Origin: Terriglobia bacterium
GTDB lineage: Bacteria > Acidobacteriota > Terriglobia > Terriglobales > Acidobacteriaceae
Reading direction: 5' to 3'
NCBI GenBank assembly: GCA_020072815.1
Contig: JAIQGE010000010.1
Span: 62,001 to 126,000, forward strand
DNA: 64,000 bases
In this document: positions 1 to 64,000 of the stretch, piece by piece
Position numbering within the stretch: position 1 is the stretch's first letter
How the letters are laid out: each line of letters begins with the position of its first letter
Made by a program: the position numbers and the translations under genes
Notes under the pieces: generated by a model
Told to the model about the DNA's origin: nothing
Seen by the model: the letters and a program-made list of their open reading frames with translations, nothing else
Database searches by the model: none

Positions 1-500
1 GCGTTCTTTTCTTGAATGGCTTTGTCGCGCTTCTCGCCTACAGGATGAGTCGCGGCGGCATTCTTCTTCATTTTGATCTGAGCGTCAGCCTTGCCGGTGC
101 TTTGCTCAGCCGCCGACTTGGCACGCTTCTCATTCACCACGTCAGCCTTGCTTGCACCGGCGGCGTTTTTCTTGAATTTGAACTCCGAACTGGTTTTGGC
201 GGCATTGGCCTCGGCCTTGCCCTTCTGTTTCACGGTAAGCGCGTCTGTTTTGACGGCCGCTTTCTCGCTCGTGGCTTTGGTCATCTTGGCAGCGTCTTTT
301 GATGAGGCGTCCGCCGCTGCAACCCTGTTCTTCTTCTGTGCAGCGTTGGCGGCCTTCTCCTGAGCAGCCTTTGACGACTTAACGGTGCTGGCCTTTTCGG
401 TTTCTGCTTCCTTGGAACCTTTGAGGACCTGGGCTTGGGCAGGGACAGTCGGGCCGGCAAGTCCAAGCAACGACAGAAGGGCCAAATAAGCTTTACGCAT
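1..500 (-). CDS. Lys/Ala-rich exported protein (3' part cut by window edge)
   Basis: This open frame starts at ATG (complement of 498-500) and runs off the left edge without a stop, giving 166 residues. It opens with a signal peptide (MRKAYLALLSLLGLAG, likely cleaved near PAQA) and continues as a low-complexity Lys/Ala/Glu chain with no Cys. There are degenerate internal repeats such as FKKNAAGASKADVVNEKR and MKKNAAATHPVGEKR. A good ribosome site (GGAG) lies 8 bases before the ATG. The composition resembles histone-H1-like or envelope-associated disordered proteins; no enzymatic domain is visible. The frame and signal peptide are seen directly; any function would be a guess. Confidence 0.7.
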   Translation of the reverse strand, partial: MRKAYLALLSLLGLAGPTVPAQAQVLKGSKEAETEKASTVKSSKAAQEKAANAAQKKNRVAAADASSKDAAKMTKATSEKAAVKTDALTVKQKGKAEANAAKTSSEFKFKKNAAGASKADVVNEKRAKSAAEQSTGKADAQIKMKKNAAATHPVGEKRDKAIQEKN

Positions 501-825
501 AAATGTCTCCGTGAGAGACGAGCAAGAGTTATGGAAATCCACCCTGCCACAGACAGGGACCCGATCTGCCAGGAGTAACGAAGTGGCTTGGTGGTTGCGC
601 CGCGAATTATAGCAACTTCGCCTAAGAGCGCAAGAGGTGAACGTAAAAAATCACCTTAGCCGCGGTCATTTCTCTCGTGCGTCCCCGCCATGTACGCCGG
701 AGCGCGATTTGACGCGGGTGAAACCCGCCTTCAGGGCGATTGGCTGAACCGCGGAGGGGAGGGTAACCACCTGGGAACTCCCGTGAGAGTTGCAACGGTT
801 CATCTTCGTGTGTTACACACGAGTC

Positions 826-1572
826 ATGCGCAATTGGATGCGCGAGCGCATGCGGCGCCGTAAAAAGAAACCCGAGAACCCTTCTGAGGCTACCGGCAAA
901 GTCGGGCAGCAAAAGCCTCCCGTAGACGAACACCACCCTGAACCCATCGTCCCGGCCTATGATGAACCGTCCGATGAAGGGCCCCGCGTAAGTCCCCGCG
1001 ACGCCCGCATGGAGACGGAAGTCCAGCCGGAATCGCCTTCCACGCCTCCGGCCGGGCCGCCTGAGCAGCGGCTGGTCCAGGCAGCCAAGACCACCCGCGC
1101 CCCAAAAGGCGTCGTAGTACTGGCGATTGGCCTCCCCGGGTCCGGAAAGACTACGTGGTTCAAGCGGCGCGGCGTTACCCCGCTTTCCAGTGACATGCTG
1201 CGCTCCATCCTTTTTGATGACATCGGTGAACAGCGTTATCAGGGATTAGTGTTTTCCACCCTGCGGTCTTTGCTGCGCGCGCGCCTGATCGCCCGCATGC
1301 CCTGGAATTACGTGGACGCGAGCAACCTCGCCCCGCACGAGCGCAAGCAGTGGATCAAGATGGCTAAGGGCTTTGGATATGAGGTCCACGCGGTGTTCTT
1401 TGATGTACCACTTGAAGTTTGTCTGGAGCGCAATCGCAAGCGCGAGCGACAGGTAAAAGAAGAAGTCATCGAGCGTATGGCCGCCAAACTCAAACCGCCG
1501 ACGTTTGACGAAGGCTTCGCCAAAGTCACCCTGGTGCGCGTGAAGGCCGGGGCCAAAGGGCCAGCCGAGTAA
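826..1572 (+). CDS. P-loop kinase (AAA_33 / polynucleotide-kinase-like)
   Basis: A 248-residue soluble protein. The first ~100 residues are charged and proline-rich, beginning with a very basic stretch (MRERMRRRKKK), and look disordered. From about residue 105 comes a nucleotide kinase core: a strand followed by Walker A GLPGSGKTTW, an SSDMLR motif after strand 2, VDASNL, and VFFDVPLEVCLERNRKR, which matches the lid/Walker B region of small-molecule or polynucleotide kinases of the zeta-toxin/AAA_33 kind. The substrate is not predictable. A TTG at 790 could extend it by 12 residues; ATG 826 is preferred. It is a single gene, convergent with the cytochrome oxidase cluster. Confidence 0.8.
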   Translation: MRNWMRERMRRRKKKPENPSEATGKVGQQKPPVDEHHPEPIVPAYDEPSDEGPRVSPRDARMETEVQPESPSTPPAGPPEQRLVQAAKTTRAPKGVVVLAIGLPGSGKTTWFKRRGVTPLSSDMLRSILFDDIGEQRYQGLVFSTLRSLLRARLIARMPWNYVDASNLAPHERKQWIKMAKGFGYEVHAVFFDVPLEVCLERNRKRERQVKEEVIERMAAKLKPPTFDEGFAKVTLVRVKAGAKGPAE

Positions 1573-1633
1573 ATCGAGCAATCCCGCCGCAGCGTTCTTG
1601 CGGTATCGGAAGAATCGAGAAATGCCTCGCGTA

Positions 1634-1657
1634 GAGACGTAGCGCCTGCTACGTCTC
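1634..1657. repeat. Perfect inverted repeat between convergent genes
   Basis: GAGACGTAG and CTACGTCTC form a perfect 9-bp stem around a 6-base loop (CGCCTG). It lies between the stop codons of the kinase gene and the cox operon. There is no T-run, so it may be a REP-type dispersed repeat rather than an intrinsic terminator. Confidence 0.6.
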
Positions 1658-1680
1658 CAACCCTGTATCGCCGACGCGGT

Positions 1681-2448
1681 TCATTTTCGCGTGAAATAGA
1701 GCAGCGCGAAGATCGCCATCCACAAAATCCCCATATAGTGCCAATACCATCCGGTGGCTTGCAGGGTGACCTGGCGGAAGTCCGCGCCGCGCGGCTTCCA
1801 GCTGCGGAAGATGACCCACATCAGGGCGACCAAGCCGCACAGCAGGTGGGCGCCATGCAGCCCGGTAAACGCATAGAAGAATGAGCTTCTTGAATTCCAC
1901 GCCAGAAACAGGCCTTGACGTCGCAGGATATTCCAGACTTCGACCTGCCCGCCAAGAAACGCCAGGCCCAGCAACAGCGTCAAGAACAGCCACGGCATCT
2001 CTCTGCGTCCCGCAGGAGGCACAATGCCCAGCGCGGCAAACTCACTCTGTTTGAGCAGGCGTCTGCGGGACAACTCCAGCGTACCGCTGCTCAGCAGAAG
2101 GACTGCTGAATTGATCCACAGTTGCAGGTAGGGCAGCGCCAGGGGAGTCCACACGTGGACGACGCGGTTCAAGTCCTGATCATAGTGCTCGACCGAGCGG
2201 CGCCACAGGTAAGCGACCGTCAGCGCAACGAACAGGGTAGTGATGGCGACCATGCAAATCGCCATCAGGATGCGGTAGGTCAGGTGGCGTTCGCGCTGCT
2301 GGTTAAGGTTTTCGTTACGCTCAGGATCGCCGTCATCACCACCGCCGTAGCCAAAACGATGCGGAATTTTGCCCGGACCGCCGCCGCCCAGCTTGGGCTT
2401 GCGATCAGGCTTGCGTTCGACTTCGACATGTTCCGTGACAACCGGCAT
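1681..2448 (-). CDS. ctaE: Cytochrome c oxidase subunit III
   Basis: A 255-residue integral membrane subunit of the aa3-type terminal oxidase. After a polar N-terminal extension of about 60 residues (His/Gly-rich) there are five clear hydrophobic segments. The family signature near the end is intact: the helix with GGQVEVWNILRRQG, FYAFTGLHGAHLLCGL (with the subunit III HGxH) and a C-terminal segment ending GWYWHYMGILWMAIFALLYF. It is last in the pdxT-coxB-coxA-coxC run, 24 bases after coxA. A TTG at 2463 would add five residues. The family assignment is secure; the extended N-terminus is unusual for subunit III but common in acidobacterial homologues. Confidence 0.93.
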   Translation of the reverse strand: MPVVTEHVEVERKPDRKPKLGGGGPGKIPHRFGYGGGDDGDPERNENLNQQRERHLTYRILMAICMVAITTLFVALTVAYLWRRSVEHYDQDLNRVVHVWTPLALPYLQLWINSAVLLLSSGTLELSRRRLLKQSEFAALGIVPPAGRREMPWLFLTLLLGLAFLGGQVEVWNILRRQGLFLAWNSRSSFFYAFTGLHGAHLLCGLVALMWVIFRSWKPRGADFRQVTLQATGWYWHYMGILWMAIFALLYFTRK

Positions 2449-2472
2449 GACAACTCGATTCAAGTTTCCGCG

Positions 2473-4191
2473 TCAGGTAGCGGCATTCTGCATACGGAAA
2501 TCCGCGCCAGCCTGATCGCCGCCGTACTCGTACGAGCCTTGGCTGACAATGGGTGTAACCGCGCCAAATCCCTCCGCCGGCGCCGGCGACGCCAGAGTCC
2601 ACTCCAGCGTTGTACACTCCCAGGGATTGGCTTCCGCCGGCTGGCCCTTGAACATGCTGCGAAAGAAATTCACCAGAAAGATGATCTGTCCGGCGAGAGT
2701 CACAATCGCTGCCAGCGTGATGATCTTCTGCAAAGGGGCCATCGCCGCCACATATTGTACGCCGGTTAATTCTGAATACCGCCGCGGATGTCCGGCAATT
2801 CCCAGCAGGTGCATTGGTATAAAGATGGCGTAAGCGCCCAGAAAGGTTATCCAGAAATGCAGCGCGCCCAGGCGCTCATTCATCAGGCGGCCGAACATTT
2901 TGGGGAACCAGAAATGCGTGGCGGCAAAGATCGCAAACAGCCCGGCCATGGCCATGATGAGATGAAAATGTCCGACCACAAAATACGTGTCATGCAGGTA
3001 TTCATCCAACGCCGGTTGCGCCAGCAGCGGCCCGCTCAATCCGCCGGCGATGAACAATGAGACAAATCCCACGGAAAACAGCATGGGCGTGGTGAAGCGC
3101 AAGCGTCCGCCGTAGATCGTCCCCAGCCAGTTGAAAGTCTTGATGGCGGAAGGCACGGCAATGGCCGTGGTCAGCGTGGAGAAGGCAAATCCCGCGTGCG
3201 GGTCCATGCCGCTGACAAACATGTGGTGACCCCACACCATGAAGCCCATGGCGCCGATGGCGATCGTCGCCGCAACCATAGCCTTGTATCCGAACACCGG
3301 CTTACGCGAAAAAGTTGAGAGCAAGTGCGACGTAATGCCCATCGCCGGCAGAATCGCGATATAGACCTCCGGATGTCCGAAGAACCAGAACAGATGCTGC
3401 CACAGCAAGGGCGACCCGCCGCTGCGCTGCACCGGCTGTCCGTTGACGATCAATCCGCCGGGAACGAAGAAGTTGGTGCCGAAATGGCGGTCGGTCATCA
3501 GCATGACCAGCGCTACCAGAAGAATGTTGAAGGCCAGCAGAATCAAGATCGCCGTGATGAACCATGCCCAACAGGTCAGCGGCATACGCATCCAGGTCAT
3601 CCCCGGTGCGCGCTTCTTCAAGGTGGTGGAAATGAAGCTGGTCGCGCTCATCACTGACGCCACGCAGAACAGCCCGATGCTCACCAGCCACAAGTCCGTC
3701 CCCAGGGCTTGCCCTGGTCCGGCGGAAGCCAGCACGCTGAGCGGCGCGTATTGCGTCCAGCCGGCCACGGACGCGCCCCCAGGCACAAAGAAGACTGACA
3801 TCAACACCAGAAACGCCGCCAGCGTAGTCCAAAAGGCCAGCATGTTCAGTCGCGGAAATGCCATCTGCGACGCGCCCAGTTGCAGCGGCAGAAAGTACGT
3901 TCCGAATCCCGCTTGCGGCAGGGTGGAGAGCACAAAGAACACCATCACCGTGCCGTGGATGGTCAGGTAGCCGAGATAGTGTTCGGGTTTGATCTCGCCC
4001 AGGAAGGGAATCGCGAACTTAGGCCAGACCAGATGGATACGCATCAGCAGTGATAGCCACGCACCGCTCAACGCTGCCGCCAGCGACAAGAATAGATATT
4101 GCACGCCGATGATCTTGTGGTCCGTGCTGAAGACATAACGGCGCAGGAGGCCCGCGTGTGCAGCAGCGGCGTTGGGGGACAGGGCTGCCAT
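2473..4191 (-). CDS. ctaD: Cytochrome c oxidase subunit I
   Basis: The 572-residue catalytic subunit has twelve or so membrane helices and carries haem a, haem a3 and CuB. The ligands are visible: the haem a histidine in YLTIHGTVMVFF, the CuB His with its cross-linked Tyr in WFFGHPEVYIAILP, the two CuB histidines in VWGHHMFVSGMD, and the haem a3/haem a histidines in HDTYFVVGHFHLIMAMAG. Glu in GHPEV marks an A-type oxidase D-channel. The start codon overlaps the stop of coxB (TAATG), which implies translational coupling. It works in the cytoplasmic membrane, reducing O2 with electrons from the CuA site of subunit II. Confidence 0.97.
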   Translation of the reverse strand: MAALSPNAAAAHAGLLRRYVFSTDHKIIGVQYLFLSLAAALSGAWLSLLMRIHLVWPKFAIPFLGEIKPEHYLGYLTIHGTVMVFFVLSTLPQAGFGTYFLPLQLGASQMAFPRLNMLAFWTTLAAFLVLMSVFFVPGGASVAGWTQYAPLSVLASAGPGQALGTDLWLVSIGLFCVASVMSATSFISTTLKKRAPGMTWMRMPLTCWAWFITAILILLAFNILLVALVMLMTDRHFGTNFFVPGGLIVNGQPVQRSGGSPLLWQHLFWFFGHPEVYIAILPAMGITSHLLSTFSRKPVFGYKAMVAATIAIGAMGFMVWGHHMFVSGMDPHAGFAFSTLTTAIAVPSAIKTFNWLGTIYGGRLRFTTPMLFSVGFVSLFIAGGLSGPLLAQPALDEYLHDTYFVVGHFHLIMAMAGLFAIFAATHFWFPKMFGRLMNERLGALHFWITFLGAYAIFIPMHLLGIAGHPRRYSELTGVQYVAAMAPLQKIITLAAIVTLAGQIIFLVNFFRSMFKGQPAEANPWECTTLEWTLASPAPAEGFGAVTPIVSQGSYEYGGDQAGADFRMQNAAT

Positions 4192-4991
4192 TATTCCTTA
4201 GCGTTCTCCTGTGCTTTCAGCCACTTCTCAAACTCATCTTCGCTCACCACGCGCACCACGGCCCGCATGCGGTAGTGGCCTGTCCCGCACAACTGCGTGC
4301 ACGCAATTTCGTAAGTTCCGATTTTGGTCGGCGTGAAATGTTTGTGGATGGTCATCCCCGGGACCGTATCCTGCTTGAAGCGCATGGCCGGAATGAACAG
4401 GCTGTGGATCACGTCTTGCGCGCGCAGCTCAAGCTGCACCAGATGGCCAACTGGCACCACCATGGAGGTCGAGACGATGTCATCCCTGCCCGCGGGGTCG
4501 CTGGGCTCAATCCCTAGCGGATTTCCTTCGTCCGGCCGCGCGAACTTCTGTGCGTCGGTGCGGCCGAGAACGCCGTCAGCTCCGGCGTATCTGAAATACC
4601 ACTGAAATTGCGCGCCGGTGACTTCAACCTGCACGGCGGTGGGGCTTGGATGTTCATGGGTCATGCGCGCCCACATGCGTCCACCGGAGATGTGAAAGCT
4701 GAAAAAGATGGCGGCCATGGCCACCGTCCAGGCGATTTCCAGCCGCCAGTTTCCCGCCCAGCTTTCGCCAGCCGCTGAATCGCCGCTACGCCTCTTGGCT
4801 AGAAAGACTGCCAGCAGGACCTGTCCGGCAACGAACAAGCCGCCCAGCACCCACAGAGCGATGCGGAATTCCTGATCAACCGGCGCAGCTTCCGCCGACG
4901 CTCCAGCAGGGAACCACCAGGGATGAGCAACAAAAGCGTATACGCAGCCCAACGTAACCAGTAGCAGCGCGATCAGCAGTGCGCGGGCCAT
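4191..4991 (-). CDS. ctaC: Cytochrome c oxidase subunit II (CuA)
   Basis: 266 residues. An N-terminal hydrophobic segment (ALLIALLLVTLGCVYAF) and a second helix at about residues 45-65 anchor a periplasmic cupredoxin domain. The CuA motif CTQLCGTGHYRM, with both Cys, the His and the Met, is complete near residue 230, and the aromatic electron-entry motif FQWYFRYAG is present. No C-terminal cytochrome c domain is fused. Its ATG overlaps the pdxT stop (TAATG), and its own stop overlaps the coxA ATG, so the three genes are probably one transcript. Confidence 0.96.
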   Translation of the reverse strand: MARALLIALLLVTLGCVYAFVAHPWWFPAGASAEAAPVDQEFRIALWVLGGLFVAGQVLLAVFLAKRRSGDSAAGESWAGNWRLEIAWTVAMAAIFFSFHISGGRMWARMTHEHPSPTAVQVEVTGAQFQWYFRYAGADGVLGRTDAQKFARPDEGNPLGIEPSDPAGRDDIVSTSMVVPVGHLVQLELRAQDVIHSLFIPAMRFKQDTVPGMTIHKHFTPTKIGTYEIACTQLCGTGHYRMRAVVRVVSEDEFEKWLKAQENAKE

Positions 4992-5569
4992 TATTTGGGA
5001 GGGTGTCCGTTCTGCAGCAGCTTGAGGAATTCCTGGTGCACGCGTGTATCGCGGGAAAGCTCAGGATGGAACGTGGCCGCCATGATCTTGCCCTGGCGCA
5101 CCAGCACCGGATCGCCGCCTTCGCTGGCCAGCACTTCCACGCCCTTGCCCGTGCGCATGATCCGGGGCGCGCGGATGAACACCATCTCCAGCGGACCGCC
5201 TGCCAGCTTGGTTCCGGCTTCATGAATCGAGCTGTCAATCTGGCGGCCATAGCCGTTGCGGCGAATGCGGATGTCCAGCACGCCGAGCGATTTCTGCGCA
5301 GGGTTCTCCACTTCTTTCGCCAGCAGGATGGCTCCCGCGCACGTCCCGAACGCCGGCTTGGTGCTGACGAAGTCGCGCAACTTCTCCAGGAAGCCGTGCT
5401 CCGAAAGGAAGTTGAGAAACGTACTGGACTCGCCGCCGGGGATCACGATGGCGTCAATCGAATCGAGTTGCTCCGGCTTGCGGACAAGCGTGACCGCCGC
5501 GCCCAGCTCCTCGAGCCGGGCTTTGTGCGCTTCGTAGTCGCCTTGGATGGCCAGGACACCAACCTTCAT
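4991..5569 (-). CDS. pdxT: Pyridoxal 5'-phosphate synthase glutaminase subunit
   Basis: A 192-residue class I glutamine amidotransferase that supplies ammonia to PdxS. The start at MKVGVLAIQGDYEAH is the universally conserved N-terminus of the family; an in-frame extension to 5611 lies in a repeat and is rejected. PGGESST, the nucleophile loop GTCAGAILL and the His-Glu pair in ATFHPELS complete the catalytic triad. It is separated from pdxS by a repeat-filled 174-bp gap, yet its stop overlaps the coxB start, which is an unusual pairing of vitamin B6 and oxidase genes. Confidence 0.97.
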   Translation of the reverse strand: MKVGVLAIQGDYEAHKARLEELGAAVTLVRKPEQLDSIDAIVIPGGESSTFLNFLSEHGFLEKLRDFVSTKPAFGTCAGAILLAKEVENPAQKSLGVLDIRIRRNGYGRQIDSSIHEAGTKLAGGPLEMVFIRAPRIMRTGKGVEVLASEGGDPVLVRQGKIMAATFHPELSRDTRVHQEFLKLLQNGHPPK

Positions 5570-5582
5570 TTTGCTGACACCT

Positions 5583-5738
5583 GAATTCTCACCACGGAGG
5601 CACGGAGACACGGAGGAATCACAAAAAGATGTAACGACGAGACGGCGTTGCCACGTATTCGGAGGCTGATGTCAATCTCATCGCAGAGGAATAAAACATT
5701 AATACGGCTGTTGCTCCGTGCCTCCGTGGTGAAAATTC
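5583..5738. repeat. MITE-like inverted-repeat element between pdxS and pdxT
   Basis: A 25-bp terminal inverted repeat (5583-5607 and 5714-5738, one mismatch) with core CACCACGGAGGCACGGAG encloses about 106 bp without an open frame. Outward ends carry GAATTC/AAATTC. Repeats built on CACGGAG units are commonly dispersed in acidobacterial genomes. The next start is at 5569, so the element fills almost the whole pdxS-pdxT gap and may carry or disrupt the pdxT promoter. Confidence 0.7.
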
Positions 5739-5743
5739 TGACT

Positions 5744-6664
5744 CTACCATCCCCTGGTCTGCAGCATGTCCGCCTCAGACATCGCGGCCACGGCCAGGCC
5801 TTTCATCGCGCCGACCAGGTCTGCGCTGACTTCAAGCAACACTTTAGGATCGTCAAAGTGCGTGGTCGCGCGAACGATCGCCTTGGCGCGTTTCTCCGCT
5901 TCCGCGGGAGGCGCAAAAGTCGTCGAGTCGGACATGAAGATTCCCGATCCCACGAACACGGCTTCCGCTCCCAGTTGCCGGACCAGCGCCGCGTCCGCCG
6001 GGGTGGCGATGCCGCCGGCCGAAAAGTTCGGAACCGGCAGTTTGCCGGCCTTGGCCACCATGCGGACCAGCTCGTAGGGAGCCTGCAGGTCTTTCGCTTG
6101 GGCATAGAGCTCTTCATCAGAAAGTACGGTGAGCTGTTTCATCTCGCGAACGATTTGCCGCAGATGTTTCACCGCATGCACGACGTCGCCCGTGCCGGCC
6201 TCGCCTTTGGTGCGAATCATGGCCGCGCCTTCGGCAATGCGCCGCAAGGCTTCGCCCAGGTTGCGCGCGCCGCACACAAACGGGACCTTGAAGGCGTGCT
6301 TGTCCACGTGATGGGCTTCGTCGGCTGGCGTGAGGACTTCGGATTCGTCCACGTAATCCACGCCCAGCTCCTGCAGGATCTGCGCTTCAGCAAAATGGCC
6401 GATGCGGCACTTGGCCATGACCGGGATGGAGACGGTGTCCATGATCTCGCGGATCTTCTTGGGGGACGCCATGCGGGCCACGCCGCCCTCGGCGCGAATC
6501 TGCGCGGGTACGCGCTCCAAGGCCATCACCGCCACCGCGCCGGCCTTCTCGGCGATTGCCGCCTGCGCGGCATCGGTCACGTCCATGATCACGCCGCCTT
6601 TGAGCATCTCCGCCAGGCCCGTCTTGAGCCGCAAGCTGGTGTTGTTACCGTTCAGTTCTGACAT
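5744..6664 (-). CDS. pdxS: Pyridoxal 5'-phosphate synthase lyase subunit
   Basis: A 306-residue TIM-barrel subunit of the DXP-independent PLP synthase, which joins ribose 5-phosphate, glyceraldehyde 3-phosphate and ammonia. Highly conserved family segments are present throughout: [86 protein letters not shown] and [15 protein letters not shown]. The start at MSELNGNN is chosen over a 14-residue upstream extension because it fits the family length. pdxT follows downstream on the same strand. Confidence 0.97.
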
Positions 6665-6769
6665 AAGCCAAACTCCTGAAACCGCGGCCTCACGCCGCAG
6701 GCCCAACTGTTGTGTGAACCATCTATTTTAGCGCGATACCTGTCTTTGATGCATTCGACGCTCGGGTTC

Positions 6770-7915
6770 CTAAGGCTTGATTCGCGTAGGGCGCGCTTGG
6801 CAATGGTTTGTCATGGGTGTGCCGGACGGGAAGAGAATCAAGGCATCGATGACCCATTTGTTGGCGTCCTGCGGAGCCAGAACCACGCGTTGCCTTTGCG
6901 GCACATAGATGAATTGGGCTTGAGGCGCGCTGGCCAGGACTCTATCGAGCGTCTCACCGGAGGCAAGGCGGTTGTCTTTTGCCTCGTAGTAGACAGGTTG
7001 ATGCCGGCCCCTCCAAAACGTGTCCCCGGCAAGAGGAAGTGTCTCTATGCAAAATATTTTGACGCCGGCTTGCTCCAGACGCAGAGCCATGGGCGCGAAC
7101 GGTTGATTTCTTGCTGTGCCTCCGTCCGTCCTCATTGCTTTCGTAATGTGATCAGCCCCGTAGAGCACCAGGAGGGCCGGAACCTCGCGGGTATGCACCA
7201 GATCCTCGATGTTACTCGCCACCGCCTGCTCGCGCTCCTCGAGATAAGGACTGCCCGTCAGTTGACCGGTTCCTACTTCAAAACCCTGCTGGTAGGCACG
7301 TATCGAGCTTTCGACAGTGCGAAGCTCAGAGCTTACACGCGAATCCAGGGGGAAGCGTTTCAGTTGAGCGACGGTCTGAAGCCCATGTGTTTTGATTTGG
7401 TCTGCCGCAGGAATCCTTGCGCCTGCCGCCTGGGGAATTTGTTTCTTAAGGGCGATCAGGTGCTGCCGAATTGCCGGAGCCGGGGAATCAATATCAACAA
7501 AGTGAACTCGGATGCGTTCGGATTCTTGCAGGCCGGCATTGAGCGTCCTGATTCGGCCAAGAATTCCGACGCGAAGACAGAGCGTCACCGGCAGAGTGTC
7601 TGATCTGCCCTCCACATAGGCCTGCGCCTGGTCTTCGTAAACGCTCTTTTCTTCGAGCGCAACATCGCGCAAGCCTGATGTTTTGTGGAGTAGCGCGAGA
7701 TATTGCAGCAAAAAGTCTGCGGTTTCTTCTATTCCGTGCAGTTCGCCAATGAGGTAGGCCTGGTAGCCCTGGGTGGGAAGCGAAAGACTTTCAACCTTGC
7801 TGCCCGCCCAGACGCCCGGACGGATCTCTTGTGCCTTCGCCACTGGCGCATTGATTAGAAGAAGCACCAAAACCAGGATGCAAGCCTTGAGAGGTTCTTT
7901 CGAGGTTCGTACCAT
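6770..7915 (-). CDS. Exported protein with an EreA/ChaN-like GELHG motif
   Basis: 381 residues with an N-terminal signal peptide (LKACILVLVLLLINAPVAKA, cleavage before QEI). The mature part starts with AYLIGELHGIEETADFL, followed by VALEEKSVYEDQAQAYVEG. This pattern (GE-H near a strand end, then an acidic residue after strand 2) is the signature shared by the erythromycin-esterase, TraB and ChaN haem-uptake folds. A second conserved-looking part, ALLVLYGADHITKAMR, supplies a further His. It is probably a periplasmic hydrolase or ligand-binding protein; substrate unknown. It is likely cotranscribed with the thioesterase upstream (11-bp gap). Confidence 0.6.
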   Translation of the reverse strand: MVRTSKEPLKACILVLVLLLINAPVAKAQEIRPGVWAGSKVESLSLPTQGYQAYLIGELHGIEETADFLLQYLALLHKTSGLRDVALEEKSVYEDQAQAYVEGRSDTLPVTLCLRVGILGRIRTLNAGLQESERIRVHFVDIDSPAPAIRQHLIALKKQIPQAAGARIPAADQIKTHGLQTVAQLKRFPLDSRVSSELRTVESSIRAYQQGFEVGTGQLTGSPYLEEREQAVASNIEDLVHTREVPALLVLYGADHITKAMRTDGGTARNQPFAPMALRLEQAGVKIFCIETLPLAGDTFWRGRHQPVYYEAKDNRLASGETLDRVLASAPQAQFIYVPQRQRVVLAPQDANKWVIDALILFPSGTPMTNHCQARPTRIKP

Positions 7916-7926
7916 CGTCGCCTTTC

Positions 7927-8409
7927 CTAGTCTTCCGGCTGCAGGTGCTGCGAGAACATCTTCTTGATGTCGATGGCCACAAACGTGCCGCTGCTGCGGG
8001 CCAGCAGAGCGCCGGATTCGTCCGTGATTTCGGCCACGTTAGTGTGCTTGCGCCCTTCCACTTGCCGCTCGCGCGCGGTCACGGTGAGCGCTTTGCCTAG
8101 AGGCACCGGCCTCATGTACTCCACGTTCAAGGACTTGGTCAGGGCGATCACGTTGCGCAACTTGTTCACTTTGCCCATGGCTTCATCCAATATCACGGCG
8201 ATGATCCCCCCGTGCGCGTGCCCCGGAGGCCCTTGGTACTTCTTCGCCAGGTTGAAATTACAGTAGGCCGTTCGGGCGGCTTCGTCAAAAAAGAAGTCGA
8301 GTTGCATGCCGTCGGCATTGCCCTTGCCGCAGGCAAAGCAGTTGTTCTGCACAGGATGGTCTTTGCCGATATGCTCTGAGTGGCCGGGGGCTGGTTTGTG
8401 CTTGGACAT
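7927..8409 (-). CDS. Hotdog-fold thioesterase (PaaI-like)
   Basis: A 160-residue single hotdog domain. GPPGHAHGGIIAVILDEAMG is the helix carrying the family His-Gly-Gly and the acidic residue, followed by TKSLNVEYMRPVPLGKALTVTA and EGRKHTNVAEITDESG, typical of acyl-CoA thioesterases. The N-terminal CFACGKGN resembles the conserved CF.CG start of a common PaaI-related subfamily. It acts in the cytoplasm on acyl-CoA of unknown chain. Confidence 0.85.
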   Translation of the reverse strand: MSKHKPAPGHSEHIGKDHPVQNNCFACGKGNADGMQLDFFFDEAARTAYCNFNLAKKYQGPPGHAHGGIIAVILDEAMGKVNKLRNVIALTKSLNVEYMRPVPLGKALTVTARERQVEGRKHTNVAEITDESGALLARSSGTFVAIDIKKMFSQHLQPED

Positions 8410-8577
8410 GGAAGAAAGCTGATTCTAGCACCGCCAGCGAATCCATCACGGCGACACGACGTGTTTCAGGGCGAAGCCGACTTGCGTGCTGAGGCCGTCG
8501 TTGCGAGCGCAGAGGACATCGCATTTGGACAACAGCCGACGGCGGTTTGGAGCGTCGCGACATGAATTACGAGTGTT

Positions 8578-9153
8578 CTAGCTCTTCCTCCCCACCAGCT
8601 CCGCCGCAGCTTTGCCTTCCAGTGTTTCGTGATAATGCAGCACGCGCATGTGAGACGAGAAAGCATGCAGTAGCTCATTCGGCTGCAGCAAATATCGCGG
8701 ATCGTCCGGTCCGCCGGGGACTTTCATGCGGTCAATCGTGTACGTCCGATAGATCAAGAACCCGCCGGGCTTGAGCGCGCGCAGGATGGCAGGGAAGAGT
8801 TCGCGTTTGAGAAAGTAGAACACCACAATCGCGTCATACAACTCGCTCCCCAGATCGGTGATGGTGTTCAGATCCACGACTGCCGTGTCCAGAGTTAGGG
8901 TGTGTGCAGCAGCTTTTTCCTTCGCCAACCCCAGCCCTACTTCCGAGATGTCCACGAGCTTCACTTGCCATCCGCGCTGAACCAGAAATAGCGAATTCCT
9001 TCCGGCGCCGCCGGCCAGATCCAGGGCTTTCCCCGGCGCGATGTTGACCAGAAATTCGTCGTAAACGCGCTTCAGGAAGTCATCAGGCTCGGTCCATGAT
9101 CCTGGGCCTTCAGTGTAACGGGTGTCCCAACGAGCTTTTTCTCCGGGTCGCAT
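8578..9153 (-). CDS. Class I SAM-dependent methyltransferase
   Basis: A 191-residue Rossmann-fold methyltransferase. Motif I is ALDLAGGAGRNSLFLVQRG, followed by KLVDISEVGL (acidic end of strand 2), AVVDLN and YDAIVVFYFLKRELFPAILRALKPGG (motifs IV-VI). It resembles the TehB/tellurite-resistance group. Length is normal. The 8410-8577 gap upstream of the thioesterase holds no gene. It is divergent from miaB. Confidence 0.85.
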   Translation of the reverse strand: MRPGEKARWDTRYTEGPGSWTEPDDFLKRVYDEFLVNIAPGKALDLAGGAGRNSLFLVQRGWQVKLVDISEVGLGLAKEKAAAHTLTLDTAVVDLNTITDLGSELYDAIVVFYFLKRELFPAILRALKPGGFLIYRTYTIDRMKVPGGPDDPRYLLQPNELLHAFSSHMRVLHYHETLEGKAAAELVGRKS

Positions 9154-9274
9154 TCGTTAGCAGAGAGGACACAAACCGATGCTGGAACACATCGCCCAGC
9201 ACTCCATTGTTTTTCTCTGCGCCCTCCATTCTCCGTTGCGGGGGTTGATTTTCCCTTGCGCTATACTGGCACAA

Positions 9275-10633
9275 GTGCCTGACATTCCACAAAACGCGTC
9301 TTCACGAGACACTGCGGGCCAGAAGGCTTTCTACATCGAGACCTTTGGCTGCCAGATGAATGTGCATGACTCGGAGAAAGTCATCGGGACGCTGCTGCGC
9401 CATGGGTATCGCCAGGTGCAGACCGTGGAAGAGGCCGACCTGGTACTCTACAACACCTGCTCCATCCGCGACAAAGCCGAACAAAAAGTCTTCAACCGCC
9501 TCAACGACTACAAGAAATACCAGAAGCAGGGCAAGAAGTTTGCCGTCCTGGGCTGCGTGGCGCAGCAGGAAGGCGAAAAAATCTTTGAGAAGGCGCCGTA
9601 TGTTTCACTGGTGGCCGGATCGGCGTCGTATCGTAACTTGCCGCAAATGCTGGTGCAGCTGGAAGCAGGGAACAATCGCGTCACCGGCCTGGACGACCGC
9701 GAGACCGATCTGACGTTTGAGACCGAGTTCACTGCCCGCAGCAACCCGCATCGCGGCTACATCACGATCATTGAGGGCTGTGACAAGTTCTGTGCCTACT
9801 GCGTCGTGCCCTACACTCGCGGCAAAGAACGCAGCCGGACGTCAGAGTCCGTGCTGTCTGAAGCCCGCCAGATGGCCGACCTGGGCTATACCGATATTCA
9901 GCTTCTAGGCCAGAACGTAAATGCCTACGCCGACCCGCTGGCGAAGAAGACTTTTGCCGAACTGCTCTACGCCGTGGGTGAGCTGCCGGGTATCCGTCGC
10001 GTGCGCTTTACCACGTCGCACCCGCGGCATTTCAGCCGGGACATCGTGGAGGCCATTGACGCCTTGCCGACGCTCTGCGACCACGTCCATCTGCCGGTGC
10101 AGAGTGGGTCGTCGCGCGTGCTCCAGGCCATGAACAGGGAATACACCCGCGAGATGTACCTGGAGAAGATCGCCTGGATCAGGGCCGCCAAGCGGGACAT
10201 ATCGCTGACCACGGACTTGATCGTTGGCTTCCCCGGCGAAACGGAAGCTGAATTCGAAGAGACCATTACCTTGATGCACGAGGGCCAATTCGATGCCGTC
10301 TTCGGCTTCAAGTACTCGCCGCGTCCCAACACGCCGGCCATCGGCATGGATGACAGCATCCCAGACGCCGAGAAATCCCGCCGGCTACAGATTCTGCTGG
10401 ACCGCCAGCGTGAAATCCAACGGGCTAATTATGAGAAGAAGGTCGGGCGGATCTTTGAAGTGATGGTTGAGGGTTTGAACGAGGCCCGCGGACAGGTCGT
10501 TGGCCGCACCTCACAAAATATAACGTTAAACTTCACTGTTTCCGGACAAGCTGTGCCAAATACTGGAAGTTACACTAATGTCATGGTCACCAAGAGCTTT
10601 CCCAACAGCCTGGTGGGCGAGATGGTGGTTTGA
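9275..10633 (+). CDS. miaB: tRNA-2-methylthio-N6-dimethylallyladenosine synthase
   Basis: A radical-SAM methylthiotransferase acting on i6A37 of tRNA. Three N-terminal Cys (FGCQMN, NTCSIRDKA, VLGCVAQQEG) bind the auxiliary 4Fe-4S cluster. GCDKFCAYCVVPYTRG carries the CxxxCxxC radical-SAM cluster, and residues near the end form the TRAM domain. An in-frame ATG at 9179 exists, but the 32 extra residues have no family counterpart and a TATACT -10-like box sits inside them at 9262-9267. GTG 9275 gives the usual ~450 residues. If that box is the promoter, the message would be nearly leaderless. Confidence 0.95.
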   Translation: MPDIPQNASSRDTAGQKAFYIETFGCQMNVHDSEKVIGTLLRHGYRQVQTVEEADLVLYNTCSIRDKAEQKVFNRLNDYKKYQKQGKKFAVLGCVAQQEGEKIFEKAPYVSLVAGSASYRNLPQMLVQLEAGNNRVTGLDDRETDLTFETEFTARSNPHRGYITIIEGCDKFCAYCVVPYTRGKERSRTSESVLSEARQMADLGYTDIQLLGQNVNAYADPLAKKTFAELLYAVGELPGIRRVRFTTSHPRHFSRDIVEAIDALPTLCDHVHLPVQSGSSRVLQAMNREYTREMYLEKIAWIRAAKRDISLTTDLIVGFPGETEAEFEETITLMHEGQFDAVFGFKYSPRPNTPAIGMDDSIPDAEKSRRLQILLDRQREIQRANYEKKVGRIFEVMVEGLNEARGQVVGRTSQNITLNFTVSGQAVPNTGSYTNVMVTKSFPNSLVGEMVV

Positions 10634-10644
10634 GCGGGTCACCG

Positions 10645-10965
10645 ATGCCTCGGCCTGAAGAACAACTACAGAGACTCTATATCGCCGGCTTCGAACTCGA
10701 AACTTTTGAGCGCTTTCCCAAGGCCATCGGCGTTGTGCGGGAAGGATACGTCGCGTTCCTTGTCCCAGGACCGGACGGGCTCCAGATTCTGGGGAACGTC
10801 GGCAGGCGCATGGGCGAAAGCCTGGGGCCGTTGGTAGAGCGCGGCGGACGTAAGGTCTTCGTGCATAAGCAGGAAGAGATCGAAGCTACGGCCGAGATGA
10901 TTGAGGCCCTGAAGCAGTTCAGGGAAGACCTGAAGCGGCTACTGCATGAGGCTGACTTGGTCTAA
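10645..10965 (+). CDS. Small hypothetical protein after miaB
   Basis: 106 residues, acidic/basic mixed, with no membrane segment. It starts MPRPEEQLQRLYIAGFELETF and ends in a charged helix (EEIEATAEMIEALKQFREDLKRLL). A TTG at 10630 overlapping the miaB stop is an alternative start. It is probably cotranscribed with miaB. It resembles short acidobacterial proteins found after miaB, but I cannot name a family. It is the last host gene before the inserted element. Confidence 0.65.
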   Translation: MPRPEEQLQRLYIAGFELETFERFPKAIGVVREGYVAFLVPGPDGLQILGNVGRRMGESLGPLVERGGRKVFVHKQEEIEATAEMIEALKQFREDLKRLLHEADLV

Positions 10966-10995
10966 TTGGGCACGTCCTGGGCTGGGATTTGGCAT

Positions 10996-11024
10996 ATTTT
11001 ACATAATATACGTTATCAGACGTT
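10996..11024 (-). other. dif: attL: chromosomal dif site (XerCD) at the left end of the element
   Basis: Read on the minus strand, the site is ACGTCTGATAA (XerC arm, complement of 11013-11023), a 6-bp centre CGTATA (11007-11012), then TTATGTAAAAT (XerD arm, 10996-11006). The E. coli XerD arm is TTATGTTAAAT (one mismatch), and the ATAA-N6-TTAT core with 11-6-11 geometry is exact. The 18 bp from 11007 to 11024, TATACGTTATCAGACGTT, recur perfectly at the other end of the element. So centre plus XerC arm are the shared recombination core, and the complete dif is rebuilt on this side. Confidence 0.88.
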
Positions 11025-11341
11025 GAGCGGGACGGGAGGAAGCAAGACGCAAGGAAGCTGGGATGCGTTTTGGCTCCACTTGGTTCTTCGCGTTGTCGCT
11101 CGCGGTGGCTACCCCGGCCACTGCAAGCGGCCACCTGCCGGCACCGCTCGACACCTCACAGGACTTCCACGCGATCGCTGCCGGCATCCACGGCGCCTGC
11201 TTCGTAGATACGGGCTTCTCCTGGCAGGCGCCGTTTTCTGATTCTGAATTGCAAGCCCCCAGCCCGAGCGTCTATTCTTCCCCCACTTTTTTCCCACACG
11301 AAACGACTCAGCTTTCTTCCCGTTCATCCGGGAGGAGTCGC

Positions 11342-11887
11342 ATGGTTTGTGCCCGTCGAGCCAAGCGCGTTCTTGACTACCTGCGCGACATGATGGACGT
11401 GTGCCGGGGATTCCACCGCCACGATCTTTTGCGCGAGTACCAGGACGCCTGGGAGGTTGCAGCAGTCGCCATCTACGGCGCGTTGCCGCCGCGTAAGCCT
11501 ATCGCGGCGAATTTCGCCTACGTGTCCCTAGCGCCAAAAGCGCCCACCTTCTGGCGCCAGCAAATGCTGGATTCACCGCTCAAGAAGATCGTGGGCCGTT
11601 TTCATGAGGAGCGCCGCGACCGTCGCCTGGGGATGGTGGCCACCGATTACGAGATGCTGGAGTGTGGCCACCGCGTTACGGCCGGCGTCCATCTCCCTGA
11701 TTCGCCGCCGGCGAAGCGGCGCCACTGTTCGCAGTGTTCCAAGCAAAAAGTTTCTCCCGCGGTAGGGGCAGAGGTCGCGGCCGTCGCAGGGGCTGCACGT
11801 CCCGCGGCCCTGCCCCGTTTTGACCTTGGGGAAAAGAAACCGCCGGCGCCGGCCGCAAGCTACGCGCAGGCGAAAAGGAGGTGCTGA
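11342..11887 (+). CDS. Hypothetical protein with C-terminal Cys/His cluster (first gene of element)
   Basis: 181 residues starting at ATG 11342, seven bases after a strong ribosome site (GGGAGGAG). The N-terminal half is basic and helical (MVCARRAKRVLDYLRDMMD). The C-terminal half has ECGHRV and RRHCSQCSKQK, a possible zinc site, then a Pro/Ala-rich tail. The frame is open back to an ATG at 11063 that would add a signal-peptide-like start (STWFFALSLAVATPATA). I prefer the shorter form because of the ribosome site and the AT-rich stretch before it. It heads the rightward operon. Confidence 0.6.
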   Translation: MVCARRAKRVLDYLRDMMDVCRGFHRHDLLREYQDAWEVAAVAIYGALPPRKPIAANFAYVSLAPKAPTFWRQQMLDSPLKKIVGRFHEERRDRRLGMVATDYEMLECGHRVTAGVHLPDSPPAKRRHCSQCSKQKVSPAVGAEVAAVAGAARPAALPRFDLGEKKPPAPAASYAQAKRRC

Positions 11888-12349
11888 GTGTTCGAAGCAC
11901 TTCAGCCGGCCATGATTCCAGCAGCCGCCACGGCGATAGACAAGGGGCTGTCCTACGACGAAGCCAAGTGCGCTTTCCAGACCAGTCTTGCTGCTGAGGC
12001 GATGCGGCGAACCGATAGCGACTACCGCGCCGCCAAGATCCTGAAGATGGCGCCCAGGTGGTTTTCTGTGGTGGTCAAAAGGAAACGCTGGAGCGCGTTG
12101 CAGCCGGCCATGACCCCAGCCGCGGCCGCGGCGATAGACCTGGGGCTGTCCTACCAGCAGGCAACGGCCGCGTATGAGCAGGCCGTTACCGCTGAGGCGA
12201 TACGGCGCGCCGGCAACAAACAACGCGCGGCCCAAATCTTGAGGATGGCGCGCACCTGGCTGTCTCGCGTGAGCAAAGGCAACCGCAGAGGCAGCTTCAA
12301 CCGAGGCGGAGGGAAAAAACCAAAACGGCTTGCCGCCGTGGAGAGCTGA
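11888..12349 (+). CDS. Tandemly duplicated Fis-like helix-turn-helix protein
   Basis: 153 residues made of two copies of one ~65-residue unit. Copy 1 is ALQPAMIPAAATAIDKGL...YRAAKILKMAPRWFSVVVKRK; copy 2 is ALQPAMTPAAAAAIDLGL...QRAAQILRMARTWLSRVSKGN. The ends (AAKILKMAPRWFS, AAQILRMARTWLS) fit the Fis/NtrC-type DNA-binding helix-turn-helix (AA..LGI.R..L). The GTG start immediately follows the previous stop and is preceded by AAGGAGGTG. Two fused binding units suggest binding to a palindrome as a monomer. It is a likely element regulator or nucleoid protein. Confidence 0.7.
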   Translation: MFEALQPAMIPAAATAIDKGLSYDEAKCAFQTSLAAEAMRRTDSDYRAAKILKMAPRWFSVVVKRKRWSALQPAMTPAAAAAIDLGLSYQQATAAYEQAVTAEAIRRAGNKQRAAQILRMARTWLSRVSKGNRRGSFNRGGGKKPKRLAAVES

Positions 12350-12353
12350 GGCC

Positions 12354-12551
12354 ATGCACTACCTGGTGGACGTGGGCCGGCTGATTCCCGTGACCGCGGT
12401 GACGGCGCAAGACGCGCTGGCGCTGGCGGAGCTGGACATCGGGTGCGAGAAGCACATCCACCGCGTCGCTGTGTACGAGCTGGGCAGCGACGGCAAAGAA
12501 GTAATCCGGGTGATCCCCTGCACCCAACAACGAAAGGAAGAAAGCCCGTGA
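12354..12551 (+). CDS. Small hypothetical protein
   Basis: 65 residues (MHYLVDVGRLIPVTAVTAQD...) with alternating short strands and one helix and no membrane segment. It overlaps the next gene's GTG by four bases. A GAGG ribosome site lies before the ATG. Function unknown. Confidence 0.6.
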   Translation: MHYLVDVGRLIPVTAVTAQDALALAELDIGCEKHIHRVAVYELGSDGKEVIRVIPCTQQRKEESP

Positions 12552-13015
12552 AAGACGTAAACCTGAAAACTGCGACCAGCGCCGCGTTGGCGACGATCGT
12601 GATTCTGCTGCTGTGCGGCCTGGGCGTGAAGTCCTGCAACGCTGAGGATCTTCCCGACGCGCCCCAGGCCAAACCTCAGCCGGTCCACGCCGGCAACTAC
12701 TTTCCAGAGCATCGCTTTCTGGACAAATCAAACACCTTCGCACTGGGCGCGATGGTGAGTTTGCGTGCGACGGACGCGGTGATCACCTGCCGCGTTTTGA
12801 AAACGGGACGATGGGAGGAAGGCTGGCTGTCCACTAATTCCTGCCGCGGCGTCGCCACCTTCAATGCGATTTTCAGCGCCCTGGGCGCCGGCGGAGCGTA
12901 TCTGCTGCACCGCACCGGACACCACAAGCTGGAGCGCATCCCCATGTGGATCAGCGCCGGCGGATCAGCCGCGGGGATCGCTCAGTACGCCCAGCAGCGC
13001 AGCAGGGGGTTTTAA
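12548..13015 (+). CDS. Membrane or exported small protein
   Basis: 155 residues from GTG 12548 (ribosome site GGAAG). An N-terminal hydrophobic segment (TSAALATIVILLLCGLGV) ends at KSCNAEDLPDAP, consistent with an uncleaved anchor or signal peptide. A second weaker hydrophobic stretch (FNAIFSALGAGGAYLL) lies near residue 110. Several Cys follow the first segment. Acidobacterial exported proteins often start the mature chain with DLPDAPQ, as here, so this could be host-derived. Function unknown. Confidence 0.6.
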   Translation: MKDVNLKTATSAALATIVILLLCGLGVKSCNAEDLPDAPQAKPQPVHAGNYFPEHRFLDKSNTFALGAMVSLRATDAVITCRVLKTGRWEEGWLSTNSCRGVATFNAIFSALGAGGAYLLHRTGHHKLERIPMWISAGGSAAGIAQYAQQRSRGF

Positions 13016-13016
13016 G

Positions 13017-13175
13017 GTGGACGACCACTCCGCCCTGGATTACGTGGACAGATTCACCGCGGCTGTGGTGCGGTGGGTTGACGATTATCTGGAGCGCGCC
13101 GCCTACCAGGGACCGGCGTGGAAACAAGCGGCCGCGCTGGAGTTGCCGGCCGTTCATGGGAGGGTTTTGCAATGA
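13017..13175 (+). CDS. Small hypothetical protein
   Basis: 52 residues from GTG 13017, two bases after the previous stop; the stop overlaps the next ATG (ATGA). Acidic N-terminus (VDDHSALDYVDRFTAAVVRW), predicted helical. Supported mainly by its exact fit in the operon. Confidence 0.5.
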   Translation: MDDHSALDYVDRFTAAVVRWVDDYLERAAYQGPAWKQAAALELPAVHGRVLQ

Positions 13176-13414
13176 GCCAGTTCAGATTGGCGCAAACGTC
13201 TGCGCCGCTGGAGATCGTCCGCATGAAGAAAAAGAAAGTCCTGGTGATCGTGGAAGTTGAGGGGCCAGAGGAGAAGGTCCACGATTACGCCCGGATCGTT
13301 GAAGGCCACGTGCGCGCGATGGAAGGGATCATGCAGCGGATCAAGCTGGTGAGCAGCAAGCCCACGCCACTGCCAACGTTGAACGTTTACACCAGGGACG
13401 TGGAAAAAGCATGA
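13172..13414 (+). CDS. Small hypothetical protein
   Basis: 80 residues starting MSQFRLAQTSAPLEIV, with ribosome site GGGAGG. A strand-rich core (KKKKVLVIVEVEGPEEKVHD) followed by a helix (IVEGHVRAMEGIMQRI) looks like a small alpha/beta protein. One copy of the element's repeated palindrome (GGCGCAAACGTCTGCGCC, 13189-13206) lies inside its coding sequence. Stop overlaps the next start. Confidence 0.6.
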   Translation: MSQFRLAQTSAPLEIVRMKKKKVLVIVEVEGPEEKVHDYARIVEGHVRAMEGIMQRIKLVSSKPTPLPTLNVYTRDVEKA

Positions 13415-13632
13415 GCGCCGGCGCCGACAAAAAACCCGCGTCCCCGCTGTTCGAGGTGCGCTGTCCCGCATGTATGCAGGACTTTGGCGGGTCCACCGCG
13501 CTGGAATCCGTGGTGCTGCTGTTCGAGCACCTCAAGGAGAAAAAAGACGTTGACGCTGCCCACTTCGAGGAATGGAAGTGGGGCCAGCAGGTGCTGAAGA
13601 ACCTGCCCAAGGGGGACGTATGCCCAGGATGA
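13411..13632 (+). CDS. Small CxxC protein
   Basis: 73 residues. FEVRCPACMQDFGG gives a CxxC knuckle, followed by a helical, acidic-basic stretch (LLFEHLKEKKDVDAAHFEEWK). Only one CxxC pair is present, with a further Cys at the C-terminus (DVCPG), so zinc binding is possible but incomplete. The overlap with both neighbours supports expression. Confidence 0.55.
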   Translation: MSAGADKKPASPLFEVRCPACMQDFGGSTALESVVLLFEHLKEKKDVDAAHFEEWKWGQQVLKNLPKGDVCPG

Positions 13633-13823
13633 ACGGCGAACGGCCCGAAGCGTATGCCGCGCGGAGAGTTTTCGAGTATCAGCGCAAACACGCGCCGTCG
13701 TTGGAACTGAAGCCGGAGAGCGTTCCCTGGCCGCGGCCGTGTCTTTGCGCGCGGTACCCGTTCGCGCACTACCACGTGGAAACCACGCCGGTCCTGGACC
13801 GGCAAGGCAGGGGCAATGGCTGA
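13620..13823 (+). CDS. Small hypothetical protein
   Basis: 67 residues (MPRMNGERPEAYAARRVFEY...), with CLCARYPFAHYHVE near the end providing Cys and His that could bind metal. The start overlaps the previous gene by 13 bases after a GGGGG ribosome site, and the end overlaps the next ATG. Confidence 0.5.
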   Translation: MPRMNGERPEAYAARRVFEYQRKHAPSLELKPESVPWPRPCLCARYPFAHYHVETTPVLDRQGRGNG

Positions 13824-14079
13824 AGCAATCCGCAACGCGCCCAACTGGTGTTTTTTCGTCATGGGGTCTTTTGCGGTCCTGGGCTTTCTCCTGGGATGGC
13901 GCCTGCGCCATCACGACATCAGCAAGGCCGCGTTGACGTGCAACAAGGGGTACGACGCTGGGCGCGTGATGCGGCCCGGCTTCGACCCGATCCAGGAGAC
14001 GGCCACGTGGAACGCGGGGTACCTCAAGGGCTGGAATGATCGCGACGCTAACGGCGACGCTGAAGGGAACAGGAAATGA
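13816..14079 (+). CDS. Single-helix membrane protein
   Basis: 87 residues. The N-terminal membrane helix (NWCFFVMGSFAVLGFLLGW) is followed by a basic RLRHHD and a soluble tail containing GYDAGRVMRPGFDP and WNAGYLKGWNDRDANGD. The tail's repeated G-Y/W segments resemble short phage or plasmid proteins of unknown role. It overlaps its neighbours by 8 and 4 bases. Confidence 0.6.
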   Translation: MAEAIRNAPNWCFFVMGSFAVLGFLLGWRLRHHDISKAALTCNKGYDAGRVMRPGFDPIQETATWNAGYLKGWNDRDANGDAEGNRK

Positions 14080-14282
14080 CCCAACTCCTGCACAAGCCGG
14101 CCAGCACAGAGCCGCCGCTGCTGCTGTTTTCAGATTTTTCCCCGCGCGCCGCTTGCGTCTTTTGCGGTGACGGGAAAGAAGGCCGGTACATGTGCAGCAC
14201 GTGCCGGCGGGTCCCGCTAGTCCAAATGTTTGGGAATTATATACATGAGTACCGTGGAGGGAGCGAATGTCAACAGTGTTGA
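14076..14282 (+). CDS. Zinc-ribbon protein
   Basis: 68 residues. ACVFCGDGKEGRYMCSTCRRVP is a compact CxxC-x10-CxxC zinc ribbon, and a second CxxC ends the protein (ECQQC). No other domain. Such ribbons are often nucleic-acid or protein adaptors; the specific role is unknown. Confidence 0.65.
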   Translation: MTQLLHKPASTEPPLLLFSDFSPRAACVFCGDGKEGRYMCSTCRRVPLVQMFGNYIHEYRGGSECQQC

Positions 14283-14629
14283 GAAGTGAAAAAGTAACCG
14301 GGCCTTTGGGCACATTCAGGATTAGCACGGTGAAGACTCTCGCTGGTGGTGGAGCAAACGACACGAGAGGGCCATTCAGCGATGCGGATTACGTTGACGA
14401 AACACCGTGGCCGTTTGAAGTCATGGTCTTTAGGGAGGTCAGTATTACTGGCCTGTACCATGCACCGCTGGCCAGTGAATCGGAAGCCATCGAACATCAT
14501 GCTTTGATGGTTGAAACTATTCGCAAAGGGTTGGAATTCGGCGGCGGGGTGCAGGGACAATTTGGCACTCCCTCTGTCACGGCACAAGAGTGGCGTGATC
14601 GCATGGCCGCAAAAGGGTTAGGGACTTAA
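14267..14629 (+). CDS. Hypothetical protein
   Basis: 120 residues starting MSTVLRSEKVTGPLGTFRIST, overlapping the zinc-ribbon gene by 16 bases. The central part (PWPFEVMVFREVSITGLYHAPLASESEAIEHHALMVE) looks like a small alpha/beta domain. The codon use is less GC-rich than its neighbours, which may mean a separate origin. No family recognised. Confidence 0.6.
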   Translation: MSTVLRSEKVTGPLGTFRISTVKTLAGGGANDTRGPFSDADYVDETPWPFEVMVFREVSITGLYHAPLASESEAIEHHALMVETIRKGLEFGGGVQGQFGTPSVTAQEWRDRMAAKGLGT

Positions 14630-14673
14630 GTATATAAATCCCAAATGTTTTGGTTGAACAGGAGGTGACGAAA

Positions 14674-16434
14674 GTGTCTACATCAGCAATCGAGCAAAGA
14701 CCCACCGCGGCGCCACCGCCGCCAGACAGCGAGACGGCCAGCGTCAATATCCCGCTGAGCAAGATCGTGCCATCCAAAACCAACCCCGGCCGGTCCTATG
14801 ACGCGGCACGGGACAGCGAAATGGTCGAGAGCATCCGCGCGCACGCGGTCCTGCAGCCCATCTTGCTGCGTACCCCAGGAGTAAAAGGCAGCTCTTTTCA
14901 GATCAAGGGCGCCTATGAGATTGTTGCCGGCGAACGTCGCTACCACTGTTCGCTGAAAGCCGGCCGCACACACATCTCAGCCGTGGTCCGCGAGCTGACT
15001 GACATCCAGGCGCTGGAGATCCAGACCATTGAAAATGACCAGCGTGAGGATCTGGACCCGCTGGGCAAGTCCGCGGCGTATGCCCGGCTGAGAGACGCCT
15101 ACCTCGCAGACGGCCTGGGCGATTACAAAAAGCGCATGGTGGAACGCCTGGGGCGCAAAGAGCGCACCGTGGAGCAAACGCTGTCCCTGGGCAACCTGTC
15201 CAAGCAAGGCCAGAATCTGCTGGCCAATGGCGATATGTCGCTCAGCCACGCTTACGAAGTTTGCCGCCGCACCGCCGCGGAGCAAAAGAGAATCCTGGAC
15301 TGGTACGAACATGCGTCCAGGTACTCCAAAGTTTCAGTACGCGACCTGAAGGACCACATTCGCGAGGAGTGCAATCACTTTCTGGACGCGGCGCCGTTCG
15401 ACAAAAAAGACCCCAAGCTCTTCCCTGGCGCCGGCGCCTGCACTGATTGCCAGAAAAATACCGCGGTCAATCCCAACCTGGTGGACCCGGAGGACCTGAA
15501 AGGCAAGAACGGCGGGAAACGCGCCATCTGCACCGATGGCGATTGCTGGAAAACCAAGGTGAGCCGCAACCTGGTCCAGATCGAGGAGGCCGCGAAAAAA
15601 GCCCGTGAGGAAGTCATTCACGTTTCCACGTCGCATGCACCCCCCAAGGGCGCCAAAGCTGCTGGTGACTGGAAAGAGGTCAAGCCTGGGAGCTGCCAAT
15701 ATTCCGGTCCCGGCTTGATCCTTGATGGCAAGCAACGTGGAACGGAGATCGAGGTGTGCATCGCCACCAACGTGTGCAAAGAACATTGGGGCAGAGACGT
15801 GGAGCCAAACGCCAGCCGCATTCCTTCCCGTCCCCGGAGCGAGGCTGAGAAAAAGGCCATGCTGCAAAAGCAGCGCAACAAGAAGCTGGACCAGGCTTTC
15901 AGGATCGCCGCCACGGCACAGCTACGCAAGAGTGTGAAGTCGCTGAAAGACCAGGACCTGAAGGACGTGGCGCTGGCCATGTTTGAAGGAATGGACCGCC
16001 GGCTGCGTAATCCTGTCCTGGCCGCAATGGGTTGGAAGACCAGCACGAGCTGGTACGGCCCATCCACGCCCGCCAAACAGATCGCCGCGCTAAAGCCGCC
16101 TGACGTTGCAGCGTTCATGGCTCTAATGGCGATCGCAGACAACGTGCTGCCTGGCCTGCCAGACTACATAGGCCGCGACAGCAAGGTGCAGTTGCAGCCA
16201 TTCGCCAAACGCCACAAGGTGAACCTGGTGAAGATCCACAAGGCCGCGGCCGCGCCACTCCAGGCCAACTGGCGCGTGATTGATGCGCGCAAGAAAGCAG
16301 CCAAGGCCAAGCCCAAACCCAAGGCGAAGGCCAAGCCGGCGCAAACGATTGCGAAGGTGACTCGCGCATCGGCCACAAAGGGCATTCTCGCCCACATAGC
16401 CAAGAGAAAGGGGAAGGCGAAGAAGGCCGCATGA
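14674..16434 (+). CDS. ParB-like protein with Cys-rich central region
   Basis: 586 residues. The GTG at 14674 follows a perfect AGGAGGTGA; a TTG at 14650 is less likely. Residues ~20-120 are a ParB/Srx nuclease-type domain (IPLSKIVPSKTNPGRSYD, YEIVAGERRYHCSLKAG, IQTIENDQREDLDPLGKSAAY), followed by a KorB-like helix-turn-helix region (LGRKERTVEQTLSLGNLS). A Cys cluster (GACTDCQKNTAVNPNLVD, CTDGDCWKTK) is typical of plasmid and phage ParB homologues, and the C-terminus is a Lys/Ala/Pro tail. No ParA partner is encoded, so partition in the usual sense is doubtful; a regulator or DNA-organising role is possible. Confidence 0.85.
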   Translation: MSTSAIEQRPTAAPPPPDSETASVNIPLSKIVPSKTNPGRSYDAARDSEMVESIRAHAVLQPILLRTPGVKGSSFQIKGAYEIVAGERRYHCSLKAGRTHISAVVRELTDIQALEIQTIENDQREDLDPLGKSAAYARLRDAYLADGLGDYKKRMVERLGRKERTVEQTLSLGNLSKQGQNLLANGDMSLSHAYEVCRRTAAEQKRILDWYEHASRYSKVSVRDLKDHIREECNHFLDAAPFDKKDPKLFPGAGACTDCQKNTAVNPNLVDPEDLKGKNGGKRAICTDGDCWKTKVSRNLVQIEEAAKKAREEVIHVSTSHAPPKGAKAAGDWKEVKPGSCQYSGPGLILDGKQRGTEIEVCIATNVCKEHWGRDVEPNASRIPSRPRSEAEKKAMLQKQRNKKLDQAFRIAATAQLRKSVKSLKDQDLKDVALAMFEGMDRRLRNPVLAAMGWKTSTSWYGPSTPAKQIAALKPPDVAAFMALMAIADNVLPGLPDYIGRDSKVQLQPFAKRHKVNLVKIHKAAAAPLQANWRVIDARKKAAKAKPKPKAKAKPAQTIAKVTRASATKGILAHIAKRKGKAKKAA

Positions 16435-16670
16435 TCGCGATCAGGGAGTTTGAGGTGGAACAAGGGTCCACGCCGAACATGAGTTACCGCGTCGCTTTTC
16501 TCAAGGGAGGCGTGGTAGTGGCGGAGTTTATTAGGCCCACGATGCAGGAAGCGGTGGACGCTTGCCACGTCGCCGGGTATCAGTTTGCCGACAGGGCTAG
16601 CTTTTTCCTGGAAAAAGGCGGGACATCTGTTGCGCCGGTTTCGTTGCTCGTGTTGAGGCCCAAGCAATGA
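16431..16670 (+). CDS. Small hypothetical protein
   Basis: 79 residues, strand-rich start (IREFEVEQGSTPNMSYRVAFLKGGVVVAEF written in two pieces: IREFEVEQGS and YRVAFLKGGVVVAEF). It overlaps the ParB-like gene (ATGA) and the next small frame (ATGA). No domain recognised. Confidence 0.55.
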   Translation: MIAIREFEVEQGSTPNMSYRVAFLKGGVVVAEFIRPTMQEAVDACHVAGYQFADRASFFLEKGGTSVAPVSLLVLRPKQ

Positions 16671-16741
16671 GCAAATTCTGGCTGAACGCGCTGTGCCTGA
16701 TCGCGGCCCTGGCGGTGGCGATGCTAGCCGCGCGTTGCTGA
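16667..16741 (+). CDS. 24-residue membrane peptide
   Basis: MSKFWLNALCLIAALAVAML followed by AARC: a single hydrophobic helix. The start overlaps the preceding stop (ATGA), which is why I accept so short a frame. It could be a lysis-type or leader peptide; no evidence for either. Confidence 0.4.
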   Translation: MSKFWLNALCLIAALAVAMLAARC

Positions 16742-16802
16742 GAGCTTCCCCGCTGAAACAGGCGGGGCATCTGACGACGAAGGGAGGACGTTTCCTTTTT
16801 TG

Positions 16803-16871
16803 TTTAGAACTTAGCCAATCAGGGGACCGGACGCCAACCCGCTAGTGGGCTTTGGTCCCCCTGATTCTAAA
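16803..16871 (+). ncRNA. Long imperfect hairpin upstream of 16888 gene
   Basis: AATCAGGGGACC (16817-16828) pairs with GGTCCCCCTGATT (16854-16866, one bulge). The outer bases TTTAG/CTAAA (16803-16807, 16867-16871) extend the stem, and an inner arm CCAACCCGCTAGTGGGCTTTGG can fold on itself. It lies in the only gap inside the left operon (16742-16887), just before the ribosome site of the next gene. It could be a cis-acting leader, a processing site or a replication origin structure. A smaller GC hairpin (CCCCGC/GCGGGG, 16749-16768) precedes it. Confidence 0.45.
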
Positions 16872-16887
16872 CCAAGGAGCAGGGAGA

Positions 16888-17094
16888 ATGAACCAAAAGT
16901 TTAGATACGAGGCGGAGTGGTGGGCACACCCCAACGGCCGACAACAGAATCTCTATTTCGGCCGAACGTTCGCGCTAGCAACGGACGATCCAAGCCAGGC
17001 GCTGGCGCTGATCATCAAGAACCCGCCCCCCGAAGCAAACGGCGGTCCAATCAAAAACTTCAGCGGCCCTAACTGGACGGTGTACACAGACTGA
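16888..17094 (+). CDS. Small hypothetical protein
   Basis: 68 residues from ATG 16888 (AAGGAGC ribosome site 8 bases before). FRYEAEWWAHPNGRQQNLYF is followed by a short helix and NFSGPNWTVYTD. The stop overlaps the next gene's ATG (TGATG). Unknown function, but the coupling suggests it acts with the large regulator downstream. Confidence 0.6.
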   Translation: MNQKFRYEAEWWAHPNGRQQNLYFGRTFALATDDPSQALALIIKNPPPEANGGPIKNFSGPNWTVYTD

Positions 17095-18401
17095 TGGCCA
17101 AGACTCCTCACCATCTGCGAATGCTGGGCGTCCCCGAGGACTGCGGCCCCGATCGCGCCGTCCCCAGGGTGATCGAGGGATATGTTGGCCCCTACAAAAA
17201 AGAGGCCATGAGTCTCTACTTCAGCAAAATCTTTGCGCGCGCCCTGCCTGAGTGGAACGCGCCTGAGATCCACTTCAGTGAAGTCACCCACGCCCGGCTG
17301 GCAGCGATGAACGGCGTGCGCCGTGAGACTATCAGCCGGCGCATCGGCAAGCTGTCCAGGGGGACAAAGAAATGGGACGAAGCCCAGCGCAGAAAGCGTT
17401 CGATGGAAGAAACCAGGCGCGCGGCCGCGCAGGGCAAGCGAGTGCGGGTTGGGCGCCGCAAGCTGGCGTTGCGATCGCTGGAACCCGTTGCGGAGTTGTT
17501 TGAAGTCACGCCGCGATTCAACGCCCCCAACCTGTACAAAGGCCCCAAGGGCGCCGTGGGCGGCAAGAACGATCCTTGCCGCGCGGCCCGTGACGCCGCT
17601 GAGAAATATGGGACGAAAAATTTTGACTCCACGGCCCACGTCAACGGCTTCAAGCGCATTGACGCCGTCATCTGGCATCCCACCCTGCCCGACGTGGTGC
17701 CCTGTGAATGCAAGATGGGCCAGGCGCGGCTTCCCTTCCAGGGGGAATGCCCCACGTGCGGGGGCAAGGGCAAGGTGTTCAAAGGCTCACTGCCAGATTT
17801 CGGCCGAAACTTTCTCACGCTGCTTCAGATGTGGGGCATTGAAGACGAGATCCCTGAGCTGCGCGACAATGACGACAAGATCGTGCGCAAGCACAAGCCC
17901 GCGGGAATGCTCCAGATCCCGCAGTGGAAGATGGCACAACGCATGGGATGCGACGAAGACACCCTGCGTAAGTATCAGCGAAAAGCTGAGGCCCTGCTGT
18001 TCATCAAGGTTGTGGACGGCGACAAATACGGGGCGTGTCCATCGTGCGCCGGCGGTCCAGTGCTGGCCAAAGCCAAGGTTTGCCCGTCCTGCCACGCCAA
18101 CATTGCCGGCAAGGTGCGCATCACGTCCAGCGATCCCGACAAGATCATCTGGATGCCCGGCCGGCTGATGGAGCACGAGATGTGCCTGGCCGAGCGGCAA
18201 CGCTTCCTGGAGGCCAAGGCGAAGCTGGCAGACCAGTCCGCTGCCTGGAAGGCTGACCAGGTCCACCTGGAGCTGCTGAAGGAATGGGGAGGCAAGGAGC
18301 ACACCCTAAAAGCCTTCTGGAATGAGCTGTACCGTCGTTTTGCTCACCACGGGGTCCCGCGTGACGCGCGCAAGGCCCTTCTACCCTCTTACCTCGAGTG
18401 A
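17094..18401 (+). CDS. Two-HTH, two-zinc-finger DNA-binding protein (candidate replication or transcription initiator)
   Basis: 435 residues. A first winged-helix-like segment at ~75-100 reads VTHARLAAMNGVRRETISRR. A DnaJ-type zinc finger follows at ~205-230 (CECKMGQARLPFQGECPTCGGKG in pieces: PCECKMG and GECPTCGGKG). A second helix-turn-helix lies at ~280-305 (WKMAQRMGCDEDTLRKYQRK), with a second zinc ribbon (ACPSCAGG, KVCPSCHANI) after it. The layout resembles plasmid or phage initiators of the helix-turn-helix type but no nuclease or ATPase motif is present. Last gene of the left operon; terminator directly follows. Function inferred only as DNA binding. Confidence 0.65.
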   Translation: MAKTPHHLRMLGVPEDCGPDRAVPRVIEGYVGPYKKEAMSLYFSKIFARALPEWNAPEIHFSEVTHARLAAMNGVRRETISRRIGKLSRGTKKWDEAQRRKRSMEETRRAAAQGKRVRVGRRKLALRSLEPVAELFEVTPRFNAPNLYKGPKGAVGGKNDPCRAARDAAEKYGTKNFDSTAHVNGFKRIDAVIWHPTLPDVVPCECKMGQARLPFQGECPTCGGKGKVFKGSLPDFGRNFLTLLQMWGIEDEIPELRDNDDKIVRKHKPAGMLQIPQWKMAQRMGCDEDTLRKYQRKAEALLFIKVVDGDKYGACPSCAGGPVLAKAKVCPSCHANIAGKVRITSSDPDKIIWMPGRLMEHEMCLAERQRFLEAKAKLADQSAAWKADQVHLELLKEWGGKEHTLKAFWNELYRRFAHHGVPRDARKALLPSYLE

Positions 18402-18442
18402 TTTGATCCCTTTACACCAGTTTCCTGGCCTGGCACCAGGGA

Positions 18443-18478
18443 GCGCGACGGGAGAGTTGTCCCCGCCGCGCTTTTTTT
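18443..18478 (+). terminator. Intrinsic terminator of the left operon
   Basis: GCGCG (18443-18447) pairs with CGCGC (18467-18471), one A/C mismatch, then CGGG with CCCG. Seven Ts (18472-18478) follow at once. It lies 42 bases after the stop of the regulator gene. Confidence 0.7.
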
Positions 18479-18506
18479 GCGTCCCCGCATGGATGGCTGC
18501 TATACT
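18477..18506 (+). promoter_or_regulatory. Sigma-70-like promoter facing an apparently gene-free region
   Basis: TTGCGT (18477-18482), 18-bp spacer, TATACT (18501-18506). It points right into 18.51-18.98 kb, where I find no convincing frame, and ahead of convergent leftward genes. It could drive an untranslated RNA ending at the hairpin at 18819-18852. Confidence 0.4.
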
Positions 18507-18512
18507 CTAACT

Positions 18513-18850
18513 TTCGCCTATTGTTCTATGGGCAAAAGTTTACCAGGTAGATTCTGGAAAAACGTCCCGGTCGGGCCGATCCCGCCCTCCCCTACCCGTG
18601 GCATCGCCAGGAGCGAATAAAATCCACAGGCCACGGTGAATATTCAAGAACAATGTGCGTTTTCTCGGAGTACGACAGTGCGATCCTTCGCAAACCACGG
18701 TGCGAAAAATCAGAAGTTGGGCGTGCGAAAAACCCTGTCTTCTCTTAGACTTTAGACCTTCAGACCCCTTATCTAGAGTAGTAGCTAGATTTCCTCGCTG
18801 TGCATGGTGTGGAAAGCGGAGCGTCACCAAGAACGTGACGCTCTTTCCCT
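18513..18850 (+). ncRNA. Candidate untranslated RNA in 18.5-18.85 kb gap
   Basis: The gap 18402-18983 holds no supported gene. It is bounded by a promoter-like pair (18477-18506) and an intrinsic-terminator-like hairpin, and contains short direct repeats of GTGCGA (for example GTGCGAAAAA near 18700 and 18723). An RNA of about 330 nt is possible; alternatively the repeats mark a binding region. Low confidence. Confidence 0.25.
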
Positions 18851-18852
18851 TT
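18819..18852. terminator. Hairpin with U-rich tract between convergent operons
   Basis: GAGCGTCAC / GTGACGCTC form a perfect 9-bp stem (18819-18827, 18835-18843) with a 7-base loop, then TTTCCCTTT. Two more hairpins follow (GGGGC/GCCCC at 18853-18865; ACCTCCC/GGGAGGT at 18877-18897). They sit where rightward and leftward transcripts meet. Confidence 0.6.
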
Positions 18853-18983
18853 GGGGCTCCGCCCCAAACCCGCAGAACCTCCCAACGAACGGGAGGTGCA
18901 ATCCAGATGCCACACGGGATAGATCCCACCAGGTCCCACGTGAACGCCGGCGAAGAGCAAAAGCAACCCCAACCCCAAAAACT

Positions 18984-19136
18984 TCAGCCTGCTAAAACCG
19001 CGCGTATGCGTCTAACCCAATCACCCCGGCAACGATCACACAGCCAGGCCCGGCAGAGTTCACACCACTGGACCAGCTTAGATCGCGTATCGTTTTCCAA
19101 CCGCCGGCAGCACTCACACGTTCCAACAATCACCAT
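18984..19136 (-). CDS. 50-residue zinc-finger protein
   Basis: ATG at the complement of 19134-19136, three bases after the stop of the membrane-anchor frame. The protein holds CECC, WCELCRAWLCDRCRGDW and a basic C-terminus (VRRIRAVLAG). The W-C-x-x-C-x-x-W-x-C-x-x-C spacing is a convincing treble-clef or ribbon zinc finger. Its tight spacing to the upstream frame suggests translational coupling. It is the last gene of the leftward operon. Function unknown. Confidence 0.65.
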   Translation of the reverse strand: MVIVGTCECCRRLENDTRSKLVQWCELCRAWLCDRCRGDWVRRIRAVLAG

Positions 19137-19139
19137 GCC

Positions 19140-19334
19140 TCAGTCCAGCAATTCGTCCAGGAGAAAATATCCCCCGATGATCAGCAGCCCGATCCACACC
19201 GGCGCCGGCAGCGAGCTGAGTACAACGCCAGGGTCAACAGTTGCGCTTGCTACTTGGACCTGGCTTAGATCGGGGAAGCCCAGGAGCTGCTGCCCCTGAG
19301 CCGCCGCCCCCTGCAAAGTAGTTTGCAAACACAT
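19140..19334 (-). CDS. C-terminal membrane anchor encoded in +1 frame of the lysozyme gene
   Basis: An open frame ending LPAPVWIGLLIIGGYFLLDE plus LLD: one membrane helix followed by an acidic end. It overlaps the end of the lysozyme frame by about 100 bases in the +1 frame. No ribosome site precedes its only ATG (19334), so independent translation is doubtful. A +1 slip at CCC-C (complement of 19272-19275) would fuse the lysozyme domain to this anchor, giving it the C-terminal helix that many element proteins have. A sequencing indel would give the same picture. Confidence 0.5.
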   Translation of the reverse strand: MCLQTTLQGAAAQGQQLLGFPDLSQVQVASATVDPGVVLSSLPAPVWIGLLIIGGYFLLDELLD

Positions 19335-19716
19335 CGTTGGGGCTTACGCCCAGGAACCCCGTCACGTTGGCCACCCATGCCGCGGAATTGCCCGCGTACT
19401 TTTTCGCGATCTGTGACCAGGTCATTAGCGGCGAGTAGGTGGAACTGGTCCCGTTGACAATGTTTGTGATTTTTTCGCGAAGCGCCTGCCAGCCGCCCTC
19501 TTTGCTGGCGAACACAATCAAAATCTCACCGTCTGGCAGTGTCACGTAGCCAGAGACGGGTTGGCCGTGTTCGTCGCCTTTGCTGAGGTCCCCAGGGTTG
19601 TTGTAGCGATCTGGAGGTGCACCGGGAACGTTGGCGCCCTCTGCCGACGCGATGGCCTGGCAGACGGTCCAGATCAAGTCACCACCAGGCCACGTGCTGG
19701 GATCAAAGGTGATCAT
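19234..19716 (-). CDS. Lysozyme-like peptidoglycan hydrolase
   Basis: 160 residues. AIASAEGANVPGAPPDRYNN continuing PGDL contains the catalytic Glu and the RxNNPG(D/N)L signature of a phage muramidase or transglycosylase family. The rest (GWQALREKITNIVNG, WSQIAKKYAG, VANVTGFLGVSPNDVFANYF) fits the same domain to its usual C-terminal repeat. A Gly-rich linker and SKPGPSSKRNC end the in-frame product; see the +1-frame anchor. No signal peptide, so export would need a holin or a particle. This is the clearest phage-type gene in the element. Confidence 0.75.
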   Translation of the reverse strand: MITFDPSTWPGGDLIWTVCQAIASAEGANVPGAPPDRYNNPGDLSKGDEHGQPVSGYVTLPDGEILIVFASKEGGWQALREKITNIVNGTSSTYSPLMTWSQIAKKYAGNSAAWVANVTGFLGVSPNDVFANYFAGGGGSGAAAPGLPRSKPGPSSKRNC

Positions 19717-19720
19717 GTTT

Positions 19721-20743
19721 CTAGTTGTCCAGCTTTACGTCGTATTCCAGCAGGATGGCCGAGTTGCCGCCGTTGGACGTGGTAAATTTGAACGCGATAT
19801 TTACAAACTCCGCCACCGTTTCATCCACCGCGGCCGATGCGGCCGTCGCAGTGTCCAGGAAGTCAGTACAGCCCACCGCGGTGGTCGCTCCCAGGTTGAT
19901 GCATAGCTGCCCTTTCGCGATAAACGTGCCAGACGCGCCGATGGTGGACGTGGTAGAGAGTGAGCAATCAAACCAGAATTGGCCGTTGGTGAGGTTGTTC
20001 GCCTGGTTCGTGCTGGTGATGGCGCAGCCGGCCGGCGCCACCACAGTGCCAGAGGCGCATCCTGAAACCTGGCACAGCATCAGCTCTGCGTTTAGGACCG
20101 ACGCCGCGGCGTTGGTATAGACCCCACTGCCATGAACCCTGATCTTGCGTGGCGTGATGTTGGCCAGGTTCGCGGGGATCTGTATGTCGCTGGCCGCGGC
20201 CACCAGCGGGGTAAAGTTCGCGGTGGTAATCGGGACTGAAGTCGTGCCCTGGTAGGCGCCCAGGCTGCGCGTGAGGTCCGCGTAAAGCAGCGCCGGCGCC
20301 GGCACAGCGTTAATGTTGCCGGTGATGTCCTGGCTGGCGCCGGCGATCGTGATCTGCCCCGTGGTGAAACACTGAGGCCCTGTGCTGCCAGGGTCCGGGT
20401 AGCTGGTGGTGGGAGCTGAGCAAATCGAAAACTGCCAATGCGTGCTCCCTGGCGTAATCGAACCGTTGGCCATCAACGAAAGCGCGAACTGCCCCGCTGT
20501 GTTAATGGTCACCGGGGACACCGGCGGGATCAGCGGGAAACCCGTTGCGGTCACGCTGGGCGACGCGCCGCCGCTCACGTTGACAAACTGAGGCATGACG
20601 GTCCCGCCCCCATAGGGCACGCCGTTTTTGTCCAGGACCGTCCCGGTGATAGACGTGATGGTTTGCCCCGCGGCCGGCAGGACCGCGGCGAACGAAGCGG
20701 CCACCAGCAATAGCGCGGCCGCAAGAGTTGTTTTGACGCTCAT
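19721..20743 (-). CDS. Sec-exported beta-rich protein (possible spike or fibre)
   Basis: 340 residues. ATG 20743 follows GGAGG at 8 bases. Signal peptide SVKTTLAAALLLVAASFAAV ending AAG-Q. The mature protein begins with a carboxypeptidase-regulatory/CNA-B-like beta domain (ITSITGTVLDKNGVPYGGG). A long Thr/Ala/Gly-rich beta region ends ETVAEFVNIAFKFTTSNGGN then SAILLEYDVKLDN, a pattern seen in beta-sandwich tips of adhesins. Six or more Cys in the mature part fit disulfides formed outside the cytoplasm. A signal peptide on a putative structural protein is unusual for tailed phages. Confidence 0.65.
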   Translation of the reverse strand: MSVKTTLAAALLLVAASFAAVLPAAGQTITSITGTVLDKNGVPYGGGTVMPQFVNVSGGASPSVTATGFPLIPPVSPVTINTAGQFALSLMANGSITPGSTHWQFSICSAPTTSYPDPGSTGPQCFTTGQITIAGASQDITGNINAVPAPALLYADLTRSLGAYQGTTSVPITTANFTPLVAAASDIQIPANLANITPRKIRVHGSGVYTNAAASVLNAELMLCQVSGCASGTVVAPAGCAITSTNQANNLTNGQFWFDCSLSTTSTIGASGTFIAKGQLCINLGATTAVGCTDFLDTATAASAAVDETVAEFVNIAFKFTTSNGGNSAILLEYDVKLDN

Positions 20744-20765
20744 ACTTGTTTCCTCCAAAAAGTTG

Positions 20766-21455
20766 CTATCGTTTCTTTCCCCCGCTGAACATCAACAGCG
20801 CGGCGCCGCCGGCCAGCAGGACCCAGTTGGGGATGCCGCCGATCATGGCGCCCTGCAGCCAGGTGGCGATGGAAGCCATAAAGTCGGCCGGCGCCGGCGC
20901 AGATGTTTGCGCTGGCGTCCCCGTGGTGGTGGAAATAACCAAGCCGGACGGCGTGACCGCCGTGGGCGTGGATGCCGGCGTGGACGCGGGCGATTGCGTC
21001 ACCGCGGGCGCTACGGTGGAAGTGGGAGCGGACGCCGCGGACGGCGTGGCCACGGGAGTGGCGGCCGGCGGGGTGTAAGCGATTGCGGCGCCGCTGGCGT
21101 CGCAATAATGGCTGGACCCGTCCGACATGTTGCACTGGAAAACTCCAGGCGCGACGCTCAGCGTATTGACCAGCGTGACCGTGGCGCCGGTTTGCGTGGA
21201 CACCGGCGTACCCGATGGCGTGACGGCCGGCGTGGGCGCCGATGTGGATGCCGCCGCTTGTGCCGCGGCCCATTTTGCAGCCAAGTCCGCAGGGAGTTGC
21301 TGGCCAAACTGCTGGAGCACGCTTATCTGCGTCGCGTCTGGCGTCTGTGGTGAAAAAGAAAACGATTGCCCCGATGCAGAGATGAACTGATCAGGCAGGA
21401 CCGGGTAGCCCAAGCCCAGCCTCTTGCGCGCGTGAACGTAGCGGCGATGGATCAC
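20766..21455 (-). CDS. Tail-anchored protein with Thr/Pro/Ala linker
   Basis: 229 residues from GTG 21455, which overlaps the previous stop (GTGA) and follows GGGGAG. N-terminus VIHRRYVHARKRLGLGYPVL is basic and shares (R)RLGLG(Y/F) with the 33860-34348 protein. A small domain contains FQCNMSDGSSHYCD. A repetitive linker of about 75 Thr/Pro/Ser/Ala residues leads to the C-terminal helix GGIPNWVLLAGGAALLMFSG and GKKR. The tail belongs to the element's IP(N/D/G) anchor family. Confidence 0.7.
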   Translation of the reverse strand: MIHRRYVHARKRLGLGYPVLPDQFISASGQSFSFSPQTPDATQISVLQQFGQQLPADLAAKWAAAQAAASTSAPTPAVTPSGTPVSTQTGATVTLVNTLSVAPGVFQCNMSDGSSHYCDASGAAIAYTPPAATPVATPSAASAPTSTVAPAVTQSPASTPASTPTAVTPSGLVISTTTGTPAQTSAPAPADFMASIATWLQGAMIGGIPNWVLLAGGAALLMFSGGKKR

Positions 21456-22594
21456 AAGATGCTCCCCTGAACGTCCAGCGTGCCGGTATTTGCGACCCCG
21501 CACGTGGTGAGCTGGACCTGGACCGTGTGTCCCACAGCGCCGGCCAGGCTGGGATTCCATTGGAACCTGAAAGTTGTAGTACCCACCTCAGTTGCTGCGC
21601 TGGTCCACAGGTTCACAGAGGCAGTGGTGTCCACTACCAGGAGCTGAGAGGTTCCGGCGGAACATCTCCCGCTGATCGAAAACACGTGTGCGCGCTGGAA
21701 TACGTTTCCAGCCACCAGAGTGAAAGTCACAGAGGCAGTGGCGTTCACAGCGGTGGTCTCTGCGTTGTTGGTGTTAGCCGGCTGAATCGCGGCCGGCTGA
21801 GCCGCACCAGGCGGGTAAAAGTAGTAATAGCCTGTGTAGTTTCCCGCTCCCGTGCACGAGTTGCATCGCACGCTGATGGCAGTACAAGACATTGCCGGCA
21901 CCGGCAGCAAAGTTGAACCTCCGCCGGTTAGGGTCAGGGACGACTCTGTGCTGACCGCTCCAAAATCAAAGCATCGCGCTACGAGAGTGCCGCCGGTGAA
22001 ATTGGCGGATGCGCTGATTACGATGTAACCCGCGGTTGACCCATAAGGGGAATTGATCGTTGGAGCGGTGATGGTCCCAGATTGTGTCTGCTGGGTAAAA
22101 AGCACTTTTCTGATCTGCTGGCCGGCCCCATAGAGGCCAAAAGGATTTTCCGGGATGGCTGAGGTGCCAACGTAATTGGCCGTGATGGTATCAGCCACGT
22201 CGCACGTCGTACACTTCGCCAGATTCACCCGCAAAAAAGGATAGTTGCCAATGCCAAGGACCAGGCCCTGGGCGTTCTGGCTGATCTCTGTGCCATCATC
22301 GCTGATGGGAAACCATGTACCAGTGACGCAAGTCGCGGAGTCGCTGTTAAAACTGCCTTCCAGTCGAATCTGTACTCCTGTCGGCGCGCCGGTTGCTCCC
22401 GTCTCCTGGTAGAAGAGAAAATGGACGGTCTGCCCCACGTTCGTGATGCAGGGGGATGCGGTAGGAGCACTTACGCCGTTTAGGTTTAGCTGCGTTGCGG
22501 ACGCCGACACGCTCTGTGGGGACACGTTGGTGACCTGGCCCACGGCCGCGGCCGCGGAGAGTAAGAGCAAAATCGAAAGTAGAATCTTTTTCAC
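21452..22594 (-). CDS. Sec-exported beta-rich protein
   Basis: 380 residues with signal peptide MKKILLSILLLLSAAAAVGQ and mature start VTNVSP. The mature chain is Thr/Ser/Ala/Gly-rich with spaced Cys (CTTCDVAD, MSCTAISVRCNSCTGAGNY), predicted all-beta, ending VQLTTCGVANTGTLDVQGSI. No enzymatic motif. It overlaps both neighbours (ATGA and GTGA). Together with the 19721 protein it forms a pair of exported beta proteins around one tail-anchored protein, suggesting a cell-surface or particle-surface assembly. Confidence 0.65.
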   Translation of the reverse strand: MKKILLSILLLLSAAAAVGQVTNVSPQSVSASATQLNLNGVSAPTASPCITNVGQTVHFLFYQETGATGAPTGVQIRLEGSFNSDSATCVTGTWFPISDDGTEISQNAQGLVLGIGNYPFLRVNLAKCTTCDVADTITANYVGTSAIPENPFGLYGAGQQIRKVLFTQQTQSGTITAPTINSPYGSTAGYIVISASANFTGGTLVARCFDFGAVSTESSLTLTGGGSTLLPVPAMSCTAISVRCNSCTGAGNYTGYYYFYPPGAAQPAAIQPANTNNAETTAVNATASVTFTLVAGNVFQRAHVFSISGRCSAGTSQLLVVDTTASVNLWTSAATEVGTTTFRFQWNPSLAGAVGHTVQVQLTTCGVANTGTLDVQGSIL

Positions 22595-22875
22595 GAAGTC
22601 CCCTTTTGGTGTTGCGATCTTTCCCAGAGTCGCCGGCGGATCGCGTCCAACATCAAGCCCACGTCGTCAACCTCTTGGTCGGCTGGGATGTCGTTTTCCT
22701 GGCAGTACCAAATCCAGATGAGCTTGTGTTGCAGCATGAACACGTCCATCTTTTTCTCGAAGCGGCGCATAGTGCGTACCAGCCACACCACCGGCGCCCC
22801 CAGCCCGCCCACCACAGCGATTAATGTGGCGACGAAAGCCAGATAAGGGTTAACGTTGGCCATGAAAGTAGGCAT
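22591..22875 (-). CDS. Single-helix membrane protein (holin-like size)
   Basis: 94 residues. NPYLAFVATLIAVVGGLGAP with VVWLVRTMRRFEKK forms one N-terminal helix and a basic stop, then a soluble helical tail (MLQHKLIWIWYCQENDIPAD...). Length and topology suit a class III holin or anchor, and it is near the lysozyme gene, but sequence alone does not prove it. Start ATG overlaps the previous stop (TGATG). Confidence 0.55.
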   Translation of the reverse strand: MPTFMANVNPYLAFVATLIAVVGGLGAPVVWLVRTMRRFEKKMDVFMLQHKLIWIWYCQENDIPADQEVDDVGLMLDAIRRRLWERSQHQKGTS

Positions 22876-23333
22876 CACCAGATCGAATCCTCAGTTGCGC
22901 GCCACTTGGGGTAAAACCATCCGCTGAGCCGCCCGCCGGCCTGCACTCCGCCCGCGGCCAGGCTCACGTTGGAGACTTGCAGCACCACGAGTTGCTGTTC
23001 GTACACCAGGATGCCAGCCGTCTCTGCTGGATTGTTCACCGCGCCCAGGCTGGCCAGGATGTTGTCGTAATTGCGAATCACTCCCGCGTTGGCCAGGATC
23101 TGCCAGATCAGCGAGCCGGACCCTTCAGTCCAGCCGCCGCCCACGATCACGTTGCCCACGCGCTTGATTACGCCGTGGAAGCCCTCGGGCACAGTGAACG
23201 TGACCACTACGCCGCTGGCCGCGATCACCGGCAGCGCGATATAGCTGGTGTAGTCAAAGGCCAGGCCGTCTGGAGGCATCCACAGATGCGCCGGCAGAGA
23301 GATTTCTTGCGGCAAAATTGTTTGGCTACTCAT
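22875..23333 (-). CDS. Beta-sandwich structural-type protein (GWFYPK family)
   Basis: 152 residues, no signal peptide. VVVTFTVPEGFHGVIKRVGN, then GGGWTEGSGSLIWQILANAG, then a C-terminal LSGWFYPKW. Alternating strands with conserved-looking Gly/Trp turns suggest a single beta-sandwich (jelly-roll-like) domain. It lies in a run of three similar-sized proteins. I cannot name a characterised homologue; a role as capsid, penton or adaptor is inference. Confidence 0.55.
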   Translation of the reverse strand: MSSQTILPQEISLPAHLWMPPDGLAFDYTSYIALPVIAASGVVVTFTVPEGFHGVIKRVGNVIVGGGWTEGSGSLIWQILANAGVIRNYDNILASLGAVNNPAETAGILVYEQQLVVLQVSNVSLAAGGVQAGGRLSGWFYPKWRATEDSIW

Positions 23334-23835
23334 CCACGCACCCCGCGATCACGACCTGAACGCCGTTGGCGCTGGCCTGTAAATTCTGAATTCTCACCAG
23401 GATGGTGTGGCCGGCGTGGAAGCGGTAAGGCTTACGCAGGGAAAAAGGATGCCGCGCACTGCCCCCAAAATTCACGTCGTTAACGCCCACGATCGAAAAC
23501 CGTTTTCCCTTCCCTGGCTGAGTGGACATGTCGCGGATCTGCACGCGGCATCCTGGGTTGGCCCCGGTCCCGCCCACCGTGGTAGAAACCATCAGCGTGT
23601 GAGCGAGAAAGTCCGACTGGCAGACCTGGCGCAGTTCCACCCACTGATTGGCGGGAATGGTCACGTCGCCCGCGGCGCCGCCAAACACTTGCCAGAAGGG
23701 ACGCCGGCCGCGCATCTGCCGGCGATCGCGCAAGCTGGGCACATACGCCCGGCTGGCCAGCTTGGCAGTGGATAGCCACAACCCCAGCGCGTGACGCCGC
23801 GGTCCCTTGAAGCGGTCCTGATTCCAGATGCTCAT
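23326..23835 (-). CDS. Beta-sandwich structural-type protein, paralogue of 24234 protein
   Basis: 169 residues. A basic N-terminal arm of about 50 residues (FKGPRRHALGLW, RDRRQMRGRRPF) precedes a beta domain starting VTIPANQWVELRQVCQSDFL and ending HPFSLRKPYRFHAGHTILVR and ANGVQVVIAGCVDE. The end aligns with the neighbour: PF(S/P)L..PY.(F/W)......(I/V)...N.VQ(V/L)V(I/L).G. Basic arm plus beta-sandwich is a layout known from capsid proteins that touch nucleic acid; here that is inference only. Confidence 0.55.
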   Translation of the reverse strand: MSIWNQDRFKGPRRHALGLWLSTAKLASRAYVPSLRDRRQMRGRRPFWQVFGGAAGDVTIPANQWVELRQVCQSDFLAHTLMVSTTVGGTGANPGCRVQIRDMSTQPGKGKRFSIVGVNDVNFGGSARHPFSLRKPYRFHAGHTILVRIQNLQASANGVQVVIAGCVDE

Positions 23836-24191
23836 GTCAGCCTGTCCACCTGTGCCTGGTAGTGCTGCGCTATCCGCGTGTGCAGCGAGTTGACAGCCTG
23901 CGACTGTTCAGGCTGTTTGAACTTCTTAAACCAGCCATCATTCGCGGCCAGTGTGTTCACCTGGGCAGGCGTAAGCTGTGCCGCGGCCATACCCTGGGCC
24001 GTGGACAGCAACGCTTGCACGTCGGCCTTGGTGCGAATATCCTGCGCGGCCACGATCTGTTGTTTATCGTGGTCCCGGTTGCCAGGATGCTGGACCAGGA
24101 CCAGGCGTGTGACCGGGTCCAGCACTTTGGCGTAGATCCAGTGGTCCACGCCGTCAGTCTGTCTGATCTGGACAATGTCCCCTGCGTTCAT
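23832..24191 (-). CDS. Hypothetical protein, SH3-like N-terminus
   Basis: 119 residues. MNAGDIVQIRQTDGVDHWIY with AKVLDPVTRLVLVQHPG looks like a small SH3-type barrel. The rest is helical (VQALLSTAQGMAAAQLTPAQ, SLHTRIAQHYQAQVDRL). It overlaps the beta-sandwich gene (ATGA). No family recognised. Confidence 0.55.
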   Translation of the reverse strand: MNAGDIVQIRQTDGVDHWIYAKVLDPVTRLVLVQHPGNRDHDKQQIVAAQDIRTKADVQALLSTAQGMAAAQLTPAQVNTLAANDGWFKKFKQPEQSQAVNSLHTRIAQHYQAQVDRLT

Positions 24192-24233
24192 AAAAAGTTC
24201 TCCCTCTCCTCGCGAAGTTCAGGCCGCGGGGGG

Positions 24234-24767
24234 TTATGCCTTGACGATCGCGCCCTGGCTGCCTTGCGCCGGATTGTCCCGCGGGTAGAGCTTGTAGCCA
24301 CGAAGCACCAGTTGGATCGTGTTGCCCGCGTTGGAACGATCTGTAAAGCTGGCCCGGACCACTGAAGACCTGGCCCACACGTAAGGCTCTACCAGCGGGA
24401 AAGGCAATTGCGCCGTGCCGGCAAAGTTCTCGCCGTTCACGTTGGTAGTGGAAAGATTCCTGCCGGTGGAAGGATCGAGCAGCGACACAGAGTAAATCCC
24501 GGTAGAGTTGGCCACGGTAAAGACCCATTCAAAGTCCGCGTCCTGGTCAATCTGCTGCTGGACAGGCAAGCCGGCCTGCAGGGCGGTAAGGACCGCGTTG
24601 GGCAATACCAGGTCATAAGGCACGCGAATGGGCTGTTGCTGGATCACGCCGTTGCCCTGGCAATTGGGACAAGTCTGGAAACCGCCGCGGCCGGTGGGCA
24701 GTGCGCCCTTCCCTTTGCAGGTGGGGCAGGTCACGCCGGCTGCCAGTGCTGATGGTGTGGTGGACAT
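24234..24767 (-). CDS. Zinc-finger plus beta-sandwich protein
   Basis: 177 residues from ATG 24767. Residues ~10-35 are a DnaJ-type zinc finger (TCPTCKGKGALPTGRGGF then QTCPNCQGNG). From ~45 a beta domain runs YDLVLPNAVLTALQ, FEWVFTVANSTGIYSVSLLD, and ends AQLPFPLVEPYVWARSSVVR, NTIQLVLRGYKLYP. Its last 50 residues align with the 23326 protein, so the two are paralogues. A CxxCxGxG finger at the head of a structural-type domain is odd, and the same finger type occurs in the 17094 regulator. Confidence 0.6.
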   Translation of the reverse strand: MSTTPSALAAGVTCPTCKGKGALPTGRGGFQTCPNCQGNGVIQQQPIRVPYDLVLPNAVLTALQAGLPVQQQIDQDADFEWVFTVANSTGIYSVSLLDPSTGRNLSTTNVNGENFAGTAQLPFPLVEPYVWARSSVVRASFTDRSNAGNTIQLVLRGYKLYPRDNPAQGSQGAIVKA

Positions 24768-24805
24768 AAATGTCTTTTTCCTCAAATCTCAAAAGAGTCT
24801 GCAAA

Positions 24806-24830
24806 CTCCAGGGCCTTACCGGCCCTGGAG
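24806..24830. terminator. GC-rich hairpin between genes
   Basis: CTCCAGGGCC / GGCCCTGGAG, perfect 10-bp stem with loop TTACC, just downstream (leftward) of the 24844-25686 gene and before the 24767 start. The T-tract is weak on either strand; likely a terminator or attenuator. Confidence 0.5.
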
Positions 24831-24843
24831 CTAAAGCGTTTTC

Positions 24844-25686
24844 TTAAAAGCCAGCAGCGGCGATCGCCGCGTCTGGGTTTTTGTAGCCCATGCTGAGCAA
24901 TTCCTGGCGCGCGTAATCGCGGTTCAAGAATTGACGCATCTCATCGCGTGACACGTGCGCGATCTTGGGCATGGCCTTCACCTGTTTACTGTTGGCGTGC
25001 TGCTGCAAAATCCCCAGCGTCACGTGCAAGCCGGTGCTAAACAAGGCGATCCACATGGACGCCTTTTGTTGCGCGATGGGATTTTTGATTTTCAGCGTAG
25101 CGAGCGCGGCCTGGTCCACCTGCGCGGTGAACGCATCGGCCCCGTTCAGCAACGCCTGGTAGGCATCTGCGCCTGGGTTGGCCAGGTAGGTGTCGCACGC
25201 CGCGGTGAGCTTATCCAGCGCCGGCCCGGCGCCATCCACCAGAGGCTGGAGAACGCCGGCAATGTCGGGATCTAAAACCCGCACCTCTCCGACAATCATC
25301 TGCGCCTGGGGCAGCAAAGCCTTGGCAGTCTTTAGCCCGCCCTCTACCCGCTGGACCGCGGCCACGGTTTGGGCCTGGCTATACGTGCAGCCCGTTGTGG
25401 CGATTGGCACAACGATCAGCGCAGCGCACAGGAATAAAGATAGGCTGGACTTGGCCACGTTCGCCGCGGAAGGCAGCGCGCCGGGCGACGGCATCCAGTG
25501 ATTGAAGATCGCGCCGGTGGCCACCACGACCGTGGACCACGCGGGATGCGTCGTCACGAACTGGACAAGGTATTTTTGTATCTCAGGAGAGAGCGCGGTG
25601 AGCACCGTCCCCAGCAATGGCAGCAAAGATGGAAGCAGCTTCTTGAAATTCGCGTTTCGGGTTCTCCCGGCCGCAAAAGCGGCCAA
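24844..25686 (-). CDS. Membrane protein with internal lipobox-like segment
   Basis: 280 residues if the TTG at 25686 is used; no ATG is available early, so the start is uncertain. Two hydrophobic parts occur: LLPSLLPLLGTVLTALSPEI, and SLSLFLCAALIVVPIATTGC, the latter ending in a lipobox-like TTGC. A helical region (LKTAKALLPQAQMIVGE...) and YARQELLSMGYKNPDAAIAA end it. The internal lipobox suggests that the true start may be further in, giving a lipoprotein of about 200 residues. Function unknown. Confidence 0.5.
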   Translation of the reverse strand: MAAFAAGRTRNANFKKLLPSLLPLLGTVLTALSPEIQKYLVQFVTTHPAWSTVVVATGAIFNHWMPSPGALPSAANVAKSSLSLFLCAALIVVPIATTGCTYSQAQTVAAVQRVEGGLKTAKALLPQAQMIVGEVRVLDPDIAGVLQPLVDGAGPALDKLTAACDTYLANPGADAYQALLNGADAFTAQVDQAALATLKIKNPIAQQKASMWIALFSTGLHVTLGILQQHANSKQVKAMPKIAHVSRDEMRQFLNRDYARQELLSMGYKNPDAAIAAAGF

Positions 25687-25710
25687 TTTCGGCCATTTCT
25701 TAAGCCCTGG

Positions 25711-25740
25711 GCGCCCGGCGCAAACGTTTGCGCCGGGCGC
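25711..25740. repeat. 30-bp perfect palindrome containing the element's repeated site
   Basis: Half-site GCGCCCGGCGCAAAC is followed by its exact complement; TTTTGGGGG follows on the plus strand. Its centre (GGCGCAAACGTTTGCGCC) is the best copy of a palindrome that recurs across the element. It may act as terminator for rightward RNA, or as a protein-binding site between the 25755 gene and its downstream neighbour. Confidence 0.75.
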
Positions 25741-25754
25741 TTTTGGGGGTTGTC

Positions 25755-26492
25755 TTACTGCACGGCGCGGAACAGTGTGCCGTCCAGGAACACGTGGCTG
25801 TAGATCCCGGTGCCCGCGATCGGGGTGCCAGGAGCCGCTACGACGTTCGCGGTGGTGAAGGGCGCGGCCGTCACGTTGCTGATGGTGGGGTCAATCACGC
25901 AGTTGAACTGCTGCTGCTGCTCGATTGGCACTCCGCCGTAAGCCAGCGTGTAGGTGTTGCGCGCGTCCGGCCAGCCGTTCGCGGTCAGCGAATAGCCGTT
26001 GGTCGCGGCAAACGTGCCCATCATGGACGCGAATGCCCCGCCGCCGGCCGGCAGCCGTCCAACGATGGTGTCCTGGTAGCTCTTCCCGTTCACGTTGAAT
26101 TGGAAGAAGCATTCCATGTACTTTTCCAGATCGTTGCCGACTACGTTGCCCTCAGTGAACACGCTGATAGCGCGAACAATGTGCTTGTTGGGCGCCTGCA
26201 ACACTCCGGCCAGGATCTGGCTGGTGTGCGCCGGCGTTTTCACAAAGCCAGCGACGCCGCCAAAGTTGTACGTCTGCCCTTGCGGGACAGCGAACAGCGT
26301 CAGCTTGACGGTGGCCGTGTTGAGCGCGACCGCGTAGATGTCATAGAGGGCCTGGGTGATTCCTTCCAGGTAGCCCGCCATGATGGGGTTTTTCCGGCGA
26401 AGCCGGGGACGCCCCAGGTCGAACCCTTCCAGTTCAGGCAGGTGCGCGAACTTGCGCGATGCTTGCTTGGTTTGGCGATTGGTTGCTCTCAT
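25755..26492 (-). CDS. Candidate major structural (capsid-type) protein
   Basis: 245 residues from ATG 26492 with AGGAGGTG before it. A basic N-terminal arm (RATNRQTKQASRKF, RPRLRRKNPIMAGY) is followed by an all-beta-looking domain: VKLTLFAVPQGQTYNFGGVA, IVRAISVFTEGN, ECFFQFNVNGKSYQDTIVGR, YTLAYGGVPIEQQQQFNCVI and GTGIYSHVFLDGTLFRAVQ. It stands alone between the palindrome and a strong ribosome site, suggesting high expression. The RRKNP motif recurs in other element proteins. Capsid identity is a hypothesis from length, composition and position only. Confidence 0.5.
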   Translation of the reverse strand: MRATNRQTKQASRKFAHLPELEGFDLGRPRLRRKNPIMAGYLEGITQALYDIYAVALNTATVKLTLFAVPQGQTYNFGGVAGFVKTPAHTSQILAGVLQAPNKHIVRAISVFTEGNVVGNDLEKYMECFFQFNVNGKSYQDTIVGRLPAGGGAFASMMGTFAATNGYSLTANGWPDARNTYTLAYGGVPIEQQQQFNCVIDPTISNVTAAPFTTANVVAAPGTPIAGTGIYSHVFLDGTLFRAVQ

Positions 26493-26637
26493 CTCTAACA
26501 CCTCCTTCTGAGAGACTCAAATTCGCCAAATGCAAAAACTCTAAAAACTCTCCAGTCTCGGGACCGCGCAACCGACCGATGCGCGATCCAGCGAGGGATA
26601 AAGGCCCATACTCAAAGCGAGGACGTGGCGGAGCCGC

Positions 26638-27372
26638 CTAAGCGGCCCAGCGCGAACCCCAACGGGTTGGCTCGTCTGACGCCGCTCCCGGCAGTGCCGC
26701 CGGCGCTGCTGCTGCCGCGGCCAGTTGCGCCGCGGTGGACTGCGCCGCGGACTGGACCGAAGGCATAGGCGAGCCGCTGTAGCCAGGATTCAGCAGGTAA
26801 GGACCCTGCCCTGACGTAGGCAGCGGGAATGAGTTTTCGATGTAATAACCCATGTCCCCGCTCAGACCGATCGGGAAACTGGACCCGAAGAAATTGTTAA
26901 AGATCCTCAGACCCGTCGCGATCAGACCGCCGGCCAGGAAGTGCGCGCCGGCTTGCGGACCGGCAAACTTGCCAACCAACTGGCCGCCGATGAAGGCGGT
27001 CGCGCCGTTCAGCACATAGCCGATAACGCCAGTGTTGTACTGAGCGGCCACCAGGCCAGGAGCTGCGAGCGAGCCGACTGCGCCGGCCGTGCCCCACAGC
27101 AGAAGCCCGCCGATTTCGCGAATGCTGCCTGCCCCGCCTGGATTACGACGGCGCCGGAAGCTCTTGCGATGCCTCGCTCCGCCAAACCCAAACGGGTTTG
27201 AACGGCGGTGACTCGTGCGCCGGTGATGCGTGTTGCCAATCCGGCGGTGAGACTTTCTCTTTTTCGCCACGATAAAAACACCCCCTCCCCCGCTGAGCTT
27301 TTGGCCTCTCGGCTTGTGAACGCGCCGGCGAAGGCCGCGCCCTGAACTTGGATTAACGACTCTGATCTTCAT
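26638..27372 (-). CDS. Basic N-terminus plus Gly/Ala-rich membrane protein
   Basis: 244 residues. The first 75 are extremely basic (KKRKSHRRIGNTHHRRTSHR, RKSFRRRRNPGG). Then come hydrophobic Gly/Ala-rich segments (GGLLLWGTAGAVGSLAAPGL, VIGYVLNGATAFIGGQLVG, FLAGGLIATGLRIFNNFFG) and an Ala/Gln/Pro tail. A second in-frame start (GTG 27270 after GGGAGGGGG) could yield a shorter form. The layout, DNA-binding arm plus membrane helices, would suit a protein linking nucleic acid to a membrane. It contains RRRRNP. Gap 26493-26637 upstream of the next gene holds no frame. Confidence 0.6.
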   Translation of the reverse strand: MKIRVVNPSSGRGLRRRVHKPRGQKLSGGGGVFIVAKKRKSHRRIGNTHHRRTSHRRSNPFGFGGARHRKSFRRRRNPGGAGSIREIGGLLLWGTAGAVGSLAAPGLVAAQYNTGVIGYVLNGATAFIGGQLVGKFAGPQAGAHFLAGGLIATGLRIFNNFFGSSFPIGLSGDMGYYIENSFPLPTSGQGPYLLNPGYSGSPMPSVQSAAQSTAAQLAAAAAAPAALPGAASDEPTRWGSRWAA

Positions 27373-27446
27373 AAAATTGCCCCTTTAAATTCGATTGCAG
27401 GCGTCCCTGGCCTTTTTCAGGTCTTACCCCACGCGCACAACTTCAA

Positions 27447-27653
27447 TCACTTACGCCGGCGCCGCGCCTTGCTTTTCTTTGCCACTGGCAAGCCAGCGCG
27501 CCTGGTGCGACCGCGACGCGCGGGATTGCGTTTCTTCTTTTTCCCGCGGCCGCGCGTGGACTTAAACTCAAACTTCAGCCCCGCGGCCTTCAGCGCCTTG
27601 CGTATGCCGCGCGCCTCGCTCGGGTTCTTTGCAACGATGGTCCTGGCTTTCAT
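27447..27653 (-). CDS. Small very basic protein
   Basis: 68 residues, nearly 40% Lys/Arg: GRGKKKKRNPARRGRTRRAG and VAKKSKARRRRK. N-terminal MKARTIVAKNPSEARGIRKA could be a short alpha/beta unit. Likely nucleic-acid condensing; contains the element's KRNPARR version of the basic-NP motif. Confidence 0.6.
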   Translation of the reverse strand: MKARTIVAKNPSEARGIRKALKAAGLKFEFKSTRGRGKKKKRNPARRGRTRRAGLPVAKKSKARRRRK

Positions 27654-27660
27654 GCTCTCC

Positions 27661-28275
27661 TCACCCCGCTCTGTCTATGCGATACCTTCCGCCGAAAAAG
27701 AATGCTTGCCCGGTGTCCTGGTCAATCAGCAACTCCATCTGCGTTCCCGTTCCCGGCGCGCCGGCGCACTGTGCGATCCAGCCCTCTGCCAGCCCTTCTG
27801 GCCTGATGAGGATCTGCGCCACGGGACCAAAGACCAGAAACCGCGTGCCCTTCAATTGCCCGCGCGCGCGATCGCCCAGCTCTTGCTTGATCATCGGCGC
27901 CGCTGGCGGGACGTAATCGCCGGTGACCTGCGCCGCGGTGGGAATTGGCGGGACCCACGCGGGATCTGGAATATCAGGTAGGCCCACTCTGCCATCCGCA
28001 CGAACGATTGGGTCCAGCAGCAGCAGCGTGCTGCGGTCCTTGGTTTGTGCGATCCGCGGCATCAGGCTCTGGCCTTTTTGTCCTGTCCCGTAAAACTCCA
28101 AACGCACGCCTAAGCTGTTGGCGACTGCTGCGCTGGGCAGCGCGGCGCCTTGCGACGCCTCCAGTACGATCACCCACGCGCGGCCGATCAGCTCATAGTC
28201 GTTGTGCAGAATTCTGTCTTGTTGCCAGCTCAGCGTGCTGGCCGGCGAGTCCATCGTGCCCTGTGAAGTACCCAT
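27661..28275 (-). CDS. Hypothetical protein with shared C-terminal GG.YR motif
   Basis: 204 residues, soluble. LHNDYELIGRAWVIVLEASQ, VRLEFYGTGQKGQS and LLLLDPIVRADGRVGLPD suggest an alpha/beta or beta domain. Its last 25 residues (MELLIDQDTGQAFFFGGRYR then IDRAG) match the end of the 30224 protein (PRLVFDKLTKQVLFVGGSYR then VEAPG). The shared C-terminal hairpin may be a docking or sorting tag. No known family. Confidence 0.55.
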   Translation of the reverse strand: MGTSQGTMDSPASTLSWQQDRILHNDYELIGRAWVIVLEASQGAALPSAAVANSLGVRLEFYGTGQKGQSLMPRIAQTKDRSTLLLLDPIVRADGRVGLPDIPDPAWVPPIPTAAQVTGDYVPPAAPMIKQELGDRARGQLKGTRFLVFGPVAQILIRPEGLAEGWIAQCAGAPGTGTQMELLIDQDTGQAFFFGGRYRIDRAG

Positions 28276-28278
28276 TTC

Positions 28279-28464
28279 TCAGATCCTCGCTTTCTTCCAC
28301 TTCGCCAGCTCGCGCTGTGCGTTGCGTAGCTCTTTCTCCTGGTCCTTGACCATTCCCCTTGCCTGCGCCAGCCTTTCCTTCTTGCCCTGGACCTTCGCGC
28401 GCAGCTCACGGAGAAATAGCCTGCGTTGTTTCTTTTTTCCCGCGAGCGTGAGGACTGGTGGCAT
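28279..28464 (-). CDS. Small coiled-coil basic protein
   Basis: 61 residues: MPPVLTLAGKKKQRRLFLRE then LRAKVQGKKERLAQARGMVK, an uninterrupted charged helix likely to form a coiled coil. It ends directly before the next gene on the operon (stop 28279, next start 28275). Confidence 0.55.
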   Translation of the reverse strand: MPPVLTLAGKKKQRRLFLRELRAKVQGKKERLAQARGMVKDQEKELRNAQRELAKWKKARI

Positions 28465-29478
28465 CTAAAACACCCCCAGCAGTTTTGCCGCTGCCAACCC
28501 GCCCACGCCCCAGATCACGATCGCCGGCAAACCAGTGGACGCGGCGAGCTGGTCCACCAGTGAAGCCGCGGCGCCAACTGGATTGCTTGTGATTGAAGGC
28601 GCGCCACCAGCCGTGATTGCGTTGCCGCTGGCGTCACATGGCCAGGTGCGGCCTTCGTTCTTCCCAAACGTGGTGTAGTGCGTCCAGGCCCCGGCCGGTC
28701 CGCCCGCCGTCCCCATGCCGGGGTCCGCGGCCACGTCGGGATAAAGTTTCCAGTAGGCTTGTGCGCACGCCAGCGACGCCTGCGCCGGCAGCATGGCCGC
28801 GTATGTAGCTTTTCTTTTCGCGATCACGCCGCGGGCCTCCGCCAAAATGAAGCACGCCGCGTTGCAGTGGCTGGAGTCCTGTTTCAGAATAGGGCTTACG
28901 TTCTGCTGCAAATCTGAATACAGTTTGTCCAGCGACGGCCCCGCCTGCGCCGCGGTGATCACTCCCTGCTGGACCGCCTGGTCAATCACGCTCAGCGAGT
29001 CATTGATCGCCTGGACCACAGCGCAGATGATCTGCTGCTCTTGCTTCACCTTAGCCGCGTGGTGGGCGAAGATGGCGCCAAAGACTTCCAACACTCCGCC
29101 CACGGCCAGAACGACCGGCGCCAGCGGCCCGGTTGCGCCCGCGGCGATCGCCGTTGTGGCCCAGGAGACGGCCGCGCTGCCACCCGCGCTAGTGATAAGC
29201 GCCGCTTTGCTCGGCCCGATGACGCCTGAGCAATTCTCCGCGGTGTAGAGCGCGCCTTGCGACATGGCTTGCTGTACAACCTGCTGCACGTTGGCCGCGG
29301 CCGGCGCGCCAGACTGCCCCGCAAAAACCTGCTGCAAGATCGTGGCATCGTCGCCCAGGCGAGTGTGACGCCGGCGCGCAACGCGGCGCGCGGGGAGCGG
29401 CTGCGCCCCAGGGGGGTAAGACCCCAGCGGCAACGGGCGCCGGCCTAGATCGTTCGTGGTTGGAGTCTGAACGTACAT
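28465..29478 (-). CDS. Tail-anchored protein with PDV...EGR repeat domain
   Basis: 337 residues from ATG 29478. N-terminus MYVQTPTTNDLGRRPLPLGS carries the N(D)LG(R)RP tag shared with two other element proteins. A Gly/Ala-rich helical region with two hydrophobic stretches (GPLAPVVLAVGGVLEVFGAI) follows. Near residue 260 comes YWKLYPDVAADPG and WTHYTTFGKNEGRTW, matching the (N/Y)PDV...HY...G..EGR unit found in exported RTX-like and surface proteins. The C-terminal helix is GLPAIVIWGVGGLAAAKLLG. No signal peptide. Confidence 0.6.
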   Translation of the reverse strand: MYVQTPTTNDLGRRPLPLGSYPPGAQPLPARRVARRRHTRLGDDATILQQVFAGQSGAPAAANVQQVVQQAMSQGALYTAENCSGVIGPSKAALITSAGGSAAVSWATTAIAAGATGPLAPVVLAVGGVLEVFGAIFAHHAAKVKQEQQIICAVVQAINDSLSVIDQAVQQGVITAAQAGPSLDKLYSDLQQNVSPILKQDSSHCNAACFILAEARGVIAKRKATYAAMLPAQASLACAQAYWKLYPDVAADPGMGTAGGPAGAWTHYTTFGKNEGRTWPCDASGNAITAGGAPSITSNPVGAAASLVDQLAASTGLPAIVIWGVGGLAAAKLLGVF

Positions 29479-29485
29479 CGGGCGC

Positions 29486-29734
29486 TTAGGGTTCGACCTC
29501 CAGCAGTTTGGGCTTTGCCTGCTCTGCCGGCGTGCGGGGTTCGAGTTGGTCCGCGGGAAACATGACCAAGCTGCCTTCCATCGAATGCCCAGACGGGTGA
29601 TCGCTGCCAGTGATGCGGCATACAAAGTTGTCGGCATCAGGCAGGCCCTCATGGGACACTACTTGTGCGGGCACGCCGGCCAGGTGTGGCGCTGTGATGG
29701 TGACCAGGTCGCCGCGTTTGAATTTCTCTTCCAT
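29486..29734 (-). CDS. Small SH3-like protein
   Basis: 82 residues from ATG 29734 (AAAGGAGCGAATC before it). EEKFKRGDLVTITAPHLAGV, VPAQVVSHEG and FVCRITGSDH look like a short barrel of the KOW/SH3 kind. Longer in-frame start at 29791 overlaps nothing but lacks a ribosome site. Confidence 0.55.
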   Translation of the reverse strand: MEEKFKRGDLVTITAPHLAGVPAQVVSHEGLPDADNFVCRITGSDHPSGHSMEGSLVMFPADQLEPRTPAEQAKPKLLEVEP

Positions 29735-29753
29735 GATTCGCTCCTTTAGCCCT

Positions 29754-30224
29754 CTAAAACGGGACAGCAGTTTTGTCAGTACCTCTCGCACGTCGAATCC
29801 TCCAGATCTGGTCCGCGAACGATGAACGCCGCGCGGGCGACGTGGCCCTGATCATGGCGATCGCTTGCCGCGGGTGCAGATCGTTGGACTCGCCTTTCAA
29901 ACTCTTGACCGCCATCATCCACTGCGCCAGAGACTTTGCCGGCTCCGCGGCCGGGTTGTATTCCTGGTCCACGCGCTGGCCGATGTTGTAGCGTTTCATC
30001 AGATACGCCACCAGGATGTTGTGAGCATGGCAGGAGTACACCAGGTTCCTGGGGTCGTTGTCTGACTCCACGCCGTTCAGGTGGTGGACCCGCGGGTTTT
30101 TCAGTGACCCGCAAAACACACACCGCTTGGACTGGCGTTTGTCAATGCACTTGGCCGCGCGGTTGCGCTGCTGGCGATCAGTGATCTCGCCGGCCGGCTT
30201 TCGAGTTTCAATCTGGCATTGCAT
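29754..30224 (-). CDS. HNH endonuclease
   Basis: 156 residues. RCVFCGSLKNPRVHHLNGVE, then DNDPRNLVYSCHAHNILVA, form a complete HNH: CxxC zinc knuckle, HH with the catalytic His, Asn, and C-x-H. The rest is helical and basic (IRATSPARRSSFADQIWRIR). In tailed phages HNH proteins help terminase; none is seen here, so it may nick element DNA or be a homing or accessory nuclease. The start overlaps the 551-residue gene (ATGA). Confidence 0.85.
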   Translation of the reverse strand: MQCQIETRKPAGEITDRQQRNRAAKCIDKRQSKRCVFCGSLKNPRVHHLNGVESDNDPRNLVYSCHAHNILVAYLMKRYNIGQRVDQEYNPAAEPAKSLAQWMMAVKSLKGESNDLHPRQAIAMIRATSPARRSSFADQIWRIRRARGTDKTAVPF

Positions 30225-31879
30225 CAGTTGATGATCCCCGGCGCTTCCACGCGATACGATCCGCCCACAAACAAAACTTGCTTGGTCAATTTGTCAAAGA
30301 CCAGGCGCGGCCGTTCCCCGCCCTCTTCCCCGAATACGTGGACCCACTCCAGCACTTCGTGGGGCTTCTTGGCGACGTAGACCACAAACGTGGCCTCGCC
30401 CAGATCCACAAAGTCCTTTTGGGTGTCGGTTTCAAACTGGCTCACGTCAATCTCCAGCGGCTCTGTGCAGATCACGTAAAGCTGTTTGCCGTTGGGCGAG
30501 CTGGCCAGCAGAGCAATCTCTTTCAGGTACTGGTGGGGATCGTCCAGAACTCTCTTGACCTGGTCCACCTGCGGCCCGGTGAGGAATGCCATGTGCGGGA
30601 GCTTTTCCCAGTGCTGGACTACAGCGTCCGGCCGCGGGTTGATCTTGTCGAATTTCTCACCGTTCACGCCCAGCGCGACCAGCGGCCCCAGGATGGTGTA
30701 GTCCTTGCGTCGCTTCGCTGAAACCTGAAGATCAAACTCGCCTTCCGGCGCGCGCTTGTGGAATTGCTCGTACAGGTCCTTCGCCTGGTCCGTCGCGTTG
30801 GGGTTCCCCCGCGGTCGCACGTAGCCCTCTAGCTCCGTGTGTCTTTCCCCGCGTCGGCTTTTTGGGGTGCGCTTTAGAAACGTGGCGAGATCCCGTCTGG
30901 TCCCTGGCTTGTCATAGTCGCCCGGCCGCGGGTTCCCTTTCTTCTTTGACACTCTGACTATGTTGCTGTCGCTTGCGATACCCGGCGTCCCATGCGCTCC
31001 ACCCATGTTGAGGACCCAGCCGCCGCTGCTGCTTGGCATGACTGCGCGGCCGGTGCGCTGCTGGCCATGCGGCGTGACGATCGTGACGCGGTCCCCTGGC
31101 CGGATGGCGTCCACCAGGCCGGGGTTCTGGCGCAAACGTTTGCCGGGGTTGCGCCTTAAATCGAACTCGACGCCGATATGCTCCGCGGCGCCGTGGGTGC
31201 GGCCCGATGCCCGTTTTGCGATCTCCAGAACTTGCTGGTGGGCTTCGCCGGTGAATGGCTGGCCGGCAATCCTTATGTCCAGCCAATTGTGCGCGGTCCC
31301 GCGGCCGTGGCCTACTTTCGCCTTGAATCCTGCTGCGGTGAGTGCGCGGCGAACGTTCAGGATCTCCGCCGCGCGTTCTTCCCGGCGATTCTCTGTATTT
31401 TTCTTGCCGGCCACGTGGGCTATCTTCTCGCCCGCGCCAAACGCCAGCCCTTGCACCAGCGCGAGGGGCAGAGGGTTTTTCGCGGAGTGCTTCGCCAAGG
31501 CGCGGCGGCTGTATACCTTTTCCGGGTTGCCAAAGATGATCAGCTCGCCGGGGTTCTTGCCCACGGCGCGCCGGAACAGAGATTCAAAGCCTTCCCCGCT
31601 CGCCGGATGGGGGACCATCTTTTCCGCGACGGGCTTTTTGTAGCCTAGGTTTCCCAGGGCAGATAGCACGTCGCCGCGGACCGAGCTTGCCTGCGCGACG
31701 CCGCTCGGGCGGGCGCGGCGACGTGTGGCTGGCTTCCCGCCTAGTCCGGGACTGAGCGGAACGCCAAACAGCGAAGCAAAGCCCTTGCGCGCGGCGCCCT
31801 TCATCTTGTGGACGATCTTTTTACGCACGCGCTTTTTCTCTGAGCGGGTGAACAGCGGATTGGCGTTGGGCTGGGTCAC
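30224..31879 (-). CDS. Large multi-domain basic protein with NP motifs
   Basis: 551 residues, the longest in the leftward modules. The N-terminus is very basic (SEKKRVRKKIVHKMKGAARK). Several separable parts are linked by NP-containing segments: VGKNPGELIIFGNPEKVYSR; a small alpha/beta part (NVRRALTAAGFKAKVGHGRG); DLRRNPGKRLRQNPGLVD; an SH3-like part (IRPGDRVTIVTPHGQQRTGR); KKKGNPRPG; and VRPRGNPNATD. The last ~160 residues form another domain, ending PRLVFDKLTKQVLFVGGSYR and VEAPGIIN. No Walker or nuclease motif. Segments between NPs could be cleaved apart; a polyprotein-like role is possible but unproven. Confidence 0.6.
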   Translation of the reverse strand: MTQPNANPLFTRSEKKRVRKKIVHKMKGAARKGFASLFGVPLSPGLGGKPATRRRARPSGVAQASSVRGDVLSALGNLGYKKPVAEKMVPHPASGEGFESLFRRAVGKNPGELIIFGNPEKVYSRRALAKHSAKNPLPLALVQGLAFGAGEKIAHVAGKKNTENRREERAAEILNVRRALTAAGFKAKVGHGRGTAHNWLDIRIAGQPFTGEAHQQVLEIAKRASGRTHGAAEHIGVEFDLRRNPGKRLRQNPGLVDAIRPGDRVTIVTPHGQQRTGRAVMPSSSGGWVLNMGGAHGTPGIASDSNIVRVSKKKGNPRPGDYDKPGTRRDLATFLKRTPKSRRGERHTELEGYVRPRGNPNATDQAKDLYEQFHKRAPEGEFDLQVSAKRRKDYTILGPLVALGVNGEKFDKINPRPDAVVQHWEKLPHMAFLTGPQVDQVKRVLDDPHQYLKEIALLASSPNGKQLYVICTEPLEIDVSQFETDTQKDFVDLGEATFVVYVAKKPHEVLEWVHVFGEEGGERPRLVFDKLTKQVLFVGGSYRVEAPGIIN

Positions 31880-32130
31880 TATGCTTGTTTCTTCCTCAGC
31901 AGGTCGAAGTCAGGGAACGCCATGCCAGGCGGTGCGATCGCAGGCGGTGCGTTCAGCCCCAGCATGTCGCGCTTGTTTTTTTCCAGCGTGGTCGTTGCCA
32001 GGGAAAGCAGCGCCAGCGCGTCCAGGATGTTGGAGTGCATACAGCTAAACTCCCCGGTCTTGGGGTTGAGCCGGACAAAGAGATACGCTTCGCCCTCGGG
32101 GATCCCCTGCGGTTTGCTGTTGTCAGACAT
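31879..32130 (-). CDS. Small hypothetical protein
   Basis: 83 residues (EGEAYLFVRLNPKTGEFSCM..., DALALLSLATTTLEKNKRDM). It may be a short strand pair plus helix. Strong ribosome site (CGGAGG) and a one-base stop/start overlap with the 551-residue gene support it. First gene of the leftward block below the rightward cassette. Confidence 0.55.
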   Translation of the reverse strand: MSDNSKPQGIPEGEAYLFVRLNPKTGEFSCMHSNILDALALLSLATTTLEKNKRDMLGLNAPPAIAPPGMAFPDFDLLRKKQA

Positions 32131-32148
32131 ACGTCCTCCGGGTAGAAT
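32120..32148 (+). promoter_or_regulatory. Promoter of the rightward cassette
   Basis: TTGTCA (32120-32125), 17-bp spacer, TAGAAT (32143-32148). Predicted start about 32155, 28 bases before the GTG at 32183. It overlaps the start of the leftward gene 31879-32130. Confidence 0.5.
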
Positions 32149-32182
32149 TCACGCCACACCCCCTTGGCTGAAAGGAAAGCCC

Positions 32183-32350
32183 GTGGCCAAACTCCGCTCC
32201 AGCACGATCGTCAGACACTACGACCCAGACGATGAAGACCGGCCGCGGCGCCGGCGTGGGCGCGATCCAATCCGCGAGATTGCGCGCGCTGCTTTGCTGG
32301 TCTTGATCCTGTGGCTCCTCTACCAGATGTTTAAAAGTTATCCCCACTAG
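32183..32350 (+). CDS. Small membrane protein
   Basis: 55 residues from GTG 32183. A charged N-terminal part (YDPDDEDRPRRRRGRDPIRE) precedes one C-terminal helix (AALLVLILWLLYQMF). The 24 bases spanning its ribosome site and first codons (32170-32193) are nearly the same as those of the next gene (32351-32373), indicating a duplicated translation-start region. Confidence 0.6.
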   Translation: MAKLRSSTIVRHYDPDDEDRPRRRRGRDPIREIARAALLVLILWLLYQMFKSYPH

Positions 32351-32362
32351 AAAGGAAAGCCC

Positions 32363-32857
32363 GTGGCCAAACTGCGTTGGATCGCCGGTATCGTCCTGGT
32401 CCTTCTTGTCGCAAGCGGCGCTTACAGCGTCATTTCCCGGCGCATGGCAAGTGCGAGATTCAGCAGCCAGGTTTACGGGGAAGTCCCCGATGCCCCCAAA
32501 AGTTTTGTGCTGAAGCCAGGTCAGGCGATGACTCTTGGACCGCCCCACAGCGCCGGCAACGTGCGATACGACGTGGCTTCCTCCATGCCGGTGAACACTG
32601 GGTTGATGGTCAGCGGCGGACGCTGGCCCAGAGACGCGATCTGCTACGAAGCCCAGGTGTTGGCCTCTGTGAAGTCCTGCAAGGTTGACCCGCCCAATCC
32701 TCAGTGGATCGTCGTTGCAGACACCAGGACTTCCAGCGATGTCGTTGCCGGCGCGATTTTTGGAAACCAGCAAGTGATCGCTGACAACAAAGTGACGGTC
32801 ACCATCTATCACTGGGGTTGCGCGAGAAACTGCTGCGCGACCCTGGATTGCCGGTAA
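32363..32857 (+). CDS. Membrane-anchored beta protein
   Basis: 164 residues from GTG 32363. N-terminal anchor AKLRWIAGIVLVLLVASGAY, then a beta-rich part (VLKPGQAMTLGPPHSAGNVR, VTVTIYHWGCARNCCATLDC) with five Cys, so most of it is probably outside the cytoplasm. It is the second gene of a two-gene rightward cassette within leftward genes and is convergent with the 32890-33603 gene. Confidence 0.6.
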   Translation: MAKLRWIAGIVLVLLVASGAYSVISRRMASARFSSQVYGEVPDAPKSFVLKPGQAMTLGPPHSAGNVRYDVASSMPVNTGLMVSGGRWPRDAICYEAQVLASVKSCKVDPPNPQWIVVADTRTSSDVVAGAIFGNQQVIADNKVTVTIYHWGCARNCCATLDCR

Positions 32858-32889
32858 CGCCAGACAAAGCGCGATCTGTAAGACGTTTC

Positions 32890-33603
32890 TCATAGGTTCT
32901 TGATCAACACGATCGCGCCGATAGTCAGCGCGATGCCGCCCACGGTCCCCACGCCAAGCCCAGAGAACAGCGAGCTAATGTCAAAGGGCGGATTGGAAGA
33001 TCCAGATGGCGCCTGGTCTGAATAAACCAGGCCCGGCGAAACTGGCGCATCAGTTGCAGGACCAGAGGCAGAGACAAAAGTAAAGCTGGCGTTGCTGATG
33101 TTGTCAGAGAGGACCTTGGCCATCTCCATCCCGGCGTTCAAAACAATGCTGCCCTGCCCTGAGTAGACGAAAGAGATTAGATATCCCCCACCAGGAGCCG
33201 GCGTTGGTGTGACGTTGCGAAAATTTGAATCGCTTTTCAGGGCAGACACGATATCGCTGGTAGCCAGACCCACGCAGACACCAAACAAACCACAGCTCAC
33301 GTTGAACTGAAAGACGTAGTTGCCTCCAATCACCATCGTGCTGCCAGGGTCAAGAGTGCCCAGGCCACTAAGCCTCACCGGCGCGTGGACGCCGCGGGCA
33401 AAGGCATCGTCGCGCGTGAGTCTGATCATGTGCGCGTGACGGGCTGCAGCGGCGTGGATATGCTGCATACGTTGGGCGTGGTCCATCGCGGCCGCGGATG
33501 CTTTCCAATCGGGATGCGAAAGCCGGCGCAGCTCGCCCAGGGTGCGCACCGTTCCCGGCCGCCAGCCGTTGGGATTGTCAGTGTTCGCGCGCATGTAGCT
33601 CAT
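32890..33603 (-). CDS. Tail-anchored protein with N-terminal NG.RP tag
   Basis: 237 residues from ATG 33603 (ATGA overlap with the lipoprotein gene). MSYMRANTDNPNGWRPGTVR matches the start of the 34345 and 28465 proteins. A His/Met-rich helix (DHAQRMQHIHAAAARHAHMI) follows, then a beta domain (GSTMVIGGNYVFQFNVSCGL, GGGYLISFVYSGQGSIVLNA). A Ser/Pro linker leads to the terminal helix TVGGIALTIGAIVLIKNL. The shared N-terminus suggests a common sorting or assembly signal. Confidence 0.65.
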   Translation of the reverse strand: MSYMRANTDNPNGWRPGTVRTLGELRRLSHPDWKASAAAMDHAQRMQHIHAAAARHAHMIRLTRDDAFARGVHAPVRLSGLGTLDPGSTMVIGGNYVFQFNVSCGLFGVCVGLATSDIVSALKSDSNFRNVTPTPAPGGGYLISFVYSGQGSIVLNAGMEMAKVLSDNISNASFTFVSASGPATDAPVSPGLVYSDQAPSGSSNPPFDISSLFSGLGVGTVGGIALTIGAIVLIKNL

Positions 33604-33863
33604 CGCGCCACCGTCCAGCACCGTTTGAGCGGGTCAGTTGCCACGTCCACGCGATAATCGGGTCCATAGCAAACGCGATCGCCGGACAGCAGTTCGTACG
33701 CAAACTCTGAACAGAAGCCCAGCTTTTTGCAGGGATAGTCGTTCTTGTCCTGGGCCACGATCTGAGGGACGTTGGGATCGAGAATGTAGAGCTTCACCGT
33801 GTGCTTGGGTGCAGCACAGCCGATCGCGACGAAGGCCAGAAACAGAAATAGCGTTTTCTTCAT
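33600..33863 (-). CDS. Small lipoprotein
   Basis: 87 residues. MKKTLFLFLAFVAIGCAAPK is a signal peptide with lipobox AIGC; the mature part has five further Cys (YPCKKLGFCSEFAYE, DRVCYGPDY, KRCWTV). Overlaps both neighbours by four bases. It could be an outer spanin or surface lipoprotein; nothing specific supports either. Confidence 0.65.
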   Translation of the reverse strand: MKKTLFLFLAFVAIGCAAPKHTVKLYILDPNVPQIVAQDKNDYPCKKLGFCSEFAYELLSGDRVCYGPDYRVDVATDPLKRCWTVAR

Positions 33864-34348
33864 TTCTTTTTCCCTCCAAACAGCAGCAGCGCCGCGATCC
33901 CGCCCAGGACAAGGTAGCTGTTCTTCACGCCGGGAATCATCTGCTGATCAAACCAGGACGATGCCGGCGCCGCGGCCGCGGCCACCGTTGCCGGCGAAGG
34001 GATTGTCCCCGACGTGGGCGTGACCACCAGCGGCTTGGTGCTGGCCTGTGTGCTGGGGACTTGTGCCGGCAGAGTGGTGAACACGCCCGGCTGGGTCGCG
34101 GGATTCAAGCCAGGCCAGGCGCCGGGCAGTGTGTCAGGATTCTGAAAGGGTGTTGGAGCGGCAACCAACACAGGCCCGCCCTGGAATGCAGGAGTCATTG
34201 GCGAGCCGTCGCTGATAGGCTGCGGCGGACCAAAGGGCTGCGTGCTGAAGTCGCTGCCGGCAGATCCAGCCACGACAAAGCCCAGACCCAGGCGCCGCGG
34301 GAATGGCACGTGCACGCGACTATGCGGGAAGATGGTGCCTCGCCTCAT
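33860..34348 (-). CDS. Tail-anchored Pro/Thr-rich protein
   Basis: 162 residues. N-terminus FPHSRVHVPFPRRLGLGFVV shares the RRLGLG motif with the 20766 protein. The middle is a Pro/Thr/Ser/Ala linker without secondary structure. The C-terminus is MIPGVKNSYLVLGGIAALLL followed by FGGKKK, the shared IP-x...LGG..LLL-basic anchor. Probably a rod or tether anchored in a membrane. Confidence 0.65.
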   Translation of the reverse strand: MRRGTIFPHSRVHVPFPRRLGLGFVVAGSAGSDFSTQPFGPPQPISDGSPMTPAFQGGPVLVAAPTPFQNPDTLPGAWPGLNPATQPGVFTTLPAQVPSTQASTKPLVVTPTSGTIPSPATVAAAAAPASSWFDQQMIPGVKNSYLVLGGIAALLLFGGKKK

Positions 34349-35268
34349 CTGCGCTTCCCCTTATTGGCCATCGCCATCACCAGCAACGCTCCCCCGCCCA
34401 GCAGCGCGACGTTGGGGATCACTGCGCTGCCAATGCGAGTTGACCCGCTGAACAAAGTGGAAACAGAAGTCTGCGCCGGCACAACCGTTGGCCGCGGCGT
34501 TCCCGCGTTGAAGCTGAACACGATTGGAAAGCCGCTGGGCGATGTGGCGGTGATAGGCGGGACGGCCGGGTTGGCAAAATCAAACGTTGTGCGCTGGGTT
34601 CCTGGAGCTGGGGCCACCACAGTGGGAGTCACACCGGGCAAAGACACGTCGCCCTGTTCAGTGGCCATTGAGGGATCAGGCGGGCAAGGCACGATCGTGC
34701 CATCGGGCTGAGGCCCACACACGTCTGCCCCTAGTCCGCTGCAGGGCGCCCCGCAATTCAGATTGGACATGCCGCGCCGATTCATATCGTCATGGCGATG
34801 CCGGCGCAAACGTGTGCGCCGTCCAGGGCTGGTGCGAGAGATGATCCTGCGGCCATCGGGGAGCTGCACGAGCTGGTGGCCGCTGGCGGTGACCGGCTGG
34901 CGCAAAGCGGTGATGGCCACCGGCGCCGGCGGCGGCTGGGGAGTTTGCTCAAACACGCCGCGCGGGAGAATGTCAGTGTTGTAGAAGCGATATTTACCCG
35001 TGGCCGGGTCCACGCGATAGGTGACCGCGCCCTGGCCTTGCGACGTGGCCCGCGGCGGTGGACCAGGCGGGACCCATTCACCTGAGACGCCGCGTGTGCG
35101 CGACAATTCAGGCTGAGCGTAACGGGGGTAAGGCGCGCCGTCCCAACCCATGCGGGGATTAATCGGCTGGCTCAAGCTGGTAGTGGGCAGAGGAAAGCGC
35201 GCGCGCTGGTACCAGCCCAGCGGCCGGTGTCCAAGATCGTTCTCAGTCGAAGTGCGAATGTAGCTCAT
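34345..35268 (-). CDS. Tail-anchored protein with NDLGHRP tag
   Basis: 307 residues from ATG 35268 (ATGA overlap). MSYIRTSTENDLGHRPLGWY is the clearest copy of the N-terminal tag. The middle has VTYRVDPATGKYRFYNTDIL, a basic RRTRLRRHRHDDMNRRG and a Cys-containing GAPCSGLGADVCGPQ. A Thr/Pro-rich linker leads to the C-terminal helix SAVIPNVALLGGGALLVMAM and ANKGKRR. A palindrome copy (GGCGCAAACGTGTGCGCC) lies within its basic region. Confidence 0.65.
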   Translation of the reverse strand: MSYIRTSTENDLGHRPLGWYQRARFPLPTTSLSQPINPRMGWDGAPYPRYAQPELSRTRGVSGEWVPPGPPPRATSQGQGAVTYRVDPATGKYRFYNTDILPRGVFEQTPQPPPAPVAITALRQPVTASGHQLVQLPDGRRIISRTSPGRRTRLRRHRHDDMNRRGMSNLNCGAPCSGLGADVCGPQPDGTIVPCPPDPSMATEQGDVSLPGVTPTVVAPAPGTQRTTFDFANPAVPPITATSPSGFPIVFSFNAGTPRPTVVPAQTSVSTLFSGSTRIGSAVIPNVALLGGGALLVMAMANKGKRR

Positions 35269-36203
35269 CGTCTGCCCCCAAGCGCCATGAACGCCAGAAG
35301 GCCGATTCCCCCGTAGAGCATCCAATCGGGAATGGTCCCCACGGCCGACGTCACAATGCCACCAGGCGCGCTGCTTACCATGAGCTGTCCCGTGGGTGAA
35401 ACAGGCACGAGCTGGCCGGTCGTTGGATTGACGGCGAAGCCAGGCACGCTGGGCCGTATGCCGGTGTTTGTCGCGTTGATGATGCTGGCCGTGGCCTGGC
35501 CGGCCGTGCCCACGATCTTTGCGATGCCGGTGGCGATGTCTTCAAAGTCGCCCATGCGACGCAAGCGGCCCGGGCGCCGGCCGTCGTAATAGCCGCCCAG
35601 CCCTTGAATGTCCTGAAAACCGGCGTTGGTCAGCGACCAGACGCGCTTGCGAAAGTAGTTTCGCGGCCCGCGGCCAAAAGCAGGATTGCGACGTGCAGAG
35701 TCCAGAGGGAGCCATTGGCCGTCAATCTCTACCTCGCAGTAAATGTGACTGAAGACCCGCGGCGCGCCGGGATCTGAACTGACGGTGACCAGGCGCACGT
35801 CGTGGCCGATGGTGGCCAGCAGAGAAGGCAGCAGGACGCTGTTAATGTCGTCACAGTCGCCGGCGCGGACCAGAAGGATCTCGCGGGCTGTCCTCAGCGT
35901 TTCAATGCCGGCAATGTCCCGCGTGAAGCGAATGTTTTGCCTCACCCATTCGTAGACGGCGCGGATCTCGCCTACAAAGTCAAATTGCTGGACGCCGGCC
36001 GCGCGCACGATGGCGATCGCGAATCGGTTGATGTACTGGTCCGTCATGCCCTGGTGGACCAGCTTGCGTATGCGTTCAATCGTCTGCGCTGTGCCGCGGT
36101 CACCGTCAGACAGGGGCAGGCTCAAAGTGGGTTGCAGGCCCAGCAGGACCGCGAGCTTGTCAGGGGGAGGGCTTTGTGTTCGCGTCGCGAGTTGCTGATT
36201 CAT
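35265..36203 (-). CDS. Transglutaminase-like Cys protein with C-terminal anchor
   Basis: 312 residues from ATG 36203. The core (~50-200) is a transglutaminase/papain-like fold with the full triad: Cys in LVRAGDCDDINSVLLPSLLA, His in PRVFSHIYCEVEID, Asp in QWLPLDSA. These domains cleave or crosslink proteins or peptidoglycan peptides. It contains ARRNPAFGRG. The C-terminal helix TIPDWMLYGGIGLLAFMALG and GRR joins it to the anchor family. It may process the element's own NP-motif proteins or act on the cell wall; both are inference. Confidence 0.75.
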   Translation of the reverse strand: MNQQLATRTQSPPPDKLAVLLGLQPTLSLPLSDGDRGTAQTIERIRKLVHQGMTDQYINRFAIAIVRAAGVQQFDFVGEIRAVYEWVRQNIRFTRDIAGIETLRTAREILLVRAGDCDDINSVLLPSLLATIGHDVRLVTVSSDPGAPRVFSHIYCEVEIDGQWLPLDSARRNPAFGRGPRNYFRKRVWSLTNAGFQDIQGLGGYYDGRRPGRLRRMGDFEDIATGIAKIVGTAGQATASIINATNTGIRPSVPGFAVNPTTGQLVPVSPTGQLMVSSAPGGIVTSAVGTIPDWMLYGGIGLLAFMALGGRR

Positions 36204-36379
36204 TTTGGGCGCCCCTTCTTTCCCATCGTCCTGGAGTGCAGCACTGCCAGGAACAATTCCAGCACCGGCCTGGTTGCCGGCGTCACTGGAATCACCGCTT
36301 GCTTCTTGGTACCCGCTAGCACGCCGTTCAGGTCGCAAAACGCTTTCTGCAGCTGCGACGCATTGGGGGGAGCCTGCAT
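36200..36379 (-). CDS. 59-residue hypothetical protein
   Basis: Starts ATG (complement of 36377-36379), MQAPPNASQLQKAFCDLNGV, then LAGTKKQAVIPVTPATRPVL and ELFLAVLHSRTMGKKGRPK. Its stop overlaps the transglutaminase ATG (ATGA), the junction type used throughout the element. It is the first gene of the leftward operon after the divergent control region. Confidence 0.55.
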   Translation of the reverse strand: MQAPPNASQLQKAFCDLNGVLAGTKKQAVIPVTPATRPVLELFLAVLHSRTMGKKGRPK

Positions 36380-36495
36380 TGCGAATTTAACGGCCAGCCG
36401 GTTTGCATTTGACTTTGGTCAGTAGCTCGATCGCGGCTGGCCTGGGTACCGAGCGGGGTGAGTCTGGCAAAGGACGCGACGGGACGCAAGAGTTT

Positions 36496-36563
36496 GCCTG
36501 TTACAGGGAAAACCACGTGCCCTGTTACAGGGATGAGAATGTACCCACGTGCGCTATACAGGG
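36496..36563. promoter_or_regulatory. Three operator/iteron-like repeats in the divergent gap
   Basis: CCTGTTACAGGG (36497-36508), CCCTGTTACAGGG (36520-36532, a full palindrome) and CTATACAGGG (36554-36563) lie 24 and 31 bases apart in the 36380-36672 gap. CACGTG palindromes are interleaved (36514, 36546). The gap separates the leftward operon (start 36379) from the rightward gene at 36673. This suits a repressor-controlled divergent promoter region or an iteron-type origin. No clear -35/-10 pair could be fixed. Confidence 0.55.
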
Positions 36564-36672
36564 ATTTTTTGCCCACCTGCACCACTTTTTGTGCTAATGT
36601 CTCAAGGCTTAGTCCCTCAACCGAGACGTTCCCCCGAGCCTCGCTGGGTTTTGCATTTGAGGGAAGGTTTGC

Positions 36673-37980
36673 ATGGCTACGCGCACGAACGCTCCCGCCC
36701 AGCGCGGTGGGGTACTACACCAATCCATTTCACTTACGCCCGACGCCGCTGCCGCGGCCGGCGATCCAGCGCAGGACTCCGCCCCGACTTTCTGGGAACG
36801 CATCTACGCGATCAAGCCAGAAGAGTGGGCAAACTATTTCTGTTATCTCTACCGCGGCCGCGGCGGAGCCAGCCTGGCAAAGCTCACTCACCCATTCGAC
36901 GCCGATTGGGTGAAACAGCAGTATGGCGGGGGAGATTACCGCGCGCTGCTGAACGACCAAAACTACAAGATGGTCGCGTCGCACAGCTTTTCCATCGAAG
37001 GTCCACCCAAGCCGTCGCCAGTCGAAGCGCAAACGGCTGCGCCGGCGGCCGCGCCTAACGACGCATTCCAGGCTCAAGTGCTGGAGCTGATCAGGGAAAG
37101 CAATCGGCAGACACAAGACCTGGTCCGCGAAGTGTTGCGCGATCGCCAGCAGCCCGCGGGCTACGCAGCCGGGGCGGTGGACCCCAACATCGCGCTGAAG
37201 GGCGTGATAGAGATGCTGGTGGCCACCATGCCCAAACAGCAGGACCCGCTAGCGTTGCTGGTCCAGCTCAAAACATTGATGCCGACACAAACCGACCCGC
37301 TTGATTTTCTGGTCAAGCTGAAGACCGCGGGCTTAATCCCCGATGGCGCCGCGGGAGGCACCTTGCTGGAGCAAATCGAGAAGATCACAGAAGTCGCCAG
37401 CAAGCTGGGACTCTCCGCCACCGGCAGCAAGAGTCTGGGCGAGATCCTGCTGGAGAAAGGCCCTGACATCCTGGCCGGCATTGGCACAGTAGTGGACAAA
37501 TACAAAGGCGTGGAAAACACCAGGCTGGAAGCAGCAAAGACCATTCGCGAGGTCCAGCGAAACGCCGCGCCTCCAGGCGTGGCCCATACAACTGCAACGC
37601 CGGCAGGTCCCGCGGCGCCGCCAGCGATCGCCGCGCCGCCCAGCTCAGCTCTGGACGTTGAACCAATTGGAACGCCAGGCGCGCCCACGTCGCCGGTCAC
37701 TACTGAAAACATGATGACAGAAGCCGACCTGGTCAAAAGCAAGATCGTTAAGGCGATCGCCAACGGCGCCGGCGGAGGGGACATAGTCAGCTTTATCGGC
37801 GTGATGGATGAAGCTCTGCTGGACACTTTCCGCGGCGTGTCGGCCGCAGACCTGGAGATGTTCTGCAACATGGACCCCATCTTGAAGCAAGCAACCCAGC
37901 TCCCGCGCTTCAAGGAGTGCGTCCAGGAGATCGTAGAGGTCCTGCAGGAGGAAGAAGTCGAAGCGAGGCCGGTCAACTGA
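36673..37980 (+). CDS. Large hypothetical protein next to right end
   Basis: 435 residues, ATG after GAGGGAAGG. N-terminal part: FWERIYAIKPEEWANYFCYL and YRGRGG, a compact helical unit. Central helices: VLELIRESNRQTQDLVREVL, and two repeats around QQDPLALLVQLKTLMPTQTD and DPLDFLVKLKTAGLIPDG. An Ala/Pro linker precedes a C-terminal acidic helix bundle (VQEIVEVLQEEEVEARPVN). No ATPase motif (no GxxxxGK(S/T)). It stands alone on its strand between the operator repeats and the right attachment site, the position an early or master gene often takes. Function unknown. Confidence 0.6.
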   Translation: MATRTNAPAQRGGVLHQSISLTPDAAAAAGDPAQDSAPTFWERIYAIKPEEWANYFCYLYRGRGGASLAKLTHPFDADWVKQQYGGGDYRALLNDQNYKMVASHSFSIEGPPKPSPVEAQTAAPAAAPNDAFQAQVLELIRESNRQTQDLVREVLRDRQQPAGYAAGAVDPNIALKGVIEMLVATMPKQQDPLALLVQLKTLMPTQTDPLDFLVKLKTAGLIPDGAAGGTLLEQIEKITEVASKLGLSATGSKSLGEILLEKGPDILAGIGTVVDKYKGVENTRLEAAKTIREVQRNAAPPGVAHTTATPAGPAAPPAIAAPPSSALDVEPIGTPGAPTSPVTTENMMTEADLVKSKIVKAIANGAGGGDIVSFIGVMDEALLDTFRGVSAADLEMFCNMDPILKQATQLPRFKECVQEIVEVLQEEEVEARPVN

Positions 37981-38028
37981 AGAAGTTACCCCGGTTACCC
38001 TGCTAGACACTCTAGTTCAAAAAAGTTC

Positions 38029-38059
38029 TTGACTATGTGTCTATAGTTGTAGTTATACT
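38029..38059 (+). promoter_or_regulatory. Outward promoter next to the right attachment site
   Basis: TTGACT (38029-38034), 19-bp spacer, TATACT (38054-38059); predicted start near 38066. A 7-bp inverted repeat (TAGACAC 38004-38010, GTGTCTA 38037-38043) brackets the -35 box, like an operator. Integrated, it points into the antisense side of the host permease gene. In the circular form it would point across attP into the left operon. Confidence 0.45.
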
Positions 38060-38089
38060 ACGCGCATCTGAAAGTTTTGCTTCTTTCGA

Positions 38090-38118
38090 GATTACCCGCC
38101 TATACGTTATCAGACGTT
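38090..38118 (-). other. attR: right Xer core with degenerate XerD arm
   Basis: TATACGTTATCAGACGTT (38101-38118) repeats the left core exactly. On the minus strand the XerC arm and centre are intact, but the XerD position reads GGCGGGTAATC (complement of 38090-38100) instead of TTATGTAAAAT. The host permease stop codon lies 44 bases further on. The shared part therefore starts at the XerD/centre border, as expected when XerC makes the strand exchange. Confidence 0.85.
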
Positions 38119-38162
38119 ACCGGTCTAGCCTGCGAGAAGACAGGCTCCCCGGATCCCCTTTC

Positions 38163-40955
38163 TTACTCATACCTCAGCGCCACCATCGGATCCACGCGGG
38201 AAGCTCTTCTTGCCGGAACGTACCCTGCCACGGCGGTCACCGCTAACGTGGCCGCTATCGCCATAGCGATGCTCAAAGGATCGTGTGGCCCGAGTCCGAA
38301 CAACCTGGATTTGAGTAGCCCGGTCGTCGCCCAGGCTGCGGGCAGTCCCAGGGCAAGGCCCGCCAGAACGATTACTGCGGTCTCGCGTAGGACCATGCCT
38401 AGAATGCTTCCCCTTCCGGCGCCCAGGGCCATGCGGATGCCGATTTCGTTGGTGCGGCGGGCCACCACGTAAGCCATGGTGCCGTAGAGCCCAACGCAGG
38501 CCAGCATCAGCGCCAGGAAGCTGAAAGCTGAACTCAAGGCGGCGAAGGTCCGTTCCAGGAACAGCACTTCATCGATCACTTGGGCTTCCGTTTTGATGTC
38601 AACGATGGGCACGTTCTTATCCACGGCCGCAGCCTCTTGCCGGACGGTGGCGATCAGGCCGGGCATCCCCGCCTGTCCGCTCTTAACGGTAAAGGTCATA
38701 AAGGGCCAGGAAAAGGCTTTCACGTCCTCCAGAAAGCCCGCAGAAGTGAATAGCTGCTGATGAGAGAAATACGCAGTCGGCGGCACATCTTCGCGGATGC
38801 GCGCGTATTTCACGTCACTGGCCACTCCAACAATCTGATAATGCACGGGGTGCTTGCGTCCTCCCAGCACCAGTTCGTGTCCGATAGGGTTGTCACCGTG
38901 CATATATTTATCGACAAATCTCTGGTTTACCACCACCACTGGCGGCGCGGCTGCCGTATCCTGCGCGCCAACAGCACGTCCTAGTCGAATCGGGATATTC
39001 AGGGTTTCAAAATAGCCGGGGCCGACCACGTGGCGGTACACGTCGGCCCGCTTGTCACCTTCGGTGTAGCCAGGAATTGCAGCCGCAGTGATGCTCATGC
39101 CCGCGCCGATGGCATTACGGTCAGAAAAAGTAACGGCTTGCACCCCGGGAATTCGTTGCAGGCGCCGCTGCATCTCCAGGTAGTACTGGTTCAATTGCGC
39201 ATCCTTGTAGCCGTTCAGCCCAGGTCGGACGCTAAAGAGCAAAATATTCTGATGATCGAAGCCCAAGTTGACGCCTTGCAGGCGATTCAACGTTCTTAAG
39301 AGCAGCCCGGCGCTTACCAGCAGCAGTAGGCAGAGGGCAACCTGTCCGGCAACCAGAATCTTGCCGGCCCTGAGCTTGCGTCCTGAAGCTCCGGACGAAG
39401 GCTGCTTGAGCGAACTCAGCAGGTCCATGCGTGTGGCGCGCAGCGCCGGGGCCAAGCCGAACAGAATGCCGCTCAGGAGGCAGACGGCGCTGGTAAAGAA
39501 GAGCACGCGAGTGTCCAGGTGCAACTGCAGCGTGATTCGTTCGCGGCCGCTGGAGAGCAGCGCCAGCAATACCCTGCCGGCCCACTTGGCCACCACCAGT
39601 CCCAGTGCGCCCCCGCAAAAGGCAAGCAGGAGGCTTTCCGTAAGCAACTGGCGTATCAACCGGAAGCGGCGCGCGCCCAGGCTTAGACGTACCGCAATCT
39701 CGCGCTGGCGGGCGCTGGCTCGCGTGAGCAGCAACGCAGCAACGTTGCCACAGGCGATCAGCAGCACCGCGCCCACCATCATCATCAGCAGCAATAGCGA
39801 ACTTGAAAACTGTCGTCTCAAGTTATCAAGGCCCTGCTTGACGGGAACCACCTGCAATGCCGGTTTGTTGGGGTCAGCCGTTGCAACAACCGTGCGCAAA
39901 GCCTGATCGAACACCACGGCCAATTCGGCTTCGGCCCGTTTTTGGCTGATGCCGGGTTTCAGCCGGCCAACCACGCCTGCCCACCATACTTTGGGATCTT
40001 TCAGGTAGGTCAAGCCGCTGTCTGTGCCGCCGTGACGAGCCTGCTCGGCGGAATACAGAGCAAGGGGAACATAGAAGCCCGGCGAGCTTCCCGGCTCCAG
40101 ACCAAAGAAATCCGGCGGAGCCACGCCGACGATGGTGATAGGTAGGCCGTTGAGCACCACTGACTTCCCTGCAACTTGTTGCGTCCCGCCCAATCGCTGC
40201 TGCCAGAACCGGTAGGAGACTACGGCGACCGGCGGCGCCGACTCGAGGTCGTCTTCAGGAAGAATCGTGCGACCCTGTGCGGCCTGCACGCCCAGGCCTT
40301 CAAAGTAGTTGCCGGAGACGCCTTGGATATTGGCGGCTTCCGCCCGCCCGTCAATCCCCACGTTCACCTCATCGCTGTTGGCGGCGAACGCGAAGGTGCT
40401 TGTGAAAACGTGGTTCTGTTCGGTGAACTGCCGGTAAGCGGCGTAGCTGAAGGAATAGCTGGTCATCCCCTGGTCGCCGCCGCCAAAGCCGCTGCCTTCC
40501 AGATCATTCACGAATTTCTCCGGCCAATCCTTGGCATGCCACTGCAGCATCACCAATCGCTGCGGCTCGGCGACCGGCAGCATGCGCAGCATCACCGCGT
40601 CAATCGCGCTGAAGATGGCAGTGTTGGCGCCAATGCCCAGGGCCAGGGATACAATCACCACCAAAGAGAAGCCCGGATTTCTGGCGATCATGCGCCCGGC
40701 ATACCGCAGGTCTTGCGCTAGGGTCTCCAGGAATTGCAGCCCGCGCTGCTGGCGATAGACATCTTGCGTCTGGGCAACGCCGCCGAAGTGTTTCTTGGCC
40801 TCCCGGTGCGCTTCTTCCGCGGACATCCCCTTGCGGCGGTTTTCTTCCTCCAGCAACTCCAGATGGGCGCGGATCTCCTGGTCCAGCTCCCAGTCATTCT
40901 GCCGCTGGCCAAAAAGGCCTTTGATGCGCGCGCCCAGAATTTGCAACCAGTCCAT
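38163..40955 (-). CDS. ADOP-type MacB/FtsX-like ABC transporter permease
   Basis: 930 residues. The N-terminal cytoplasmic part (ELDQEIRAHLELLEEENRRK, EAHREAKKHFGG) is the marker of acidobacterial duplicated orphan permeases. Then follow the first membrane helix (FSLVVIVSLALGIGANTAIF), a large periplasmic MacB-type domain, FtsX helices around residues 410-500, a second periplasmic domain and the final three helices (FSFLALMLACVGLYGTMAYV ... PARRASRVDPMVALRYE). No ATPase is encoded beside it. Exported substrate unknown. Confidence 0.93.
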   Translation of the reverse strand: MDWLQILGARIKGLFGQRQNDWELDQEIRAHLELLEEENRRKGMSAEEAHREAKKHFGGVAQTQDVYRQQRGLQFLETLAQDLRYAGRMIARNPGFSLVVIVSLALGIGANTAIFSAIDAVMLRMLPVAEPQRLVMLQWHAKDWPEKFVNDLEGSGFGGGDQGMTSYSFSYAAYRQFTEQNHVFTSTFAFAANSDEVNVGIDGRAEAANIQGVSGNYFEGLGVQAAQGRTILPEDDLESAPPVAVVSYRFWQQRLGGTQQVAGKSVVLNGLPITIVGVAPPDFFGLEPGSSPGFYVPLALYSAEQARHGGTDSGLTYLKDPKVWWAGVVGRLKPGISQKRAEAELAVVFDQALRTVVATADPNKPALQVVPVKQGLDNLRRQFSSSLLLLMMMVGAVLLIACGNVAALLLTRASARQREIAVRLSLGARRFRLIRQLLTESLLLAFCGGALGLVVAKWAGRVLLALLSSGRERITLQLHLDTRVLFFTSAVCLLSGILFGLAPALRATRMDLLSSLKQPSSGASGRKLRAGKILVAGQVALCLLLLVSAGLLLRTLNRLQGVNLGFDHQNILLFSVRPGLNGYKDAQLNQYYLEMQRRLQRIPGVQAVTFSDRNAIGAGMSITAAAIPGYTEGDKRADVYRHVVGPGYFETLNIPIRLGRAVGAQDTAAAPPVVVVNQRFVDKYMHGDNPIGHELVLGGRKHPVHYQIVGVASDVKYARIREDVPPTAYFSHQQLFTSAGFLEDVKAFSWPFMTFTVKSGQAGMPGLIATVRQEAAAVDKNVPIVDIKTEAQVIDEVLFLERTFAALSSAFSFLALMLACVGLYGTMAYVVARRTNEIGIRMALGAGRGSILGMVLRETAVIVLAGLALGLPAAWATTGLLKSRLFGLGPHDPLSIAMAIAATLAVTAVAGYVPARRASRVDPMVALRYE

Positions 40956-41004
40956 ATGGTTAGTTTCTCCCCAGCACCCGGCGGCGGTCAGCAGCGCCGG
41001 GCGG

Positions 41005-41064
41005 CTCTCCTGTTGATATCCAACAGAAATAGACTCCCTTTCCTTTTGAATGTCAACAGGAGAG
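41005..41064. repeat. 12-bp perfect inverted repeat
   Basis: CTCTCCTGTTGA (41005-41016) and TCAACAGGAGAG (41053-41064), with TTTTTCC on the plus side. An inner CTGTTG/CAACAG also pairs. It lies between truB and the permease gene, both leftward; either a structured terminator or part of a dispersed repeat. Confidence 0.5.
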
Positions 41065-41099
41065 TTTTTCCTTCCCCGAACAACTCCCGGACATTGACG

Positions 41100-41978
41100 C
41101 TAGAGCACAATCTTCGGCTGGAAGAGCGTGCCGGCGACTCTCTTGGCGATGGCCAGAAGTTCCCTTTGGCTGGAAAACACCCGCACCATGCTGGCTTTGC
41201 TGAATTCCGGCAGGTTGACGGCTCCGCCGTGCTTAAGGCGGACTTGCGCTTCCGGCGGCGCCATGACAGCGGGAAATTCGGGCAATACCAGCCGGGGATG
41301 CAGGAAGAGTTCGTCAATTGAGCCAGCGGCCATCGCTTCTGCGAGTTCCTCCAGACTGTGCGCGTTCTCCAGATCCAATTCGCGGACCGCGGTGCGGACC
41401 AGCGCCGACAAATGCGCTCCCGTCCCCAGAACTTTGCCCAGATCGTGCGCCATGGAGCGCAGGTACGTCCCCGAGCTGACCCAGGCCTTGAAACGCGCAA
41501 TCTTGCTCTTCGGGTCCCACTCCAGGATTTTAAACTCCTTCACTTCGACTTCCTTCGGCTTGAGTTCTACTTCCTGGCCTTTGCGCGCCAGCTTGTAGGC
41601 CGGAACGCCGGCAATCTTCTTGGCCGAGAATGGCGGCGGCATCTGCTGTATCTTCCCCGTAAAGCTGGCCGCGGCCGCCTGGATCTGTTGCAGCGCCAAG
41701 TTCACCGGGAGCTCCGGGCCGGTGGGGTCGCCGGCGGCGTCATAGGTGTCCGTCGCCTGGCCAAAGCGGATCGCGCCTTCGTAGCGCTTGTCGGAGTCGG
41801 TATAGAACTGCGCCAGGCGGGTAAAGCGTCCCAACACCAGCGGCAGGACGCCGGTGGCGGTGGGATCGAGCGTCCCCAGGTGCCCCACGGACTTCTCCCC
41901 GCAAATGCGGCGCACTCGCGCTACCACGTCATGCGAGGTCATCCCGCCCGGTTTGTTGATGATCAGTACGCCGTCCAC
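41100..41978 (-). CDS. truB: tRNA pseudouridine(55) synthase
   Basis: 292 residues. GVLIINKPGGMTSHDVVARV and GHLGTLDPTATGVLPLVLGR, with the catalytic Asp, are the TruB N-terminal hallmarks. MPPPFSAKKIAGVPAYKLAR and VSSGTYLRSMAHDLGKVLGT follow, and the C-terminus is a PUA-like domain. Normal length. It modifies U55 in the T-loop of tRNAs. Confidence 0.97.
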   Translation of the reverse strand: MDGVLIINKPGGMTSHDVVARVRRICGEKSVGHLGTLDPTATGVLPLVLGRFTRLAQFYTDSDKRYEGAIRFGQATDTYDAAGDPTGPELPVNLALQQIQAAAASFTGKIQQMPPPFSAKKIAGVPAYKLARKGQEVELKPKEVEVKEFKILEWDPKSKIARFKAWVSSGTYLRSMAHDLGKVLGTGAHLSALVRTAVRELDLENAHSLEELAEAMAAGSIDELFLHPRLVLPEFPAVMAPPEAQVRLKHGGAVNLPEFSKASMVRVFSSQRELLAIAKRVAGTLFQPKIVL

Positions 41979-42027
41979 TTGAGTAACTCCGTGATATCAA
42001 GCATCATAATCAAGAAGCAGCAAATTA

Positions 42028-42714
42028 ATGCTCCCCATTAAAGACGACGCGCCGCGCTCCAGCACTCCCTACGTCACTTATTTCTTGATCGCACTGAACC
42101 TCTTCATCTTTCTTTTTGAATCCACACTGCGGCCGCGCGCGCTGGCCAGCTTTGAATTTCAGTTTGCCCTGGTGCCTCAGCACGTGGAAGGCTGGATGTC
42201 CGGATCGCTGCCGGCCTCCTACGCCCTGCTTCCCTTCTTCACCTCCATGTTTCTTCATGGCGGCTGGCTGCACGTGATCTTCAACATGTGGTTTCTGGCG
42301 ATTTTCGGCGACAACGTAGAAGACCGGACCGGCCACTTTACGTATCTGGCTTTTTACTTGGTCTGCGGCTTGGTCGGCAATCTGGCGCATTTTGCCTTCA
42401 ACTTTAGTTCTCCGGTGCCAGCAGTGGGCGCCAGCGGTGCGATTGCCGGCGTGATGGGGGCATACTTCTTGCTTTATCCTCGTGCGCGTGTGCTGACCTG
42501 GTGGGGCTTCTTCGTGTTCTGGCTTCCCGCGTGGCTGGTCCTTGGCTACTGGTTCCTGGGCGAGTTCCTGAGCGGCGCCGCGTCGGTTTTTACCTCGTCC
42601 GGCGGGGCCGGCGGCGTGGCTTTCTGGGCGCACGTGGGAGGATTCGTCTGCGGCTTGCTTCTCATCAAGCTGCTGCCAACACGCAAGAATGTTTACGCGT
42701 TTGAGGACTACTGA
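42028..42714 (+). CDS. Rhomboid family intramembrane serine protease
   Basis: 228 residues, six or seven membrane helices. The active serine is in PAVGASGAIAGVMGAYFLLY, the partner His in AFWAHVGGFVCGLLLIK; FTSMFLHGGWLHVIFNMWFL is the conserved HxxxN segment of helix 2. It cleaves membrane proteins; substrate unknown. It is divergent from truB with a 49-bp gap. Confidence 0.93.
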   Translation: MLPIKDDAPRSSTPYVTYFLIALNLFIFLFESTLRPRALASFEFQFALVPQHVEGWMSGSLPASYALLPFFTSMFLHGGWLHVIFNMWFLAIFGDNVEDRTGHFTYLAFYLVCGLVGNLAHFAFNFSSPVPAVGASGAIAGVMGAYFLLYPRARVLTWWGFFVFWLPAWLVLGYWFLGEFLSGAASVFTSSGGAGGVAFWAHVGGFVCGLLLIKLLPTRKNVYAFEDY

Positions 42715-42875
42715 ATCCGCGAAGCTGGATGCCGCTCAAAATCGAACACTCATTCCCTAAGTAGAGCACCCTCTCAGCCGCCACAAGAGCATCTTGCTGG
42801 CAGCCTGCTACCAATTCTTGGGACGAATCGTCTACATGCTCGAATCGTAAATCAAAATCTCAAGCAGGCACCCAA

Positions 42876-44060
42876 ATGCTATTCAAATGCAACTCAGCGC
42901 GGCTGCTCTCCATGATCGTTTGGGTTTGGCTCCTCGCCGCAGCAGCGCCGGTAACCGCCCAGCCGCAGACGCTTTCTGTCCCCGCCGATTCCCCGCGCTG
43001 GGACCTGCAAGGACAAGCCAAGGTAGCCGACTATCAAGGCCGCAAATGCCTCTTTCTCGATAGTGGAGCGGCGATCTTGAAAGACTTTGAAATGCGCGAC
43101 GGCGTCATTGACTTTGACATGGCAATGCCCGATGCCGGCAACTCGAATAAGCGCGGATTTTCCGGTCTTCTGTTTCGGTTGGACAAAGACGGCGCCAACG
43201 GCGAAGAGCTCTATCTGCGCCAGCACAAGTCCGGGCTTCCTGACGCCATGCAGTACACTCCGGTCCTCAACACCGGCCGCAACTGGCAGATCTACAACGG
43301 GCCGGGATTCACGGGCGCGGTGGATATCCCGAAAGACTCGTGGTTCCACCTGCGCCTGGAGGTTGCTGGGGCGCAGGCCAAGTTCTACGTCAAAGACATG
43401 GAGAAGCCCGCGCTGGTGATGAATGATCTGAAAAGCGGCGTACAAAGAGGCCAGGTGGCCCTGTACGTTCTGACTGGCGCGACGTATTTTTCGAATTTCG
43501 AAGTACGGGCAACGACAGACGCGGCCTGGGAGCGACGACTGACGCCGATGCTCACGGGCACTCTCGCTAAGTGGAGCCTGTCGCCTACCTACGATGCGCT
43601 CACGCGCAATCTGGAGCGTCCGCTCTCGCCCGCGGAGACGGCGGCCATCCAATGGCAGGACGTGGAAGCCGAGCCGCCGGGCTTTGTGGTCATCTATCGT
43701 TATCGCGAAGCACCGCATCCGAGAGTCTCATTTCAGGGCGATTTTTCCAAGCGCCTGGAACCGCAGCCGGGCATGAAAGTCGTGTATGCGCGGACCAGCA
43801 TCACGTCCGACCGCAACCAAGTGAAGAAGCTGTACATCGGCTATAGCGATGACGTCAGCGTGTTCCTGAATGGCCAGATTCTCTACCGCGGCCGTAGCGC
43901 CCAGGGCTTCCGCGACCCCGGGTTCCTGGGCATCGTCAACCCGGAGAACGACGCCGTCTACCTTCCGTTGAAGAAGGGCAACAATGAACTGGTGCTGGCG
44001 GTGAGCGAACTCGGCGGCGGGTGGGCGTTCATTTGCCGCTTGGTGGACATGGAGAACTGA
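42876..44060 (+). CDS. Exported LamG/DUF1080-like protein
   Basis: 394 residues with signal peptide SMIVWVWLLAAAAPVTAQPQ. The first ~180 mature residues form a concanavalin-like beta sandwich (FEMRDGVIDFDMAMPDAG, GFSGLLFRLDKDG, WFHLRLEVAGAQAKFYVKDM) like the carbohydrate-binding DUF1080/LamG group. A second beta domain near the C-terminus contains LYIGYSDDVSVFLNGQILYR. No catalytic motif. The 42715-42875 gap before it holds no gene. Confidence 0.75.
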   Translation: MLFKCNSARLLSMIVWVWLLAAAAPVTAQPQTLSVPADSPRWDLQGQAKVADYQGRKCLFLDSGAAILKDFEMRDGVIDFDMAMPDAGNSNKRGFSGLLFRLDKDGANGEELYLRQHKSGLPDAMQYTPVLNTGRNWQIYNGPGFTGAVDIPKDSWFHLRLEVAGAQAKFYVKDMEKPALVMNDLKSGVQRGQVALYVLTGATYFSNFEVRATTDAAWERRLTPMLTGTLAKWSLSPTYDALTRNLERPLSPAETAAIQWQDVEAEPPGFVVIYRYREAPHPRVSFQGDFSKRLEPQPGMKVVYARTSITSDRNQVKKLYIGYSDDVSVFLNGQILYRGRSAQGFRDPGFLGIVNPENDAVYLPLKKGNNELVLAVSELGGGWAFICRLVDMEN

Positions 44061-44069
44061 GTCAGAGGT

Positions 44070-44774
44070 TCACAAGACGCCAGCGGCCGGCAAAACTCTG
44101 ATTTCGTCAATCGATGCGTTGGCCGGCACCGATACTGCGTGCAAGACGGCTTCGGCAACGGTTTCGGGCGACACCATCTTGGCGCGTGGAGCGTCGGGCC
44201 AGAACTGCTGCCATATGTCGGTATCGGTGGCGCCGGGCATCAGGGCTACCACGCGGATGCCGCGCTTTCGCAGGTCGTCTCGCAGTGCCTGGGTGAAGCC
44301 CATCGCGCCAAACTTGGACGCGTTGTAGGCTGACATCCCCGCGAACGGCTGCACCGCGGCAACCGACAGGTTGTTCACGATGGTCCCACCTGCGCGCATC
44401 AACGGCAAAGCTCCGCGGGTGACCAGAAATGTTCCGGTGAGATTGGTGTCAATCACCTGCTTCCAGGTTTCAATGGAAAGCTGGTCAGCCGGCGCCAGCG
44501 CGTGGGCCACGCCGGCGTTGTTGATCAGCACGTCAATCGTTGCGTGGCGTTGCTTAATCCGCTGAAAGGCTTTTTCTATAGCGGTGGGATCGGTGATATC
44601 GAAGACAAGAGTTTCGACGCTGGTCGCTTTCAGCGAATCCGCGGCGGCTTGCAGAGAGGCCGCGTTGCGTCCGGTGATGATGACTTTGTAACCCGCGCCG
44701 GCGAACGTTCGTGCCAGAGCCAACCCGATGCCCCGGCTGCCGCCGGTGATCACGGCAAGTTTGGTGTTCGCCAT
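44070..44774 (-). CDS. Short-chain dehydrogenase/reductase
   Basis: 234 residues. Cofactor motif GGSRGIGLALARTFAGAGYK, NNAGVAHALAPADQLS, and the catalytic Ser/Tyr/Lys with SVAAVQPFAGMSAYNASKFG. The basic residue after strand 2 (TGRNAAS) suggests NADP(H). Substrate unknown. It lies directly downstream of folE, overlapping no base, so it could be a pterin reductase; that link is positional only. Confidence 0.85.
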   Translation of the reverse strand: MANTKLAVITGGSRGIGLALARTFAGAGYKVIITGRNAASLQAAADSLKATSVETLVFDITDPTAIEKAFQRIKQRHATIDVLINNAGVAHALAPADQLSIETWKQVIDTNLTGTFLVTRGALPLMRAGGTIVNNLSVAAVQPFAGMSAYNASKFGAMGFTQALRDDLRKRGIRVVALMPGATDTDIWQQFWPDAPRAKMVSPETVAEAVLHAVSVPANASIDEIRVLPAAGVL

Positions 44775-45410
44775 CTAGAACGTGCTTCCGTTCTTGCCGT
44801 TCCTGATCAGCGAGAGAAATTCTTTCCGCGTTTTGTCGGACGAGCGGAAGCTGCCCAGCATGTGGGAGGTCACCGCCGACGAATGCTGTTTCTCCACCCC
44901 GCGCATCATCACGCACATGTGGCGGGCCTCAATCACCACGCCCACGCCCTGCGGCTCAATGGCTTCCTGCAAGGTCTCCGCGATCTCCACGGTCAGGCGC
45001 TCTTGAATTTGCAGGCGCCGGGCAAAGATGTCCACCAGCCGCGGGATCTTGCTCAGGCCCACGACCTTGCCGTTGGGGATATAGGCCACGTGCACCTTGC
45101 CAAAGAACGGCAGCGCGTGGTGTTCGCACAGGCTGAACATCTCAATGTCTTTGACGATGACCATTTCGTCGTAGTTCACCTCAAACAAGGCCCCTTGCAG
45201 GACCTGGCTGGGGTCCTCGCGATGGCCCTTGGTCAGGTACGTCAGCGCTTTGTACATGCGCTCCGGGGTCTTGATCAGGCCGTCGCGGTCCGGGTCTTCT
45301 CCCAGGCGCAGCAGCAATTCGCGCAGCAGGTCCTGCGGCGTGGCTGAGGCCAGGTCGTCCAGGTCAACCGTCTTCTTCAACACGTTCCCTACAGCTCTTG
45401 GCTTCACGCT
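44775..45410 (-). CDS. folE: GTP cyclohydrolase I
   Basis: 211 residues from GTG 45410, placed 7 bases after GGGAGC and just beyond the preceding stop; an ATG at 45446 overlaps the upstream gene and is less likely. Zinc ligands in [20 protein letters not shown] and [11 protein letters not shown], and the QERLT...I substrate-site segment, are intact. It makes dihydroneopterin triphosphate for folate, or, with its 6-PTPS neighbours, tetrahydropterin or queuosine precursors. Confidence 0.96.
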
Positions 45411-45417
45411 GAGCTCC

Positions 45418-45840
45418 CTACGTACGGATTTCTTTTCCACCGGCATATTCGAATGAATTCAACATGGTCTCTTCCACACGGACTTTCTCCACCGCTGCAT
45501 GACGGAAACCGTTCTTCAGCGTGCTGAACAGCTCGATGCAAAGGTTCTCCGTGGTTGGCACCACCTCGCGGAACTCCGGCAAGGTATTGAGGTTCTGAAG
45601 GCCGAAGCGTTCCACAATTTTTTCGTTCACAAAAGCGTCCAGGTCGGCCAGATTGCAGACCATCCCTGTTCTGGGATCCACCTGGCCCGTTACCGTCACC
45701 TCCAGGCTGTAATTGTGGCCATGCCCGAAAGGGTTGTTGCACTTGCCGTAGACCGCGCGGTTCTCTTCCGCCGACATGGCATCGCAATGCAAGCGGTGCG
45801 ACGCGGGAAACCTGTACCGCCGTGTCAGGTACGCCTTCAT
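45418..45840 (-). CDS. 6-pyruvoyl-tetrahydropterin synthase / QueD family (copy 2)
   Basis: 140 residues. [20 protein letters not shown], then [20 protein letters not shown] with the catalytic Cys and zinc His residues, [20 protein letters not shown], and [15 protein letters not shown] full-length, apparently active T-fold enzyme using dihydroneopterin triphosphate. It overlaps the other copy by four bases (ATGA) and precedes folE by a few bases. Having two adjacent copies suggests different products. Confidence 0.9.
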
Positions 45841-46247
45841 GCTTCACCGTAATAGTCCACAAAGAGGTCCGGCGTCTCATAGACGCGGATGCGATGCAGT
45901 TGCGCGGCGTTCAGCTTGCTCTGCAGCCGGTTCCATATGGCGATGGCCAGGTTCTCTGTGGTGGGGATGGCGTGCTTGAACTCAGCAACTTCGTCATTCA
46001 GCGACCGGTGGTCCAGCGCGTCAATCACCTCGCGGTTCATGATGTCTTTCAGCTGCTTCAGGTCCACCACGAAGCCGGAGCGGGCGTCCACTTCCCCTTT
46101 GACCGTGACTTCCAGGGTGTAATTGTGGCCGTGGCCGTGAGGATTGTTGCACTTGCCAAAAACCCGCTGGTTCTCCTCAGGCGTGAAGTCCGGATTGTGG
46201 TAGTAATGCGCGGCAGAAAACTCTGCCTTTCGCGTCAAATAGACCAT
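45837..46247 (-). CDS. 6-pyruvoyl-tetrahydropterin synthase / QueD family (copy 1)
   Basis: 136 residues from MVYLTRKAEFSAAHYYHNPD; an extra 12 residues upstream are not needed. VFGKCNNPHGHGHNYTLEVT has the Cys and zinc His, and SGFVVDLKQLKDIMNREVID and PTTENLAIAIWNRL follow. It shares the overall pattern with copy 2 but differs in the HYYHN/HRLHC segment, where substrate-side residues lie. Start of the three-gene pterin run. Confidence 0.9.
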   Translation of the reverse strand: MVYLTRKAEFSAAHYYHNPDFTPEENQRVFGKCNNPHGHGHNYTLEVTVKGEVDARSGFVVDLKQLKDIMNREVIDALDHRSLNDEVAEFKHAIPTTENLAIAIWNRLQSKLNAAQLHRIRVYETPDLFVDYYGEA

Positions 46248-46372
46248 CAGAATCAGCTCTTCAGCTTGGAATATCCCTTTCAATAGATGAGTTGATCAGC
46301 ACCCGAGGTTCAGAACCTCACCAAGTGTGCACCCATCCAGCTTACCGCACAGCGCAGGGCACGGCCATTTGC

Positions 46373-47368
46373 TCATATGCTGCGGTAAAAATCAGCCCGC
46401 GCGATCGAGTCCCGGAAGGCGCGTTGAGAAAAAGCATCGTCCGGGATCCGCGAAAGATATTGATGTGCCTTCTCAATCAGCGCCAGATCGTCCGCCTTGG
46501 CGGCCGCTTCGTCCAGATCAGAAAAAAACAGCGGGTAATCAGGGCCTAATAATTCTACCAAGGATGGCAGGCGATTACAGATCACCGGGGTCCGCCGGAC
46601 GACACATTCGATCAGGGTGTTGTTCACCACGGTGTCGTAAAGATCAAGGAATACCACGTTTTGGGCCAGCAAACGGTCATAGTCGCCCGGGGCCTGGTAG
46701 GCCAGAAACTCCACTGAAGACCAATCAGCCTTTCTGGCTGCGGGCTCATTTTCAGCCTCCCGGCGAAGCAGGGACTCCAGATGCGGATCAGGCATTGGCC
46801 TGGGCGCGAGCAGCGTCTTCCGCAGCGTAGTCACTTTCAGAAGGCTGATGGAGTGCAGCCGTCTCAGCCATGAGCCGATCTGGACGATCCGGCGGACGGG
46901 ATTCGCCAGGAAATCTTCCATACGAAAGAAGCGCTCCGGCGGCTCCGTGGGATGCACCGCAGCCGCCACGGGAACGTCAGTCCTTTCTCTCAGCCAGGAG
47001 CACATGGTCTCTGAAAACACGTAAATTCCCCGGCAATACGGCAGGCTCTGGCGCCAAGCCGGTAAATTGAAAATGGATTGCGGAGCGGATTCGAACTCGT
47101 GCCAGGTGGGAATTCCAGGCGGGTTGTGGATGAAGGCGATCCAGTCACTGCGATAAGGCAGTTTTCCCGACTGCTCGTTTTCTTGGAGGTCCCAGCAGAA
47201 GGTGGCTTCGATGAAGGGGTCGAGGATCACGCCGTCAGGCTTCAGCAAAGGCTTGAGCGCGTCCAGGGCATAGGCCCAGCCGCTGCGATGATGGGGGAAA
47301 GTAAGATGCCGGGCCAAAGATAACTTTGGTCGTTGGCTGGCAGGTTGTTCGGGAGGGGCCATTTCCAT
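46373..47368 (-). CDS. Glycosyltransferase-like protein (GT-B type C-terminus)
   Basis: 331 residues from ATG 47368. N-terminal part: HRSGWAYALDALKPLLKPDG, WIAFIHNPPGIPTWHEFESA. The C-terminal part IVQIGSWLRRLHSISLLKVT, VVFLDLYDTVVNNTLIECVV, RRTPVICNRLPSLVELLG resembles the nucleotide-sugar binding half of GT-B enzymes, with an acidic residue in the TLIEC segment. No membrane segment. It is likely to be in polysaccharide synthesis; donor and acceptor unknown. Divergent from the TlpA-like gene. Confidence 0.6.
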   Translation of the reverse strand: MEMAPPEQPASQRPKLSLARHLTFPHHRSGWAYALDALKPLLKPDGVILDPFIEATFCWDLQENEQSGKLPYRSDWIAFIHNPPGIPTWHEFESAPQSIFNLPAWRQSLPYCRGIYVFSETMCSWLRERTDVPVAAAVHPTEPPERFFRMEDFLANPVRRIVQIGSWLRRLHSISLLKVTTLRKTLLAPRPMPDPHLESLLRREAENEPAARKADWSSVEFLAYQAPGDYDRLLAQNVVFLDLYDTVVNNTLIECVVRRTPVICNRLPSLVELLGPDYPLFFSDLDEAAAKADDLALIEKAHQYLSRIPDDAFSQRAFRDSIARADFYRSI

Positions 47369-47398
47369 GCGAATCGTTCTATTATAGAAGGTGTGAAG

Positions 47399-47881
47399 AT
47401 GCCTCGTTTTGTACCCATTTTGCTGTTGGCGGTTCTGCTCGCAGGATGCAACCGCAACTCGACGGTCGGTCTGGTCGGCACCAAAGCCCCGGATTTCACC
47501 ATCAAAGACTCTGACCGCACGGTCTCTTTGCATGACTTTAAGGGCAAGACTGTTCTGCTGAATTTCTGGGCCACCAACTGCCCGCCATGCGTGGAAGAGA
47601 TGCCTTCACTGGTCCGGCTGCAGAAACTGAAGGGCCCTGGGCTGGTGGTGCTGGCGGTGAGCACAGACCAGAGCGAGCAGGAGTACCACAGGTTCCTGCA
47701 GCGGTACAGCATTGACATCCTGACCGTCCGCGATGCCGCCAGAAAGAGCCCCGACCTTTACCTCACCACCGGCCAGCCGGAAACCTTTGTGATTGACAGC
47801 TCGGGGATGGTGCGGCGCAAGTTCTGGGGACCGGTGGATTGGACCAGTAAAGAAGTCCTGGATTATTTGAGCAAGCTGTAA
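47399..47881 (+). CDS. TlpA/ResA-like thioredoxin lipoprotein
   Basis: 160 residues. Signal peptide with lipobox PRFVPILLLAVLLAGC; a thioredoxin fold follows: GTKAPDFTIKDSDRTVSLHD, active site FWATNCPPCVEEMPSLVRL, VVLAVSTDQSEQEYHRFLQR, and cis-Pro region GQPETFVIDSSGMV. It probably reduces disulfides or haem-binding thiols in the periplasm, for example in cytochrome maturation. Confidence 0.9.
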   Translation: MPRFVPILLLAVLLAGCNRNSTVGLVGTKAPDFTIKDSDRTVSLHDFKGKTVLLNFWATNCPPCVEEMPSLVRLQKLKGPGLVVLAVSTDQSEQEYHRFLQRYSIDILTVRDAARKSPDLYLTTGQPETFVIDSSGMVRRKFWGPVDWTSKEVLDYLSKL

Positions 47882-47900
47882 TTCGGCGAGGCCAGGAAGC

Positions 47901-48764
47901 CTAGTCCGCCAAATAGCTGATCTCCATCCGGCGTATGCGCATACATGCGAATACCAGAATCGCCGCGCAGAGGCAAAGCAGTCCGATCACCGCGATCCAC
48001 GCGGGGACGGGTTCAGCCACAATCGTGAACAAGGCCATCATGCCTTCTGGACGAAGCGTGACCGGACAAAGCTGTTTTAGATAGAACGCGATACTCAGCT
48101 TCTGCAATAGTGAAGGAAGAACAACGTGGAAAGTCTCCCACAGCAGAACAAACGCTCCCGGCAGGATGGGGTTCTTGAAGACCAGACTCAAAGCAAGAAA
48201 CACTGCTCCATATCCCAGACAAGCCAGCAGGGTGACGCTCAAATAAGCCAGCAACTGACCGAGCCCTGGTCCGGAAAAGACATACGCACGTCCCGCGGCG
48301 GCGGAGTGAGCGTACAAGAAGGTGAAGCACAGCAGGATGGCGGTGCCAAAGATCAGGGCTGAAGAAATCAAGCCGGCTAAAAACTTGCCGGCCACCAGCA
48401 GTTCCCGGCGCATCGGCGAGAGGAAGTAATAGTGCAGGCTCTTCTCAACGATTTCTCCGCGGAAGAGCCAGCTAAACAGGCCCAGGCAGCCGAAGAAGAT
48501 GCCAAAGCGGAGATAGTAAACCTGAAAGACAACGGAAAGAATTTCCGTGCTCTCATTGAGATCGGAGCTTCCTCCCAATGGCTCGCGGAGGAACTGGATG
48601 GCAATGAAGAGCGCTGGGGCGAATGCCACCAGGTAGATCCAGATGCTGCGGCGCATCCACACGGCTTTCTTGAGTTCGATGCGGAGGATGGCGCCGAGCT
48701 GCGACCACCACAGTTGCCACGGAGCTTCACTGAACGACTTGGTCATGGTTGCGATGGAACTCAT
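47901..48764 (-). CDS. ABC-2 type transporter permease
   Basis: 287 residues, six membrane helices ([20 protein letters not shown] ... [20 protein letters not shown]). It overlaps the ATPase gene by four bases (ATGA), so the two form one exporter. Substrate unknown. Confidence 0.85.
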
Positions 48765-49711
48765 ACCGTACCCCCTCCGCCGCCGATCAGGTATTGATAG
48801 ACGGAGTTGACGTCATCATCGGCTGGGGCCACAGCTTGCAACGAGATCTGCTCTTCCGCCACGATCTTGTTCAGCAGCAGGTAAAACTCGTCGGCATCGC
48901 GGGTGCGAATGAGCACGCCCTGGCCGTCACGGTTCAACTTGGCTTCCACCACGTGATCTTGCGAAAACAAACGCGAGGCCAGCAGATTGGGAGCGTCGCA
49001 GCGGACCAGAATCTGCATGGGATGTTCTTTCACCTCGCTGCGCACGCCGTGAATCTTGCCTTCGGCGACTACGTAGCCGTAACTCATCAGGACGACCTGG
49101 TCGGAGATCTTGTCCACCTCGTGCAGGACGTGGCTGGAGAGGATGACGTGCATGCCTTCCTTGCCCAGCGTTTCAAAAAGCGCAATGGTTTCCGCGCGGG
49201 CCATAGGATCGAGGCCGTTGAGCGGTTCGTCCAGCACCAAGACTGTAGGGTGATGAGCAACGGACTGGCCCAGACGGATGCGCTGGCGCATGCCTTTGCT
49301 GTATCCGGCCACCCTGCGCAAGGCCGCCTCGCGCAGGCCGATGCGGTCAATGGCTTCCCAAGTCAACTGGTTCGCTTCCACACTGCTCAATCCGCGCAGC
49401 ATGAGCGATTGGTAGATGAATTCGTAGCCGGTCACGCCTTTGGGAAAGGAATCAAACTGCGTGCAGTAGCCCACGTGGCGAAAGAATTCTTCCGGCTGGT
49501 CCGGTGTAAGCCCCAGCACGCTGATGCTGCCCTGCGTGGGACGCACCAGGCCGGTCATCAAGTTCATGAGCGTGGTCTTGCCGGACCCGTTTGGACCCAC
49601 CAGGCTGGTCACCCCGGGAGGAAGCGACAGGTTCACGCGGTTCACGCCCAGAACTTCCCCGTAGAATTTCGAGACGTTATCAAAAACGATGGTGTTGTTG
49701 CCGGTGGTCAT
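48761..49711 (-). CDS. ABC transporter ATP-binding protein
   Basis: 316 residues from ATG 49711. Walker [17 protein letters not shown], signature [15 protein letters not shown], Walker [16 protein letters not shown] and switch [12 protein letters not shown]-terminal DUF4162-like extension follows (~90 residues). It overlaps the permease genes on both sides, giving permease-ATPase-permease order. Confidence 0.93.
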
Positions 49712-50595
49712 CCGCGTTCCACCTCGCGGGCCCTCAAGCGCAGGTTCAGCAGCCACAAGGACAAAAGGCAAACAGTGAGGAGTGATGCCCAGGCTGCCCA
49801 CAAAGGAATAGCTTCGCTGCTGGTTTGCACGTGGTGGAGCGGAATGCGAAACAAACTGGCCCAGACCAGGGTAAGCATGTGCGGAAGATTGAAAAGTGAT
49901 CCCCAGGTGGTCCGCAGGATGAGGTTCATAATGAAGCCAAAGGCCGGCAGTAAGAAAAACGTCCCGAACAACAGCAGGGTCGCGGCGATGCGCCAGCGCA
50001 CCCATACGGCGATGGCCATGGCCAGCAGGGAGATCAAGGCAATCCAAAGCGCGCACGCGACAAAGATGGAGCCGGCCATCCACAGGTTCTGCCGTCCCCA
50101 ACCGGCGCCGCGAAGCTCCGCCTCGATGGCGAACAGAATCAGGGCGGGAACCCAGGTAGTGAAAGACAGCAGTGCCGCCAGCACGGACACTTTGCCCAGC
50201 AGATATTCGGCGCGGGACAAGGGACGGCTCAGATACAGCTGGATGGAGTGGTTGGCAAAATCCTTGCTGATCATCCCAGGCGCTCCCCAGGCGGTAAGGA
50301 TGAATGCCATCCAGCCTTCGAAGCCAAGAAAGCCCAGAAACCAGTTGCTGTTGATAGTGGCCGCCATGGTGTTGCCTGCGCGGATGTTCAACAATGCCTG
50401 GACCGCCGAGCTATTCACTAAATAGATGTAGCCGAGGCCGATCAAAAACGGCACAAAACACACCACCGTGAACGCGGTGAACATGCGCGACTCAAACAGC
50501 CGGGAGAAGCCGTAGCGCGAAAGCACGGTAAAACGCGACCACCGCGGCGTCATCACGCCCTGGTACGCTTTGTAGGTTCGCTTATATACGGCCAT
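49708..50595 (-). CDS. ABC-2 type transporter permease
   Basis: 295 residues, six membrane helices. It starts [20 protein letters not shown], a conserved-looking start of ABC-2 permeases paired with two-gene exporter sets. Overlaps the upstream ATPase gene by 14 bases and the downstream ATPase gene by four. Confidence 0.85.
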
Positions 50596-51562
50596 TCGTA
50601 TTCCCCATTACTGGTGGCGGTGGCGGCGGTGGTGACGGCGGTAAGGCCATGCTCCCGGTCATGGCTTTCAGGAAGATGTCCTCCAGAGAGTCGCGACGAT
50701 AGTTCATACGCCGGATCTGCACCGAATGTTCCGTGGCTAGACGATAAAGCTGGCGGACTTCAATGTTTTCCGGCAGAACGATTTTCAGCCGCCCGCCTCC
50801 GAAGCTGGCGCACTCGCAGCCCAGGCCGCGGATGGAATCCAGAAAGCCGTTCTCCACGTTGACCTCAAGTTCCAGGAACTTGAGGTTGGCCCGGCGCTCT
50901 TCTTCCAGGTTGCACAGCGCGGCGATCTTTCCCTCTTTCAGGATGATCACCTGGTCGCAGCATTCCTCAATGTCGTGGAGCAGGTGAGAGGAAATCAGAA
51001 CGCTGACTTCGCGGGTGTCGCGGATCTCGCGCACCAGTTGCAGCATGCGCTGGCGGGCCTCAGGATCCAGGCCGTTGGTGGGTTCGTCCAGCAGCAGCAG
51101 GCGCGGGCCGTGAGCGATGGCCTGGGCCAGCTTGGCCAGCTGCTTCATGCCCAATGAATATGTGCCGACTTTGCGGTAACGGGCTTCACCCAGGCCGACG
51201 TAAAAGAACGCTTCGTGGGCGCGCTCCATGGCTTCGCCCGGCGGCAGGCCGGAGAGTTCCGCCATGTAACGGACAAAGCGCACGCCGCTCATGTCAGCGA
51301 TGAACGCGTCGCTTTCCGGCATGTACCCGATGATAGAACGCAGTTCGCGCAGGTGGGTGCGCGTATCTTTCCCAAAAATACGCGCCGCTCCAGTGAGCGG
51401 CGTGTAGAAGCCGAGCAACGTATTGATCAAGGTTGATTTGCCCGATCCATTCGGGCCCAGCAGACCGATGCACTGCCCGGTGAGCGAGCCCGAAAGCCGG
51501 TCGAGAATGATCCGGCTGCCAAGCTGGACCTGCAAATTGTCGAGTTCAATGACTGGGGCCAT
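50582..51562 (-). CDS. ABC transporter ATP-binding protein
   Basis: 326 residues from [20 protein letters not shown]. Walker [17 protein letters not shown], signature [18 protein letters not shown], Walker [22 protein letters not shown]-terminal Pro/Pro-rich tail ([18 protein letters not shown]). First transporter gene of the four-gene run; it starts close to the end of the anti-sigma factor gene. Confidence 0.93.
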
Positions 51563-51576
51563 TAGGGTCCTTGTAA

Positions 51577-54210
51577 TCATTGGGAGCGCAAGTGCGCTCC
51601 CCCGGGTTGTGCCATTCGCATAAGCGTGGAAAGCGCCAGGGTGTTCAGGTCCAGCCCAAAGAAACGGCTGGCGCTGGCCACGCGGATGGAGTTCGGTTCT
51701 CCGTAGGCGCAGACGACGCTCGGTTTGGTTTCCGCCGCCAGTTGCTGCAGTGACTGCAACTGTGACGGCGAGAGCTGTTGCATGATCGGTCCCACGACGG
51801 GAGCCAGGTTCTGGTACACCAGCGCGGAAACATCAGCATGCTGGTCCTGCGGAAGCAGGCTGCGGAAGCTGCCGGAGCGCGCCAGCGAATTGCCGCTCTG
51901 CTTTACGGCTACGGCGTTCATGACCAGGGCGCGACTCGGACCCAAGATCATGTAGCCGTCCGTGAACGTGTAGTTGATTTCGCCGGACTTGGTTCCGTCC
52001 GTAAAGTGCAGCGCGTAGTATGTGAGCCCGTTGACAGAGGCTTGCTCCAGGCTGGCTTTCGCGTCCTGGTTCTTGATGTGGTCGTTGGCGTCAGCGACAA
52101 GCTGCTGAATCGTGGTTTGCAGACGGCCAGGGTTGTAGACCTCAACCACCACTTTCCACGCAGGCGTGGGGAGAAGCGGTCCATCGAGAGCAAAGGTGAT
52201 TTCGCCACCCAGCGTTTCCGCGAGGTCCTGACGGAAGTTTATCTTCAGCTCCGCTTCGCCCTTCGCGATATGGGCTTTGGCTTCCGGATTGGAGTTGATC
52301 GCCGTATTGAAGACGTCGTCCAGCATTTGTGCAGGGCTCTTGGAGACGAACGCCGCGGCCGCGGCTGCGTCCTTGGAAACAAAATCCAGGCCACCGATGG
52401 GCGCCGGCGCTGCCAGCCATGAAGCCAGCGCATGGCGTGGACCGGTGAAGGTCAGCTCCGCGCGGTTGGTCACCTGGCCGGCAATGTCTTTGCGCTCGGC
52501 GATAAGGTATTGCACGTCAGCCAAGCCGCTGCTCTGGAAATCACTCTTGTGTCTTTCGCTAACGTGATGAGCAGAAACATGGCCTGAAGCCATGGCCTGC
52601 AAATTCGCGCCAAACAGCAACCCTGCGCCCTGCTGATAAGAAGCTGCCATCCGCTGGCCGAACGGTGTTGCGGCGAATCCGCCGCCTTGGCCGTGATTCA
52701 GAACGGCGTTGAGCTGCTGCAATGGAGCGATCTCCACCGCGGCGGCAACAAAGTCCGGACGCACCAGCAAGAAGAGCCCACGCCCGTCGCCCGGCGCCGT
52801 GGCTGACGCAATTTCCGTTTCGTCAAAAACCCGCACTGTGCCCCGCTTCTTTGGGTCTAGATGCTTGGCGGCTTCCTGTTCAATGAACTGCCGCAGTCCC
52901 GGCCGCTGCACCTGGGCGATCACTAGCGGTGGACCGCTGTGACCGTCATGCGACACGGAGAATACGATTTCATTGCCCAGGTATTGGCTCAGGTCGTGGA
53001 TGTACTCAATGACTTCGTCATACTTGGGCGCACCCTTTTGCGATTGCGCCTCTTGCCACCAGTCGCGCAGCACCTGGCTTTCCTGCAACTCCTGCTGGAA
53101 CAGTTTGTTGGCCTGGTCCACGGCGTCGCCCAGGTTGGGAATGCTGGCATAAAGAATCGTGCTACTGGGCAGCAAGGGGAGAAGATTGCTCTGATAACGA
53201 AGCTCAGGCATCTTCACCGCTTCCAATTTGCTTTCCAGATGCGCGAACTCAGCCAGCAAGGCCAGGTGCTTATCAAGATTCTGGCTCCAGGCAATTTCCT
53301 GCTTGACCGGGACGGAACCAACACTCGCGTTGGTGGACCGCTGATCGCCGGAATGCAAGACGCTGGTTACCCCGGCTTCGGCCACGCGGACTTCGCCTTC
53401 AATCACAGACACGCGCGAACCTTTGATGCCGCTGTTGACGGCGAAGACCGTACCTGTCACCGACACGCGGCAATCGGGCGCAGCCACGTAAAGATGGCCG
53501 GAACTGCGCTTGGCGGCCTGGACAATGATTTTGCCGCGGTCCAGCGCGATGGTCGTGTCTTTCCGGTGCATGGAGACGGCAAACTCCACGCGTTCATTCA
53601 TCTCGACGACTGAGCCATCGCCTAAACGCAGCACGGCTTGGGAATCGCCGGCGGTGCGGACACGCTCGCCTTCCTGCAATTCGTCGCCGGGCTTGAGAGC
53701 CTGATCGTTGCCGCTGAAGCCTACGCGATAGAGCCCGCCGCTGAGTGATTCCACCCGCGCGCGCATCCCGGCGGGTGAAGCGAAGTAGCGGTCCTGGACA
53801 AAGTAAATAGAAATCCCGACGATCACGACGGCCGCGGCTGCCATGACCCAGCGGAAATGGCCTTGCGTCGCTTTGGGCAGTTCCTGCTTCCAAGGCAACG
53901 GCGCAGTGGACGCGCGTTGGCCGGTCTCGGCTTCGCGACGGCAGTCCACGCACTCGTGCAGATGATCTTCCACCAGCAGAGCGCGAGCCGGGGAAAGCTG
54001 GCCGCGGCGATATTGCGGCAGAAGCGTCCGGATGTCACCGCAGCCGCGGATGGATGCCACGTCCGCCGTGGACGCGGACGTCTCCTGGCTCAGTTGTTGC
54101 CAGACGCGGGCGCCCGCGGCGCGCAGCGCTTCATTTTCCGGCTGATCGGCTCGCAAGCCGGCAATGGCCTGTTCCAGGCTTTCTTTCGGATTCTTGTCTT
54201 GATGGTTCAT
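51577..54210 (-). CDS. FecR-type anti-sigma factor with large periplasmic domain
   Basis: 877 residues. Cytoplasmic zinc anti-sigma motif near residues 60-95 ([20 protein letters not shown]), one helix ([20 protein letters not shown]), then a FecR beta domain ([40 protein letters not shown]). From ~330 a 500-residue domain begins [20 protein letters not shown], shared with the 54964 protein. It overlaps the ECF sigma factor gene by four bases, so the pair forms a signalling switch that responds to a periplasmic state. Confidence 0.88.
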
Positions 54211-54755
54211 CGTCCACCCCTCGTCTGCGCTTTGAAATCTTTCTTGAGTTGAGTACGCGTACGATGCAACACCACGGCAACCACAGCCGGCGAGGTCTTC
54301 ATCAATCCGGCGATTTCGCGGTTGCTGTAATCTTCAATGAATCGAAGCACAAACATCTCCGCCCAGCGCGGGTTCAAGCGCGCCAGGGCCTGCCGCAGCC
54401 AGTCTCGCAACTCCAGGTTGCGTCCCGCGGTAGCGGCAGACACCGTTTCCATCGGGTTGGGATCGTCGTCGAGCGGCAACGTTTGTGTTTCTTTTCTTTT
54501 TCGCAAAATATCCAGCGCCGCGTTCACCGCGGACCGCCGCAGGTAACCCGGCAGATTGTTGATGTCCGGCCATACGGTCTGGCGTACTAGGCGCAGGAAC
54601 ACGGTCTGCAGGGCGTCTTCGGCGTCGCCGGGATTGCCGGTAATGCGATAGGCCGCCTTGAAGACCAGGTCTTTGTGTTCGACAAACACCCGTTCCAGCT
54701 CCGGCGCGGGTTGTTCTCCGGCCAGGACCGCTGCGTTCATACTGGAGATTTGCAT
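54207..54755 (-). CDS. ECF RNA polymerase sigma factor
   Basis: 182 residues. Region 2: DLVFKAAYRITGNPGDAEDA, LQTVFLRLVRQTVWP. Region 4: LNPRWAEMFVLRFIEDYSNR, EIAGLMKTSPAVVAVVLHRT. No region 3. Start ATG 54755 is one of three candidates (TTG 54767, ATG 54737). It is controlled by the overlapping FecR anti-sigma factor. The 54756-54963 gap upstream holds no gene. Confidence 0.93.
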   Translation of the reverse strand: MQISSMNAAVLAGEQPAPELERVFVEHKDLVFKAAYRITGNPGDAEDALQTVFLRLVRQTVWPDINNLPGYLRRSAVNAALDILRKRKETQTLPLDDDPNPMETVSAATAGRNLELRDWLRQALARLNPRWAEMFVLRFIEDYSNREIAGLMKTSPAVVAVVLHRTRTQLKKDFKAQTRGGR

Positions 54756-54963
54756 TGTGGCTTGCAATTGAGTCCGGTGCTCCTCTCATCCATTACGACG
54801 AGGAGAAGGTCTGCTTTATTAACCGGGAGCCCGGAATTAATTCTCCGCTTTCCCGGTCTGAAAGTCATTACGCGCCGGTCCTGGGGAAAGTTCCCTGGAA
54901 GTATGGCGGGCCGCTCGGGCGAGCGGCCTATTGGACTGGAGCCCAGGCCGGGAATTTAGCCGA

Positions 54964-57219
54964 TCACTGCACCGGGGCCCAGGTCTGGCATTCCTCGGAT
55001 GTAACCGGCGATTCCAGCGGAGGGCCGGATTGCGTTCGGACCATGCCGTCTTCGGTCGAACAGAAGCTCTTGCCTCCGGTATTGGGGTCCACCGGAGTGG
55101 CGACCACGACATAGCCTTCACACAATGTTCTCGTACACGTGGCGCTAACGCTGTAGCGATAGCCATTCTTGGCGCACCATGTCCCGGAGGCGCAAGTGGC
55201 GGGAGCCAGCGTTCCGTTCAGCAAGCACGCTGCGCTTGCAGATTCGCCCTGGCAATCGCCGCTGGGGCCAGGCCCCAGAGTGGCCAAGTCCGGGGCGAAA
55301 CCGCGGTTGGCGTAAGTGACGGAGTACGTCACCTGCGCAGTGTTGACGGTACGAACGGTGGCCGCCGCGGCAGCTTCGTTGGCCGCTATCCTCGACCGCA
55401 TGAGATTGGGAATCGCCACGGCGGCGATCACCCCGATAGCGCCAACGCTGAACCCGCCGTTGTCATTGCTGGCCTGGCGAATGGCACTCTCTTCTCCGTA
55501 GAGTGCAGAAACGCTAGGCTTGCTCTCGATGGTTTGCGGCAGCAGTCGGGCCATTTCCGGCGCGAATTGCCGCATCATGGGCGCGATCAGCGGCCCAAGA
55601 TTCTGATAGAACAACGCAGACGCTTCAAGCGGAGAACCCGCCGGCATGGCCGCGCGCAATTCCTTCGACTTACCCAGACCATCGCCACTGCGATGGAGTT
55701 GCATCGCCTCCGTTAGCAGGCTGTGGCTGGGAGCCACCAGCAAATAGCCATCTACGATAGCGTATTCAATGTCCATGGTCTTTGGACCATTCGGGACGGA
55801 GAAAGAGTGATAGGTCGCGCCATCTTCCTGGTGGCTTTTGATCGGAAAATGAGCGGCGGTAGCCAGCAAGTCGAGCGTTTGCTGCAGGCCTTGAGGATCG
55901 CTGGTGCGGAGAATGACTTTCCACGACGGGTCCTGCATCGTCAGGCCGCCGACCTCAAGAACAAGCTCGCCGGTGAGCCTGGCGAGCAGCGCATCGCGCA
56001 AGTTGATCTTGAAGGCTTCTTCCATCTGCCCTAGACCTGCCATGCTGTTGGATCCTGCGGCGCTGTCCAAGTCCTTAAGGTCATCAAAGATCTGGGCCGG
56101 ATTCTTGAGCCTGATGGCCAGGACCAAAGGCGATTTGGCGGAGACAAAATCGAGGCCTCCCAGGTGCTCTGGCGAAGCCAGCCAGGAAGCTACTCCGTGG
56201 CGCGGCCCAGAGAACGACAACTCACCACGGTTGGAAGGATGGCCGGGGACATTCTTCTGTTCCCAAATGAGGTATTTCGCGTCGCCGAACCCGGTGCTCT
56301 GCAGCATGGCCTGGGTCTGTTTGGTGGGCGGAACATTCTGGCGGATGATCGTGTGCAAGTCCGCTCCGGCCAGAAGTTCCGCTCCGCCGGCGTAGGCCTG
56401 GTTCAATCTCGTACCGAATGGCGTGGAAGCAAACCGTGCTCCACGAAGGTTGAGCAGTTTGTCTATCTTGCGCAACGTCGGGAGGTTGAACGCAACCACC
56501 ACAAAATCCGGGCGCACCAGCACCACGGGGTCGTCCTTGGGACCGGAGGTCTTGGATTTGGCGGTGGCCAGGGTCACGGAGTCATAGATCGGCAAAGAAG
56601 GCTTGGCCTTCCCCGATATTTCTTTGTCCAGCTTCAACAAGAAAGCTTTGAGCCCTGGCTTCTTGATCTGGGCCAGCACCACGATGTCGGTGACTGGAAT
56701 ATTGCCGCTGGCAGAAACAACAATTTCGTCGCCAAGGTATAGCGAGAGCTGATGGACCTTGTCCAGGGCGTCTTCCACTTGGGGCCCGGCCGCCGCCACC
56801 GAACCGTGCAGCCACCAGTCAGCTAAGACCGGATTGTCCTTTCTTTCCTGCTGGAAGATTTTCAGGGCCTGGTTCACGACGTCGCCGTAGTTGGGGAACG
56901 CGGCATAAAACACCGTTGTTTCCGGCAGGACCGGCAACAGGTTGCTTTGCGCGCGCGCCGCGGGCATTTTGAGCTCCTGCGAAAGCCGTATCTGCAAATG
57001 GCCCAACGCTTCCGTCAATCCGGGGTACTTGCTGAACTCTTGGAGGAGCGGATTCTCTTTAGTAGGACTGGTCGTGGTCTGCTGGTCGTCCGTCTTGTCC
57101 TGGATGGCAAATGCCGAGGCCGCAACCAGCGTCAAGGCGGCTACCGCGGCTAGATGCAAGAATCGCAAGGATAGAGATGAATTCTGCTGTGGCAGGCTGG
57201 AAACGCATCCGTGGCGCAT
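54964..57219 (-). CDS. Exported protein: periplasmic domain fused to pilin-like C-terminus
   Basis: 751 residues. Signal-like helix FLHLAAVAALTLVAASAFAI, then the domain also found in the anti-sigma factor (LLPVLPETTVFYAAFPNYGD, LKIFQQERKDNPVLADWWL). The C-terminal ~170 residues begin AIGVIAAVAIPNLMRSRIAA, a type IV pilin/pseudopilin helix, with a Cys-rich tail (GDCQGES, CASGTWCAKNGYRYSVSATC). A pilin helix in the middle of a large exported protein is odd; it may anchor the protein in the membrane without pilus assembly. Divergent from the CoA-ligase gene. Confidence 0.7.
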   Translation of the reverse strand: MRHGCVSSLPQQNSSLSLRFLHLAAVAALTLVAASAFAIQDKTDDQQTTTSPTKENPLLQEFSKYPGLTEALGHLQIRLSQELKMPAARAQSNLLPVLPETTVFYAAFPNYGDVVNQALKIFQQERKDNPVLADWWLHGSVAAAGPQVEDALDKVHQLSLYLGDEIVVSASGNIPVTDIVVLAQIKKPGLKAFLLKLDKEISGKAKPSLPIYDSVTLATAKSKTSGPKDDPVVLVRPDFVVVAFNLPTLRKIDKLLNLRGARFASTPFGTRLNQAYAGGAELLAGADLHTIIRQNVPPTKQTQAMLQSTGFGDAKYLIWEQKNVPGHPSNRGELSFSGPRHGVASWLASPEHLGGLDFVSAKSPLVLAIRLKNPAQIFDDLKDLDSAAGSNSMAGLGQMEEAFKINLRDALLARLTGELVLEVGGLTMQDPSWKVILRTSDPQGLQQTLDLLATAAHFPIKSHQEDGATYHSFSVPNGPKTMDIEYAIVDGYLLVAPSHSLLTEAMQLHRSGDGLGKSKELRAAMPAGSPLEASALFYQNLGPLIAPMMRQFAPEMARLLPQTIESKPSVSALYGEESAIRQASNDNGGFSVGAIGVIAAVAIPNLMRSRIAANEAAAAATVRTVNTAQVTYSVTYANRGFAPDLATLGPGPSGDCQGESASAACLLNGTLAPATCASGTWCAKNGYRYSVSATCTRTLCEGYVVVATPVDPNTGGKSFCSTEDGMVRTQSGPPLESPVTSEECQTWAPVQ

Positions 57220-57418
57220 TCTTTTCTCCCCTGAAGCCGAACCGGCAAGGACCAGCTTTCGCTATTCATCTCGCGGTTGGCCTAGCTATGAGCATCTTAC
57301 CCGAAACCGGGAAGAGCCGGTTCTACCCTTGGAACATGTCCAACCAAGTAAAACTCGCCTTGTCAGCGAGCGAGCCGGGTTGCCAATTTCCAATGCTCAT
57401 TGCACAATTCTTCTACTC

Positions 57419-58993
57419 ATGCACCTGAACATCCCCAGCTCGTTCAACGCGGCCGCGTACTTTGTTGACCGCCACCTTGCGGAAGACCGCGGCGACAAAG
57501 TGGCCTATGAATGCGGCGATGAACGGGTCACCTACCGCCAGCTTGCGGAGCGGGTAAACCGCGCCGGCAACGCCCTGACCAAGTTGGGCGTGCGACGAGA
57601 AGAGCGCGTCGCCCTGCTACTGCTGGATACGCCAGACTTTGCGTATTGCTTTTTTGGCGCCATCAAGATTGGTGCGGTGGCTGTCCCGGTGAATACGCTG
57701 CTGAAGCCGCACGAATACGAGTATGTATTAAACGATTCGCGGGCACGAGTCTTGATTGTGAGCGACGCGCTGCTGCCCCAGGTGCAAGCCATCCCGAAAG
57801 CGAATCTGCGGTACCTGGAGACGATTATTGTTGCCGGGAATGCGCCTCGCGGCGAAATGTCCCTGCAACAGCTTCTCGACGAGAGCTCGCCCGATCTGGC
57901 AGCGGCCCCCACCAGCAAAGACGATGCGGCGTTCTGGCTCTACTCCTCCGGCAGCACCGGCTTCCCCAAGGGCTGCGTCCACCTGCAGCACGACATGGTG
58001 GTGTGCGCTGAGCTCTACGCCAAGGCAGTGCTGGGAATTCGCGAAAGCGACCGCTTCTTCAGCGTGGCCAAGCTGTTCTTTGCTTACGGCCTGGGCAATG
58101 GGCTTTACTTCGCGCTGGCCGTAGGCGCTACCAGCATCCTGTGGCCGGGATCGCCCTCACCGCCCAATATCTACGGCGTGATTGAGAAGCACAAGCCGAC
58201 GCTATTTTTCTCCGTTCCGTCGAACTACTCTTCCCTGCTGGCTTACCAGCGCGAGGGCGGCCCGGACTTTGATCTCTCCAGCGTGCGCTGGGCGGTTTCC
58301 GCGGGCGAAGCCTTGCCGGCGACCCTGTTTCACCGCTTCAAAGAACGTTTTGGCGTGGAGATACTGGACGCTATCGGCTCCACCGAGGCTCTGCACATGT
58401 TCATCGCCAACCGGCCCGGCGCGGTGAGGCCAGGATCGAGCGGGCAAATTCTTCCCGGATACGAAGCCCGCATCGTGGATGAAAACGGGAAGGACGTCCC
58501 CGAAGGCGAAATCGGCAACCTGATGATCAAAGGCGACGCCGTCTGCGCCTGCTACTGGAACCAGCATGAGAAGACCAAGGACACCATCCAAGGCCACTGG
58601 TTGCGCACTGGCGACAAGTACTATCGCGACCCGGACGGATACTACTGGTATGTTGGCCGTTCGGACGACATGATGAAAGTAAAAGGTATGTGGGTCAGCC
58701 CCATCGAAATTGAGAGCACGCTGCTGGAACACCCTTCCGTGCTGGAGGCGGCGGTTATCGGCTATGCCGACGGCAATGATCTGGTCAAGCCCGCCGCGTA
58801 TATCGTCTTGCGCTCAGGCCAGCACGGTACGCCGCAATTAGGCGAGGAAATCAAACAGCACATTTCCACCCGCCTGGCGGCGCACAAGTGCCCGCAGTTG
58901 CTGGAATTCGTGGCTGAACTTCCCAAGACAGCTACAGGAAAGATCCAGCGCTACAAGCTGCGGCAAGCGGCATCCCATTCCGACGTCAGATAG
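57419..58993 (+). CDS. Benzoate-CoA ligase family AMP-forming enzyme
   Basis: 524 residues from ATG 57419, which fits the family; an in-frame upstream extension to 56942 runs antisense to the pilin-fusion gene and is rejected. Motifs: AMP-binding FWLYSSGSTGFPKGCVHLQH, GSTEALHMF, GHWLRTGDKYYRDPDGYYWY, and the catalytic Lys in PKTATGKIQRYKLR. The pattern of VAVPVNTLLKPHEYEYVLND and SVAKLFFAYGLGNGLYFAL matches benzoate/aryl-CoA ligases. Forms an acyl-CoA from an aromatic or similar acid. Confidence 0.88.
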   Translation: MHLNIPSSFNAAAYFVDRHLAEDRGDKVAYECGDERVTYRQLAERVNRAGNALTKLGVRREERVALLLLDTPDFAYCFFGAIKIGAVAVPVNTLLKPHEYEYVLNDSRARVLIVSDALLPQVQAIPKANLRYLETIIVAGNAPRGEMSLQQLLDESSPDLAAAPTSKDDAAFWLYSSGSTGFPKGCVHLQHDMVVCAELYAKAVLGIRESDRFFSVAKLFFAYGLGNGLYFALAVGATSILWPGSPSPPNIYGVIEKHKPTLFFSVPSNYSSLLAYQREGGPDFDLSSVRWAVSAGEALPATLFHRFKERFGVEILDAIGSTEALHMFIANRPGAVRPGSSGQILPGYEARIVDENGKDVPEGEIGNLMIKGDAVCACYWNQHEKTKDTIQGHWLRTGDKYYRDPDGYYWYVGRSDDMMKVKGMWVSPIEIESTLLEHPSVLEAAVIGYADGNDLVKPAAYIVLRSGQHGTPQLGEEIKQHISTRLAAHKCPQLLEFVAELPKTATGKIQRYKLRQAASHSDVR

Positions 58994-59216
58994 CCTGCAA
59001 GTTTGTCTGGAACTTTCGTTCCCTCTCCGGCGTATATGTTCCAGAAGGAAGCGTGTACCAGAAAGCTTCTTCCAACGCTTCCCGGTTCAGGTGACGGCGT
59101 TGGACACACTTAAGCGTTCCGAGTTTTTGTGACCGCGCCGTCGCCTTGAATGTTTGCCGATCGAAAGATTCGGGTCCCTTCAGCCCGGCCTGCTTGGACC
59201 TAAGAGGGCCAAACAA

Positions 59217-59804
59217 ATGAAAACGCACAGAATGTTGGCGGTTTTCTTCGTTTACCTGATTGCGGCGCTCGCCTGGAGCCAATCCAAACCTGAAAACCGC
59301 ATGCAGATGCAGTTGCTTCCCCGCCAGGCGCTGAAGCTGGAGCTGAGTTCGGGCGACTATCGGATTGAGCCCGGCGCTTCTGACAAACTGGTGGTGATCA
59401 GCCAGACGGCAAATCCGAATCCCAAACCGCGTTTTGGCGTGGACGCCAATCCAAAACAGGCGTCAGTGAAAGTTGAAGGCCCGCCGAACTACGCCGCGGT
59501 GATCCAGGTGCCCCGCAACAGCGACCTGCGCATACGACTCAACGGCGGGCGATTACAAATCTCTGGTATTGAGGGCGACAAGGACGTTGAGTCCAACGCC
59601 GGGGCCATCCGCATTGACGTTGGCCGGCCGGAAAGTTACAAGAAGGTGGACGCTTCCGTGGGCGTCGGCCACATTGATGCGCGGGCATTCCAGACCAAGC
59701 AGGAGGGTGTTGCCCGGTCCTTCCGCCGCGAGGGTCCAGGGAAATTCCGGCTGCATGCCCACGTGGGCGCAGGCGATATCACGTTCTTTTCGAGCCTGAT
59801 CTGA
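59217..59804 (+). CDS. Exported hypothetical protein (DUF4097-like beta)
   Basis: 195 residues. N-terminal helix MLAVFFVYLIAALAWSQSKP serves as signal peptide. The rest is a beta-helix-like chain: LKLELSSGDYRIEPGASDKL, LRIRLNGGRLQISGIEGDKD, DASVGVGHIDARAF, HAHVGAGDITFFSSLI. The regular G-D/G-H spacing fits the DUF4097 putative-adhesin fold. The 58994-59216 gap before it holds no supported gene. Confidence 0.7.
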   Translation: MKTHRMLAVFFVYLIAALAWSQSKPENRMQMQLLPRQALKLELSSGDYRIEPGASDKLVVISQTANPNPKPRFGVDANPKQASVKVEGPPNYAAVIQVPRNSDLRIRLNGGRLQISGIEGDKDVESNAGAIRIDVGRPESYKKVDASVGVGHIDARAFQTKQEGVARSFRREGPGKFRLHAHVGAGDITFFSSLI

Positions 59805-59836
59805 AGAAATAATGTTGGTCATGGAGCGAGGTTTCG

Positions 59837-60994
59837 TTAGAAACAAGCAAGCACTTTGCTCAGGCCTTCGGCAAAGTCGGCTTCGGGAGTAATCAGGCTC
59901 AGAACCAGGTAGCCGTCTCCGGGAAAATCATAGAAATGTCCGGGATGGACATACACGCCGTCTTCTTCCAGAAGCTCAATGGCCAGGTCTTCGTCAGAGC
60001 GCGTGGCCGGCCCGCGCAGCACCGCGTACCAACCGCCTTCAAGATGAAGACGCGTGCCGCGCGGGTTCTCGGCGAGTTGCGCATCCAGTTCCTTCAAGTT
60101 CTGTCGCACGCGAGACATGAGTTGCTTTTGGAAGCCGTGACGCTGGGCCAGCAACGCCGGCGCGGCAAGCTGGATGGGAGTATTCAAGGAAAGATAGGTG
60201 TCGGCGATGACCTCCAACCGGGCCAGCGCTTCCCTTTTCCTGGCTTCCGGTCCGCTGACGACGAGCCAGGCCAGCTTCATCTGCGGCAAGCCGGAAATCT
60301 TTGACAGCCCGCTCATGGTGAAAGTAAGCGCGGAGTCGTTGGCGGCGAAGCTGGGCTGGCGGCCTTCACCCAAGTTGAAATCAAGAAAAACTTCGTCGGC
60401 GATGATGGCCAGCTTCCGCGCGGCGCATATCTGATGAAGCCGGGCCATTTCTTCCCTTTTACAGAAATGTCCGGTGGGATTGTTGGGGTGGACAACGATC
60501 ACCGCGCGCGTCCGCGGGGTGATGGCCTGCTCCAGGGCGTGGAAGTCAATCTGCCAGCCATGGTCGTAGAGCAAAGGATAACGTTGGAGCTTTACGTCCT
60601 GCAGGTCGGCCAATAAATCAAACAGCGGATAGCTGGGCGTGGGGATGAGGACTTCGTCGCCGGGATTGCAGAGCAGTCGAAATCCGAACGAGTAAGCTTC
60701 GCTAGTGCTGGCTGTTAACAGAATATCCTCAAGTGTCACTTTCAACTTGTGAGTCGCGTAGTATTCGCAAACGGCGTGCCGCGCCGACGCCATCCCTCGC
60801 GGATCAGGCTTGTACTTCAGCGCTCCAGGATGAATCAGGGCCTTCAGGATCGAGGACCCGTCATAGCGAAATCCGCATTCCGTGGGATTGGAAGCGGTCA
60901 GGTCCAGCAGCTTGCCGCCGGCCGCGCGGATACGGGCCAGCGCTTGCGACAAACGGTTGGTATGCAGGTCCCAGTTGGTGCGGTCAGCGAACAT
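59837..60994 (-). CDS. Class I/II pyridoxal-phosphate aminotransferase
   Basis: 385 residues. Substrate-side IVVHPNNPTGHFCKREEMAR, PLP-ring Asp in IIADEVFLDFNLGEG, and the Schiff-base Lys in FTMSGLSKISGLPQMKLAWL are present, with the phosphate-binding TASTSEAYSF. N-terminus LSQALARIRAAGGKLLDLTA and SNPTECGF is typical of the AspC/AlaA-like group. Amino-acid substrate not predictable. Confidence 0.92.
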   Translation of the reverse strand: MFADRTNWDLHTNRLSQALARIRAAGGKLLDLTASNPTECGFRYDGSSILKALIHPGALKYKPDPRGMASARHAVCEYYATHKLKVTLEDILLTASTSEAYSFGFRLLCNPGDEVLIPTPSYPLFDLLADLQDVKLQRYPLLYDHGWQIDFHALEQAITPRTRAVIVVHPNNPTGHFCKREEMARLHQICAARKLAIIADEVFLDFNLGEGRQPSFAANDSALTFTMSGLSKISGLPQMKLAWLVVSGPEARKREALARLEVIADTYLSLNTPIQLAAPALLAQRHGFQKQLMSRVRQNLKELDAQLAENPRGTRLHLEGGWYAVLRGPATRSDEDLAIELLEEDGVYVHPGHFYDFPGDGYLVLSLITPEADFAEGLSKVLACF

Positions 60995-61024
60995 GGTGGT
61001 GTTATATCAGAACGCCGCGATCTC

Positions 61025-62056
61025 TCAGCGCGGTTGCGGCTGTTCCAGCCGCGGAAGTTTCTTTACCATGCCGCGAAAGCGGTAGTCGCGCAGGCCGTCA
61101 ATGGCAGCCCACGCCGAATGGTAAGCAGTGTAGGCGCTGCTGTCTTCCTCGCCGACCCACGTGCCGTCGTCTCGCTGGTTTTCCACGAGATACTCGATGC
61201 CCTGCCGCACCAGCGGATCGTCTCCCTGCCCCAAAGCCTTCAGGCTGTCGAGCGATTCGCCGATCATCTCCGGATCTTCTTCGTCTTCCTTCAAGGCCTT
61301 GGCGAGTTTGTATTTCAGGAATGCGATCTCCTGCGGCAGCAAGGCCGGATCAATGCGCCGGGTGTGATAGGCATTCAGGGCATAAACCAGGTGGGTGACG
61401 GAGTAGAACATGTCGAACTCAGCGTCATCATCGGCGGCCTTGTAAGGACGCATGCGGGGCAGCCACTTCACCACGTCGGCCAGGCTGGCGCCCAGGCGGA
61501 TGCCGGACGCGTCGCCGAAGAAGGTGATGACCAGCGCGTTCTGCCACATCTTATATTCCCTGGGGTCGCCACGCGGAGGCGGCTCATTGGGTGCGTCGAA
61601 CTCGAAGTAATCCTTGGCGGTGAACTGCGCCGCGGCGCGGCGCAACTCGGCTTTGAAGCGGCGGTCATGCAGACCGAATTTGTCTGCGGCGTACGCGCTG
61701 GCGACGAGATCAGAGATGGTGTCAGCGTCGGCGTCCGGTGGCACATGCGGATGCTCCTTGCGCCATCGTTGTGCCAGATCAAGGCCCATATTCGCTGCCG
61801 TCGCGCGCAGCTTGGGGTCGCGAGCCGTGTGCGAAATCGTATAAAAGGCCCACACCAAGTCGCCACCGTGGTCGGCGAACACGGCGCTGTCGGAAGCCCG
61901 GTTGAAGAGAAAGTTCATGCCGCGTTGAATGACTGCTTGGCGGGAATCGGGCTGAACATTGAGGAGTTGAACATCTGGCGTGGCCGCGGACTGAGCAGCC
62001 GGCAATGCTACCGCCGCGACGATTACGAAGATCAGACAACGAGCAAGCGAGCGCAC
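61025..62056 (-). CDS. Exported alpha/alpha-toroid protein (terpenoid-cyclase-like repeats)
   Basis: 343 residues from GTG 62056, which gives a signal peptide (ARCLIFVIVAAVALPAAQSA). Helical repeats include AVIQRGMNFLFNRASDSAVF, DPLVRQGIEYLVENQRDDGT and WVGEEDSSAYTAYHSAWAAI, the QRxDGxW type of repeat of the squalene-cyclase/prenyltransferase superfold. The catalytic DxDD motif is not seen, so enzymatic activity is unlikely to be cyclisation. Confidence 0.7.
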   Translation of the reverse strand: MRSLARCLIFVIVAAVALPAAQSAATPDVQLLNVQPDSRQAVIQRGMNFLFNRASDSAVFADHGGDLVWAFYTISHTARDPKLRATAANMGLDLAQRWRKEHPHVPPDADADTISDLVASAYAADKFGLHDRRFKAELRRAAAQFTAKDYFEFDAPNEPPPRGDPREYKMWQNALVITFFGDASGIRLGASLADVVKWLPRMRPYKAADDDAEFDMFYSVTHLVYALNAYHTRRIDPALLPQEIAFLKYKLAKALKEDEEDPEMIGESLDSLKALGQGDDPLVRQGIEYLVENQRDDGTWVGEEDSSAYTAYHSAWAAIDGLRDYRFRGMVKKLPRLEQPQPR

Positions 62057-62156
62057 TTGCGGATTATAGCGAAGCCGAAAATTGAGTTGCGAAAAGAAGA
62101 AGGGCCCTCTCTTCCCAAAAAGCGAAAAGAGGACCCGAGAAACGAAAGAAGCGTAG

Positions 62157-63539
62157 CTAGACTTTCTGCACGGCTTGCGCCAGGTTGGTGAGGCTGGTCT
62201 TGGCGTCGCCATAGAGCATTCCCGTCACCGGCTTGAAGAACAGCGGGTTCTCCAGTCCGGAGAAGCCTTTGCCTTTGCCGCGTTTCAGCACGATCACGGA
62301 CTTGGCGCGGTCCACTTCAATGATAGGCATGCCGGCAATGGGACTCTTGGGATTGTCGCGCGCGTCGGGGTTGACGACGTCATTGGCCCCGATCACCACG
62401 GCTACGTCGGTTGTGGACATTTCCGGATTGATCTGGTCCATCTCCCACAGAGAAGAATAAGGCACGTTGGCTTCCGCCAGAAGAACGTTCATGTGTCCCG
62501 GCATGCGTCCGGCAACGGGATGGATGCCGTACTTCACGGTGACGCCGCGTTCTTCCAGCAAGTTGCCCAGCTCACGGCAAGCATGCTGGGCCTGCGCCGT
62601 GGCCATGCCGTATCCGGGCACGAAGACCACCTGGTTCGCGTACGCGAGCTGAACGGCAACGTCGTCAAGGCCGACTTCGCGCATGGTCCCCACGGCACCG
62701 GTGTCCGTGCCGGTGACAGCGCCGAATCCGCCAAACAACACGTTGGCCATGGAGCGGTTCATGGCTTTACACATAAGGATGGAAAGAATGAAGCCGGAGA
62801 AACCGTCGAGCGTGCCGGCGATGATCAGCACGTTGTTGCCGAGAACGAAGCCGGTGGCCGCCGAAGAGAGGCCAGCGTAAGAGTTCAACAGCGACATCAC
62901 GACGGGCATGTCCGCCGAGCCGATGGGGATCACCAGCATCACACCGAACACAAACGCCAGGCCCACCATGGTGAAGAAATAGATTGATGCGCTTGCCGCG
63001 TTGGGGTGCAACATCCAGAGCACCAGGCAGGTGATCATGCCCAGGAACAGCGCCAGGTTCACAATATGCTGGCCCTTGAACTGGATGGGCGTCCCGCGAA
63101 TGAACTCCTGCAGTTTGCCGGCGGCGATGAGCGAGCCGGTCACCGTCAGCGAGCCTAACATCACTTCGAGGCCCAGAGCGCCCATCTTTACCGAGCCCAA
63201 ACCGCTGCCGTGAATCACGTACTCGGCAATGCCCACCAGCGAGGCAGCCAGCGCGCCGAATGCGTGGGAGAGCGCGGTCCGTTGCGGCATGGCGGTCATG
63301 GGCACCATGGCCATGGGGATTCCGATAGAAGAGCCGACAATCAATCCTACGGCGATCCACAGATAGTCTTTGATTTCCGGATGGAACAGAGTTCCCAGGA
63401 CGGCGGCACCCATACCGGCGGCAGCCATGATCATGCCGCGGCGCGCGGTGTCCGGATGGCTGAGGCTCTTCAAGCCCAGGACGAACAGGCAGGAGGCAAT
63501 CAGGTACGTTGCTTCAAGAAAATAGGCCGGATGGTTCAC
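62157..63539 (-). CDS. pntB: NAD(P) transhydrogenase subunit beta
   Basis: 460 residues. Nine membrane helices are followed by the NADP(H)-binding domain III: GYGMATAQAQHACRELGNLL, IHPVAGRMPGHMNVLLAEAN, VAVVIGANDVVNPDARDNPK and SVIVLKRGKGKGFSGLENPL. Proton-translocating transhydrogenase that makes NADPH. Overlaps pntAB by four bases. Confidence 0.97.
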   Translation of the reverse strand: MNHPAYFLEATYLIASCLFVLGLKSLSHPDTARRGMIMAAAGMGAAVLGTLFHPEIKDYLWIAVGLIVGSSIGIPMAMVPMTAMPQRTALSHAFGALAASLVGIAEYVIHGSGLGSVKMGALGLEVMLGSLTVTGSLIAAGKLQEFIRGTPIQFKGQHIVNLALFLGMITCLVLWMLHPNAASASIYFFTMVGLAFVFGVMLVIPIGSADMPVVMSLLNSYAGLSSAATGFVLGNNVLIIAGTLDGFSGFILSILMCKAMNRSMANVLFGGFGAVTGTDTGAVGTMREVGLDDVAVQLAYANQVVFVPGYGMATAQAQHACRELGNLLEERGVTVKYGIHPVAGRMPGHMNVLLAEANVPYSSLWEMDQINPEMSTTDVAVVIGANDVVNPDARDNPKSPIAGMPIIEVDRAKSVIVLKRGKGKGFSGLENPLFFKPVTGMLYGDAKTSLTNLAQAVQKV

Positions 63540-63940
63540 TTTTTCTCCTCCACCTTGACCGCTTCTTTCTTGCGGAACATCTTGAGCATGCGGTCGGTGA
63601 TCAGGAACCCGCCGGTTACGTTGATCATGGCGGAAGTCACGGCCGCGCAGCCGAGCAGAGTCGCCAGCGTCTGATGATTTTCATAGCGAGATCCTGCAAT
63701 CACCAGCGAGCCGATCAGCGAGATGCCGGAGATGGCGTTGGTGGCCGACATCAGCGGCGTATGCAGCAGCGGAGGCACGCGCGAAATTACCTGGTACCCA
63801 AGAAACGCGGCCAAAGCGAAGACGTACAGCGACGCGATCACCACCGCGGGATTCAGCACCATCTTTTCAGCAGCTTCCCCGCCCTCAGCGGCGACTTTCG
63901 CCACAATCAAAACCGCGGGATGAAACAGAAGTTGAATCAT
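63536..63940 (-). CDS. pntAB: NAD(P) transhydrogenase subunit alpha part 2
   Basis: 134 residues, three membrane helices (VIASLYVFALAAFLGYQVIS, PLMSATNAISGISLIGSLVI, VTSAMINVTGGFLITDRML). PLLHTPLMSATNAISGI is the family signature. Ribosome site AAGGAG before the ATG. Split alpha subunit, so a separate pntAA is expected upstream, at the window's right edge. Confidence 0.95.
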   Translation of the reverse strand: MIQLLFHPAVLIVAKVAAEGGEAAEKMVLNPAVVIASLYVFALAAFLGYQVISRVPPLLHTPLMSATNAISGISLIGSLVIAGSRYENHQTLATLLGCAAVTSAMINVTGGFLITDRMLKMFRKKEAVKVEEKK

Positions 63941-63971
63941 TCAAATCTCCTTAAGTATTACGCATTAAGCT

Positions 63972-64000
63972 TTAGGCCACCGGGCGTCCCAGGGCGGCTG
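63972..64000 (-). CDS. Probable 3' end of pntAA (cut by window edge)
   Basis: Reverse frame ending AALGRPVA followed by TAA (complement of 63972-63974). Only eight residues are visible; position upstream of pntAB on the same strand is the main reason to suspect pntAA. Confidence 0.25.

What the first reader, a model, noticed from the sequence alone, without database searches (positions are those of the whole stretch)
22875..24767. Paralogous beta-sandwich proteins, one fused to a DnaJ-type zinc finger
The last ~50 residues of the 23326 and 24234 products align (PF(S/P)L..PY.(F/W)......(N).VQ(V/L)V(I/L).G). One has a basic arm, the other a CxxCxGxG zinc finger in front. With the 22875 product they form a run of three similar-sized beta proteins, as expected for capsid, penton or spike subunits derived by duplication.
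Basis: partly seen in the sequence, partly recalled or inferred. Interest (0 to 1): 0.68.

Follow-up and report, generated by a model that had tools for sequence, protein, structure and literature searches.

The report
Jelly-roll capsid paralogs in acidobacterial provirus
Two of the three flagged genes are duplicated copies of a likely virus-shell protein inside an apparently undescribed kind of tail-less virus lodged in acidobacterial chromosomes; in some relatives such copies are joined in one protein, a step long debated in the origin of a major class of virus shells.

Summary
The paralogy is real: the 23326 and 24234 products match at 38.9 bits (2000 shuffles: at most 25.4) and their families at E 3e-16. 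24234 carries half of a DnaJ-type zinc finger. The 22875 product shows no significant sequence relation. AlphaFold2 models 24234 as a single jelly roll (pLDDT 68); helvetiavirus capsid chains are among its best matches, tied with unrelated jelly rolls.

The genes lie in a 27.1-kb provirus (11007-38118) at the host dif site; a same-genus genome shows the empty site. Seven elements, two of them IMG/VR virus contigs, keep the order capsid candidate (25755) - B1 (24234) - B2 (23326). No tailed-phage structural genes and no packaging ATPase were recognised in the window element; one relative has a HerA-like ATPase. In four relatives B1-type domains occur as tandem pairs in one frame.

Best reading: an undescribed group of tail-less temperate viruses of Acidobacteriota with a shell of single-jelly-roll paralogs, probably packaged without an ATPase of its own. 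The capsid role is inferred; spike or penton roles remain open. Not filed in a known family.

The parts
11007..38118 (.). provirus (element), 27.1 kb
   Evidence: 18-bp direct repeat at both ends, two copies in the genome, empty site in G153
10996..11023 (+). dif-like attachment site, complete (left)
   Evidence: same arrangement in G023 (L060 8268)
38101..38118 (+). right attachment half-site (core and one arm)
   Evidence: same arrangement in G023 (L012 14055)
24234..24767 (-). B1: zinc finger plus jelly-roll domain, capsid or vertex subunit candidate
23326..23835 (-). B2: paralogue of B1 with basic arm in place of the finger
22875..23333 (-). B3: conserved neighbour, penton or vertex candidate (inferred), no sequence relation to B1/B2
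   Evidence: homologues in 5 elements
25755..26501 (-). main capsid protein candidate (248 aa)
   Evidence: found next to or near B1 in relatives; model poor
26638..27372 (-). conserved protein with strongly basic N-terminal part, upstream of the capsid candidate; DNA-condensing candidate (inferred)
27447..27653 (-). very basic 68-aa protein (29 Lys/Arg)
23832..24191 (-). 119-aa gene between B2 and B1, unknown
24844..25686 (-). 280-aa gene between B1 and the capsid candidate, one hydrophobic segment
21452..22594 (-). exported protein candidate, family conserved downstream of B3
30224..31879 (-). C30224: conserved C-terminal domain with basic N-terminal part
   Evidence: 9 elements
35265..36338 (-). 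transglutaminase-like protein
   Evidence: PF01841 E 3.6e-6; 11 elements
19234..19716 (-). transglycosylase-like lysis or entry enzyme candidate (weak hits)
   Evidence: PHROG E 1.6e-4
14650..16434 (+). ParB-like protein
17094..18401 (+). HTH and zinc-ribbon protein, replication or regulation candidate
   Evidence: homologue in G023

Best explanation
The genes belong to a dif-integrated provirus of an undescribed group of tail-less viruses of Acidobacteriota. 24234 (B1) and 23326 (B2) are ancient duplicates of one single-jelly-roll (SJR) domain and, with the 25755 product (main capsid candidate), most likely build the shell from several SJR subunits; 22875 (B3) would be a vertex protein. B1's zinc finger sits at the N-terminus, where it could clamp the subunit to a neighbour or to the inner side. 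As no packaging ATPase was recognised in the window element and strongly basic proteins are encoded just upstream of the capsid gene, the DNA is probably condensed with protein and enclosed, as in SPV1, rather than pumped in. Integration uses the host's XerC/XerD at dif. Shown: boundaries, empty site, paralogy, conserved gene order, tandem forms in relatives. Predicted: B1 fold. Inferred: capsid role, membrane, packaging mode, use of XerCD.
For: Paralogy. Fold of B1: pLDDT 68.1, pTM 0.57, eight strands in 47-161; VIA-align over the domain: SH1 6qt9_C Z 9.2 (112 aligned, rmsd 2.9), HHIV-2 6h82_A Z 8.8, HCIV-1 6h9c_A Z 8.7. Order capsid candidate - B1 - B2 in 7 elements (window, G023, L025, L026, G648, G686, G841; small genes lie between in some), B3 after it in 5 of them. 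Two are IMG/VR virus contigs of 36.8 and 37.4 kb. dif insertion in window and G023; empty site in G153, flanking proteins 80-86% identical. No portal, terminase, tail or HK97 capsid hit in PHROGs for 30 of the 31 element genes that I listed. In the window element the only Walker-A match is in one ORF not counted as a gene. Basic proteins; hydrophobic segments.
Against: B1's structural matches are tied with cellular and other jelly rolls (PHM 1yi9 Z 9.5, satellite panicum mosaic virus 8.9, nucleoplasmins 8.0-9.0), Foldseek's best is Kex2 and many viral matches are phage proteins of unknown role or tail fibres, so the fold does not prove a capsid role. The 25755 model is poor (pLDDT 46). B1/B2 were not found by profile in G358 and G373, which have the capsid candidate. 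One element (G023) has a HerA-like ATPase with a terminase PHROG hit, and Walker-like motifs without Pfam support occur in two proteins of the virus contig G877. No virion, expression or induction data.
Confidence: 0.62

Rival explanations
1. B1, B2 and B3 are spike, vertex or decoration proteins of the same tail-less virus, and only 25755 (or another gene) makes the lattice.
For: Copy number and fusion of B1-type domains vary between relatives, as expected of host-contact proteins; B1/B2 not found in G358 and G373; matches of the B1 model to tail-fibre and decoration-type domains (9rkv_M Z 8.1 and 9f4b_F2 Z 8.7; 7eel_H).
Against: B1 is kept directly after or near the capsid candidate in the 11 elements with B1-type genes downstream of it plus G061, with a slowly changing PF.L..PY core.
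Confidence: 0.27
2. The real capsid protein is a double jelly roll (FLiP- or Odin-like virus); the 25755 product or tandem proteins are diverged DJR proteins.
For: FLiP and the Odin group also lack packaging ATPases (PMC5894146, PMC8812541, passages); tandem forms exist in four relatives; 25755-type proteins of 290-330 aa in G691, G734, G698.
Against: The window protein is 248 aa with about 60 N-terminal residues outside the strands of its (poor) model, which aligns with single barrels; no tandem B1 form in the window.
Confidence: 0.08
3. A non-virion mobile element whose jelly-roll proteins form a surface or carbohydrate-binding complex.
For: Two exported-type proteins; cellular jelly rolls tie in the fold comparison; no virion data.
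Against: Relatives in IMG/VR contigs, dif insertion like known phages (PMC9966536, passages), basic proteins, transglycosylase-like genes.
Confidence: 0.08

Closest known systems
Helvetiavirae / Halopanivirales (SH1, HHIV-2, HCIV-1, P23-77, SNJ1)
   Same: Single-jelly-roll proteins; the B1 model aligns over its domain with chains of SH1, HHIV-2 and HCIV-1; genome size near that of sphaerolipoviruses (28-31 kb, PMC12643093, whole text); membrane-type proteins; bacterial members (P23-77).
   Different: No sequence relation found; no packaging ATPase recognised in the window element; B1 has a zinc finger; dif integration; tandem forms in relatives; host phylum.
Portogloboviridae (SPV1)
   Same: SJR shell proteins, no packaging ATPase (PMC8812541, passages), nucleoprotein core and inner lipid layer (PMC8459092, whole text) that the basic and hydrophobic proteins here would fit; the poor 25755 model aligns with SPV1 6oj0_A at Z 6.3.
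   Different: Archaeal host; circular 20-kb genome; no sequence relation found; nothing about integration at dif in the text read.
NO16-like tail-less vibriophages (Asemoviridae)
   Same: Tail-less temperate virus at dif, thought to use host XerCD (PMC9966536, passages).
   Different: Placed in Tectiliviricetes; here SJR-type proteins; host phylum.
Odin group and FLiP (DJR viruses without packaging ATPase)
   Same: No packaging ATPase; ParB-family gene in Odin (PMC5894146, passages).
   Different: Small genomes and a DJR capsid protein by definition; the window capsid candidate looks single-barrelled (low confidence).

Membership tests
Halopanivirales (Helvetiavirae) | two vertical single-jelly-roll major capsid proteins | tested here: inconclusive
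   B1 modelled as one jelly roll, VIA Z 8.7-9.2 to three members, tied with non-members; 25755 model unreliable; orientation not testable
Halopanivirales (Helvetiavirae) | FtsK-HerA superfamily packaging ATPase | tested here: not met
   Window element ORFs of 70 aa or more: one Walker-A match, in ORF 18540-18929, not counted as a gene. The HerA-like protein of G023 has no match in G000 or in the two whole virus records (2 of 13 records match, G023 itself and a weak short match in G691)
Halopanivirales (Helvetiavirae) | internal membrane with virus-coded membrane proteins | tested here: inconclusive
   hydrophobic segments in 9 to 10 of 31 listed genes, two of them C-terminal with basic tails; lipid not testable
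Halopanivirales (Helvetiavirae) | sequence relation to members | tested here: inconclusive
   no PHROG or Pfam hit for 22875, 23326, 25755 beyond chance; no phage-record hit for L026's capsid candidate and B3 or the window's B2
Portogloboviridae | SJR shell proteins and no packaging ATPase | tested here: inconclusive
   ATPase not recognised; SJR predicted for B1 at moderate confidence only
Portogloboviridae | nucleoprotein core of DNA and nucleocapsid protein | not testable with these tools
   basic conserved proteins are only suggestive
[quoted passage not shown]
   window 25755 model too poor; tandem B1 proteins of G575, G691, G734, G698 not folded
Caudoviricetes | HK97-type capsid protein, portal, large terminase, tail genes | tested here: not met
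   30 of 31 listed element genes against PHROGs: none; nearest are weak hits of 19234 to endolysin and tail-injection transglycosylase families
DnaJ cysteine-rich domain (PF00684) | four CxxCxGxG motifs (number recalled) | tested here: not met
   two motifs, 24.1 bits against a cut-off of 32.7
XerCD-dif integrating elements | insertion at the host dif site with core and one arm repeated, empty site in relatives | tested here: met
   dependence on XerCD not tested; likeness to E. coli dif is recalled

The most novel reading that the evidence does not exclude
These elements are a new virus lineage, order level or above, in which one SJR capsid domain exists as single genes, as duplicated neighbouring genes (B1, B2) and, in four members, as in-frame tandem pairs: three such ORFs in a row in G575, one each in G691, G734 and G698. 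They would be a living record of the step from single to double jelly-roll shells, perhaps taken more than once, in tail-less temperate bacterial viruses that package DNA without an ATPase.
Probability: 0.45. Interest if true: 0.88.

Novelty: new variant of a known kind. Interest (0 to 1): 0.7.

Why it matters
Double-jelly-roll capsid proteins were thought to come from fusion of two single jelly rolls; a 2022 study argued instead for a cellular double-barrel ancestor (PMC8812541, passages). A virus group in which related jelly-roll domains occur as single genes, as duplicated neighbours and as in-frame pairs makes the fusion route testable. It also adds tail-less temperate viruses to Acidobacteriota: in the one acidobacterial virome paper looked at (PMC11924767, passages) the two larger provirus groups were classed as Caudoviricetes.

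Tried and rejected
IMG/VR hits L003, L004, L005 and L007 match only the finger; L006 matches over 13-155 at 26% but its genes read like a tailed phage (by eye): none taken as relatives. Of the 15 of 399 genomes matched by the B1 profile, 8 (G124, G025, G046, G868, G870, G667, G678, G721) match the finger part only and were dropped; 7 remain. G543 (E 0.003) shares no other element gene and was dropped. L057 and L058 match 36 residues around the finger and were dropped.

25755 against B1: best score of its control set and in register, but E 0.015 and 0.033, so only a hint. The two small proteins after the capsid candidate in G358 and G373 show no relation to B1-B3. Phage-record hits of 25755 (23 records) are rII proteins at E 0.02-0.05: chance. 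Viral scans with A4 and A18 gave no relative. PDB sequence profiles of 22875, 25755 and 23326 families: nothing below E 0.1. BFVD's best hit is unnamed. Rfam over 10000-39000 and ARAGORN: none. A packaging ATPase as core gene was expected from helvetiaviruses and not found. Three 14-bp repeats seen beside the 18-bp one were taken as chance.

Not in print, as far as searched: listings showed no paper on SJR or tail-less proviruses of Acidobacteriota; the library holds open-licence papers only.

Full report
Observation. The three genes exist as described, on the minus strand, with a fourth small gene (23832-24191) between 23326 and 24234. The products of 23326 and 24234 are paralogous: 31% identity over 59 residues, 38.9 bits, against a maximum of 25.4 bits in 2000 shuffles; a search of the own genome finds one with the other at E 4.1e-4; family profiles match at E 5.3e-11 and 1.9e-10, and with 12 and 7 domain sequences at 3e-16 and 4.6e-18. 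In that last test the other 34 ordered comparisons among B1, B2, B3, the capsid candidate and six further families gave E 0.015 or worse. The 22875 family does not match B1, B2 or the capsid candidate significantly. The 24234 product carries two CxxCxGxG motifs, like half of a DnaJ cysteine-rich domain; in its clade (window, G023, G061, L025, L026) both pairs are present in 5 of 5 sequences, while in the more distant relatives the profile matches begin at position 43 or later, behind the finger.

Surroundings. The genes lie in a block between miaB (9179-10633, name from its sequence, recalled) followed by a 105-aa ORF, and an ABC-type permease gene (38163-40955, likewise). An 18-bp direct repeat bounds the block at 11007 and 38101 and has only these two copies in the genome. 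The left copy is part of a 28-bp dif-like site. With two mismatches the site was found in 3 of 41 genomes, the own one included. One of them, G153 of the same genus, has miaB, the 105-aa ORF, the site and the permease gene side by side: the empty site. G023's element shows the same pattern at the same place, full site left, half site right, 35.8 kb apart. No integrase was recognised in the window element, while the two virus contigs, G358 and G373 have tyrosine recombinases.

Relatives. Searches: 25755 product in the family, 3 of 200 genomes, own included; three-sequence profile in the phylum, 5 of 396, one later dropped; B1 profile in the class, 15 of 399, of which 7 match the jelly-roll part; seven-sequence capsid-candidate profile in the class, 9 of 399. 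IMG/VR gave two contigs of 36.8 and 37.4 kb. In all I describe 15 elements: 13 bacterial genomes (G000, G023, G061, G299, G358, G373, G575, G648, G686, G691, G698, G734, G841) and two virus contigs. Among the first 13 of these, BLAST groups contain the transglutaminase-like protein in 11, C30224 in 9, the 26638 family, the capsid candidate and B1 in 8 each, a transglycosylase in 6 and the 22875 family in 5. By profile the capsid candidate is seen in all 15, but most of them served to find or to build the profile; G691, G698 and G734 did not serve to build it. No match at E 0.01 in 50,697 phage records for L026's capsid candidate, L026's 22875-family protein and the window's 23326 product; none in plasmids for the first. 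The 24234 product was not run against those records.

The run and its variants. The order capsid candidate - B1 - B2 holds in the window, G023, L025, L026, G648, G686 and G841, with other small genes between in several (in the window 24844-25686 and 23832-24191); the 22875 family follows in the window, G023, L025, L026 and G648. G061's 3-kb contig ends soon after B1. In G575 the capsid candidate is followed by a 99-aa ORF and three ORFs of 339, 348 and 295 aa, each with two B1-type matches (weak in the first), and in G691, G734 and G698 by one ORF of 464, 459 and 460 aa with two matches each. Some single-domain E-values in G734 are weak (0.025 for its second copy). In a tree of 24 domains B2 forms one group (87/88) over window, G023, the virus contigs, G648, G686 and G841, so the B1/B2 duplication appears older than these elements; G575's C halves group (87/89), two of its three N halves group (93/86), and G691's two halves and a neighbouring ORF group (100/99), the halves matching each other at 148 bits. 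Long branches and weak deep forks (69/68) leave open whether pairing happened once or more often. G358 and G373 have the capsid candidate, the transglutaminase-like protein and the 26638 family but no B1/B2 by profile; G299's contig stops after the capsid gene.

Fold. AlphaFold2 of 24234 with nine sequences: pLDDT 68.1, pTM 0.57, strands 47-54, 58-60, 67-72, 78-88, 92-98, 123-131, 136-143, 149-161. VIA-align: PHM 1yi9 Z 9.5, SH1 6qt9_C 9.2 (112 aligned, rmsd 2.9), satellite panicum mosaic virus 8.9, HHIV-2 6h82_A 8.8, HCIV-1 6h9c_A 8.7, FBNSV 8.6, nucleoplasmins 8.0-9.0; which virus protein those chains are is not said in the call. Foldseek: best E 1.4e-4, Kex2; in viral models many phage proteins of unknown role and some tail fibres. 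Reading: a jelly roll, family not resolved. The 25755 model has pLDDT 46; its list (PHM 6.6, P23-77 VP16 6.6, SPV1 6.3, P23-77 VP17 5.9) is only a hint. 22875 and 23326 were not folded.

How it probably works. The virus integrates at dif, probably with host XerCD, as proposed for NO16 vibriophages (PMC9966536, passages). The late block (19.2-36.3 kb, mostly minus strand) codes for the jelly-roll proteins, basic proteins (26638 family: net +26 to +44 in the first 110 residues in six of seven members, +8 in the seventh; 27447: 29 Lys/Arg of 68), proteins with hydrophobic segments, two of which (20766, 34345) end in a segment with basic tail, two exported-type proteins (19721, 21452) and a transglycosylase-like protein. 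The only Walker-A match among window element ORFs of 70 aa or more is in ORF 18540-18929, not counted as a gene; G023 has a HerA-like protein, and two proteins of contig G877 have Walker-like motifs without Pfam support. SPV1 and FLiP lack packaging ATPases (PMC8812541, passages) and SPV1 keeps its DNA as a nucleoprotein core (PMC8459092, whole text). I infer condensation-driven packaging inside a membrane-lined SJR shell. The role of the zinc finger is a guess.

Comparison. Not filed under Halopanivirales, because the packaging ATPase was tested and not met; it may still work like an SJR virus of that kind. Not Caudoviricetes: 30 of 31 listed genes gave no portal, terminase, HK97 or tail hit. 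DJR membership is inconclusive. Verdict: observation partly confirmed, interpretation partly supported; the larger finding is the virus group with duplicated and tandem jelly-roll genes.

Noticed in passing
window 30224-31879, 26638-27372, 24844-25686 and others; L021, L023, L012: A basic residue (K, R or H) within three positions before Asn-Pro recurs: 36 in 31 element proteins against a shuffled mean of 6.6 (maximum 15 of 200); 30 host proteins of the window 16 against 6.6 (maximum 16); G023 16 against 3.8; G358 13 against 2.3; G299 12 against 2.0. Possibly a cleavage or sorting signal.
   Followed up: partly
window 35265-36338 and homologues in 10 further elements: Transglutaminase-like protein with conserved GDC, His and Asp and a hydrophobic, basic-tailed C-terminus in most; the most widely kept gene; cross-linker or protease candidate.
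   Followed up: partly
window 20766-21560, 33860-34348, 34345-35325: Shared C-terminal segment with GGKK or KGKRR tail (BLASTP E 2.3e-4 and 4.6e-4).
   Followed up: no
window 27661-28275 and 30224-31879: Possible shared C-terminal module (BLASTP E 0.006).
   Followed up: no
window 29754-30224: HNH endonuclease-like gene (PHROG E 9.5e-6), with homologues in G686 and G841.
   Followed up: no
L012 722-1591: Another protein with several CxxC motifs (PF00684 E 0.0018, below cut-off): DnaJ-type fingers recur in this group.
   Followed up: no
L011 441-2258 (G023 element): 606-aa HerA-like ATPase, DUF87 E 2.5e-4, terminase PHROG E 3e-11, matched only weakly elsewhere (G691).
   Followed up: partly
L023 937-2460; L049 4-1956; L051 16035-17495: Replication-type genes near the elements differ: Rep_1, Prim-Pol, DnaB; whether all lie inside the elements was not checked.
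   Followed up: no
L048 12198-15776: 1193-aa protein with thioredoxin domains downstream of the jelly-roll genes of G575.
   Followed up: no
L073 2411-3454; L073 342-1556; L072 7837-8931: TnpB/IS605-type gene, DNA methylase and DUF5131 protein in IMG/VR contig G877.
   Followed up: no
window 19721-20758 and 21452-22594: Two proteins with signal-peptide-like N-termini in the late block.
   Followed up: no
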